Positions 1 through 35,595 of a DNA stretch of 35,595 nt are shown in pieces. Origin of the DNA: Terriglobia bacterium. GTDB taxonomy: Bacteria; Acidobacteriota; Terriglobia; UBA7540. The notes under the pieces are model-generated. The model saw nothing but the letters and a program-made list of their open reading frames with translations. It was not told the origin of the DNA and made no database searches. Where the stretch lies: positions 1 to 35,595 of the forward strand of contig JASHPE010000089.1 of the NCBI GenBank assembly GCA_030038235.1, written 5' to 3'. Every line of letters begins with the position of its first letter. The first letter of the stretch is position 1. Both the position numbers and the translations under genes were made by a program.

Positions 1-91
1 CTCCCCGCGGTCCCGGCTCAGCGATACCCGCCCACGAGCTGGCGAGTAGCGATGCGGCGATGATCAGGACGACCCTCGAATTCTTGAGCAC
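1..91 (-). CDS. N-terminus of a secreted protein (partial, runs off the left edge)
   Basis: A GTG codon at 91 lies about six bases after a GAGGGAG ribosome-binding site on the minus strand and opens a frame that stays open to the window edge (30 codons). The product begins MLKNSRVV and continues with a hydrophobic stretch (LIIAASLLASSWAG), which is the layout of a Sec signal peptide: short basic N-region, hydrophobic core, small residues before a likely cleavage site. The mature part is outside the window, so no function can be given. The gene would be the next one downstream of the distal porin on the same strand, about 340 bases beyond its stop. Support is limited to the start, the ribosome-binding site and the signal-like composition. 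Confidence 0.45.
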   Translation of the reverse strand, partial: MLKNSRVVLIIAASLLASSWAGIAEPGPRG

Positions 92-163
92 GGTCAACTC
101 CCTCGATTGGAAATTCGCTTTGTGCCTCGCCATCTATACATGGCTTCATAAGTCCCTTCCCAC

Positions 164-240
164 GTCATTCTGAGCGCAGCGGAGAATCTCGCATATCCTT
201 TTCTTTGCAGAGCGCGATTCTTCGCTGCGCCCAGAATGAC
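164..240. repeat. Inverted repeat, intergenic
   Basis: The arms at 164-192 (begins GTCATTCTGAGCGCAGCG) and 214-240 (ends CGCTGCGCCCAGAATGAC) are near-perfect reverse complements separated by about 21 bases. The arrangement would fold into a long hairpin. GTCATTCTGAGCG-type palindromes are frequent intergenic repeats in acidobacterial and related genomes (from general knowledge). It lies between the distal porin and the partial secreted-protein gene. There is no T-run, so it is not called a terminator. Confidence 0.7.
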
Positions 241-430
241 ATGCTTGGAGGTTTTCAGCATCAACTTATGACGCTGGGTAATAGAATCCGATAGCTTGCT
301 GCCGCTTAGTCTCGCGAGTTTGCGCATTGCCATCCTCACATGGGGCGTGCACACGCACACTGCCAGCCTGACCTGACTCAAGCGGCAGCGGGCTGCGGCC
401 CTCCGGACGTCCCAACGTGTTGGGTGGGTG

Positions 431-2593
431 CTAGAACTTCACCATAATATCAAAATCGACCAGGAACTCGCTCTTGACAAGGTTCGGGAACCAGACGCCG
501 CCCTGCCCGGCACAGGCTGTCTGTGCCGCAGTGAGGGCGGTCGCCCCGGATGGAGCACCGTTGTTGCATGCGTATTCGGTGGGATAGCCGTTACCGTTAA
601 CCACAACAGCGGGAGTGCCCGCATACGCCGGAGGCGTAATACCCCCGTGACCCGACCAATACGGTACATCGGCGTGGCGATAGTCCGGCTCGATGCGAAA
701 GGTAATGTACTGTTTCGGCATCCAGTCGAAAGTGAATGAGCTGTCCCAGGCCTTGAATGGGTCGCCGGGGTTTTCCGTAAAGTAAGGCGAATTGATGGCT
801 GCGGAGCCTGCGGTCTCACCGTTGATGGGCGGAAGCAGCACAAGATAACGTCCGGGATTGTTGATCGCGCCGCCCCCAAGCGTTATGGCAAACCGGTCCC
901 GATCGAACCAGAAGCGGTTGTAAAGCATGGCGCCAATAAAGCTCTGTTTGGGGCCGCCTGCGTGGTCGCCGGTGCAACTCACGCCGCCGCCGTATTCACA
1001 ACCGAGGTCGCCGGTGAAGGTAAACGCCATCTTGTCGAGGCCACTTACATCAGCTCGATCAAAGTATTTAACTTCAAGGCTGTTGTCCGTGTGGATGCGG
1101 GCGCGGCCGGGCGTGTATAGATCGTCGTGGCCCAGACCATATTCATTCGAAATGACGTTCATCCATGGAAAAGGAGTCCACTTAAGCTGTCCTCCCAGCC
1201 CAGGCCGGTTATTGGACGAACCGTACGACTGCCAGCCATTGATAAACCAGGGCTCAATCTTAAGGTGAGGAGTGGGGAAGATTTGGATGCGGACTCCCTG
1301 AAAGAACCACGGAGTATTCGAGGAAACATAGGAAGGTTGATAGGCCCAGTTATCAAAGTTGTAGTAGCTGAACAGGCCGATATAAGACATAAAGATTCCC
1401 GCGTCCACATTGACTCCATACAGCCAGTTGAAGTGGTACCCTCCGTATGCTTCTGAAAGGTAGCGATCGGCATCGGAAACGTCCCACTCGCCGTGAGTGT
1501 AACTGCCGTCGTTGCGAATGGTCGCCGTGGAATACGCCCCGAACTGGGTCATAAACCGGGCGCGGACATTATCCCAATGAAAGTCGCCGCCGATGCCGAG
1601 TTGTTCCAGCTGGACTTCTCCCGACCGAAAGAGTTCACTCGACCCTCCCATCGAGTGGTCCGTGGGATGTTGGTTATCCCAGGTGGCGGTGACGTCAGAG
1701 CGGATTTCCGGGGTAAAGAATTTCGTGTCCCAATAGATGTCTTTGGTGCGGGGATTACCGTTGAGCCATGTCCAATCGGCGTCCGAAAAGGGCTCGATTT
1801 TCGCCGGCTTCTGGGCGTCCTGCGCCGGCGCCAACCATCCGGTGGCGACCGCCGGGGCTGGGTCAGGCGGTTTGGCAGAAGGAGCGCTGGTGGCGGGCGG
1901 GTTGGCGTCGGGCGCCGAGGCCTCCGGAGAAATGAACGCCAGTTGGTCGGGTTTCGTGGACGGCAAAACTGCGGGCGTCTGCGAAGAGGCCAGTGGAGCC
2001 GCAGTGGCTGTGGCAGCCGGGCTGCTTCCCGCTTGCCGGGCTTCCATCAAGGCCAAACGCTGCTCCAAGCGGTCGATGCGATCGAGCAGTTGCTTTTCCC
2101 GCTCGGTCAGCGGCGCCTCGGCACTTGACGCGGATGCGGTCAACGCGCCTGCCGCGCCCGAAGTGCCTGCCGAGGCGAGGGTAATATCGTCACGAAGACT
2201 CACGCCTGCTTTCACTTGCACGAAGCTGGCCGCCGCCGTTGCAAACCCTTCCTTGCTTGCGGTCACCTGGTAGGGCCCCGGCCTCAGGTCTTGGGCTACA
2301 AACGTCCCATTGCCGCCGCTGAAGAGTGTGAGGTCGCCGTTTTCGTTCACACTGTGCAGTGTTACCTGAACTTTCCCAAGCGGCCCTCCGCTGGGATCTC
2401 GCGTAATCCCGTGAATCTCGCCGAGTGTTGGCCCGCCCGAGGCCGCGACAGCCCGCGACGGCTTCCCGGCCCGGTCCGCTGACCTTGTCGCGTTCCGATC
2501 CAGTGCCGCCGTCTGCGCGCCGCACTTCGGGTGTGAGCTTACACCCAACACCAGAATGACACTTGCAATGCCGCCCAACGATAACGTCTTCAT
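431..2593 (-). CDS. Outer-membrane beta-barrel porin with N-terminal carboxypeptidase-regulatory-like domain
   Basis: Predicted 720-residue outer-membrane protein. The ATG at 2593 is chosen over an in-frame ATG 33 bases upstream because it is followed directly by a signal peptide (MKTLSLGGIASVILVLG). Residues about 57-139 form a carboxypeptidase-regulatory/Cna-B-like beta-sandwich (GEIHGITRDPSGGPLGKVQV, then a DLRPGPYQV turn). A short coiled coil follows (about 162-187), then a Pro/Ala-rich linker. From about residue 268 to the end the protein is a close paralogue of the porin at 2962-4785, sharing blocks such as FTPEIR, GGDFHWDNVRARFMTQFG and KQYITFRIE. This matches the OmpL-like putative beta-barrel porin-2 type by pattern. 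The gene has its own upstream site of four TTTA direct repeats, matching the one before the kdp operon. K+ or general small-solute passage is inferred from context; selectivity cannot be read from the sequence. Confidence 0.8.
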   Translation of the reverse strand: MKTLSLGGIASVILVLGVSSHPKCGAQTAALDRNATRSADRAGKPSRAVAASGGPTLGEIHGITRDPSGGPLGKVQVTLHSVNENGDLTLFSGGNGTFVAQDLRPGPYQVTASKEGFATAAASFVQVKAGVSLRDDITLASAGTSGAAGALTASASSAEAPLTEREKQLLDRIDRLEQRLALMEARQAGSSPAATATAAPLASSQTPAVLPSTKPDQLAFISPEASAPDANPPATSAPSAKPPDPAPAVATGWLAPAQDAQKPAKIEPFSDADWTWLNGNPRTKDIYWDTKFFTPEIRSDVTATWDNQHPTDHSMGGSSELFRSGEVQLEQLGIGGDFHWDNVRARFMTQFGAYSTATIRNDGSYTHGEWDVSDADRYLSEAYGGYHFNWLYGVNVDAGIFMSYIGLFSYYNFDNWAYQPSYVSSNTPWFFQGVRIQIFPTPHLKIEPWFINGWQSYGSSNNRPGLGGQLKWTPFPWMNVISNEYGLGHDDLYTPGRARIHTDNSLEVKYFDRADVSGLDKMAFTFTGDLGCEYGGGVSCTGDHAGGPKQSFIGAMLYNRFWFDRDRFAITLGGGAINNPGRYLVLLPPINGETAGSAAINSPYFTENPGDPFKAWDSSFTFDWMPKQYITFRIEPDYRHADVPYWSGHGGITPPAYAGTPAVVVNGNGYPTEYACNNGAPSGATALTAAQTACAGQGGVWFPNLVKSEFLVDFDIMVKF

Positions 2594-2680
2594 GTCGCTC
2601 ACTTTCTGCCTGGAGAAGCGAAGCATTTTACGGACGTGACGCCGTACCTTCTAGTACTCACCATATTCAATACCAGAAGC

Positions 2681-2720
2681 CATAAACGACGAATAAACAC
2701 TCTGTAAATTATTTATAAAG
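2681..2720 (-). promoter_or_regulatory. Putative KdpE operator upstream of the distal porin
   Basis: Read on the minus strand, TTTA tetranucleotides occur at 2719-2716, 2708-2705, 2697-2694 and 2686-2683: four direct repeats with an exact 11-bp period, about one helical turn. The site ends about 90 bases before the porin ATG. The same four-repeat, 11-bp-period layout occurs before the kdp operon at 9685-9724, and 15 of 17 bases are identical across the last two repeats. OmpR/KdpE-family regulators bind tandem direct repeats, and the E. coli kdp site contains TTTATA and TTTACA elements 11 bp apart. No convincing -10 box was identified. The rest of the 2594-2961 intergenic stretch shows nothing recognisable. 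Confidence 0.65.
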
Positions 2721-2961
2721 ATGGCAGGCGAGCTACGGCAAAGCGTAGCCCCAATAATGAACTGGCTATCCGAGGCAGGACAGTGGGTAGTGTCCAATAG
2801 ATTTATCTTTTGACACCTATAAGCGGATTGATTAACTTGTCGTTGTCACGCTAGTGCGTTCGTAGGGCGCCAGCAGTGTCCTGAGCCATTGCATTATGGG
2901 CACACAAACTCGCAACGGCCAACATAGTTAAAGGCCTTATAGGGAAAGTTCGGCCATCAGC

Positions 2962-4785
2962 CTAAAATTTAACTAGAATGTCCATATCGATCAGAAACTC
3001 GTTCTTGCGAAGGTCCGGAAACCAGACGTTGGCCGGTCCACCGCAAGCAGTCTGCGCCGCTGAAAGGGACGTCGCCCCGGACGGAGCGCCGTTGGTGCAG
3101 GCGTATTCGGTGGGATAACCATTACCGTTAGTAACATCGCCGGGAGTGTCTCCATATGCCGGAGGTGTAATGCCCCCGGTGCCCGACCAGTAGGGCACAT
3201 CGGCGTGACGATAGTCCCCCTCAATGCGGAACGTGATGTATTGTTTGGGCATCCAGTCAAAAGTGAGCGAGGAGTCCCAGGCTTTGAATTTGTCGCCGGG
3301 GTTTTCCGTGAAATAGGGGCTATTGATGGCTGCGGATGGAGCAGTCATCCCATTGATGGGAGGAAGCAACACCAGATAGCGCCCGGGATTGTCGATACCG
3401 CCACCGCCGAGCGTCACACCGAACTGATCTTTGTCGAACCACCAGCGGTTATAGAGCATGGCGCCGACGAAACTCTGCTTGGGGCCGCCCTTGTGATCTC
3501 CGGTGCAGCTCACACCGCCGCCGTACTCACAACCAAGGTCGCCGGTAAAGGAGAATGCCATCTTGTCGAGGCCGCGGTTCTCGGGCCTGTCGTAGTACTT
3601 GATTTCGACGCTGTCGTCGGTGTGGATGCGAGCACGGCCCGGCGCATACAGATCATCGTGGCCCAGTCCGTAGTTGTTGGCAATAATGTTTATCCACGGG
3701 TATGGAGTCCATTTGATCTGCCCTCCTAGACCTGGACGGTTATTCGCTGAGCCGTACGACTGCCATCCGTTGATAAACCATGGCTCAATCTTCAGGTGCT
3801 CGGTGGGGAAGATCTGGATTCGCACGCCGTTGAAAAACCATGGCGTGTTCGAAGAAACATACGACGGCTGGTAGGCCCAGTTGTCGAAATTGTAGTAGCT
3901 GAAAAGGCCGATGTAAGACAGGAAGATTCCGGCGTCCACATTCACCCCATCGAGGACGTTAAAGTGGTATCCGCCGTAAGCTTCCGAAAGATAGCGGTAA
4001 GCCGTATCGAGATTCCACTCGCCGTTTGCGGGACTGGCGTCGTTCCGGGGCGTGGTCTCGGAATACATCCCAAACTGGGTCATGAACCGGGCCCGCACAT
4101 TGTCCCAGTGGAAGTCGCCGCCCACTCCAAATTGCTCCAACTGCACCTCGCCCTCCCGGAAGGTCTCGCTCGAACCACCCAGAGAGTGATCGCCTGGATG
4201 GTGATTCTGCCAGTTGTAGTTCAAATCGGCCCTGATTTCCGGAGTGAAGAATGGCGTGTCCCAGAAGATTTGCTTGGTCCGGGGATTGCCATTGAGCCAC
4301 GTCCAATCCCAATCTGAGAAAGGAGCAGGCTTTGCCGGCGCCGTCTGCGCGGTTTCAGCGGGCTGAGCCGGAGCGGCGGCGGTCTGGGTCGACGTCTGCA
4401 CCGGCGGCCCCGGAATCTGCTTCACGTCAGGAAGCGGAGTGGTGGCGGCCGGCGGCAGGGAAAGCGCCGCCGCTCGCAGAGCCGTGGTCGGCGTCAGCGC
4501 AGCGATAGTGACGTTCGCAGCCGGCGCCTCGGCGGCGGCGTTCGCCGGCGCGTTGCCCGACTGTTGTTGCGCCTTTATGCTCTTCAGTTCCGCCTGGAGT
4601 TGTTCGATCTGCTTTTGCATCGCATCGAGCCTTTTCAGAATCTCAGCGGATACTTGCCGATCGCTGGCCGGGGTTTGCTGGCCGGATGCCTGGCTCGTGG
4701 TTTGCGCCCCAGCCGCGCTCGGTGCGAGCGTCAGGATTAGCGTGAATAAGAGTGGTTTGCATCGACACGACACGAACTTAGACAT
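2962..4785 (-). CDS. Outer-membrane beta-barrel porin (kdp-linked)
   Basis: Predicted 607-residue outer-membrane porin, paralogous to the product of 431-2593. The ATG at 4785 has a strong AGGAGG nine bases upstream. A signal peptide (residues about 1-28, hydrophobic core LLFTLILTLAPSAAGA) is followed by a coiled coil (about 48-75, LDAMQKQIEQLQAELKSIKAQ) and a Pro/Ala/Thr-rich linker. From about residue 155 (PFSDWDWTWLNGNP) comes a barrel domain rich in alternating aromatic and glycine strands, ending in FLIDMDILVKF with a C-terminal Phe typical of barrel proteins. The coiled coil may trimerise the porin or reach peptidoglycan. It lies only 73 bases after kdpC on the same strand with no operator of its own, so it is probably the last gene of the kdp transcript. 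A role in outer-membrane K+ entry is inferred. It lacks the extra N-terminal beta-sandwich of its paralogue. Confidence 0.82.
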   Translation of the reverse strand: MSKFVSCRCKPLLFTLILTLAPSAAGAQTTSQASGQQTPASDRQVSAEILKRLDAMQKQIEQLQAELKSIKAQQQSGNAPANAAAEAPAANVTIAALTPTTALRAAALSLPPAATTPLPDVKQIPGPPVQTSTQTAAAPAQPAETAQTAPAKPAPFSDWDWTWLNGNPRTKQIFWDTPFFTPEIRADLNYNWQNHHPGDHSLGGSSETFREGEVQLEQFGVGGDFHWDNVRARFMTQFGMYSETTPRNDASPANGEWNLDTAYRYLSEAYGGYHFNVLDGVNVDAGIFLSYIGLFSYYNFDNWAYQPSYVSSNTPWFFNGVRIQIFPTEHLKIEPWFINGWQSYGSANNRPGLGGQIKWTPYPWINIIANNYGLGHDDLYAPGRARIHTDDSVEIKYYDRPENRGLDKMAFSFTGDLGCEYGGGVSCTGDHKGGPKQSFVGAMLYNRWWFDKDQFGVTLGGGGIDNPGRYLVLLPPINGMTAPSAAINSPYFTENPGDKFKAWDSSLTFDWMPKQYITFRIEGDYRHADVPYWSGTGGITPPAYGDTPGDVTNGNGYPTEYACTNGAPSGATSLSAAQTACGGPANVWFPDLRKNEFLIDMDILVKF

Positions 4786-4858
4786 TGGGACTTACCTCCT
4801 TCGGGCGAGAGGCACAATCTGGCGCCCATGCCTTTTGGGGCTGGATTCACATGTTGAT

Positions 4859-5449
4859 TCAGTGGTTGGGTTCTTTTTGCGGAAACTTCTGATCCAGGTC
4901 CAGGTTTAACAGCAGTACATTCACGCGCGGCTCGCCGAGCAGGCCCAGAGTGCGTCCCGTCGTGTGGTCCGCGATGAGCCGCTGCAGATCTTGCAGACTG
5001 ACGCCCCGCGCTTTGGCGACACGCGGCGCCTGCGCCTCAGCCGAGGCTGGGCTGATGTCGGGATCGAGCCCGCTCGCGGACGCCGTCACCATGTCCGCCG
5101 GGATGGGACCGGTATAATCGGGGTTGTCCTTCCGGAATTGGTCGACCGAAGCCTTGACGCGATCGATCAGCTTCTGATTGGTGGGACCGTACTGTGAGCC
5201 ATTCGATTGCGATCCGTCATAGCCGTTGCCGGCTGCCGACGGCCGGGGCTGGAAGTACTGCGGCTTGGAGAAGCCCTGGCCGATCAGCGACGATCCCACT
5301 GTCTGACCATTCATTTCCAGCAGGCTGCCGTTGGCCTGATGGCGGAACAGAATCTGGCAAAGGCCGGTGACGATACCGGGATAGATCAGGCCGGTCAGGA
5401 TGGTGAACAGCAGCGTGATGCGCAATGCGGGTCCGAACTGTCTCCACAT
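4859..5449 (-). CDS. kdpC: Potassium-transporting ATPase subunit C
   Basis: KdpC (196 aa) is the single-span subunit that stabilises the KdpFABC K+ pump in the inner membrane. One N-terminal transmembrane helix (about residues 10-32, [20 protein letters not shown]) is followed by the periplasmic domain. Family motifs seen are [39 protein letters not shown] and [18 protein letters not shown]. Length and motif order are normal for the family. The start at 5449 lies 12 bases after the kdpB stop, consistent with translation from one message. A porin gene follows 73 bases downstream on the same strand. Confidence 0.97.
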
Positions 5450-5461
5450 GATGGGTCTCCA

Positions 5462-7579
5462 TTAAGCCAGTCGCAGCCAATGCACGATCTGATCGATCAG
5501 CCAGATTCCTGGGAAAGGCGCAACGATGCCGCCGATTCCGTAGATCAGCAGATTGCGCCGCAGCATGGCTTCCGCCGCCTGCGGGCGATATTTCACGCCG
5601 CGCAGCGCCAGCGGAACCAGCGCGATGATGATCAGCGCGTTGAAAATCACCGCCGAGAGCACCGCGCTCTGCGGCGTGTGCAGACGCATGATGTTCAGAT
5701 ATCCCAGGGCCGGGTACGTGGCCATAAACATAGCCGGAATGATGGCGAAGTACTTGGCCACATCGTTGGCGATGGAGAACGTGGTCAGGGCGCCGCGCGT
5801 AATCAGCAACTGCTTGCCGATGGCCACGATCTCAATGAGCTTGGTGGGATTGCTGTCCAGGTCCACCATGTTTCCGGCTTCCTTCGCCGCCATGGTGCCC
5901 GTGTTCATGGCCACGCCTACGTCCGCCTGGGCGAGCGCGGGCGCGTCATTGGTGCCGTCGCCGGTCATGGCAACCAGCCGCCCTTCGGTCTGTTCCCGCT
6001 TGATGTACTGCAGCTTCTGCTCAGGCGTCGCCTGAGCCAGAAAGTCGTCCACTCCGGCTTCCGACGCGATGGCGGCGGCGGTCAGCGGATTGTCGCCGGT
6101 GATCATCACCGAACGGATGCCCATGTTGCGTAATTGACCGAGCCGCTCCTTCATGCCGCCCTTGACCACGTCCTTGAGATGGATGGTGCCCAGCAGCCGG
6201 GGGCCGTCAGTGACAGCGAGGGGCGTTCCGCCGGAACGCGAGATGCGGTCGGACACGTCGGCGAACGTCGGCGGCACGGTTCCGCCGTTTTCGCGGACAA
6301 AGCGCATAATGGCTTCCGTCGCGCCTTTGCGAAGCTGCCGCCCGTCCAGATCCACGCCGCTCATGCGGGTGTATGCGGAGAAAGGAATGAAGTGAGCCTC
6401 CAGATCGTGCACCTCGCGGCCGCGGAGGTTGAACTGAGCCTTGGCCAGCACCACGATGGACCGTCCTTCGGGCGTTTCGTCGGCGAGACTGGAGAGTTGG
6501 GCGGCGTCCGCCAGTTCCGATGGCTCGACACCCTCCACGGGGATGAACTCCACAGCCTGGCGATTGCCGAGCGTGATGGTGCCGGTCTTGTCGAGCAGCA
6601 GTGTATTCACGTCGCCCGAGGCTTCCACGGCCTTGCCGCTCATGGCCAGCACATTGTGTTGCATCACGCGGTCCATGCCCGCGATGCCGATGGCGGAAAG
6701 CAGTCCGCCGATGGTGGTCGGGATGAGGCAAACGAGCAGGGATACCAGCACGGCTACTGACGGCACTTCGCCGGCGCCCGCCGATCTCACCGCGTACAGC
6801 GCGAACGGGTGCAGCGTCACCACCGCCAGCAAAAAGATCAGCGTCAGGCCGGCGATCAGAATGTTGAGCGCGATCTCGTTGGGCGTCTTCTGACGCTCGG
6901 CGCCTTCTACGAGAGCAATCATGCGATCGAGGAAGGTCTCGCCCGGGTTCGACGTGATGCGGATCTTGATCCAGTCCGAAAGGACCTTGGTACCACCCGT
7001 GACGGCGCTGCGATCGCCGCCCGACTCGCGGATGACCGGAGCGCTCTCGCCAGTGATGACCGACTCATCGACGGTGGCGATGCCCTCGGTCACTTCGCCG
7101 TCGCCGGGGATGTTGTCGCCGGCCTCGCAAAGCACAAGGTCGCCCGCCCGCAGCCGCGACGCCGGCAGCTCTTCGATTTTGCCGCCGCCATTGAGCAGCC
7201 TCTTGGCCAGCGTCTCGGTCTTGGCTTTGCGCAGCGTGTCAGCCTGCGCCTTGCCCCGGGCTTCCGCCATGGCCTCGGCGAAATTGGCAAAGAGCACCGT
7301 GAACCACAGCCAGAGCGTGATCTGCAGCGTAAAACCGATGGGATGGGCGCCCGTGATCGCGTCGCGCGTCACAAAGATGGTAGTTAGCGAGGCTCCGACC
7401 TCGACCACAAACATCACCGGATTGCCCATCAGGGTGACGGGATTCAGCTTCACGAACGATTCCCGAATCGCGCGCCGAAGGATGGGCGGGTCGAACAGCG
7501 GACGCGCCCGCACCAATTTCTTCGGCAGCAGATCGGTCTCGTCTTTGACAGCAGGCGGCGGCGCCACAACGGTTGCCAT
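5462..7579 (-). CDS. kdpB: Potassium-transporting P-type ATPase, catalytic subunit B
   Basis: KdpB (705 aa) hydrolyses ATP to drive high-affinity K+ uptake through KdpA. P-type ATPase signatures are complete. TGES lies at residues 177-180 in the actuator domain, the phosphorylated Asp is in DKTGT (D330), the nucleotide domain carries the KGA block, and [12 protein letters not shown] and [18 protein letters not shown] form the hinge. Hydrophobic pairs flank the cytoplasmic domains (about 55-105, 240-300, 605-690). The length is slightly longer than the roughly 680 aa of E. coli KdpB, mostly through N-terminal residues rich in Pro and charged side chains. The start lies four bases after the kdpA stop, giving tight coupling. 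The Ser in TGES, which is the inhibitory phosphorylation site described in E. coli KdpB, is conserved. Confidence 0.98.
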
Positions 7580-7583
7580 AAGT

Positions 7584-9401
7584 TCAACTCCAGATCGGCA
7601 ATGAGAACAATGAAGAGAACAGCTTGCCTTCGCGCATTAGGAAATGCTCTACGATGGGTCCGAGCGAAAGGGCCGGGAAATAGGTGAGGGCCCCGACGAT
7701 GACCACGGTTCCAATCAACAGCCCCACGAACAGGAATCCGTGCGTGGGCAAGGTGCCGCTGGTCACCGGAATCTTCTTTTTCGCCGCCAGGCTTCCCGCC
7801 ACTGCCAGCATCGGAATGATGAACAGAAAACGTCCGATCAGCGTGGCGAGACCCAGGCTGAGGTTGTACCAGGGTGTGTTACCGTTCAGCCCCGCGAAGG
7901 CGCTGCCGTTGTTCCCATTGGTGCTGGTGTACGCGTAGAGAATCTCAGTGAATCCGTGCGGTCCATCGTTGGTGATATTGGCGGCTGCAGGGCCCGGCGG
8001 ATTCCAATAGCCGTTCTTGGCGAAATTCGCCACCGAGCTGACTCCGGTGAAAACGAGGACGTTGGCGGCCATCAAAATCAGCGCCAGCATCGCCATCTTC
8101 ACCTCCTTCTGCTCGATTTTCTTGCCGATATACTCGGGCGTGCGTCCCACCATCAGCCCGGCGATGAAGACGGCCAGGACGGCGAACAGCAGCATCCCCT
8201 TGATGCCGGCGCCGACTCCGCCGAAGACTACCTCGCCGAGTTGGATGTTGAACAGCGGCACCAAGCCGCCGATAGGCGTGTAGCTGTCGTGCCAACTGTT
8301 GATGGCGCCGCAGCTCGCGTCCGTGGTCACCGTCGCAAAGAGCGTCGAGGCCGGGATGCCGAACCGCACTTCCTTGCCTTCCATATTGCCGCCCGGCTGC
8401 ATCGAGCTCGCTTTGGTCTCGAGCCCGAGCTTGGTCAGTTGCGGATTGCCTGCCTGCTCCGCCGGATAGCAGACCAAAACCCCGGCCAGAAACAAGACGC
8501 TCATAGCTCCGAACAGGGCCCAGCCCTGGCGCCGATCGGCCACCATCCTGCCGAACTGATAGGTGAGGCCGGCCGGAATCACAAAGATCATGAGCATCTC
8601 AACGAAGTTGGTCAGCGGAGTCGGGTTCTCAAAAGGATGGGACGAATTGGCGTTGAAGAATCCGCCGCCGTTGGTCCCCACCATCTTGATCGCTTCCTGC
8701 GACGCTACCGGACCCTGAGGAATGATCTGCGCTGCGCCTTCTACCGTCTTCACCGTGGTGTTGGCTTTGAAATTCTGGATCACGCCCTGCGAGCACAGGA
8801 AGAGCGCGCCGAGAAGCGACAGCGGCAGGAAAATGTAGAGCACCGACCGGGTAAGGTCGACCCAGAAATTGCCGATGCTGTTCACCTGCTTGCGCGCAAA
8901 GCCGCGAATCAGCGCCACGGACGCGGCCACACCCGCGGCTGCGGAAACGAAATTCTGCACCGTCAGCGCGGCCATCTGCACGAAATAGCTCAGGGTGGAT
9001 TCGCCGCTATAGTTCTGCCAATTGGTGTTGGTCACAAAGCTGGCGGCGGTGTTGAAGGCGAGGTCAGGCGTCATCGCGGTGGCGCCGGAAGGGGCATGAC
9101 TGCTGCCGAAATGATTGGGATTGATCGGCAGGAAGCCTTGTAACCGCTGGATGATATAGGCGAACAGCAGGCTCACGAGGCTGAATGCGATCAGCGAGGC
9201 TGCGTACTGCGTCCAGCGCTGCTCGGTCTCCTCGCGCACGCCGCACAGGCGATAGGTCAGTTTTTCCAGTGGGCGAATTAGTGGGTGCAGGAACGTGCGC
9301 TCGCCTTGGAAGAGCTTCGTCATGAAGACGCCCACCGGCTTGGTGAGGGCCAGAATCACAAGAAAGTAGACCGCGATGTTGAGAATCCCGATGGCAGTCA
9401 T
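7584..9401 (-). CDS. kdpA: Potassium-transporting ATPase subunit A
   Basis: KdpA (605 aa) is the K+-channel-like subunit of the KdpFABC pump, with four repeated membrane-pore-membrane units in the inner membrane. Selectivity-filter regions are visible: [13 protein letters not shown] (about 121-133), [20 protein letters not shown] (242-261), and later segments including [14 protein letters not shown]. The protein ends with the usual [20 protein letters not shown] block, followed by about 15 extra residues. Length is a little above the E. coli protein. The ATG at 9401 follows the kdpF stop by nine bases and the kdpB start follows its own stop by four, so the order F-A-B-C is intact and co-translated. 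Confidence 0.98.
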
Positions 9402-9410
9402 GACATCTCC

Positions 9411-9494
9411 TCAGAAACGCTCAGGGCGCAGCAGGGCGTACACCAGATAGCCGAACAGAAAAACCGCAGCAATGCCAGCAATTACGTAATCCAT
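9411..9494 (-). CDS. kdpF: KdpF small membrane subunit
   Basis: This ORF of 27 codons reads MDYVIAGIAAVFLFGY then LVYALLRPERF. KdpF is a single transmembrane peptide that stabilises the KdpFABC complex, and the C-terminal YxLLRPERF block is its hallmark. A good ribosome-binding site (AGGAGG) sits about ten bases before the ATG at 9494 and overlaps the TAG stop of the preceding 27-codon ORF. kdpA starts nine bases after its stop. Length, motif and position leave little doubt. Confidence 0.95.
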   Translation of the reverse strand: MDYVIAGIAAVFLFGYLVYALLRPERF

Positions 9495-9508
9495 CAGCGC
9501 AAAGCCTC

Positions 9509-9592
9509 CTACAAGCGATCGCAGGCCCTGGCGAATTCCCAGCAGCCCACGAAAAAGATCACTCCCACAAAGACGTAGAACAGATCAAGCAT
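9509..9592 (-). CDS. 27-residue membrane peptide, first ORF of the kdp transporter operon
   Basis: This short ORF begins MLDLFYVFVGVIFFVG and ends CWEFARACDRL. It is a single predicted transmembrane helix with a short charged tail (R-x-C-D-R-L). GGAGGAGAG lies four bases before its ATG, one of the best ribosome-binding sites in the window. Its TAG stop overlaps the kdpF ribosome-binding site and kdpF starts 14 bases later, so the two are probably co-translated. It is distinct from KdpF, which follows and has its own hallmark motif. I recall similar unnamed short ORFs ahead of kdpF or kdpA in other genomes, but cannot verify this here. It could be an extra subunit of, or regulator for, the Kdp pump. 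Confidence 0.7.
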   Translation of the reverse strand: MLDLFYVFVGVIFFVGCWEFARACDRL

Positions 9593-9684
9593 CTCTCCTC
9601 CCGCCCCGCATCACAATCGACTTTCAGAATCAACCGTAGCCCGCTGCAGCTCATCACGCTACAGTTCAAATCCTAGAACTGCGG

Positions 9685-9724
9685 TCATAAACGAGGCATA
9701 AACGTTCCCTAAATACTCTCTAAA
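9685..9724 (-). promoter_or_regulatory. Putative KdpE operator upstream of the kdp transporter operon
   Basis: On the minus strand TTTA occurs at 9724-9721, 9713-9710, 9702-9699 and 9691-9688: four direct repeats spaced exactly 11 bp apart. The site lies between the kdpE stop and the small membrane ORF, about 95 bases before its ATG. A twin array precedes the distal porin at nearly the same distance from the start codon. Tandem TTTAxx direct repeats at one helical turn fit a DNA-bound OmpR/KdpE-family dimer pair. No clear -10 element could be assigned downstream. Confidence 0.7.
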
Positions 9725-9758
9725 CGCCAAGACGCTCGCGCTCCCAGGTACACATCAC

Positions 9759-10466
9759 TTAACCGGCCTCGGGCAGGTGAAACCGGTAGCCGGCCCACGG
9801 TTCGGTCAGCAGATAGCGCGGCTTGGCGGGGTTGGGCTCGATTTTCTTGCGCAGCCGGTTGATGAATACGCGCAGATACTCATGCTCGTCTCCGTAATCC
9901 GGTCCCCAGACGGCCTGTAGAAGCTCCCGGTGGCTCAAGACTTTGTTGGGATGGCCAACCAGGAAGGAAAGCAGATCCATTTCCTTCGAGGTGAGGCGCA
10001 CCGGCGTGCCCCGGACCGTGACCTGGCGGGCCTCGAAGTCGATCTCGACATTGTCGAACGCCACCCGGCGCTGACCCGGCTCCGAGGAGAGCGGCGTGCG
10101 GCGCAGCGCGGCCCGAATCCGCGCCAGCAGCTCCGGAGTGCTGTAAGGCTTGGTGACGTAATCATCCGCTCCCGCGTCCAGTGCCTCCACCTTGTCGCGC
10201 TCCGCGCCCCGGATGGTCAGCATGATCACAGCCAGGTCCGGCCCCGGACGCGCCGCACGGATGGCGCGGCAGACTTCCAGGCCGTCCATGCCGGGCATGT
10301 TCATGTCGAGCAGCACCAGGTCGTAGTGCCCGGAGCGGAGCTTCTCAAGCGCCTGATCGCCGCTGCGCGCCTCATCCATCTCGTAGCCGTTGGCCACCAG
10401 TGTAGTCCTCATCACGCGGCGGATCTGAGGCTGATCGTCCACCACGAGGATGCGTCCGGCGCTCAC
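9759..10466 (-). CDS. kdpE: OmpR-family response regulator KdpE
   Basis: KdpE (235 aa) is the DNA-binding partner of the KdpD kinase and activates kdp transcription when K+ is limiting. The receiver domain (about 1-120) has the acidic pair D10/D11, the phosphorylated Asp at about 54 in LLDMNMPGMDG, and Lys106 in TKPY. The C-terminal winged helix (about 135-232) has the OmpR-type run ending in VFINRLRKKIE and a recognition helix in EHEYLRVFINRLRKK. Start is GTG at 10466, overlapping the kdpD stop by four bases (GTGA), so the pair is translationally coupled. It lies upstream of, and in the same direction as, the transporter genes, a different order from E. coli (kdpFABCDE). Confidence 0.95.
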   Translation of the reverse strand: MSAGRILVVDDQPQIRRVMRTTLVANGYEMDEARSGDQALEKLRSGHYDLVLLDMNMPGMDGLEVCRAIRAARPGPDLAVIMLTIRGAERDKVEALDAGADDYVTKPYSTPELLARIRAALRRTPLSSEPGQRRVAFDNVEIDFEARQVTVRGTPVRLTSKEMDLLSFLVGHPNKVLSHRELLQAVWGPDYGDEHEYLRVFINRLRKKIEPNPAKPRYLLTEPWAGYRFHLPEAG

Positions 10467-11962
10467 TTTGCGCTCCCTTCTTGAGCGTCAAACGGCAGCG
10501 AGAGACAGAAGTCCGACCCCTCGGACGACGTCTTGTCGAGCCACACTTCGCCGCCGTGCGCACGCGCGATCTGGCGCGCAATCGCCAGGCCCATGCCGGT
10601 TCCGTGCGTGCCCCCGGCATTCGAGCCGCGATAGAACTTGTCGAAGATCCGCGACTGCTCCGGCGCCGGCACGCCCGGGCCGTGGTCGGAGACGCAAATC
10701 ACCGCGCGTCCGTCGCGCCGTGCCGCTTGAATCGCGAGGGGCGAGCCGCGAGGCGAGTATCGCAAGGCATTGTCCAGAAGCTGGCGAACGGCCAGCACCG
10801 TCATGTCAGCGTCCACATTCACCTGGGGCAGGCCCAGCTCCACGTCCACTCTCACCTGGCGCCCTTCAACGGCGGATTCGACGGTATCGAGCGCGGCGGC
10901 CAGGATGGGAGCGAGAGGCTGGCGCGCTCGATCTAACTGGACGGCGCCGGCTTCGATGCGGGCCACGTTTACAGCCTCAGTGACCAGGCGGTTCAGGTGG
11001 TCGATATCCTCGTTGACGACCGCGATCAAGTCCTGCCGCGCCTGCGGTTCCGCGACCACGCCGGACAACAGCGCCGTGGTCGCGGCCTTCATCGAGGTCA
11101 GCGGCGTCTTGAACTCATGAGCGAGAGCGTCGAGCAGCGTCGATTTCAAATCCTGACTCTCCCGGGCTGCCTCCGCGCGATTGGCGGCTTCCTGCGCGCG
11201 CGCCTTCTCCAAGCCGATCGCGGCCAGGTTCGCCAGCGCCTGCAGCACGGTGTCGGAAGGCAGTTGGCCGCGCACCGCCAGCGCGCCGATCGGCTCGCCG
11301 CCCAGGCGGATCGACGTGACCACGGTGCCGGTGGCAGCGTCGTGAAAGAGCGTTCCCTTCAGGGCGGCCTCGCGCAATTGCTCGTCAATTTCCGGCACAT
11401 CCTCCGGCCCGGTGTGATAAATCGTCCCCGTGCTGCGCTCGAGGAAAGCAGCGGCGGAGAGGTTGAACACCTGTGCGACTTGCCGCGCGATCGCATGCGC
11501 GACGCCTTCCTCGGTGTTTGTCAGCAGCAGGGAGCGGCTGAGCGCGTAGAGCCTCTCCATGTCCTGCTGGCGTTCCAGGGCCTCGCGGGTGCGTTGTTTG
11601 GCGCGCGCACCGAGCTGACTGGCCAGGATCGACGTGGCCAGGAAGGCAAATAGCGCCGCCCAGTTCCGCGGGTCGGCTACCGTGAACGTGAGGAGCGGAG
11701 GCAGAAAGAAAAAATTGAAGCACAGGACGGCAGCAACCGACGCGGCCAGCGACTCCATCAGTCCCCAGGCGCTCGCCACGGCGAGGATCGCGACGAGATA
11801 GATGAAGCCGGCGGTGGTGGCATTCACCTTGAGCACGCGATAGGCGGCAAACGTGATCGCGGCGACGATGGCGAGCGAAGCCAGCACTTGCAGCCCGACG
11901 CGGATAAAGCTCAGGCCGGCAGGTTTGCGCAAACGTGCAGCGGTATCGGAGAAGCTTGTCAT
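10463..11962 (-). CDS. kdpD: KdpD-like sensor histidine kinase lacking the N-terminal KdpD/Usp region
   Basis: This is a membrane sensor kinase of 499 aa. Residues about 20-115 form the four-helix DUF4118 region, about 140-255 a GAF-like domain, and about 275-340 the HisKA domain with the phospho-acceptor His282 in ALAHEFKTPLTSM. The rest is the ATPase domain with N box (QLLDNALRYSPRG), G1 box (VSDHGPGVP), F box (IFDKFYRG) and G2 box (GTGMGLAIARQIARAHGG). E. coli KdpD is about 894 aa because it carries an N-terminal KdpD domain and a Usp domain implicated in K+ and cyclic-di-AMP sensing. Both are absent here and no ORF for them lies next door. It is paired with kdpE by a four-base overlap. 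The start ATG at 11962 precedes a soluble N-tail and the first membrane helix. Confidence 0.9.
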   Translation of the reverse strand: MTSFSDTAARLRKPAGLSFIRVGLQVLASLAIVAAITFAAYRVLKVNATTAGFIYLVAILAVASAWGLMESLAASVAAVLCFNFFFLPPLLTFTVADPRNWAALFAFLATSILASQLGARAKQRTREALERQQDMERLYALSRSLLLTNTEEGVAHAIARQVAQVFNLSAAAFLERSTGTIYHTGPEDVPEIDEQLREAALKGTLFHDAATGTVVTSIRLGGEPIGALAVRGQLPSDTVLQALANLAAIGLEKARAQEAANRAEAARESQDLKSTLLDALAHEFKTPLTSMKAATTALLSGVVAEPQARQDLIAVVNEDIDHLNRLVTEAVNVARIEAGAVQLDRARQPLAPILAAALDTVESAVEGRQVRVDVELGLPQVNVDADMTVLAVRQLLDNALRYSPRGSPLAIQAARRDGRAVICVSDHGPGVPAPEQSRIFDKFYRGSNAGGTHGTGMGLAIARQIARAHGGEVWLDKTSSEGSDFCLSLPFDAQEGSAK

Positions 11963-12031
11963 GGAACGAGGAAGACGGGGCGCGCCGGGGTCGGACCCGA
12001 TAATCGCACGCGATTCTTGGCTGCGCTGGTG

Positions 12032-12053
12032 GCACAGCCACTCCTGGCCGTGC
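12032..12053. repeat. Small inverted repeat between the epimerase gene and kdpD
   Basis: GCACAGCCA and TGGCCGTGC flank a four-base loop (one mismatch in nine pairs). It lies in the 140-base gap between two genes on the minus strand. There is no T-run, so it is not a standard terminator. It could slow read-through from the epimerase gene into kdpD, or be one of the dispersed repeats. Confidence 0.4.
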
Positions 12054-12102
12054 TTCCTTAGCCTGAGCTCACGATTATCATAACCCCGCCGCCCATGGAC
12101 TG

Positions 12103-13122
12103 CTACACACTGAGCTCGCGCAAGTCCAGGCGATCCTCACGCTGGAGCTTGCGGAAGATCTCGGCGGTCTCACGGACACCCTCATCGAGCGGTGTGACGG
12201 GCAGATCGGGGAAGTCTCTGCGGATGGCAATGTTCTCTACGTCGGCGGGGAGCGGCAGAGGATTGCCCTCAGCGCGTATCAGCTTGCGGGCGTCAGGGAA
12301 TTGGCGTTCGAGCGCTGCCATAATGTCTTCCATGCTGACCACGGCCCCGCGCGGGGTGTAAATGCGCGCGCCTTCGAGGCCTGATTCGGCGGCGCGAATG
12401 AAGGTGATGGCGGTGTCGCGCGCGTACTGCATGTCCGCGCGTCCGGTGAACCGGATCACGTACGAGCGTCCCGCCACGCAGGCTTTAATTGCCTTCGTGG
12501 GTCCGGACGTCAAGCCTTGATCGCGGCCCAAGCCGTAAACCGTCGAAGGCCGCAGGGCGATGCTCGAAATACCGTCGCAGGCGTAATAAACCCGCGCGGT
12601 GCCTTCGTTACACTGCTTGAAGACGCCGTAAAGTGTGGCGGGTTGCAGAGGCGCGTCGTCGGAAATGTGGTCGGCGCCGTAGAATTCTTCCGTACCGTAG
12701 ACGGCCGCCGAGCTGGCGTAGACGAGATTCCGCACCTGGTCGCGATGCCGCTTGACCGTCTCGAAGACGTTGACCGTGCCCACCACGTTCACGAGCGCCC
12801 CGAGCGGCGGATTGGCGACGCAAAAAGGCACTTGCAGCGCGGCGAGATGGATCACGTGCGTGATGCCGTTGTCCGCCACGGCGCGTTCCACGTCGTCAAG
12901 CTTGCTGACGTCTCCGCGGATGAACGAGACGCTCTGGAGCTGCTCCTCGCTGAGCAGCGCCCTCAGCCGGTGCGAGTCGGCATCGAGATCGAGGATCAAA
13001 GGCCGGTCGCCACGTTCGATCAGCACCTTCACTACCCATGAGCCGATAAATCCCTTGGCGCCGGTCACGAGGAATCGCTTCGCGCTGGTCCTGTCTTTGG
13101 TTCCGTCTGCTGTGGCTGGCAT
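12103..13122 (-). CDS. NAD(P)-dependent epimerase/dehydratase (extended SDR)
   Basis: This 339-residue protein belongs to the extended short-chain dehydrogenase family acting on nucleotide sugars. The nucleotide-binding motif is TGAKGFIGSW near the N-terminus, an acidic residue (LDLDAD) follows beta-2, and the catalytic Ser is in VYASSAAVYG. The Tyr/Lys pair is in LYGVFKQCNEG. The ATG at 13122 is chosen because AGGAGG lies three bases upstream and the Rossmann fold begins soon after. A longer in-frame start at 13341 would run through a palindromic repeat and gives a low-complexity extension. It lies 140 bases upstream of kdpD on the same strand, but nothing links its function to potassium. 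The substrate cannot be assigned. Confidence 0.88.
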   Translation of the reverse strand: MPATADGTKDRTSAKRFLVTGAKGFIGSWVVKVLIERGDRPLILDLDADSHRLRALLSEEQLQSVSFIRGDVSKLDDVERAVADNGITHVIHLAALQVPFCVANPPLGALVNVVGTVNVFETVKRHRDQVRNLVYASSAAVYGTEEFYGADHISDDAPLQPATLYGVFKQCNEGTARVYYACDGISSIALRPSTVYGLGRDQGLTSGPTKAIKACVAGRSYVIRFTGRADMQYARDTAITFIRAAESGLEGARIYTPRGAVVSMEDIMAALERQFPDARKLIRAEGNPLPLPADVENIAIRRDFPDLPVTPLDEGVRETAEIFRKLQREDRLDLRELSV

Positions 13123-13234
13123 CGTCCTCCTGACTCTGTGTGCGGCATGCGCCTTGTCACGCGGAAGGGCGCGCCCGCCATCGAATCGCACGATATCGAC
13201 GTTACAAGACGTGGGGACACAATTCAACCGGCCT

Positions 13235-13292
13235 GTAGGGGCACCCCTTGTGGGTGCCCTTAGTGACGGGCGGCCACGAGGGCAGCCCCTAC
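13235..13292. repeat. Palindromic intergenic repeat
   Basis: The segment begins GTAGGGGCACCCCTTGTGGG and ends GGGCAGCCCCTAC. The two halves are imperfect reverse complements around a short centre (TTAGTGAC). Repeats beginning GTAGGGGC...CCC are common in intergenic DNA of several environmental phyla (general knowledge). It lies between the divergently oriented epimerase gene and the phosphoesterase gene. Confidence 0.75.
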
Positions 13293-13406
13293 GCCTTCCC
13301 TCCGGGCAGCCGCAGGTCCGCAGCCTTAACGACGCGTTCATAATTCCCAGCTACAATATCGGGAGCGCCCGGCAGCCAGGTTTGAGCGCCGCAGGAGGGA
13401 AGAAAA

Positions 13407-14834
13407 ATGGCCACCAGTGGATTTGTCTTCGCCGACCCGACGGCGACGCCCGACAATTACGACACCTTCAGCCCGGGGGACGTATTCGCGGATTCCGGCA
13501 TCAACACGACGCCTGTGCCTGAGCCGATTCCGGCGCCCTGGCTCTCGCCGCCCGTGCTCTCGCTCGATCAGGTGCTCGCCGCTTCCGACGTTGCGGCGAT
13601 CGAGAGCTCGGGCAGCATCGTCTTCCATTCTGTCGGCGATACCGGTGGGGTGAAGGAGCCGTCTTACCAGTTCGCCGTCGCCGACGCTTTGTCGGCGGAC
13701 CTCACCGGCAAGACGTGGCAAAGCGGCCTGCCGGCATTCTTTTATCATCTTGGTGACGTGGTCTACTATTTCGGGCAGGAAAAGTACTACTACGATCAGT
13801 TTTACGATCCCTATCGCGATTACGCCGGGCCCATCTTCGCCATTCCCGGCAATCACGACGGCGTGCTCTACTCTGGCGAAGCCGTGCCTTATTCGCTGCA
13901 GCCTTTCTACTCGAACTTCTGCACCCAGACGCCCACGCATGCGGCCATAGCCGCAGGCGTCTCGCGCACGACGATGACCCAGCCCGGAGTCTACTTCACT
14001 CTGGACGCGCCTTTCGTGAAGATCATCGGCCTCTACTCGAACACCAGCGAAGGCTCAACGCAGGGACTGATCAGCGGCGGCGCCGCCGGAACCGCCCAGT
14101 TGACCTTCCTCGAGCAGCAGCTTGCGAACGCGCTCTCGGAGCGGAGCCAGGGCGACGTGCGCGCGCTGATCATTGCGGTTCATCACCCGCCTTTCACCGG
14201 CAGCAGCCAGCACACTCCGAATCCCGTTATGCTCACCGACATCGACAACGCCTGCACGCAGGCGGGCATCCTGCCGGATATGGTCCTTTCCGGCCACGCG
14301 CACCTCTACGAGCGCTACACGCGCGTGGTCCAGAACCACCAGATTCCGTTTGTGGTGGCGGGCATGGGCGGTTACTTCAATCTCTCGACGTTTAGCACGG
14401 ACTCGGGAGGCGCCAAGCCCACTCCGCCCGTCACGGGTACCGACGCGGACGGGAATCCGCTGACGCTCGAAGCCTACAACGATACGCAATGGGGATTTCT
14501 TCGCTTGACGGTCAGCGCCGGATCGCTCACCTGCGAGTTTCTTGCCCTGCCGGCCGGCGGCGGGTCGGCATCGGTCCAGGACAGCTTCAGCCTTGACCTG
14601 AACCAGCACGTTCTCACGAGCGGCGGCGCTGCCATCGTCGTACCGGAATCGCCTGAGTTGCCGGAAGCCAAGCCAAAGCGGCCGAAACGGAGGGCGCCAA
14701 AGGCCACAAAGCAGAGAGCCACGCCAGCGAAGGCGGTCAGGCCAAAGGCGGGGCCAACAAAAGCCGGCAAGCCGACCGTGCCGCCCAAGCGGAAGCTCGC
14801 AGCGCCCAAACGGAAGCCGCCGAAGCGGCCCTGA
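13407..14834 (+). CDS. Calcineurin-like metallophosphoesterase with a basic C-terminal tail
   Basis: A 475-residue protein of the metallophosphoesterase superfamily, nearest in pattern to the purple-acid-phosphatase-like group. Motifs in order are VGDTGG, LGDVVYYFG, PGNHDG, AVHHPPFTG and SGHAHLYERYTRVV. The first motif has GDTG where many members have DxH, and the second lacks the final Asp of GDxxD, so metal binding may be altered. Start: ATG at 13407 after AGGAGG. No signal peptide is evident, although the N-terminal 50 residues are Pro/Asp/Thr-rich. The last roughly 55 residues are almost only Lys, Arg, Pro and Ala (KPKRPKRRAPK and similar), resembling histone-H1-like tails. The substrate is unknown. 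It stands alone between repeat-bearing intergenic regions. Confidence 0.85.
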   Translation: MATSGFVFADPTATPDNYDTFSPGDVFADSGINTTPVPEPIPAPWLSPPVLSLDQVLAASDVAAIESSGSIVFHSVGDTGGVKEPSYQFAVADALSADLTGKTWQSGLPAFFYHLGDVVYYFGQEKYYYDQFYDPYRDYAGPIFAIPGNHDGVLYSGEAVPYSLQPFYSNFCTQTPTHAAIAAGVSRTTMTQPGVYFTLDAPFVKIIGLYSNTSEGSTQGLISGGAAGTAQLTFLEQQLANALSERSQGDVRALIIAVHHPPFTGSSQHTPNPVMLTDIDNACTQAGILPDMVLSGHAHLYERYTRVVQNHQIPFVVAGMGGYFNLSTFSTDSGGAKPTPPVTGTDADGNPLTLEAYNDTQWGFLRLTVSAGSLTCEFLALPAGGGSASVQDSFSLDLNQHVLTSGGAAIVVPESPELPEAKPKRPKRRAPKATKQRATPAKAVRPKAGPTKAGKPTVPPKRKLAAPKRKPPKRP

Positions 14835-14836
14835 AA

Positions 14837-15115
14837 AATGTCGATGATTGTCGGCAGATCCCGACCGCTACCGCCCCTCCTCGGGGCCTTGTTAGCAACC
14901 CCGCGGGTGGCGTCGACATCGCCGTTTATGTCGTCGCCACCACCGCGCCAGGTTCTGCCGTGCTAGACGGGAGAGCGTTCCGAACATTGTATATAGAGAA
15001 CACACCACATACCTTTACTCTTCAGCTCCCGGATGTTATCGATAGGTGTGAGTATCGAACCGCCATTTTCGCCTGCCTCCGAGTTAACAGCCCCTGCGTT
15101 CAACCACTCGTCTGA
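14837..15115 (+). other. Open reading frame remnant in the -1 frame after the phosphoesterase stop
   Basis: The frame one base back from the phosphoesterase frame is open across the end of that gene and runs on to a TGA at 15113-15115. The encoded stretch (for example GGVDIAVYVVATTAPGS) has protein-like composition and G/C-rich third positions in its first half, but no ATG start and no family I recognise. It may be a decayed gene or the end of a frameshifted extension of the phosphoesterase. From 15116 to 15757 I see no gene, only the 51-bp duplication listed separately. Confidence 0.25.
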
Positions 15116-15390
15116 GCCCGCGGCAACTCGACTCCAATCGCCGCAACGCCCAAAAATCCACCGGACCCAAAACCGCTCAAGGCAATGCTCGCTCACGATT
15201 GAACAGCTTGCACACCGGGAAAAGACCGAAGGACCTATGGCGTTTCAATCAGGCGCTGGCTCAGTGTGGTGCGCGCCAGTTGATATTCGCGCCACTCGGA
15301 TTGGGGCGGGAAGCGCAAAGATTATCAAAAACTCCGACGACCGAAGCCGGAATGTCATTTAGAATCAGTGGTCGACCGATTAAGTTACCA

Positions 15391-15492
15391 AACGAAACCA
15401 TCAGGTTACTGAAAATAAAGGGCTTAATTTCTTGCCTTGAAAACGAAGCCGTCAGGCTGCTGGAAACAAAGGACTTGAGCTTTTGCCCGGGT
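15391..15492. repeat. 51-bp imperfect tandem duplication
   Basis: Two adjacent 51-base units (15391-15441 and 15442-15492) share most positions. AACGAAACCATCAGG in the first corresponds to AACGAAGCCGTCAGG in the second, and both end in CTT(t/g)... TTGCC. The period is a multiple of three, so it would encode a 17-residue repeat (NETIRLLKIKG versus NEAVRLLETKD) if translated. No start signal or family supports a real gene here. Confidence 0.55.
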
Positions 15493-15757
15493 GCCAACGG
15501 ATTCCATGATTCTAAGCCAGTTGAGCTTCGGCGACCGCACTTCCGAGGTTTCGCCCCTCACGTTCTGGCATACCCTCGTTTCGATTGCAAGATTGCGGCG
15601 GGGCGGCTTTTCGACGTTCGGTGTTCGCTGCACAGTTGCGAACTCCGAACCCCGAATCCCGGACATCGATTACGTCTTCACGCTCCCGCGCTCCGACATC
15701 GAACCCGTATTATGATGCCGGAAGCGCGATCGTCGCGCGGGAAGCGAGGAGCCGAGA

Positions 15758-16750
15758 GTGAATCCGACCGACAAGGTTCAAATCGGCAAGACGAATCTGC
15801 AGGTGACGAGGATGGGCATGGGCGGCGCTGCGCTCGGCGGCCTGTACCGCGAAGTCGCCGACGCGGACGCCGTCGCGGCCGTCGCCGCGGCGGTCAGGCT
15901 TGGGATCAACCATTTTGACGCCGCGCCGCTGTACGGCCACGGCTTGAGCGAGCGCCGCATGGGCGAAGCGCTGCGGAACTTGCCGCGCGCGAGCTTTGTG
16001 CTATCGACCAAAGTCGGCCGCGTGCTCCTGCCCGCCAAGACGGGCGAGGTCGAAAGCTTCTGGTTCGATCATCCCGCGCCGTTCGAGCCCATGTTCGATT
16101 TCAGCTACGACGGCGTGATGTGCTCGTTCGAGGACAGCCTGAAGCGCCTCGGACTCGAACGCGTGGACATCCTCTATATCCACGATCCCGACGACCACTA
16201 CGATGAAGCGCTGCTCGGCGCCTATCCGGCGCTCGCCAGGCTGCGCAGCGATCGCGTGGTGAGCGCCATCGGCGCTGGGATGAATCAGGCCGAAATGCTG
16301 GCGCGATTCGCGCGCGAAGGCGACTTCGATTGCTTCCTGCTCGCCGGCCGCTACACGCTGATCGACCACTCGGGTCTCGCCGAGTTGATGCCGCTCTGCG
16401 TCGAGAAGAAGATCAGCATCGTGATCGGCGGACCTTACAACAGCGGGATTCTGGCGGGCGGCGCGCTTTCGGGAGCGAAGTTCGATTACAAGGCGGCGCC
16501 TCCGGAAGTCGTGGAGCGAGTGCGCAAGGTGGAAGAGGTCGCCCGGCGTCACGGCGTTCCGTTGAAAGCGGCCGCGCTGCAGTTTCCGCTCGCGCATCCG
16601 GCCGTGGCGTCGGTGATCCCCGGCGCGCGCTCAGCCGCGGAAGTGGAAGAGAACTTCCGCCTCATGAGTGTCGCGATTCCCGCCGACTTCTGGCAGGAAC
16701 TCAGGTCCGAGCAGTTCCTCCCGAAAGAAGCGCCCGTCCCGGAGTTGTAG
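15758..16750 (+). CDS. Aldo/keto reductase (aldose dehydrogenase-like)
   Basis: A 330-residue cytoplasmic oxidoreductase of the aldo/keto reductase superfamily, a TIM barrel using NAD(P)H. The catalytic tetrad is visible: Asp and Tyr in FDAAPLYGHG, Lys in LSTKVGR, His in LYIHDPDDH. The pattern MGGAALGGLY at the start, IGAGMNQ mid-protein and the C-terminal cofactor-binding run SVIPGARSAAEVEEN resemble the D-threo-aldose 1-dehydrogenase/L-fucose dehydrogenase branch. The start is GTG at 15758, eight bases after GAGGAG. The length is typical. The gene stands alone, so its substrate (L-fucose, D-arabinose, galactose or similar) is inferred only from family resemblance. Confidence 0.9.
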   Translation: MNPTDKVQIGKTNLQVTRMGMGGAALGGLYREVADADAVAAVAAAVRLGINHFDAAPLYGHGLSERRMGEALRNLPRASFVLSTKVGRVLLPAKTGEVESFWFDHPAPFEPMFDFSYDGVMCSFEDSLKRLGLERVDILYIHDPDDHYDEALLGAYPALARLRSDRVVSAIGAGMNQAEMLARFAREGDFDCFLLAGRYTLIDHSGLAELMPLCVEKKISIVIGGPYNSGILAGGALSGAKFDYKAAPPEVVERVRKVEEVARRHGVPLKAAALQFPLAHPAVASVIPGARSAAEVEENFRLMSVAIPADFWQELRSEQFLPKEAPVPEL

Positions 16751-16768
16751 CCACGGTCGGAACGCAAC

Positions 16769-16945
16769 TTGCAGTTGGTCGAAACCGTAAGGCTCGCCTT
16801 TCTGAACAAATATCTGAAGGGCCGGACGGCGCCGATGCTGGATGGCGTCAGCGTGGTCTGTGGACACGAAGCCTTCGCACTTTCGGAGGTTCAATTCGCT
16901 CCAGCCCATCGAGGTACGGCCGCAGAGTCTCCGGCACTATCCTGA
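16769..16945 (+). pseudogene. Possible C-terminal remnant of an alpha/beta-hydrolase
   Basis: A frame without a start codon reads LQLVETVRLAFLNKYLKGRT, then APMLDG, and ends at a TGA at 16943. The AFxxKYLKG...LLDG arrangement resembles the C-terminus of dienelactone-hydrolase-like proteins. Nothing upstream extends the similarity, because the aldo/keto reductase gene ends 18 bases earlier. It looks like debris joined next to another gene fragment. The resemblance is short, so the identity is tentative. Confidence 0.3.
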
Positions 16946-17013
16946 TGGTTGGGGCGCTGTCGTTCCTTCCGGCTCTGGCGCTGGGACCGACCGTAGAGCG
17001 TCTACTTCACTGA
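16933..17013 (+). pseudogene. Remnant of the 3' end of a second kdpA
   Basis: The last 26 codons before a TGA at 17011-17013 read GTILMVGALSFLPALALG, then PTVERLLH. This is the conserved C-terminus of KdpA (GALTxxPALxLGPxVEHxLx). It matches the intact KdpA of this window at about 15 of 26 residues, so it came from a different kdpA lineage and is not a recent local copy. Similarity stops abruptly at its 5' side, where unrelated debris begins. The TGA overlaps the ATG of the next gene (TGATG). It is not functional by itself. Confidence 0.7.
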
Positions 17014-17792
17014 TGGCCAAGTCGATCCTGCTAGCATGCATGATGATCGTGACGGGATCCCTCGCCGCTCTCGGAGACGACTCCAACGCGCAAGCCCCGA
17101 TTGCGCCGGCTCCGATCGCGACTGACCGGCCCTCGCTGACGGATTCCAGCATCGTGGTGCCGCTCGGGAGCCTCCAGGCCGAGAACGGATTCGCAGACAT
17201 CCTGAGCCAGGGCCAATGGACGCTCGACGGTCCAGAGACCTTGCTGCGTTTCGGGGTGCTATCGAAAACCGAGCTTCGCCTGACGGTTCCGGACTACTTT
17301 GAGCCGGCGCATGGGACCACGGGGTTTGGCGACCTGGCCGTAGGCGTGAAGCAACAACTGGGCCCGGTCTCAGGCTTCGACGTTTCGGTGGTCGTGTCGC
17401 TCAGTGTGCCGACCGGCGCTCGTGCCATTTCGAGCCACGGCTATGATCCTTCCGTGCAGGTGCCGTGGTCGCGGGCGCTATCTTCGAAATGGACGGCCGC
17501 CGGGATGCTGTCGATGTACTGGCCCACCGAGAACGGTCGCCACAACCTGACGGGCCAGACCACGTTCCTGATCGACCGGCAGTTCACGAAACGTTGGGAT
17601 GTGTTTGCCGAATACGGGGGCAACTTCCCGGAACGAGGAGGACCCAGTCACCTGGCGCACTTCGGCACAACCTGGAAGCTAACGCCGCGGCAACAGATCG
17701 ATTTACATGTCGGCGTGGGCTTGTCTTCGGCCGCGCCGGATCGCTTCATCGGTGTGGGCTATTCCTTTCGCTTCCAGGCAGCGCGCCGCTAG
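17013..17792 (+). CDS. Outer-membrane 'transporter' protein, phenol-degradation MetA-like
   Basis: A 259-residue secreted protein. The signal peptide (MAKSILLACMMIVTGSLAAL, then GDDSNAQA) is followed by IATDRPSLTDSSIVVPLGSL, an opening typical of the 'putative MetA-pathway of phenol degradation' barrel family. Alternating beta-strand segments follow, such as TGFGDLAVGVKQQLG and SVVVSLSVPTGAR, with GVGYSFRF near the C-terminus. The ATG at 17013 is chosen because the signal peptide begins there. A longer in-frame start at 16842 adds non-homologous sequence that runs through gene debris. The start overlaps the stop of a kdpA remnant, so its original promoter may have been lost or replaced. The transported compound is unknown. 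Confidence 0.75.
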   Translation: MAKSILLACMMIVTGSLAALGDDSNAQAPIAPAPIATDRPSLTDSSIVVPLGSLQAENGFADILSQGQWTLDGPETLLRFGVLSKTELRLTVPDYFEPAHGTTGFGDLAVGVKQQLGPVSGFDVSVVVSLSVPTGARAISSHGYDPSVQVPWSRALSSKWTAAGMLSMYWPTENGRHNLTGQTTFLIDRQFTKRWDVFAEYGGNFPERGGPSHLAHFGTTWKLTPRQQIDLHVGVGLSSAAPDRFIGVGYSFRFQAARR

Positions 17793-18085
17793 TCCTGGGC
17801 CATTGCGCTTGCTGCGCATTAGTCACTGACCCGCGAAGGGTGCTATCATCAGCTTTGACATCTACAAAGCAGTTGCCGGCAGTGCTCCGTTAACCTCAGC
17901 AGCAGGTTGTTGCCCCCGGGACGAAGCGAGCCAACCAGCCTTCCGTCTCCGCACGTCCAAGTTGGAGGTTACAACCCTTCTGCCGCAGGGACGCTCGGCG
18001 CACGCAGGATGCGTCCACCACGAGAGTCTGCCGCGCGCCATCTTGCGAGCGCAGCCGACGGCTTTGTAAGGAAAGGAAGCAGACC

Positions 18086-20770
18086 ATGAGCGAGGCTGAG
18101 CTTCAGCAGGGGTACGCCGCCGATATCGAGACCCAGGAGTGGCTGGAGTCGCTCGATTACGTCCTATACAACGACGGCGGAACCGAGCGCGCCGGGCAGA
18201 TCCTGCAGCGCTTGCGCTTGCACGCCGCCGAAGCCGGCGTCACGCTGCCTTACCGCGCCACCACCCCTTACCTGAACACGATCCCCGCCGATCAGGAGCC
18301 GCCGTTTCCGGGCAGCCGCGAGATCGAGCGCCGCATCAAGAGCTTGATTCGCTGGAACGCGATGGCCATGGTGGTCCGCGCCAACCGCGAGGAGAGCGGG
18401 ATCGGCGGCCATATTTCGACCTATGCGTCTCAGGCCACGCTTTTTGAAGTCGCGTTCAATCATTTCCTGCGCGCCAAGGCTCCCGACCACGACGGCGACG
18501 TGGCTTATTTCCAGGGCCACGCCGCGCCGGGTGTTTATGCGCGCGCTTTTCTCGAAGGACGCCTGTCGCTGGAACGTATGCAGAATTTCCGCCGCGAGAC
18601 CCGTCCGGCCGGCGGGCTTTCGTCGTACCCCCACCCCTGGCTGATGCCCGACTTCTGGGAATATCCGACGGTTTCGATGGGTCTCGCTCCCATCATGGCC
18701 ATCTATCACGCGCGCTTCGTGCGCTATCTTCAGGACCGCAAGCTTAAGAACCGTTCTGATTCCAAGGTATGGGCGTTCCTCGGCGACGGCGAAATGGACG
18801 AGCCCGAGTCGCTGGGCGCAGTCTCGCTGGCGGCGCGTGAGAAGCTCGACAATCTCATCTTCGTGATCAGTTGCAACCTGCAGCGGCTGGACGGTCCGGT
18901 GCGCGGCAACGGGAACATCGTGCAGGAACTGGAAGGCGTGTTCCGCGGCGCGGGCTGGAATGTGATCAAGGTTCTGTGGGGGACGGACTGGGACCCGCTG
19001 CTGGCCAAGGACAGCGACGGTCTGCTGGCCGATCGAATGGGTCAGGTGGTCGACGGCGAACGGCAGAAGTTCAGCGTCTCCTCGGGCGCGTACGTCCGCC
19101 AGCACTTCTTCGGCACGCATCCGAAGCTGCTCGAGATGGTGAGGCATTATTCTGACGAGCAGCTTGCCAGGATGCGCCTTGGCGGACACGATCCGCAGAA
19201 GGTCTATGCGGCGTACAAGGCAGCGGTGGAGCACGCGGGCGCACCCACGGTGATCCTGGCGCGCACCACCAAGGGCTACGGTCTCGGCGAGGCGGGCGAA
19301 GGCAAGAACATCACGCACCAGCAGAAAAAGCTGAACGAGGCCGAGTTGCGCTCCTTCCGCAGCCGCTTCGGCGTGCCCATGTCTGACGAAGAAGTCGCGG
19401 GCGCGCCTTTCTACCGGCCGTCTGAGTCGAGCCCGGAAATCGAGTATCTCCGCGAGCGCCGCAAAATACTGGGAGGATACGTGCCGAGCCGCGCGGTGCG
19501 TGTGGAGCCTCTCGATCCTCCGGCGGAAACGCTCTTTGACGAGCTCTACAAGGGCACGGACAACCGCGAAGTGTCAACGACCATGGCGTTCGTGCGGCTG
19601 CTGAGCAAGCTTCTGCGCGATCCGATAATCGGCAAGCTGATCGTGCCCATTATTCCCGACGAGGCGCGCACCTTCGGCATGGAGTCGCTGTTCCGCGAGG
19701 TCGGCATCTACTCGCACGTCGGCCAGCTCTACGAGCCCGTGGATCGCGACACGCTGCTTTACTACAAGGAGGCCACCGAGGGCCAGATCCTCGAAGAAGG
19801 AATCACCGAAGCGGGCAGCATCTCCTCGTTCATCGCCGCCGGCACGGCCTACGCGACCCACGGCGTGAACACCATTCCGTTCTTCATCTTTTATTCGATG
19901 TTCGGGTTGCAGCGCGTCGGCGACCTGATCTGGGCAGCGGCGGACTCGCGGTGCCGCGGATTCCTGCTCGGCGGGACGGCGGGACGCACCACGCTGGCCG
20001 GCGAGGGCCTGCAGCATCAGGACGGGAACAGCCACGTGCTTGCCTATCCGGTGCCGAACCTGATGGCTTATGATCCGGCGTTCGCTTACGAGATCGCCGT
20101 CATCATTCGCGACGGCATCCGGCGCATGTATCACGACGGAGAGAGCATCTTCTACTACCTGACGCTGATGAACGAGCCGTATGCGCAGCCGCCCATGCCG
20201 AACGAACCCGGCGTTCAGGAGGGCATCCTGAAAGGGCTTTATCGCTTCCGCGCTTCCGCTCATCCCCGCGCCAAGCTGCGCGCGCAACTGTTTGGCAGCG
20301 GTTCGATTCTGAATGAGGCGCTCAAGGCGCAGGTTGTGCTCGATGAGAAATACAACGTGGGCGCGGACGTATGGAGTGTGACGAGTTACAAGCAACTGTA
20401 CCGCGAGGGCCATGATGCTGAGCGCTGGAACATGCTGAATCCGGCCGCGAAGCCTCGCGTGCCCTACGTGGCGTCATGCTTGGCGGACGCGCCGGGCGTT
20501 CTGGTGGCGGCCAGCGATTACATCAAGTCGCTGCCCGATTCGATTGCGCGCTGGTGCCCACGTCCGCTGGTGTCGCTGGGCACCGACGGGTTCGGCCGCA
20601 GCGACGGACGCGCCGCTCTGCGCAATTTCTTCGAGGTGGATTCGCGCTTCATTACGCTGGCCACGCTGGCGGCGCTCGCACGCGAAGGTAAGGTGCAGGC
20701 CCAGGTGGTGGAGCAGGCGATGAAAGATCTCGACATCAAGCCGGAGAAGCCGAACCCAGTCACTTCGTGA
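18086..20770 (+). CDS. aceE: Pyruvate dehydrogenase E1 component, homodimeric type
   Basis: An 894-residue thiamine-diphosphate enzyme that decarboxylates pyruvate and passes the acetyl group to the E2 lipoyl domain. The thiamine-binding motif GDGEMDEPES...ISCNLQRLDGPVRGN lies at about residues 232-273. The N-terminal active-site region HISTYASQATLFEVAFNHF is present, as is the second-half block MFGLQRVGDLIWAAADSRCRGF with GGTAGRTTLAGEGLQHQDG. Length matches E. coli AceE (about 887 aa). The ATG at 18086 follows a purine-rich AAGGAAGC. It opens the pyruvate dehydrogenase cluster, but aceF is separated from it by a hicAB module. In the 293-base upstream gap a TGCTATCAT sequence (17841-17849) could be an extended -10, but no -35 is evident. 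Confidence 0.97.
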   Translation: MSEAELQQGYAADIETQEWLESLDYVLYNDGGTERAGQILQRLRLHAAEAGVTLPYRATTPYLNTIPADQEPPFPGSREIERRIKSLIRWNAMAMVVRANREESGIGGHISTYASQATLFEVAFNHFLRAKAPDHDGDVAYFQGHAAPGVYARAFLEGRLSLERMQNFRRETRPAGGLSSYPHPWLMPDFWEYPTVSMGLAPIMAIYHARFVRYLQDRKLKNRSDSKVWAFLGDGEMDEPESLGAVSLAAREKLDNLIFVISCNLQRLDGPVRGNGNIVQELEGVFRGAGWNVIKVLWGTDWDPLLAKDSDGLLADRMGQVVDGERQKFSVSSGAYVRQHFFGTHPKLLEMVRHYSDEQLARMRLGGHDPQKVYAAYKAAVEHAGAPTVILARTTKGYGLGEAGEGKNITHQQKKLNEAELRSFRSRFGVPMSDEEVAGAPFYRPSESSPEIEYLRERRKILGGYVPSRAVRVEPLDPPAETLFDELYKGTDNREVSTTMAFVRLLSKLLRDPIIGKLIVPIIPDEARTFGMESLFREVGIYSHVGQLYEPVDRDTLLYYKEATEGQILEEGITEAGSISSFIAAGTAYATHGVNTIPFFIFYSMFGLQRVGDLIWAAADSRCRGFLLGGTAGRTTLAGEGLQHQDGNSHVLAYPVPNLMAYDPAFAYEIAVIIRDGIRRMYHDGESIFYYLTLMNEPYAQPPMPNEPGVQEGILKGLYRFRASAHPRAKLRAQLFGSGSILNEALKAQVVLDEKYNVGADVWSVTSYKQLYREGHDAERWNMLNPAAKPRVPYVASCLADAPGVLVAASDYIKSLPDSIARWCPRPLVSLGTDGFGRSDGRAALRNFFEVDSRFITLATLAALAREGKVQAQVVEQAMKDLDIKPEKPNPVTS

Positions 20771-20790
20771 TAGTGGCGAGTGGCTCCCAG

Positions 20791-20812
20791 TTAGTTGTCA
20801 GTTAGTTGTCAG
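20791..20812. repeat. Two-copy 11-bp tandem repeat
   Basis: TTAGTTGTCAG occurs twice in direct succession, just after aceE. TCAGTGGGCAG is also repeated nearby (20819-20829 and 20840-20850). Similar low-complexity words recur before aceF and between holB and tmk. They look like the simple-sequence filler frequent between acidobacterial genes. Confidence 0.6.
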
Positions 20813-20851
20813 AGGGGTCAGTGGGCAGCCTTCGGTTCTCAGTGGGCAGGA

Positions 20852-21047
20852 GTGAAGTTTCGAGACCCGATCAAAACGCTCGAAGCGGATGGGTGGTGCT
20901 TGGCCAGGACGACCGGAAGCCATCGCCAATTCAAACACTCGGTGAAATCAGGGACTGTCACGGTTGCGGGCAAACCACGACGTACCGCCGGGCACTTTGA
21001 ATAGCATTCTGAAGCAGGCGGGACTGAGGGAAAGGCGAGAACCATGA
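20852..21047 (+). pseudogene. hicA: HicA-family toxin gene, frameshifted
   Basis: HicA toxins are small double-stranded-RNA-binding-fold mRNA interferases. A GTG at 20852 begins VKFRDPIKTLEADGWCLART, then TGSHRQFKHS and GTVTVAGKP, with the catalytic His in GSHRQFKH intact. After about 20970 the frame leads to an early TAG at 21002-21004. The next frame encodes the expected DVPPGTLNSILKQAGL ending and its TGA (21045-21047) overlaps the hicB ATG. A net one-base frame change therefore breaks the gene, for example loss of two or five bases around 20968-20976. The active-site half is present, but the C-terminal strand and helix are lost. A sequencing error cannot be excluded. Confidence 0.8.
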
Positions 21048-21250
21048 CGTATCTGGTGATCTTGGAACGCGGGGCCAACAGCTACGGCGCCTATGTACCA
21101 GACCTGCCGGGTTGTGCGGTCGTTGCGGATACACGCGAGGAGGCGCTCACCCTGATTCGTGAAGCAATACCGTTGCACCTGGAGAGCTTACGCGAAGAGG
21201 GCGCCCAGATTCCCGAGCCGGTTTCTACCACCGAACTCGTACAGGTCTGA
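21044..21250 (+). CDS. hicB: HicB-family antitoxin
   Basis: A 68-residue antitoxin of the HicB partial-RNase-H fold, which binds and neutralises HicA. It reads MTYLVILERGANSYGAYVPD, then LPGCAVVADTREEALTLIRE and IPLHLESLREEG. The YGAYVPDLPGCxVxADTxEEA pattern is the family signature. It lacks a C-terminal DNA-binding domain, as in the short HicB form. Its ATG overlaps the TGA that ends the restored hicA frame (ATGA), the normal arrangement of hicAB pairs. The gene itself is intact, so the cell may keep antitoxin without a working partner. Confidence 0.9.
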   Translation: MTYLVILERGANSYGAYVPDLPGCAVVADTREEALTLIREAIPLHLESLREEGAQIPEPVSTTELVQV

Positions 21251-21269
21251 GCTGGGGCGGAGTCTTGTT

Positions 21270-21406
21270 AGTGATTAGTGGCTAGTGGCTGGAAGGAGTC
21301 GCCACGTCATGTCGTGCATCACCTCCTTACGCGAGCGTAGGGGATGGGAGTGAGGAGAGTGGCTAGTGGTTAGCGGGCTGGCGACTCATTCCAGCCACTA
21401 ATCACT
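21270..21406. repeat. Inverted repeat between hicB and aceF
   Basis: AGTGATTAGTGGCT (21270-21283), followed by AGTGGCTGGA, is matched in inverse orientation by TCCAGCCACTAATCACT at 21390-21406. About 96 bases separate the arms and include further GGCTAGTGGTTAG-type words. The element fills the gap between the hicAB module and aceF. It could mark the edge of an insertion, or be a simple-sequence repeat that happens to be mirrored. Confidence 0.6.
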
Positions 21407-21427
21407 AGCTACTGTTCTTGGAGAGCC

Positions 21428-23149
21428 ATGTCAACCGAATTCAGGCTGCCGGAACTCGGAGAGAACATCGCCAAAGGCGATTTGGTGAGGGTCCTGGTGT
21501 CGGTGGGCGATGTCATCAGCAAAGACCAGTCGGTAATCGAGCTCGAGACGGAGAAGGCGACGCTGGAAGTGCCTTCCTCCGTCGGTGGCAAAGTGGAATC
21601 GATTCTCGTCAAGCCCGGCGAGCAGGTAAAAGTCGGGCAGGTGATTCTTACCGTTTCCGACGGCGCTCAGGGTGCCGCAGCGCCGGCTGAAGAGGCCAAA
21701 CCTCCAGCCATGGCGACCACTGAAAAACCGAAGCCGAAGACGAACGGAGCGGAGGCCGCCAAGGACACACGTTCGGCGCGCCAGGAGTCTGCGGGACCAG
21801 AGGCCAAGGCGCCGAGTGCGCCACCGCAGGCCGTCGGGACCGTGGAATTCAGACTCCCCGAGCTTGGCGAGAACGTCGAGAAGGGCGATCTGCTGAAAGT
21901 GCTGGTCTCCGTCGGCGACGTCATCAGCCAGGAGCAACCGGTATTGGAGCTCGAGACCGAAAAGGCGACGCTCGAAGTGCCGTCTTCGGTCAGCGGCAGG
22001 GTGAAGCAGATTCACGTTAAGGCGGGCGAGAAGGTGAAGGTCGGCCAGCTCATCTTTACGCTCGAGGGCGCAGCTTCGCCGGGCGCGCCTTCCGGCGAGG
22101 GTAAAGCAGCAACACCAGAAAAGGCAGCGGCCACGCCCGCGCCGGCAACCCGACGAGAGGCAACCGAAGCACTTGGCCAGTCGTCCGCTGAAGCGTCGGC
22201 TGCGACGGCAACGCAACAGGCTGCTGCGGTCCCCTCCGCTGACAAGAAGCTGGTGCCAGCCGCGCCGTCGGTGCGGCGCATGGCGCGCGAACTGGGCGTC
22301 GAGATCGCGGAGGTACCGGGCAGCGGCCCCGGAGGACGCATCTCTGTCGAGGACGTCAAGGCGTATATCAAAGGTCTCAACACGAAACGCCGCGAAGGCG
22401 GGCTCCGGATGGGCGCCTCAGTTCCCATGCCGGATTTCTCGCGCTGGGGCGCGGTGGAGCGCGAATCGATGCGTGCCGTGCGGCGCGCCACGGCGTCACA
22501 TCTGAGCCACGCGTGGGTCACGGTGCCGCGCGTTACGCAGCACGACCGCGCCGACATCACCCAAGTCGACAGGCTCCGGAAGCAGCACTCTCAGAAAGCC
22601 GAGGCGCAGGGCGGCAAGCTGACGATTACCGCCATCGCCCTGAAAGTCGTGGCGTCGGCGCTGCACAAGTTTCCTCAGTTCGCGGCCAGCATCGATCCGG
22701 AGCGCGAGGAGATCATCTACAAGAAGTATCGTCATATCGGCGTGGCGGTGGACACGGACCGCGGTCTGCTGGTGCCCGTGCTCCGCGACGTGGATCAGAA
22801 GAACATCGTGGAGCTTTCGGTGGAGCTGGCGCAGATGGCTGAGAAAGCGCGCAATCGCAAGCTTGCGCCCGAGGACATGGAAGGCGGCGTTTTCAGCATC
22901 AGCAACCTGGGCGGCATCGGAGGCACGTCTTTCACGCCCATCGTCAACTGGCCGGAAGTCGCGATCCTGGGCATGTCGCGATCGACTCTGGAGCCCGTGT
23001 ACGCCGACGGCCAGTTCCAGCCGCGGCTGATGCTGCCGCTGTCGCTCTCTTACGATCATCGGCTGATCGACGGCGCTGACGCCGCTCGGTTCCTGCGCTG
23101 GGTTGCCGAGGCTCTGGAGCAGCCGTTCCTGATTTCCTTCGAGGGCTGA
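21428..23149 (+). CDS. aceF: Pyruvate dehydrogenase E2, dihydrolipoamide acetyltransferase
   Basis: A 573-residue E2 core of the pyruvate dehydrogenase complex, which moves the acetyl group from E1 to CoA. There are two N-terminal lipoyl domains, each with the lipoylated Lys in ETEKATLEVPSS (K43 and K179). They are joined by Ala/Pro/Lys-rich flexible linkers (about 79-137 and 220-270). The E1/E3-binding domain is APSVRRMARELGVEIAEVPG...GRISVEDVKAYI (about 275-315). The C-terminal catalytic domain carries the active-site DHRLIDGADAARF near residue 544. The two lipoyl domains are very similar to each other, suggesting duplication. The ATG at 21428 follows a weak GGAGAG. lpdA follows 73 bases downstream. 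Confidence 0.97.
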   Translation: MSTEFRLPELGENIAKGDLVRVLVSVGDVISKDQSVIELETEKATLEVPSSVGGKVESILVKPGEQVKVGQVILTVSDGAQGAAAPAEEAKPPAMATTEKPKPKTNGAEAAKDTRSARQESAGPEAKAPSAPPQAVGTVEFRLPELGENVEKGDLLKVLVSVGDVISQEQPVLELETEKATLEVPSSVSGRVKQIHVKAGEKVKVGQLIFTLEGAASPGAPSGEGKAATPEKAAATPAPATRREATEALGQSSAEASAATATQQAAAVPSADKKLVPAAPSVRRMARELGVEIAEVPGSGPGGRISVEDVKAYIKGLNTKRREGGLRMGASVPMPDFSRWGAVERESMRAVRRATASHLSHAWVTVPRVTQHDRADITQVDRLRKQHSQKAEAQGGKLTITAIALKVVASALHKFPQFAASIDPEREEIIYKKYRHIGVAVDTDRGLLVPVLRDVDQKNIVELSVELAQMAEKARNRKLAPEDMEGGVFSISNLGGIGGTSFTPIVNWPEVAILGMSRSTLEPVYADGQFQPRLMLPLSLSYDHRLIDGADAARFLRWVAEALEQPFLISFEG

Positions 23150-23222
23150 GCCCTTTCCCGGCTTTTTCCGGCAAGATGCTGGGCTAGTTATGTAACCTGT
23201 CCAGGAGGCAATCGACTCACCC

Positions 23223-24644
23223 ATGGCTGACGAGGCAAACACAACTCAACTTGTCGTGATCGGAGCCGGACCCGGCGGCTACGCCGCCGCTTTCCTCGCT
23301 GCCGATCTTGGCATGCGCGTGGCGCTCGTGGGCGAAGAAGAGAATCCCGGCGGCGTCTGCCTTTATCGGGGCTGCATTCCGTCCAAAGCGCTGCTGCACG
23401 CGGCGCGCGTCCTGACCGAAGCGCGCGAGGCGGCGCACTGGGGAATCGAGTTTCAACCGCCGAAAATCGACATCGACAAACTGCGCGCCTGGAAGACCGA
23501 TGTAGTGGGAAAGCTCACCGGTGGCCTGGGTCAGATTTCGAAGCAGCGCCACGTGGAGTACATCCGCGGACGCGCATCGCTCGTGGATGCAAACACCGTG
23601 AGCGTCGAGACCGCGAAGGCTGAACGAAAGCTCAGGTTCGAGCATGCGATTCTGGCGACCGGGTCATTGCCGGCAATGCTGCCGGGATTGCCCCAAAGCG
23701 AGCGCATTCTCGACTCCACCTCTGCGCTGGAGATCACGAATGTGCCCAAGACGCTGTTGGTGATCGGCGGCGGATATATCGGGCTCGAGATGGGCACCGT
23801 GTACGCCGCGCTTGGCAGCGAGGTATCGGTCGTGGAGATGCTCGATGGATTGCTGCCGGGCGCGGACCGCGATCTCGTGGCGCCGCTGGCCAAGCGCGTG
23901 GAGAAGATATTCAAAAAGGCGATGCTCAGCACCAAAGTGACGGAGATGAAGGAAGAGAAAGAAGGGTTGCGCGTGAAGTTCGAGGGTGCAGGCGCCGAAG
24001 GCGGCGAGCAGGTCTACGAAAAGGTGCTTGTTTCCGTCGGCCGCAAGCCGAACTCAGCGATCGCGGGCCTCGAGAATACGCGCGTGCGGAAGGACGCCAA
24101 GGGCTTCATTGAGATCGATGCCCAGCGGCGCACCGCCGAGCCTGCGATCTACGCCATTGGCGACGTGGCCGGCGAGCCCCTGCTGGCGCACAAGGCTTCG
24201 CACGAAGGACGCACCGCCGTAGAAGCCATCGCGGGGCACAAAGTGGCGTTCGAGCCGCGCGCGATTCCCGCCGTCGTTTTCACCGATCCCGAGGTAGCAT
24301 GGTGCGGCCTCACGGAGACTCAGGCGGCGAAGGAGAATCGTCCGATCAAGGTGGCGCGATTTCCGTGGGGCGCTTCCGGCCGCGCGACGACGCTCGACCG
24401 CAACGACGGCGTCACCAAGCTCGTACTCGATCCTGAAACCGAGCGCGTGCTCGGCGTTGGTATCACAGGCGTGGGCGCGGGAGAATTGATCGCTGAAGGC
24501 GTGCTGGCGGTGGAGATGGCGGCGCTTGCTTCGGACGTTGCGTTAAGCATCCATCCTCATCCGACGCTTTCCGAGACGCTGATGGAAGCGGCGGAAGTAT
24601 TCTTCGGAACGGCGACGGATATCTATCGACCGAAGAAAGGCTGA
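23223..24644 (+). CDS. lpdA: Dihydrolipoamide dehydrogenase (E3)
   Basis: A 473-residue flavoprotein that reoxidises the E2 lipoyl group and reduces NAD+. The FAD-binding motif is IGAGPGGYAAAFLAADLG and the redox-active disulfide is C46/C51 in GGVCLYRGCIPSKALLHAA. The NAD-binding motif is VIGGGYIGLEMGTVYAALG. The second FAD motif is AIYAIGDVAGEPLLAHKA, and the catalytic His-Glu is in HPHPTLSETLMEA near the C-terminus. Length is typical. It completes the aceE-aceF-lpdA set and may also serve other 2-oxoacid dehydrogenases. The ATG at 23223 lies 13 bases after AGGAGG, slightly further than ideal. The gene ends 16 bases before the convergent phhB. Confidence 0.97.
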   Translation: MADEANTTQLVVIGAGPGGYAAAFLAADLGMRVALVGEEENPGGVCLYRGCIPSKALLHAARVLTEAREAAHWGIEFQPPKIDIDKLRAWKTDVVGKLTGGLGQISKQRHVEYIRGRASLVDANTVSVETAKAERKLRFEHAILATGSLPAMLPGLPQSERILDSTSALEITNVPKTLLVIGGGYIGLEMGTVYAALGSEVSVVEMLDGLLPGADRDLVAPLAKRVEKIFKKAMLSTKVTEMKEEKEGLRVKFEGAGAEGGEQVYEKVLVSVGRKPNSAIAGLENTRVRKDAKGFIEIDAQRRTAEPAIYAIGDVAGEPLLAHKASHEGRTAVEAIAGHKVAFEPRAIPAVVFTDPEVAWCGLTETQAAKENRPIKVARFPWGASGRATTLDRNDGVTKLVLDPETERVLGVGITGVGAGELIAEGVLAVEMAALASDVALSIHPHPTLSETLMEAAEVFFGTATDIYRPKKG

Positions 24645-24660
24645 GGTGGACTGCAAAGGG

Positions 24661-25011
24661 TCAGAGGCGGTCAATCTTGGCGGCGAGGATGAAGTCGTTC
24701 TCGGTGAGGCCTCCGGCAGCGTGCGTCCAGAGGGTGATCTCGACCTTGCCCCACCTGAGAACGATGTCGGGATGATGGCCCTCAGACTCCGCAGCCTCGC
24801 CCACGCGATTCACGAAGGTGAGCGCGCTGCGAAAATCGGGAAATTTCCAGGCCTTGTGCAGGTGATGCCCGTTCACAACTTCCCAGCCTTCGACCTGCGC
24901 CCGCAAACGGTCGATGGCGTTCGCATCGAGCGGCGTCGCGCCGCGCTCGCAAGGGACGCAGTGCCGTCCGCTCAGGCCTGAAGTTGGGCCAGGATTTCGC
25001 GTCTCAACCAT
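24661..25011 (-). CDS. phhB: 4a-hydroxytetrahydrobiopterin dehydratase (pterin carbinolamine dehydratase)
   Basis: A 116-residue enzyme that dehydrates 4a-hydroxytetrahydrobiopterin, recycling the cofactor of aromatic amino-acid hydroxylases. In bacteria lacking such hydroxylases it may act on other pterins, including those of molybdopterin pathways. The active-site block NRVGEAAESEGHHPDIVLRW and the downstream VEITLWTHAAGGLTENDFIL match the family. The N-terminal stretch SGRHCVPCERGATPLD is also common in family members. The ATG at 25011 (MVETRNPGP) is the best available start, although its ribosome-binding site is weak. An upstream in-frame start at 25215 would overlap the next gene and gives basic low-complexity sequence. 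It is convergent with lpdA and lies 68 bases downstream of the Hfq-family gene. Confidence 0.85.
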   Translation of the reverse strand: MVETRNPGPTSGLSGRHCVPCERGATPLDANAIDRLRAQVEGWEVVNGHHLHKAWKFPDFRSALTFVNRVGEAAESEGHHPDIVLRWGKVEITLWTHAAGGLTENDFILAAKIDRL

Positions 25012-25079
25012 TTCTCTCGGGGTTCTGCCGCGCCAGACGAGCATCCGCAGGCGCATCCGGACCCGCTGTGTCCGGGGAA

Positions 25080-25427
25080 CTACTCTCCGTTCGAATTTTC
25101 GCCGGCGCCGTTCTTGGCGTCGCTCTGTTTGTAGATGTAGCGGATGCAAGACTTGAAGATCAGCAGGTTGGGTTCGCCGTTGCGGTGCACCTTGATGCAG
25201 TTCCGGTCGTACCACTCGATCACGCCCCGGACGGTCTCTCCCGTGTCGAGCACCACCACCATCGGGGTACGCGCCTGCATTTGCTTGACGTAGTAAAAGC
25301 TTTCGGCGTTGGTTTGATCAGGCGGCGTGGGCTTGCGGCGCCCCATGCGCCCACCTTGCATCTGCTCCTGGATCTCCGACAGGCTGGGCCGGATTAGTTT
25401 ACGGTTAACGCTCACAACATCCTTCAT
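25080..25427 (-). CDS. hfq: Hfq-family (Sm-like) RNA chaperone
   Basis: A 115-residue protein with an Sm fold at about residues 40-100. The block SFYYVKQMQARTPMVVVLDT is followed by GETVRGVIEWYDRNCIKV and LLIFKSCIRYIYK. Hfq hexamers pair small RNAs with mRNAs. The Sm1 region and the D/N...I...Y pattern fit, but the usual YKH motif of strand beta-5 reads FKSC (91-94), so the proximal pore lacks the conserved His. A basic 39-residue N-terminal extension (QEQMQGGRMGRRKPTPP) and a short polar C-tail flank the core. The ATG at 25427 is chosen for the start, as a longer in-frame frame begins at 25532. The best promoter candidate lies at 25560-25588. I am fairly sure of the family, less sure that it works like canonical Hfq. 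Confidence 0.75.
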   Translation of the reverse strand: MKDVVSVNRKLIRPSLSEIQEQMQGGRMGRRKPTPPDQTNAESFYYVKQMQARTPMVVVLDTGETVRGVIEWYDRNCIKVHRNGEPNLLIFKSCIRYIYKQSDAKNGAGENSNGE

Positions 25428-25559
25428 GCGAGTCCCTCGGGCCGGGTCCGCCTCCGAGCCTCTCGGAGAACCGCGTTGCCGGTTTTCTGTGCGTTGGTCG
25501 GGTATATGCCGACTCCCCAGGCAGATCAACAATTTCTGTGAAGATCGAACCTGACAGCT

Positions 25560-25616
25560 AATCTAGCACGCCTCCTGATATGGGGCAATATCCTTCAACG
25601 GTATATTACAAGTCAA
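25560..25616 (-). promoter_or_regulatory. Candidate promoters of the Hfq-family gene
   Basis: On the minus strand TTGCCC (25588-25583) and TAGATT (25565-25560) are 17 bases apart, and TGC before TAGATT makes an extended -10. A second pair, TTGACT (25616-25611) and GGATAT (25593-25588), also 17 bases apart, overlaps it. Either would give a leader of about 125-155 bases. These are matches by eye only. The rest of the 25428-25653 gap shows nothing else. Confidence 0.35.
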
Positions 25617-25653
25617 GCATAATCTGCCGGGTCCGTTGACAACCTGGTTATCA

Positions 25654-26754
25654 TTAGCCTGGCGCCGGCTGGCCCGGCCGGGCAGGCGACACCATTCCGA
25701 TGGCCAGCGAGTCCAGGCCGAGCTGTTGATTCACATTGCGGATCTGGAGCCGGTGCGCTTCGTCCAGTCCTTCCTTGAGCGCCACGATGCCTGCGAATCC
25801 GAACGCTGCGGCCCAGGCCTTGAGCTGCGGTACCAGGTCCACGTGGGAGACGGGTGCGGTTTCGCCGCTTTCGAGCACCAGCAGCATATCGCGAAGCAGC
25901 TCCGAGCCTGTGCCCAGGATGTCATCAAAGCTGTCGCGATCCCCGGTCAGCTTGCGCGTGGAATCGAAGAGCCGCTGCCAGTCAGGAGTCCGCGCGCGGG
26001 CGCCGAGTCCGCCGCTCAGGCTCTGGAAGAACTCGAGCCAGATCTCGCGGCGGGCAAGGCAGCCGGGGAGATCGAATGCGAGGGCCCGGCCGACGCTCCC
26101 GTGTGCCAGCCGCGCCACCAGCCGTTGCTTCGGCTCCGGCACCTGGGTGCGTTCCTTGAGCAACCGCAGAATCAGGTCTTCGTCGACGGGCGAGAAGGTC
26201 ACGCGCTGGCATCGCGAGCGAATGGTGGAGCGCAATTCGCCCGCGTTCGGACATACCAGGACGAAGGTGGTGGTCTCCGGCGGTTCCTCCATGACTTTCA
26301 GCAGCAGGTCCACGGCTTGCCAGTGGATATCCTGCGCCTGGTCGATGATGAAGAAACGGCGCGGCAGTTCGAACGGGCGCGTGTACGCCACCTGACGCAG
26401 CACGCGGATTTGCTCGCTCAGGATGTAGCGCGTGATGGGCGCGATTAGTTGCAGGTCAAAGTAGAGCAGGCCTTCGACGCGGCGCGCGGAGTCTTTCAGC
26501 TCGCGCCGCCGGGCGAGATCCTCTTCGGCGCCTCGGATCATCTCGGCGGCGCGGCGGCAGCGCGGGCACTCGCCGCAAGAATCGTCTTTCAGTCGCTCGC
26601 AGACGGCGGCCTGCGCCAGCATCAGCGCCAGCGTCTTCTTGCCCACGCCTTCCGGGCCGGTGAAGAGCAGCGCCCCCGGCATCCGGTCCGCGCGCAGCAT
26701 GTCGCGGACCGTCTGTACGGCGGCGGAATTTCCGATAAATGAGTCAAAACTCAT
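25654..26754 (-). CDS. holB: DNA polymerase III delta' subunit
   Basis: A 366-residue clamp-loader subunit of the AAA+ type. The Walker A-like loop is FTGPEGVGKKTL (about 31-42). The four zinc-binding Cys lie at 52, 60, 63 and 66 (CERLKDDSCGECPRC). Walker B-like FIIDQAQDI is followed by LLLKVMEEPPETTTFVLVC, and the SRC motif reads IRSRCQRVTF. The C-terminal collar region is less conserved. The start at 26754 gives MSFDSFIGN, the expected N-terminus for this family. It lies downstream of tmk on the same strand, a common bacterial pairing. A 143-base low-complexity repeat region separates them. Confidence 0.93.
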   Translation of the reverse strand: MSFDSFIGNSAAVQTVRDMLRADRMPGALLFTGPEGVGKKTLALMLAQAAVCERLKDDSCGECPRCRRAAEMIRGAEEDLARRRELKDSARRVEGLLYFDLQLIAPITRYILSEQIRVLRQVAYTRPFELPRRFFIIDQAQDIHWQAVDLLLKVMEEPPETTTFVLVCPNAGELRSTIRSRCQRVTFSPVDEDLILRLLKERTQVPEPKQRLVARLAHGSVGRALAFDLPGCLARREIWLEFFQSLSGGLGARARTPDWQRLFDSTRKLTGDRDSFDDILGTGSELLRDMLLVLESGETAPVSHVDLVPQLKAWAAAFGFAGIVALKEGLDEAHRLQIRNVNQQLGLDSLAIGMVSPARPGQPAPG

Positions 26755-26760
26755 AGAGAG

Positions 26761-26950
26761 TAGCGGTCCGTTGTCCGCGGTTCGTTGTTCGTAGATCGTA
26801 GTTCGTGGATCGTAGCTCGTAGGTGCATTTTGTGCTCGCGGAGACGTCCCGCAAACACGAAACAGAGTCCACGATCCACCAACCGACCATCGACGAACTA
26901 CGATCTACGAACTGAGAACTGACGACTGACCACTGACAACTGACGACTAG
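26761..26950. repeat. Low-complexity direct and inverted repeat cluster
   Basis: The region is built of short recurring words: GTTCGTAGATCGTAGTTCGT and relatives at 26788-26820, the inverse CTACGATCTACGAA at about 26899-26912, then ACTGACGACTGACCACTGAC and similar to about 26945. The arms could pair into an extended hairpin. The cluster fills the gap between tmk and holB and overlaps the last codons of tmk. Such word repeats are frequent between genes in acidobacterial genomes. Confidence 0.7.
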
Positions 26951-27581
26951 CACCTAACACCTCATCCACCACGCGCCCGATGTCCGCTTCGACCTCCTTC
27001 GCCGATCGTCCCGCGTCGATCACCCATACGCGATGAGGCTCGCGGCGCGCCAGGGCTAAATATCCGGCGCGCGCGCGCCGCTGAAACTCGATGCCGGCGG
27101 CTTCGAAGCGCGACGTTCCCGAGCCGGAGTCGCGACCGAGGGCGCGTTCGAGTGCGACTCGCGGGTCAAGATCGAGCACCAGGGTCAGATCGGGCTGCGT
27201 GGGGCCGCAGATTGCCCGATCGAGCAGGCGCACGGTGCGCGAGCCGAGCCCGCGCGCGTAGCCCTGATATACGAAGCTGCAATCGTTGAAGCGGTCGCTC
27301 ACCACCAGTTCACCGCGTGCGAGAGCTGGCCGGATAACTTTTTCCACATGCGGCGCGCGGGCCGCATAGAACAAGGCCAGCTCCGCGAGCGCGCTCAATT
27401 CCTCTTTCTCCCCCATCAGGATCGCGCGCACTTTTTCGCCAACCGGCGTGCCGCCAGGCTCGCGCGTGGCGCGGACCGTGTAGCCTTGCTTGCGCAAGTG
27501 CCGCACCAGGCGGCGGAGCTGCGTACTCTTGCCGGTCCCGTCGATGCCTTCCAGCGTGATGAAAAACCCGTGCGATTTCAA
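26898..27581 (-). CDS. tmk: Thymidylate kinase
   Basis: A 227-residue enzyme that phosphorylates dTMP to dTDP for DNA synthesis. The P-loop is EGIDGTGKSTQ near the N-terminus, followed by ATREPGGTPVGEKVRAIL. The substrate motif is VVSDRFNDCSFVYQGYARGL, and the LID region is around RALGRDSGSGTSRFEAAG. The start is TTG at 27581 (TTG AAA TCG), with AAAGGA just upstream. No closer ATG preserves the P-loop strand. The last about 15 residues (SRQLSVVSRQFSVRRS) are encoded by the adjacent low-complexity repeat, so the natural stop seems to have been overrun. It is probably co-transcribed with holB downstream. Confidence 0.94.
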   Translation of the reverse strand: MKSHGFFITLEGIDGTGKSTQLRRLVRHLRKQGYTVRATREPGGTPVGEKVRAILMGEKEELSALAELALFYAARAPHVEKVIRPALARGELVVSDRFNDCSFVYQGYARGLGSRTVRLLDRAICGPTQPDLTLVLDLDPRVALERALGRDSGSGTSRFEAAGIEFQRRARAGYLALARREPHRVWVIDAGRSAKEVEADIGRVVDEVLGASRQLSVVSRQFSVRRS

Positions 27582-27980
27582 GGGTCCTTTGCCGCCTGCG
27601 GAGGGGCAGGATTCGAAGTTAGCATTCTCCGCCGGGCATCACAAGTGTCCCTGCGTGTAGGTTCCAAGATCGATGATACTCGGGTCAGAGAACCTGGCCA
27701 GAGAACGACACGGTTGCTGTCACTTGGCCTCTCAACTTTGATCAGGATCTCCACGTACCGCGTGAGGGTTTCCTCGTTGCCTCTTTGTAGCGGCTCATGG
27801 TCCCTTTCGTCCCTTGCCGATCAACCCATCCCTCGACGAACAGCCTCGATTCTTGGATTACAAATCGGCCATGGTCAGGCGCGAGGTTCTGATTCAGCTT
27901 GAACCCATCACACTCAGTGGTTGGGATCGTATTCTGCCTTCTGGGTTAAGATTGTTCGCTGCCGGCGTGCCTCCCAAATC
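27582..27980. other. Intergenic region between tmk and the kinase gene; nothing recognised
   Basis: About 400 bases separate the divergent tmk and Ser/Thr kinase genes. Short open frames exist on both strands, but none has a recognisable family, a good ribosome-binding site or clear coding composition. Promoters for both flanking genes are expected here, but I could not pick convincing -35/-10 pairs. Confidence 0.5.
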
Positions 27981-29138
27981 ATGATTGGAACAACGGTTTC
28001 GCACTATCGCATCCTGGAGAAGCTCGGCGGCGGCGGGATGGGTGTGGTCTACAAGGCCGAGGACACGAAGCTCGGCCGGTTCGCCGCCCTCAAGTTCCTG
28101 CCTCCGGGTGTTGCGCTGGACCCTCAGGCCCTCGAACGCTTTGAGCGCGAAGCGCGCGCCGCCTCAGCCCTGGATCATCCCCACATCTGCACGATTTACG
28201 AGATCGGCGAGCATGAAGGCCAGCCCTTCATAGCCATGCAGTATCTCGAAGGGCAAACCCTCAAGCATCGCATCGGGACGAAACCCTTGAAGACGGACGA
28301 GCTGCTCGACTTAGCCATCCAGATTGCCGATGCCCTGGACGCAGCGCACCACAAAGGGATCATTCATCGTGACATCAAGCCCGCGAATGTCTTCGTCACG
28401 GCACGCGGGCAGGCGAAGATTTTGGATTCCGGCCTGGCGAAGTTGTCTGGGAGCGCGGGCCTCTCGCCCGCAGTTGTTGGGCAGCCCGTCCTGGCCCAAG
28501 CGGGCGGGACGCCCGTGCTCCCAGGCCCGGACAGCCCAACAGTCTCCATTGACCCCGAACACCTCACCAGCCCTGGCGTGACGATGGGAACCGTGGCTTA
28601 CATGTCGCCCGAGCAGGCGCGGGGCGAAGAGCTGGATGCGCGCACGGACCTGTTCAGTTTCGGCGCCGTGCTCGATGAGATGGCGACGGGAGGGCAGGCG
28701 TTCTACGGGACTACGACAGCCGTCATCTATGAAGCGATTCTGAATCGAGCGCCCCTTCCGATCGCCAGCGTGAGTCCGCAGGCGCCGCCCAAGCTGGAAG
28801 AAATCATCAATCGCTTGCTTGAGAAAGACCGCGACCTTCGCTATCAGAGCGCCGCTGACGTGCGGAGCGAGTTAAAGCGCCTCAAGCGCGACACCGACTC
28901 GGGCCGTGCTATACCGGCGCGTTTGCCTCGCCGTGATGCGGGTGGCGGCGTAAAGCCGCCACTGGAGGGCGAGAGCTCCGATTCGCAGGTGCTTGCGGGC
29001 CTGGTGAAGCGTAACAAGAAAGCTCTCATCGCATTGATGGCTATCGGCATGGTAGTCGTCGCGGCCCTCATCTATGCGCTCTATCGCGCCGCAAGGGTCG
29101 CACGCCGTCAACCGAAGCCCTGGAGTTTACGCGAGTGA
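27981..29138 (+). CDS. Serine/threonine protein kinase domain (N-terminal part of a broken kinase-propeller gene)
   Basis: A PknB-type kinase of 385 residues as read. ATG at 27981 gives [20 protein letters not shown]. The glycine loop, Lys38 (AALKFLPPG), the catalytic loop [10 protein letters not shown] (D131) and [20 protein letters not shown] are present. The DFG motif reads DSG (149-151), keeping the metal-binding Asp but losing Phe. Residues about 157-181 come from a palindromic repeat inserted in frame in the activation segment. A juxtamembrane linker and one transmembrane helix ([20 protein letters not shown]) follow. The frame ends at 29138, but the next frame continues the expected extracytoplasmic propeller ([20 protein letters not shown]), so a frameshift at about 29090-29105 truncates the protein. 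Intact relatives are typically about 900 aa with a TolB/WD40-like sensor domain. Confidence 0.85.
28449..28522. repeat. Palindromic repeat inserted inside the kinase coding region
   Basis: Arms of 23 bases at 28449-28471 (begins GGGAGCGCGGGCC) and 28500-28522 (ends CCCGTGCTCCC) are reverse complements at 20 of 23 positions, around a 28-base centre. GGGAGCGCGGGCxTCTCGCCC-type palindromes are dispersed intergenic repeats in acidobacterial genomes (general knowledge). Here the element is read in frame and adds Gly/Pro/Ala-rich residues to the kinase activation segment. Confidence 0.75.
28941..28963. repeat. Short palindrome in the kinase juxtamembrane linker
   Basis: GGTGGCGGC and GCCGCCACT flank GTAAA, giving a near-perfect hairpin. 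It encodes GGGVKPPL within the linker between kinase domain and membrane helix. GGTGGCGGCxxxAAGCCGCCAC repeats are another recurring type in such genomes, so this may be a second small insertion tolerated in a flexible region. Confidence 0.5.
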
Positions 29139-29497
29139 CGGGCAGCGGAGACCTCAGTGGCGCCGACATCTCCCCGGATGGCAAATACGTTGTCTACGCG
29201 CGGCGGACGGGCGGCAAGCAAAGTCTCTGGTTGAAGCAACTCGCCACGGACAGTGACGTTCAGATTGTCAATCTGGGTGACGACGTTTGCCCTGGCGTGG
29301 AGTTCTCTCGCGACGGCAGCTACGTATACTTCGTCCGTCAGGATCCCTTGAAACCTAGCGGCGATCTCTATCAAGTGCCGACGTTAGGTGGAACTCCCAA
29401 GAAGTTGCTGGCGAACTTAACGGTCCCGCGACATTTTCACCCGATGGCCAGCGGATCGCCTTTGTGCGGCACACTCCCGATGAGGACAGTTTATTGA
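29102..29497 (+). pseudogene. TolB/WD40-like propeller, first part (displaced by a frameshift)
   Basis: This frame continues the kinase gene after its premature stop. It reads [20 protein letters not shown], then PDGKYVVYARR and VEFSRDGSYVYFVRQD. SPDGKxVVY and SRDGSYVYF are the repeating blades of TolB-type beta-propellers that form the extracytoplasmic part of acidobacterial receptor-like kinases. An ATG-like start (GTG at 29135) exists, but there is no ribosome-binding site suited to independent translation. The frame is lost again after KKLLANL at about 29401-29415, where a second frameshift moves the propeller into the third frame. Read alone it ends at 29497 in non-homologous residues. 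Confidence 0.75.
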
Positions 29498-30768
29498 CCG
29501 CCCCGCTGGATGATTCGGGCGAGCGGGTGCTGGTGTCCTACAAGGCGCCCGAGGGGATTGAAGCGTACCCCTACTCTTGGTCTCCGGACGGGAAAACCCT
29601 CGCCTTTGAGCACGTTAGTCTGGAGCACCAGGTCTTGACCACCGTTGCGGCCGAAGGTGGTCAGGCGGAATCGGTGGCAGGTACGCATCTGGGCGAGATC
29701 CGGGATATCGCCTGGCTTCCGGGAAGCCGTCACCTGGTCGTGGCCGGCCTTCAGTCCGGGTCCTTTCAACTCTACGAAATCTCACTGGAGGGGGGCGAAC
29801 TCCGGCAGATCACTCATGACCTTTCGAGATACACAGGAGTACGGGCGAGCGCGGACGGCAAGACGCTCCTGGCCTTGCAGGAGCAACTGCTTTTTGCCGT
29901 TCAAGTCGCCACACCCGGCAGGGAAACCGAAGTCCGTACCTTGAGCGCCGGAAACCAGACCCGCGACGGCGCGAACGGTGTGTCCTGGACCCCGGACGGA
30001 AAAATCGTCTATTCCTCGGTTCATAACGGAGTCTTTGATATTTGGGAGATGGGCGCGGACGGCTCCGATCCCGAGCGACTCACCGACAATGACACTTCTT
30101 CGGGTTCTTTCGAGCCCGTCGCCTCACCCCGCGGTGGCTTCATTGCTTTTGCCCACCGGGACCGAACTCACCCGTTGAACATCTGGCGCATGGACATGGA
30201 CGGTACCAACGCAAAACAACTTACCCAGGGCGAGAGGGACATTTTTCCCGCCGTATCGCCGGATGGCCAGTGGGTGGTATTCACAAGTGTGCAGGGAGGC
30301 AAATCTGTTCTGATGAAGGTTCCGAGTGGAGGTGGCCCAACGTCACAGTTGACAGACTTCGACTCAAGCTCCCCATCCGTCTCCCCGGACGGCAAGTGGA
30401 TCGCCTACCTTTATCCTGCCGCCCAGAATGAGCCCAGGAGCCTGGCGAGCAATGAGACAGGCTGGCGATCCTGGGGCCTGGCGATCATTCCTTTTGCGGG
30501 AGGCCAACCCGCCAAGACCTTCCCGCTGCCCCCCACTGCCGACCCTCCCCTGGTCTGGACCCCCAATGGCCGTGCCGTTTCTTTCCCTAACCTTGTGAAT
30601 GGCGTGCATAACATCTGGGAACAGCCGGTGGCGGGCGGGCCCCTGCAGCCGGTGACGCACTTCACTTCGGACAGGATTCGCGGATTCGACTGGTCGTCCG
30701 ATGGCCGCCTGGCCGTCTCCCGCGAGACGGAACCGGCCGATGCGGTGCTGATCAAGAGTTTTCAATGA
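29464..30768 (+). pseudogene. TolB/WD40-like propeller, main part (C-terminal piece of the broken kinase gene)
   Basis: This frame carries most of the propeller. Recognisable sequence begins at about 29413 (ELNGPATFSPDGQRIAFVRH), before the first ATG at 29464. Blades recur as SWSPDGKTLAFEH, SWTPDGKIVYSSV, FPAVSPDGQWVVFTS, PSVSPDGKWIAYLYP and FDWSSDGRLAVSR. The end (LIKSFQ) is typical for these receptor kinases, where the final residues read like VLIxxF. No signal peptide or ribosome-binding site supports independent expression, so the piece probably belongs to a gene spanning 27981-30768 (about 929 codons) with two frameshifts. If the shifts are sequencing errors, the gene is intact. Confidence 0.8.
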
Positions 30769-30932
30769 TGGGTCAGACGATCACAGTTGGAAAATCGCCT
30801 TATCACCGCTGATCTGCCCAGCATCCCAGGCGCTGCGGAAGGAATAGGTTCTGCCCTGTCGCCTGGCGTTTACTGACGCGGCTGCCAGTAAGCGAGTGGG
30901 ATTCTGCCAGCAATCCCGACACAAATTACCAG

Positions 30933-31194
30933 AACTCTGGCATGGAATCGCGCTTGCCCCTCTGATATCGACAGTCCGCGTCATCATTTACTCCGACTTC
31001 GTACACTCTGCACGCCGGACGGGATGTTACAATTCTGGCGCGGCAGAGCGAGCCGCCGCCGTTGCAAATCATGATGAGCGAGATCGCGCAGAACATTGCC
31101 CGGATCGAGGAGCGTATCGCCGCCGCCGGCCGTCGCGACGGCCGCCGCCGCGAGGACGTGCGCCTGATCGCTGTCTGCAAGACAGTGCCGCCGG
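30933..31194. repeat. Direct repeat, left copy: yggS promoter and 5' end
   Basis: This segment resembles 31949-32206 along its whole length, with about four bases of net insertion/deletion and scattered substitutions (roughly 80-85 % identity by eye). Both contain GGACGGGATGTTACAATTCT, with TACAAT as a -10-like box, the segment GAGCCGCCGCCGTTGCAAAT and the yggS start ATGATGAGCGAG. Homology ends at GTGCCGCCGG. The two copies bracket the BrnT/BrnA-type module. The preceding 30769-30932 stretch shows nothing recognisable. Confidence 0.85.
31071..31194 (+). pseudogene. Truncated copy of the yggS 5' end
   Basis: The frame from ATG 31071 reads MMSEIAQNIARIEERIAAAG, then RREDVRLIAVCKTVPP, matching the first 40 residues of the intact YggS downstream (MMSEIAQNIARIEKRI...LIAVSKTVPP). 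It includes the PLP-binding Lys, with Ser before it changed to Cys. After codon 41 homology stops and the frame runs into unrelated sequence beside the antitoxin gene. It may still be transcribed from the copied promoter, but cannot make a functional barrel. Confidence 0.85.
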
Positions 31195-31201
31195 CCAACT
31201 G

Positions 31202-31213
31202 GCGCTATAGCGC
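31202..31213. repeat. Perfect 12-bp palindrome at the left junction
   Basis: GCGCTATAGCGC lies eight bases after the end of the yggS homology and 18 bases before the antitoxin stop codon. A perfect palindrome at a junction can mark a recombination or insertion point. No second copy is seen at the right end, so this is only suggestive. Confidence 0.4.
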
Positions 31214-31231
31214 AGCTATGCGATTCGCTTC

Positions 31232-31573
31232 TCATCCTGCTTTCTTGAGTCCTGTACGAATCGCCTTCTTGAGCACGGTCTGGTAGCCGATTCCGGTCTT
31301 TTCTGCAATCTGCTTAGCTTTCTCCAAATCGGCGACCGGTACCCGGATGGAAATCGCGCGACTGACGTTCTCCTTAGCCCTTCGCATCAGTTGTTCAAGG
31401 AGTTTGGGGTCGGTCTTCGCAACGTTCAGACCTGCCGACCGGCTGAGGGTACCGGTTCTGAGCGCATGTGCGAATTCGCGTTCGGTCCGCCGGCGCCCTT
31501 CAGGAGTTGTATACCAACTGGCCTCGTCGGCTTCGGACTTGAACCTGCGGTTGCTAGTCGATCTGCGGAGCAT
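31232..31573 (-). CDS. BrnA/CopG-like antitoxin
   Basis: A 113-residue protein whose C-terminal half has a ribbon-helix-helix/BrnA-like pattern: AISIRVPVADLEKAKQIAEK, then TGIGYQTVLKKAIRTGLKK. This fold binds DNA as a dimer and usually represses its own operon. The N-terminal half (SEADEASWYTTPEGRRRTER) is charged and likely contacts the toxin. The ATG at 31573 overlaps the 3' end of the toxin gene by 20 bases, giving the toxin-first order known for brnTA. The palindrome upstream of the toxin gene is a likely binding site. It is clearly an RHH-type antitoxin. The exact subfamily is inferred from its partner. Confidence 0.82.
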   Translation of the reverse strand: MLRRSTSNRRFKSEADEASWYTTPEGRRRTEREFAHALRTGTLSRSAGLNVAKTDPKLLEQLMRRAKENVSRAISIRVPVADLEKAKQIAEKTGIGYQTVLKKAIRTGLKKAG

Positions 31574-31838
31574 ATTTTCTCTTTTCTGAGGCGTTCATCG
31601 GATACGCCGTAACTGTGCGGAAAAGTCGTCGGCGGATCGTGAATACCACCACCAGGTAGCGGTTCGAGGCTGTCCTGCCGAGGAGTTTCCATCGCGCCTC
31701 ACCGTGCACGGTTTCCGCCGGAATCATGACATGCGGGCGCCCCACCGCATCTTCGACTTCGCTGGGTGTGACTCCGTGACGCATGATGTGGCCCAGGTTG
31801 GAAAGATCCCAGTCGAAGCCTTCGATTTCTCCCGTCAC
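31554..31838 (-). CDS. BrnT-family toxin (type II, ribonuclease fold)
   Basis: A 94-residue toxin related to BrnT, an RNase fold similar to RelE. Family features seen are GFDWDLSNLGHIMRHGVTPS (FxWDxxNxxHxxxHGV), then DAVGRPHVMIP and HGEARWKLLGRT, then YLVVVFTIRRRLFRTVTAYP and a terminal SEKRKYA. The start is taken as GTG 31838 because it gives the normal family length. The frame is open further up to an ATG at 31919, but that would place a perfect palindromic operator inside the gene. A TATACT box lies seven bases before this GTG, so the message may be leaderless. It overlaps the antitoxin gene by 20 bases. Confidence 0.82.
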   Translation of the reverse strand: MTGEIEGFDWDLSNLGHIMRHGVTPSEVEDAVGRPHVMIPAETVHGEARWKLLGRTASNRYLVVVFTIRRRLFRTVTAYPMNASEKRKYAPQID

Positions 31839-31844
31839 AGTGAA

Positions 31845-31867
31845 GTATATACGGGAACCGTATATAC
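31845..31867 (-). promoter_or_regulatory. Palindromic promoter-operator of the BrnT/BrnA-type module
   Basis: GTATATACGG (31845-31854) and its exact reverse complement CCGTATATAC (31858-31867) flank a three-base centre. On the minus strand the proximal arm supplies TATACT as a -10 box, and TTGCTC 18 bases further up could be the -35. The predicted start site coincides with the toxin GTG codon. The geometry is what is expected of an autorepressed toxin-antitoxin operon bound by a ribbon-helix-helix antitoxin. Confidence 0.75.
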
Positions 31868-31948
31868 GAGCAACGACCGCCTGTATCAATTCCCCGTCAC
31901 GGGCGGGTGGCTCATACATCGCCTCTCAATACATGCGTCAGCCGCCAA

Positions 31949-32206
31949 AACTCCGGAATGGGACCGCGCTCGTCCCTTTTATATCAATGGCCGCATTGTC
32001 TCTTGCTCGATATCGTACACTCCGCGTGCGGACGGGATGTTACAATTCTGGCGCGGCGGGCGAGCCGCCGCCGTTGCAAATCATGATGAGCGAGATCGCG
32101 CAGAATATTGCCCGGATCGAGAAGCGTATCGACGCGGCCTGCCGCCGCGCCTGCCGGCGCCGGGAAGACGTGCGACTGATCGCCGTCTCCAAGACCGTGC
32201 CGCCGG
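31949..32206. repeat. Direct repeat, right copy: promoter and 5' end of intact yggS
   Basis: This is the counterpart of 30933-31194, about 1,012-1,016 bases away. It carries the -10-like TACAAT at 32041-32046 and the first 41 codons of the working yggS. Because the module between the copies is flanked by homologous DNA in the same orientation, recombination between the copies would remove it and leave one complete yggS. Confidence 0.85.
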
Positions 32207-32805
32207 AACGCATCCGCGAAGCGTACGAGGCTGGTCTCCGCGACTTCGGGGAGAATCGCGTGCAGGAAGCCGAGGCCAAGCGCCCGGCGCTCGTCGATCT
32301 CGACATCACCTGGCACATGATAGGACATCTTCAAAGCAACAAGGCGCAGACTGCGCGCGAGCTGTTCCAGTGGATTCATTCCATCGACTCGCTGCGGATT
32401 GCCGAGAGACTCGATCGCACGCCACCGGCAGCCGCTGAGCCTGTTTGGGCGCACAACGCGGGGACGCCGCTGCCGGTGCTGATCGAGGTGAACCTTGGCG
32501 AAGAGGCGGCCAAGTCGGGCGTCACGGCAGACGTGGCGCTCGACCTCGCCCGCGCGATCGGCGCCTTGCCGAACCTTGCGCTGTGCGGTTTGATGACGGT
32601 GCCGCCCCTCACTGAAGATCCGGAGGACGCCCGGCCATACTTTTCCCGTCTGCGCGAACTCGGAAAAGTGATAGACTCTGCGCGTTTGCCCAACGTCTCC
32701 ATGGGCGAACTTTCCATGGGCATGAGCCACGATTTCGAAGTGGCGGTCGAAGAAGGCGCCACTATGGTGCGCGTGGGCAGCGCCATTTTCGGGGAGAGGC
32801 CCTGA
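32083..32805 (+). CDS. yggS: YggS-family pyridoxal-phosphate homeostasis protein
   Basis: A 240-residue PLP-binding protein of the YggS/PROSC family, a TIM-barrel without known enzyme activity that keeps vitamin B6 levels balanced. PLP-binding Lys37 lies in LIAVSKTVPP. Family blocks are DFGENRVQEAEAK, WHMIGHLQSNKAQ, LIEVNLGEEAAKSGV, LCGLMTVPP, SMGMSHDFEVAVEEGATMVR and VGSAIFGERP. The ATG at 32083, or the next ATG at 32086, fits the family N-terminus. There is no ribosome-binding site, and a TACAAT -10 lies 37 bases upstream. Its promoter and first 41 codons are duplicated upstream across the BrnT/BrnA-type module. A DUF167 gene follows 24 bases downstream. Confidence 0.95.
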   Translation: MMSEIAQNIARIEKRIDAACRRACRRREDVRLIAVSKTVPPERIREAYEAGLRDFGENRVQEAEAKRPALVDLDITWHMIGHLQSNKAQTARELFQWIHSIDSLRIAERLDRTPPAAAEPVWAHNAGTPLPVLIEVNLGEEAAKSGVTADVALDLARAIGALPNLALCGLMTVPPLTEDPEDARPYFSRLRELGKVIDSARLPNVSMGELSMGMSHDFEVAVEEGATMVRVGSAIFGERP

Positions 32806-32829
32806 CGCGCTCTCACAAGGAGGTACAGC

Positions 32830-33141
32830 TTGAGATTGATGCCGCCGTTTCGTGTTGAGGGCTTGCGAGTGACCTTCAAGGCCAAGATCAAGCCGCGCGC
32901 GCCGCGGGACCGCATGTACTTCGACCGCAATCAGCGCGTGCACATCGATCTGCGCGCCGTGCCTGAGAACTATGAGGCCAACGACGACCTGATCCGCTTC
33001 TTGTCCAGGGGCCTGCGCATCCCTCAGGAGAATATCGATATCGCCTGGGGCTTGAAGATTCGCGAGAAACTCGTCCGCATTACCGGCTACCCGCCCGGGT
33101 ACGTCACCGACCGCCTGATGGCGCTGGCGCTCAAGAAGTGA
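32830..33141 (+). CDS. DUF167 (YggU-family) protein
   Basis: A 103-residue protein of the DUF167/YggU family, function unknown, often found near yggS. Seen are the opening strand LRVTFKAKIKPRAPRDRMYF, the helix region NYEANDDLIRFLSRGLRIPQ and the ending GLKIREKLVRITG, in which K-x-R-E-K corresponds to the usual SRxK region. The start is TTG at 32830. AGGAGG lies six bases before it, whereas the next ATG (32839) is 15 bases away, so the rarer TTG codon is favoured. It is close to yggS and probably shares its transcript. Confidence 0.85.
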   Translation: MRLMPPFRVEGLRVTFKAKIKPRAPRDRMYFDRNQRVHIDLRAVPENYEANDDLIRFLSRGLRIPQENIDIAWGLKIREKLVRITGYPPGYVTDRLMALALKK

Positions 33142-33199
33142 ATCGACGGACCGCGCCGTCAGAAGCCTCAGAAGCTGTGAAAATTGCCAGAAAGCTTCC

Positions 33200-33307
33200 A
33201 ACACAGAGACGCAGAGGCACAGAGAAAAAATCGGAAAACGTGGGAAAACAAACGGCACCTTCAGGTAATCCTCGTAGTCTTCTCTGTGTCCCGGCGCCTC
33301 TGTGTTT
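33200..33307. repeat. Inverted repeat between convergent genes
   Basis: AACACAGAGACGCAGAGGCA (from 33200, arm to 33226) is matched inversely by TTCTCTGTGTCCCGGCGCCT (from 33280, arm to 33307) with a few mismatches. CACAGAGxCxCAGAG words are common intergenic repeats in acidobacteria. It lies between the DUF167 gene and the transporter gene, which converge, so it could also end transcription from both sides. No clear T-run follows the stem. Confidence 0.6.
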
Positions 33308-33365
33308 AGTCTTTCACGGCTTCGCAGACGCAGGCGGCAAAGCCGCACGTTTTCACCGGAGGCCG

Positions 33366-34664
33366 TCAGGCCGCGGATTGGCTCTCGACAGGCTGCGGCG
33401 TGTGCCCCGGTTTGAAAATCCGGTCGTAGATCAGCATCAAGACCGCGCCCACAAGTCCTACCGCGGTGATGACCCACCACATCTGCTGCGGGCGATGCAG
33501 CACGTCGCCAAACTCGTGCAGCAGATATCCTCCGAGCGGCCCCGCAATGAAATAGCCTATTGCGATAGGTAGGAACGCGTAGCCCATGTAGAGCCCCTGC
33601 CTTCCGGGAGGCGCGAGGCGCGAAATATATTCGTAGTAGCGCGCCGACTGCGTCATCTCGCCGAGCGCCAGCACCACGAGCGAGGCGACGAGCGCCGGCA
33701 CGCTCGGATAGACCGCCAAAAACAGCCAGGACAGGCTTGAAATCACCAGGCCCAGCGTCATGGCGGGAAACGGCGGGATTTTGCGCGTCAGGTAGGTCAC
33801 CAGGATTTGAAACACGATCACGGCGCCGGCGTCGATGGAAAGCAGCAGGTCGGCGGGCGCGTTCGGATTCACGTAGCCGCGCAGAAACAGCGGCGCCGAT
33901 ATGAACTCCTGCCAGAATACGATGAAGAAGCTGGAAAAAATCAGCAAAAACAACACGAAGCGCCCGTTTCCAAGCACCACAAACATGTTCCTGATGGCGG
34001 CTGCCACGCTCGGCACGGGCTCATGGCCGGACTCGACCGGGTCGTGAAAGAAGATGAGCGTGACCAGGAACATCAGAAAGACGCTGAGGCTCGCCACCCG
34101 GAAGACATTGGCCGCGCCGAGGCCGAGTTGCTTGCGGACAAACCACGCCATGATGGGTCCGAGCGTGCCGCCGATGTTCACGATGGTGTAGTAGATCGAA
34201 TAGCCGATCGATCGCACATTCTCGGCCGAGGCGCGTGCCGTGGTCCCCGCGACGCATGGCTTCACCACCGCCGGTCCCAGAGCCGGGATCATCAGGACGC
34301 CGAACACCAGCCACTTGTCGCCCAGAGCTTGGCGGACACCTTGCATCCACGGGGCCGCGAGGGACCCGAGGAGGAAATAACCGACGGTCATCACCAGGTA
34401 AGCGAACATCAGCGCCCGTCGGAACCCGAATCGGTCGGCGAGGGAGCCGCCGAGAATGGGCAGAAACCAGACCACAAAGCCGAAGGTCCCGATCATCCAG
34501 CCGGTCAGTTCCTTCGAGAAGTGAAGCTGCTCGCTCAGGTAGATGGCCAGGACGGCGCTGGCCCCGTAATACGCCAGGCGCTCGAAAAGTTCCGTGATGT
34601 TTGCCACCCAGAACGGGCGCCCGAATCCGATGCGAATCTCTTCCAAGCGCTGGCTGAAGCCCAC
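33366..34664 (-). CDS. POT/MFS-family transporter (peptide transporter-like)
   Basis: A 432-residue inner-membrane transporter of the major facilitator fold with about 12 predicted helices. ITELFERLAYYGASAVLAIY matches the ExxER helix-1 motif of proton-dependent oligopeptide transporters. The A-loop reads GGSLADRFGFRRALMFAY, and the second-half blocks include FWQEFISAPLFLRGYV and LALGEMTQSARYYEYISRLA. The start is taken as GTG 34664, five bases after AGGAGG. An ATG six codons earlier lacks any ribosome-binding site. The sequence is shorter than classical POT proteins, with no helix insertion between the halves. The substrate is probably di- or tripeptides, but this is inferred from the ExxER motif only. 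Confidence 0.85.
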   Translation of the reverse strand: MGFSQRLEEIRIGFGRPFWVANITELFERLAYYGASAVLAIYLSEQLHFSKELTGWMIGTFGFVVWFLPILGGSLADRFGFRRALMFAYLVMTVGYFLLGSLAAPWMQGVRQALGDKWLVFGVLMIPALGPAVVKPCVAGTTARASAENVRSIGYSIYYTIVNIGGTLGPIMAWFVRKQLGLGAANVFRVASLSVFLMFLVTLIFFHDPVESGHEPVPSVAAAIRNMFVVLGNGRFVLFLLIFSSFFIVFWQEFISAPLFLRGYVNPNAPADLLLSIDAGAVIVFQILVTYLTRKIPPFPAMTLGLVISSLSWLFLAVYPSVPALVASLVVLALGEMTQSARYYEYISRLAPPGRQGLYMGYAFLPIAIGYFIAGPLGGYLLHEFGDVLHRPQQMWWVITAVGLVGAVLMLIYDRIFKPGHTPQPVESQSAA

Positions 34665-34811
34665 CCAACCCTCCTGTGGCATCTGTCGCGAACGTTAGAG
34701 CGTTGGATTGTAGCCTAAAAGCTCGCCAAGCGTATGAAAGAGCTTCGAGGCGTGCCCCCAAGCTCACAAGCCCGGAGGCGCTGACAGCCGGGGAGCGATC
34801 TGGGCTCTGGG

Positions 34812-35020
34812 GCCAATCCGCGTTCGGAGCGATATTTTTGTAAGCCCTCTGTTTTCTGTCACATTCCGGCTTCGTCTGTAAAGGCTCGTCGCTCGGCCCG
34901 GATTGGGAGGTCTCGAGGCCCTCAGAGCGTAGACCCAGGCGCCAATCTGCATTCGGACCGATGTTTTTGTAAGCTCTCTGTTTTCTGACACATTCCGGCT
35001 TCGTTCGTAGAAACTCCTCC
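34812..35020. repeat. Two-copy repeat with a 129-bp period
   Basis: A conserved core of about 78 bases at 34812-34889 recurs at 34941-35018. Both begin GCCAATC(c/t)GC, contain TTTTTGTAAG and CTCTGTTTTCTG, and end CACATTCCGGCTTCGT plus a few bases. Identity is about 85 % by eye. The spacer between them is not conserved. An open frame on the minus strand through this region only reflects the repeat (SRNVSENRELTK versus SRNVTENRGLTK) and has no other coding sign. Apart from it, 34665-35165 holds nothing recognised. Confidence 0.75.
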
Positions 35021-35165
35021 GTCTGGATGGGTTGAGTCTGGATTGTCGGCCGCAGCGTTGTGACCGATTTTTCAACAGAACTGCGGCGGTCGTCATCAGC
35101 AGGATTCAGTCTCCGATCAGCCCGTAGCGCGGAAGAGTCCTAGCCGCCAGGGTAGGGACCTCGCG

Positions 35166-35417
35166 TCAAGCACCGGGGCAGGGCGGTATCGACTCAGCAA
35201 GGCGGGGGCGTGCGAAAACCCTCGTTAGGGGGCCATCTTCACTCTCCTCGACGTCGACGTAATAGAGGTCGGTGGCGACCTTGAATTGGTCACGGGTGAG
35301 ATACGTTTGCATTGTTTGCCATTCGGTTGTCGCCTGAATTATTTGCCAGTTGTCCCTCGCACCCACACGAACGGGCATCGCGAAGTCCGGTTCGTCCGCC
35401 TTCCAGCGATATGTCAC
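35166..35417 (-). pseudogene. C-terminal remnant of an M1-family aminopeptidase
   Basis: The frame reads MTYRWKADEPDFAMPVRVGA, then NWQIIQATTEWQTM and DQFKVATDLYYVDVEES. This resembles the C-terminal segment of acidobacterial M1-type aminopeptidases (YxWxADxPxFxMPVxVG...TTEWxTM...DFxVxxDxxYVxV) and has no catalytic HExxH zinc site. Upstream in this frame nothing more of the enzyme is seen, because the neighbouring gene ends only four bases away. It therefore looks like debris, not a gene. A GTG at 35417 exists without a convincing ribosome-binding site. Confidence 0.6.
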
Positions 35418-35421
35418 TTTT

Positions 35422-35595
35422 TCATGCTTGCATGACTCCCTCGGGCGTCAGTCTGAGCGCCGAGAAGGCAGCCGCAAACGGTGGGCGCGGGAAGAGGTCG
35501 GGGTGGGTCAGGTAGGCCAGAATTTCGAGACTGTCGACGATCCGTGGCCCGGGCCGGCTGAAATACGCGGAGCCATCCGTCGCATAGACACGTTC
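35422..35595 (-). CDS. C-terminus of a cobalamin-binding / ABC substrate-binding-like protein (partial)
   Basis: The minus strand is open from the window edge to a TGA at 35424-35422 and encodes 57 residues. They read RVYATDGSAYFSRPGPRIVD, then SLEILAYLTHPDLFP and end LRLTPEGVMQA. The VYAxDxSAYFSRPGPRxVDxLExLAxxLHPxLF pattern is typical of the C-terminal lobe of BtuF-like vitamin-B12-binding proteins. Most of the gene is outside the window, so only family membership is proposed. The stop lies immediately before the aminopeptidase remnant on the same strand. Confidence 0.65.
   Translation of the reverse strand, partial: ERVYATDGSAYFSRPGPRIVDSLEILAYLTHPDLFPRPPFAAAFSALRLTPEGVMQA

Follow-up and report, generated by a model that had tools for sequence, protein, structure and literature searches.

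In Escherichia coli, KdpE has been described with kdpFABC as its sole target, and ChIP-exo places kdpFABC as the main target within a very small direct regulon (kdpABC, adeP, uxaA, and uxaC) that includes no porin (PMC7657598). The operator before kdpFABC consists of two half-sites, TTTATA and TTTACA, at about -72 to -50 and with 5 bp between them, so that TTTA recurs at 11-bp intervals; KdpE no longer binds when the TTTA bases are changed (PMC3264566). Binding needs the residues R193, R200, and T215, of which R193 is conserved in KdpE orthologs only.

Potassium is usually assumed to pass the outer membrane freely through general porins. Porins under the control of a limitation regulator are known from the Pho regulon, with PhoE and OprP as further members besides KpnO. 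In the case of KpnO, which is under PhoB (PMC3405095), a regulator of the OmpR/PhoB family acts through 11-bp repeats and couples inner-membrane uptake to an outer-membrane porin. In Rhizobium etli, which belongs to another phylum, the gene of the outer-membrane protein RopAe lies near kdpA-kdpE; in this study of copper, the passages on kdp make no mention of control by KdpE (PMC6011978). In the papers searched, with subscription journals mostly not covered, we found neither a KdpE-controlled porin nor a link between the BBP2 porin family and K+ uptake.

Here, we describe a kdp locus of a Terriglobia bacterium (Acidobacteriota) on a contig of 35,595 nucleotides, which as a whole is referred to as the window. 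The locus resembles the E. coli system in its TTTA-type direct repeat (11 bp from start to start) before kdpFABC, in a KdpE with the same three DNA-contact residues, and in kdpFABC as the main target of what appears to be a very small regulon. In contrast to E. coli, the repeat comprises four half-sites, and a BBP2 porin either lies in the operon or has an array of its own. The Pho regulon offers the same combination of limitation regulator, 11-bp repeats, pump, and porin, whereas the ion, the pump, the regulator, and the porin family all differ (here K+, KdpFABC, KdpE, and BBP2).

Layout of the kdp-porin locus and its two arrays

All genes of the locus are on the minus strand, in the order kdpD-kdpE, 27-codon ORF, kdpF, kdpA, kdpB, kdpC, porin 2, and porin 1, with the following features:

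10463..11962 (-), kdpD-type histidine kinase of 499 aa, without the N-terminal PF02702/Usp sensor (Pfam)
9759..10466 (-), kdpE, response regulator that would bind the arrays (closest PDB entry 4KNY, KdpE of E. coli, 7.7e-49)
9688..9724 (-), putative KdpE operator of four half-sites before kdpFABC (exact pattern)
9670..9675 (-), -10-like hexamer TAGGAT of the kdp promoter (T13/T18 positions; strict pattern)
9509..9592 (-), 27-codon single-helix ORF, first in the kdp transcript (ATG at 9592)
9411..9494 (-), kdpF (Pfam PF09604, 3.7e-09)
7584..9401 (-), kdpA (Pfam PF03814, 3.9e-240)
5462..7579 (-), kdpB (Pfam E1-E2_ATPase and Hydrolase)
4859..5449 (-), kdpC (Pfam PF02669, 1.8e-73)
2962..4785 (-), porin 2, a BBP2 barrel 73 bp behind kdpC, with no array of its own (Pfam)
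2683..2719 (-), putative KdpE operator of four half-sites, one TTTA per 11 bp, before porin 1 (exact pattern)
2665..2670 (-), -10-like hexamer TTGAAT of porin 1, 12 bp behind the array (T13/T18 positions; strict pattern)
431..2593 (-), porin 1, a BBP2 barrel with an N-terminal CarboxypepD_reg domain (PF07642, 3.6e-37; PF13620, 1.6e-13)

Both porin 1 and kdpFABC are thus preceded by an exact TTTA-N7-TTTA-N7-TTTA-N7-TTTA array. According to 100 dinucleotide shuffles, no exact four-fold array is expected in the window, and a genome-wide pattern search found these two as the only ones in the whole assembly, a draft of 481 contigs and 6.67 Mb in which neither the reversed pattern nor a one-mismatch version of the array has a site. 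A chance origin of the arrays is ruled out by the shuffles, this uniqueness, the mismatch search, and the spacing controls given below. Matches with two mismatches mostly belong to a dispersed TTTTAGCTTCG-type repeat, present on contigs C213, C272, C300, C362, C452, and C469 of this genome (G000).

The sequence-only reading of this stretch had claimed that the two arrays have the same spacing, lie about 90 bases from a start codon, and agree in 15 of 17 bases over their last two repeats, and that a second porin directly follows kdpC. All of this was borne out: the period is 11 bp in both arrays; the distance is 89 bp to the ATG of porin 1 (2593) and 95 bp to that of the 27-codon ORF, with kdpF itself starting at 9494; the alignment of the last two repeats gives 15 of 17 identical bases; and porin 2 follows kdpC on the same strand. 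We found no minus-strand terminator-like site in the gap between kdpC and porin 2, and no array upstream of the porin 2 ortholog in G116, a genome of the same genus. As judged from this layout, porin 2 is expected to be reached by read-through from the kdp promoter.

The 27-aa peptide ahead of kdpF matches no Pfam family. Short ORFs with a C[DE]RL-like ending precede kdpF in up to 48 of 76 kdp loci, a count that comes from a simple pattern and includes a few cases of KdpF itself.

Promoter geometry and KdpE as the candidate ligand

A feature missed by the sequence-only reading is the -10-like hexamer, which begins 13 bp past the last TTTA, at an identical distance in both arrays. Among 74 aligned kdp and porin array sites, T is found at +13 in 82% and at +18 in 97%; these two columns lie outside the matrix described below and played no part in finding the sites. 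As the array ends 12 bp before the -10 hexamer, it occupies the position of the -35 element, and the absence of a consensus promoter at both arrays in a simple sigma-70 scan is what would be expected if an activator replaces the -35. PhoB, as an activator that replaces the -35, represents the same type of arrangement. With a transcription start 7 bp past the -10, the array would extend from about -61 to -25 and overlap the -35, whereas KdpE of E. coli binds further upstream. With its four half-sites and its location near the -10, the putative operator is a variant architecture relative to the E. coli KdpE site.

The window KdpE can be aligned with its E. coli counterpart from end to end, and its R199, R206, and T221 correspond to R193, R200, and T215, so that all three contact residues are kept. 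The genome encodes six full-length OmpR-type regulators, of which only the kdp-adjacent KdpE has a KdpE-type recognition helix; in the other five, D or E takes the place of R193. With the NCBIfam KdpE equivalog, the window KdpE reaches 183.6 bits (cut-off 325); it is below the cut-off for all equivalogs listed, and PhoB scores slightly above KdpE, so we regard it as a distant ortholog by its helix and gene neighbourhood and not by the NCBIfam model. Given the half-site and spacing of the arrays, the contact residues kept in KdpE, and the D or E in place of the KdpE-type arginine in the other regulators, KdpE is the obvious candidate for the ligand of the arrays, to which it would bind.

The adjacent kinase lacks the N-terminal PF02702 and Usp domains of KdpD. 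Two stand-alone PF02702 KdpD-sensor proteins are encoded on contig C324 (L023, 988-3277 (-)), and the two parts possibly form a split KdpD like that described for Desulfovibrio vulgaris (PMC3333781).

Arrays before porins across Terriglobia, and arrays outside the class

In 299 Terriglobia genomes, the exact four-box pattern occurs at 20 sites in 13 genomes, compared with 2 sites for the reversed pattern. Exact sites in five genomes (G116, G078, G025, G008, and G198) are followed by a kdp operon, by a BBP2 porin, or by an operon of porin and kdp genes, and five exact sites are near neither kdp nor porin (one each in G146, G158, and G160, and two in G071). G116 has both arrays. In G078, the pump and the porin are on different contigs, each with an exact array, and in the genomes of genus g38 they are unlinked and both arrayed according to the matrix. 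As to the spacing, 1.78 Mb of fetched loci, part of which were selected for holding exact sites, contain 62 sites with at least 14 of 16 positions matched (up to two deviations) at a spacing of 11, and 0-5 sites each at spacings of 9, 10, 12, or 13 or with the reversed motif.

Porin upstream regions were then scored against a null drawn from the same loci, with a matrix whose training set comprised 14 kdp promoters alone and left out the window's genus. With this kdp-trained matrix, 60 of 85 porin upstream regions exceeded the 99th percentile of that null and 36 the 99.9th, with 25 below the 99th; the porins of G030, G117, G147, G271, and G279 have no visible array upstream, and arrays in family f6 are diverged. 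All 24 porins just upstream of kdpA exceeded the 95th percentile and 21 exceeded the 99th, which was also the case for 34 of 49 porins unlinked to kdp. The array was seen, weakly, before two of five porins in genomes without kdpA, which counts against a joint regulon. In a held-out second collection of 48 porin loci, 41 were above the 99th percentile, and the matches carry the -10 T bases at +13 in 90% and at +18 in 95%. The sequence-only reading had named the absence of the array upstream of orthologous porins as evidence that would speak against it; over the roughly 130 loci of both sets, the result favours its claim, with the same operator before pump and porin units in the orthologs.

Porin and pump genes are also associated by gene content and order. 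kdpA is present in 76 of 81 genomes with the porin and in 124 of the 217 genomes without it (Fisher p ~1e-10, with no correction for relatedness). In families f5, f6, f9, and f10, kdpFABC directly follows the porin at 24 loci, and mostly one clear array precedes the two, so that the porin is apparently the first gene of the kdp operon. In four genomes without the close porin (G211, G127, G229, and G115), a divergent BBP2 porin can occupy its place (Pfam 2.3e-25 to 1.4e-66), with the array 17-40 bp ahead of the ORF as called. Operator identity between kdp and porin was 56.5% within a family and 52.9% between families; as this is only slightly above background, we dropped lineage-matched co-evolution as an argument. 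One kdp segment is the same in two bins of different families (G126:C72, L026; G297:C63, L027), one of which probably holds a foreign contig, and one copy was dropped from the statistics.

Outside the class, a strict array with a -10 is found behind kdpE and before kdpFABC in G377 and G468, before a KdpD-sensor-like protein and a permease-like ORF in G402, and before a permease-like ORF in G333. The permease-like ORF of G333 and G402 (647-652 aa; L303, 7678-10037 (-), and L302, from 3075 (+)), ahead of which the strict array lies behind kdpE, is possibly a second K+ importer under KdpE. In the non-Terriglobia genome G306, the array is followed by an unrelated barrel-like ORF (L299, 2751-3747 (+)) and then by kdpFABC, a layout that suggests independent recruitment of an outer-membrane protein. 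The permease and barrel readings are by sequence appearance, as these ORFs have no Pfam match.

The porins, a candidate pump-porin regulon, and its alternatives

Porin 1 and porin 2 are the only two BBP2 members in the genome (PF07642; 128.8 and 130.4 bits against a gathering threshold of 26.2), and the close-group and divergent porins of the class all match the same family. The barrel modelled alone (56 sequences) has 16 strands (pLDDT 78, pTM 0.77), whereas the full-length model of porin 2 was poor (pLDDT 57). Compared with solved porins by Foldseek, the barrel matched the MOMP, DcaP, OprO/OprP, and OmpF types at E of about 1e-6 with modest TM-scores. The two porins are tandem paralogs, and their barrels are 81% identical. 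Between the window and G116, barrel identity is 93% for the porin 1 orthologs and 79% for the porin 2 orthologs, indicating stronger constraint on porin 1, which has an array to itself; the intergenic region ahead of porin 1 has largely diverged between the two genomes, except for the array and the -10. The CarboxypepD_reg N-terminal domain of porin 1 is shared by the divergent porin of G115 and is missing from porin 2. We also considered the net barrel charge as a cation-selective signature and rejected it, since it is not consistent across the class: it is -19 and -18 in the window and ranges from -19 to +6 over the class, so that selectivity for K+ or other ions cannot be read from charge.

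A joint pump-porin regulon controlled by KdpE is the best reading of these data and, judged from sequence, a highly probable one. The co-regulation of pump and porin claimed by the sequence-only reading is supported by the arrays before porin orthologs, the conserved -10 spacing, and the array-porin-kdpFABC order. The arrays might instead serve a different regulator of the OmpR/PhoB type or a KdpE-like paralog, so that KdpE would not be the (sole) regulator of the porin; regulators of this family commonly bind repeats of about 11 bp, such as the Pho box, and in some relatives the porin is near a second KdpE-like regulator that could act on it. We consider this unlikely, as the arrays share the TTTA half-site of E. 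coli KdpE and not the CTGTCAT of the Pho box, only one of the six regulators has the matching recognition helix, and several families and classes have this array between kdpE and kdpFABC. The tandem paralogy of the two porins raises the question of whether the porin 1 array is a functionless remnant from a recent duplication, either of the kdp promoter or of a kdp segment containing a porin. This is very improbable: the likeness of the two promoter regions is confined to the array and the -10, which G116 keeps while most of the intergenic region has diverged; single unlinked porins in other genera are also arrayed; and porin 1 is the better conserved copy. As nothing beyond the array and the -10 is common to both promoters and the array is kept across genera, a recent duplication of the kdp promoter was rejected.

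More weight has to be given to the alternative that co-regulation is real and the porin serves general diffusion or osmotic stress, carrying other solutes in response to KdpE as a signal of osmotic or ionic stress. The lack of a common cation-selective signature in barrel charge over the class and the unrelated barrel-like ORF at the same place in one non-Terriglobia genome are in line with this, and E. coli kdpFABC has been reported to respond to salt stress too (PMC7657598). On the other hand, the porin recurs immediately ahead of the K+ pump genes and its presence goes along with that of kdpA, which suggests a K+-related task, and the porins of the window are strongly acidic. We therefore regard a general porin as possible but rather doubtful, and the porin as a plausible path for K+.

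Under joint control by KdpE, the four TTTA repeats would serve as KdpE half-sites, head to tail and one helical turn apart, in an array that would stand in for the -35 element. When K+ is short, KdpD would phosphorylate KdpE, and two KdpE dimers would fill the array and recruit RNA polymerase at the kdpFABC promoter and at the separate promoter of porin 1, while kdpFABC transcription would run through kdpC into porin 2. With KdpE acting at both promoters, the pump and the outer-membrane porins would be made together, and soil Acidobacteria would probably open both membranes to K+ at the same time under shortage. The KdpE regulon would thereby be extended to the outer membrane, in a design that resembles the porin/pump pair of PhoB. 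As a tentative extension, which we regard as somewhat less likely than not, high-affinity K+ uptake in Acidobacteriota could be a two-membrane system, in which a K+-permeable BBP2 porin is the dedicated partner of KdpFABC and is switched by KdpE through a four-half-site operator replacing the -35, because outer-membrane permeability to K+ limits the pump at low K+. That a dominant soil class conserves an operator shared by the K+ pump and a porin suggests that high-affinity K+ uptake can be limited at the outer membrane, and the link through the array points to a function for BBP2, a large porin family.

Finally, stand-alone winged-helix ORFs (Trans_reg_C without a receiver) were observed near the array, before porin or kdp genes, in G078 and in G126/G297 (L029, 9646-10032 (+), and L026, 9395-9808 (-), the second below the Pfam cut-off); they are perhaps competitors for the operator.

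Follow-up and report, generated by a model that had tools for sequence, protein, structure and literature searches.

The kdp gene cluster and its two repeat arrays

The window analysed here, the whole 35,595-nucleotide stretch of DNA from a Terriglobia bacterium, carries a kdp cluster whose members all lie on the minus strand, in the order kdpD, kdpE, array 1, a 27-aa peptide, kdpF, kdpA, kdpB, kdpC, a BBP2 porin, array 2 and a second BBP2 porin. The kdpD-type sensor kinase (10463..11962) is short and shows the Pfam domains DUF4118, HisKA and HATPase_c; a Pfam search at E 0.001 found no N-terminal KdpD or Usp domain in it, so sensing through that part of the protein should be absent. Its gene adjoins that of a kdpE-type response regulator of 235 aa (9759..10466), the presumed binder of the arrays, which is of the two-domain OmpR/PhoB type (Response_reg and Trans_reg_C) and is in turn adjoined by kdpFABC. 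The transporter genes are kdpF (9411..9494; PF09604, TIGR02115), kdpA (7584..9401), kdpB (5462..7579) and kdpC (4859..5449), and the nearest named records to the window KdpA are Acidobacteriota MAGs, some of them titled Terriglobia or Bryobacterales. A BBP2 beta-barrel porin of 607 aa (2962..4785) follows 73 bp after kdpC, with which it probably shares the kdp operon, and a second one of 731 aa with a CarboxypepD_reg domain (431..2626) lies behind array 2. Both porins stand above the Pfam gathering score for BBP2 (PF07642; 130.4 and 128.8 bits vs 26.2), and they are the two detectable BBP2 genes of their genome. The membrane peptide between array 1 and kdpF (9509..9592; MLDLFYVFVGVIFFVGCWEFARACDRL, ending ACDRL) gave no Pfam or NCBIfam match. 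Similar peptides precede kdpF in 55 of 103 kdp loci, counted before de-duplication with a loose C-terminal motif that missed at least one locus carrying such a peptide (L117), and they occur in acidobacterial, alphaproteobacterial and Thermogemmatispora records.

Array 1 (9688..9724, minus strand) precedes kdpF-kdpA-kdpB-kdpC-porin; the minus strand there reads gcgTTTAGAGAGTATTTAGGGAACGTTTATGCCTCGTTTATGACC. As the preliminary description had stated, the array holds four TTTA elements at exact 11-bp spacing, with starts at 9724, 9713, 9702 and 9691 (11-11-11), and it is non-coding, lying outside every listed ORF of at least 70 aa, 3' of the kdpE stop and 5' of kdpF/kdpA. That description left the strand unstated: the repeats are on the minus strand, where they agree in orientation with the direction of the genes, and a plus-strand reading gives TAAA. 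The four hexamers are TTTAGA, TTTAGG, TTTATG and TTTATG, and the full E. coli form TTTA(T/C)A is absent from them. The gap between kdpE and kdpF reads, on the minus strand, TTTAGAGAGTA-TTTAGGGAACG-TTTATGCCTCG-TTTATGACCGCAGTTC-TAGGAT, in which TAGGAT (9670..9675) is a -10-like hexamer that begins 16 nt downstream of the first base of the fourth TTTA. Array 2 (2683..2719, minus strand) repeats this layout before the 731-aa porin, with four TTTA half-sites in 11-bp steps (starts 2719, 2708, 2697 and 2686) and, at the same 16-nt offset, the weak -10 candidate TTGAAT (2665..2670), which matches TATAAT at only four of six positions and in this respect counts against the reading that we favour below. 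The second array, the -10-like hexamer, the retention of both in relatives, the porins and a placement relative to the promoter unlike that in E. coli had all been overlooked in the preliminary description.

Scanning the genome with the four-repeat model, a check that had been proposed for this site, returned two exact matches to TTTA-N7-TTTA-N7-TTTA-N7-TTTA in 6.67 Mb, both in the window, whereas the reversed pattern gave none in any of 41 genomes, the own genome included; the array is therefore not a product of chance. Six exact matches were found across the 41 genomes, five of them before kdp or BBP2 genes (two in G000, two in G001 and one in G032). The same-genus genome G001 has exactly two exact arrays, one before kdp and one before its own second BBP2 porin, and the G032 array precedes a porin-kdp operon. 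The sixth match (G016:C319) is built on a different unit, TTTACYGYCAT, is not reported by the profile described below, and has no kdp or BBP2 gene in sight within its 3-kb locus, which counts against our reading. In Bacillus thuringiensis a c-di-AMP riboswitch is reported to precede a kdp operon (PMC6488665); in the window, Rfam gave no match at the gathering threshold and hence no known riboswitch, and a tRNA scan found no tRNA.

Retention of the arrays in related genomes

KdpA was matched in 24 of the 41 genomes, the own genome included, and in none of the other 17. The 60 kdp loci considered were de-duplicated to 55 (63 regions), five being set aside with less than 300 bp upstream or as near-identical; 53 of the 55 are from Acidobacteriota, and the other two are MAGs labelled Melainabacteria/Cyanobacteria (L057 and L058, scoring 11 and 10). 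Upstream of kdpA in these 55 loci, TTTA-TTTA distances of 11 bp occurred 40 times, of 22 bp 25 times and of 33 bp 15 times, while every other distance from 4 to 45 bp occurred at most four times and antisense TAAA pairs were absent at 11, 22 and 33 bp. Of the 55 loci, 38 reached a four-repeat score of at least 12 of 16; none of the 55 did so when the antisense strand was scored, and among 1100 dinucleotide shuffles the rate was 2.0%. The remaining 17 loci fall below 12 and count against our reading; in five of these low scorers (L039, L040, L050, L054 and L100) a degenerate array stands at the right place, and in some others, such as L055, L074 and L130, no array is visible. Aligned, the arrays give TTTAYG as the consensus of the unit, its other positions being mixed. 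A lack of conservation in relatives had been set beforehand as a refutation of the preliminary description; the spacing and orientation of the repeats proved to be kept upstream of kdp, and the description was not refuted.

In two genomes from another family of the class (G032 and G040) and in four loci of named MAGs (L061, L065, L068 and L073), a porin stands between the array and kdpA, so that array, porin and kdp are found linked in different gene orders. One of these loci (L138, G040:C13) shows at least five half-sites in 11-bp steps before its porin-kdp operon, at about 7598-7660 of the flipped locus, with TAACGT placed 16 nt after the fifth half-site.

A wider search was made with a profile, R1, built from 35 kdp-locus arrays and excluding the window's porin site. 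It was derived from 38 array sites, of which L047 (a near-duplicate), L049 (no T at the last -10 place) and L138 (a fifth repeat) were left out of the alignment. On the window R1 reports two matches, array 1 and array 2, and on the own genome, under stricter filters and at E up to 1, only these kdp and porin arrays, both at 29.8 bits. Applied to 121 class genomes at least 90% complete, at E up to 0.001, it gave 77 matches in 58 genomes; under the stricter filters the other 63 genomes had no match at E 0.001, which counts against our reading. The genes downstream of the 77 matches are kdp in 49 cases, BBP2 in 10, APC permeases in 4, a small gene at a contig end in 1 and others in 13. Three of the 49 kdp matches have a BBP2 gene first, or four if G045, a BBP2-first match tallied under kdp, is included. 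The 10 BBP2 matches correspond to nine distinct genes, two matches (G103:C248) sharing one porin, one of them from 2.3 kb away. Because R1 was trained on kdp loci, overlap with the training loci was checked: of the 75 matches outside the window, 57 come from loci that contributed no training sequence, and 44 of those precede kdp (30), BBP2 (9), APC (4) or the small gene (1).

The 13 matches that do not precede kdp, BBP2 or APC genes count against our reading as well. They comprise two before Ser/Thr kinases, one before a HlyD-type gene beside a porin, four without a clear gene, one LGT and one SecD gene, each at a distance of over 800 nt, one that follows a BBP2 gene close to a contig end, one aimed across kdpE to kdpD as the divergent partner of a porin array, and two further divergent partners. 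One array match at a Ser/Thr kinase scores 33.1 bits, above the window's own arrays. Two genomes of family f5 have an array directly upstream of a Ser/Thr protein kinase gene (L202:2589-3623 and L211:2078-3049). Back-to-back arrays on opposite strands were seen at three places (L199, G083:C11:153613-153833; L205, G063:C37:1548-1678; L221, G083:C8:277438-277560), the paired arrays standing 14 to about 110 bp apart, as though divergent promoters had a common control region.

Four genomes that carry arrays or weak matches to R1 gave no KdpA match (G027, G017, G018 and G034; G018 is 80% complete, the others 94-100%). The G027 array (E 5.7e-10) follows a kdpE-type gene and is itself followed by the gene for a Pfam AA_permease_2 protein. 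At the G018 array (E 6.2e-6) a small gene stands between array and permease, and G034 shares this order, with a weak match (E 0.12). In G017 a weak match (E 0.007) is flanked by kdpE and the permease, and a strong one (E 1.5e-7) follows the permease and precedes the small gene. APC-family permeases (AA_permease_2) were found under an array at L170, L171, L172, L181, L195, L219 and L242, mostly beside kdpE-type genes; they are up to about 750 aa long, extending C-terminally past the permease domain, and are candidate K+ importers. An assignment of the permease as KimA-like was considered and stayed unconfirmed, as searches of solved structures found no relative. In many relatives the small gene, about 150-190 aa long, comes directly after the array, whether kdp or the APC permease follows it (L117:1240-1710, L118:9071-9589, L181:4942-5412 and others); it was not found in the window and is present in the same-genus genome. 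Its by-eye name, USP, was dropped, with no significant Pfam or solved-structure match and TTHA0350 as the best chain at E 0.74.

Promoter geometry and comparison with known systems

The position of the -10-like hexamer was assessed in the 38 loci picked by TTTA alone. Counted from where the fourth TTTA starts, TAnnnT begins at an offset of exactly 16 nt in 19 of these loci, against zero to two at other offsets from 4 to 44, and the mean match to TATAAT at the 16-nt offset is 3.58 of 6, against 0.71-2.32 elsewhere. The final T of the hexamer is present in all 35 aligned sequences and in two of the three sites omitted from the alignment, L049 being the one without it. A sigma70 consensus scan of positions 2500-12100 found no promoter with a -35 element at either array, a result that we read as an absent -35 and not as an absent promoter. 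A fixed -10 without a -35 would fit an activator-dependent promoter, with a bound protein replacing the -35. The claim of the preliminary description that the transporter genes have their own start draws support from the -10-like hexamer at its fixed 16-nt offset.

Repeats at 11-bp steps that take the place of a -35 have a precedent in the pho box, since in PhoB-activated promoters direct repeats at this step replace the -35 just before the -10. The window arrays share this architecture with the pho box and differ from it in core and target genes, the pho box combining TGTCA with phosphate genes, whereas the arrays combine TTTA with K+ genes.

The E. coli site kdpFABC-BS and array 1 both consist of direct repeats with a TTTA core at 11-bp spacing, which stand upstream of kdpF and read in the direction of the transporter genes. 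The preliminary description had cited E. coli TTTATA and TTTACA elements 11 bp apart, and this is what we found in E. coli kdp DNA; the available text of PMC3264566 gives the same half-sites, separated by 5 bp, within a 23-bp footprint at -72 to -50. The E. coli site, however, has two half-sites where the window arrays have four contiguous ones, and it stands at -72 to -50, whereas the last half-site of the window array starts 16 nt before the -10. The sixth base of the half-site is mostly G in the acidobacterial arrays and A in E. coli, and the window differs further in having a second copy before an outer-membrane porin and in having kdpDE precede the transporter genes.

Promoters from other phyla show a partly shared layout. 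In 41 non-acidobacterial kdp loci, most of them with alphaproteobacterial record titles, TTTA pairs occur at 11 bp (5), 33 bp (6) and 44 bp (6) and at most once at any other distance, so that pairs at 11 bp and further in-phase TTTA copies at 33 and 44 bp are common ground with the arrays. The element TCTCGAA stands upstream of kdpA in 31 of the 41 loci (antisense 2, coding control 4) and is followed by a TATG-like half-site in 15 of 41 under a strict pattern. These promoters thus present a pair, a gap and a proximal TCTCGAA element, with the middle half-sites missing, where the window has four in a row, and in many of the 41 rows a -10-like hexamer at the 16-nt offset is unclear. For Caulobacter, a second, still unidentified kdp promoter that might be regulated by KdpDE has been inferred, according to the available part of PMC8552747.

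Upstream of kdpF in E. coli K-12 (L139), a further repeat pair, TTTGCGAAATCTTTGCAG, lies between the known KdpE site and TACCCT, which we would read as a -10-like hexamer. This proximal pair, TTTGCGAAATC-TTTGCAG, repeats at 11 bp, and its second copy begins 16 nt ahead of TACCCT, as repeat 4 does ahead of the hexamer of the arrays. The pair occupies the place of acidobacterial repeats 3 and 4 and is spaced from the distal pair by one base more or less than the 11-bp phase would require. We put forward a second KdpE site in E. coli as a hypothesis only, because the footprint did not take in the proximal pair.

The candidate regulator and the reading of the arrays

The closest solved relative of the window regulator is E. 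coli KdpE (4kny; 169 bits), and alignment to this structure, whose chain numbering runs 2 ahead, shows that the E. coli residues Y191, R193, R200 and T215 are kept, so that the two proteins have DNA-contact residues in common. In the available text of PMC3264566, R193 is said to be KdpE-specific, and R193, R200 and T215 matter in E. coli KdpE. The KdpE equivalog model of NCBIfam (NF007820) gives the regulator 183.6 bits, under its cut-off of 325, which counts against our reading, and the PhoB model (TIGR02154) gives 196.6 bits, also under its cut-off of 296.2. With the NF007820 cut-off unreached, the name KdpE-type rests on synteny, the nearest structure and the contact residues. The preliminary description had called the site a KdpE operator. 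That a conserved regulatory site stands before kdpFABC is borne out, and KdpE is by far the likeliest binder in view of the adjacent gene, the kept recognition-helix residues and the E. coli half-sites, binding itself being predicted. Our preferred reading, to which we assign a probability of roughly 85%, is that each array would supply four KdpE half-sites in place of the -35 of an activator-dependent promoter, array 1 driving kdpFABC and the porin and array 2 driving the second porin.

Under K+ shortage the short KdpD would phosphorylate KdpE, and two KdpE-P dimers, arranged head to tail along a single face of the DNA, would then occupy all four TTTA half-sites. With the -10 hexamer placed at -12 to -7, these half-sites lie near -61, -50, -39 and -28. 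In this position KdpE-P would replace the missing -35 and hold RNA polymerase on the -10. Array 1 would start kdpF-A-B-C and the BBP2 porin behind them, array 2 would start the second BBP2 porin, and the regulon would join the inner-membrane K+ pump to outer-membrane channels through which K+ may pass. Cooperative binding of two KdpE dimers, as had been proposed for the site, is plausible. Against it, the available text of PMC3264566 reports that the isolated DNA-binding domain of E. coli KdpE bound its half-sites independently and without cooperativity, with Kd values of 350 and 200 nM, and this behaviour counts against our preferred reading together with the E. coli site position given there.

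Several other explanations bear on the same observations. Regulators of the OmpR/PhoB family often use direct repeats with an 11-bp step and porins are classic OmpR targets, and the arrays could accordingly be an operator of another regulator of this type, such as PhoB or an osmotic-stress homologue, that commands kdp and the porins while the adjacent KdpE is uninvolved or shares the site with other proteins. The slightly higher score of the window regulator with the PhoB model than with the KdpE model, both below cut-off, would be in keeping with this. So would the finding, which also counts against KdpE control, that a KdpE-like gene on the same strand, ending no more than 400 nt upstream, directly precedes just 30 of the 75 matches outside the window. 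Among the kdp matches, however, the proportion is 26 of 48, and in G027 and G018, as well as at the weak matches of G017 and G034, genomes in which KdpA was not found, the array still has a kdpE-type gene as its neighbour and a different transporter downstream. The TTTA core is moreover that of the KdpE half-site and not the TGTCA of PhoB (PMC3264566, available text), and we regard control by a different family member as improbable.

Two further explanations do without activation by KdpE at the transporter genes. The place of array 1 just behind kdpE, and an array at L174 that precedes a kdpE-type gene, could speak for repression or for a role in kdpDE autoregulation only, but the array aims at the transporter genes and has a -10 at fixed distance and no -35, which is the shape of an activated promoter; a repressive or purely autoregulatory role is thus very unlikely in our judgement. 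Least likely of all would be phased T-tracts, curved or UP-element-like, that act without a specific protein. The arrays are indeed T-rich, helically phased and just upstream of the -10, but a TTTAYG unit with a mixed remainder is not an A-tract, the repeat is strand-specific in the 55 loci, and it is attached to kdp, porin and APC genes, with two matches in the own genome.

KdpE is a textbook regulator, and its E. coli regulon has been described as one operon. The available text of PMC7657598 calls kdpFABC its sole target, a statement that counts against our preferred reading, and also gives 31 ChIP-exo peaks upstream of 37 genes. Conservation of the array in many relatives at a fixed distance from the transcription start signal suggests that one K+-starvation regulator may serve uptake across both membranes. 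If the array is a KdpE operator, soil bacteria of this class would couple a high-affinity K+ pump to outer-membrane channels, and how K+ crosses the outer membrane when supply is scarce would become testable. Our searches of the open-access literature turned up neither a four-repeat KdpE promoter nor an outer-membrane porin under KdpE control; the core of the KdpE half-site and the 11-bp spacing were already known, and the novelty lies in the number of copies, in their fixed place directly against the -10 and in porin and APC genes as targets.

A more far-reaching generalisation, which is tentative and which we think somewhat more likely to fail than to hold, would have a common grammar of KdpE promoters in which half-sites stand 16 + 11n nt before the -10, at least four in a row in Terriglobia and as a distal pair with a degenerate proximal pair in Proteobacteria, hence the possible unrecognised site in E. 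coli. The Terriglobia array would then have been carried to BBP2 porins and, where KdpA was not found, to an APC transporter, giving a two-membrane K+-starvation regulon with swappable transporters. The fixed geometry would provide a rule for reading KdpE targets from sequence, and it flags a concrete candidate element in the E. coli kdp promoter. Elsewhere in the window, positions 18086-24644 hold an ordinary pyruvate dehydrogenase E1-E2-E3 gene cluster.
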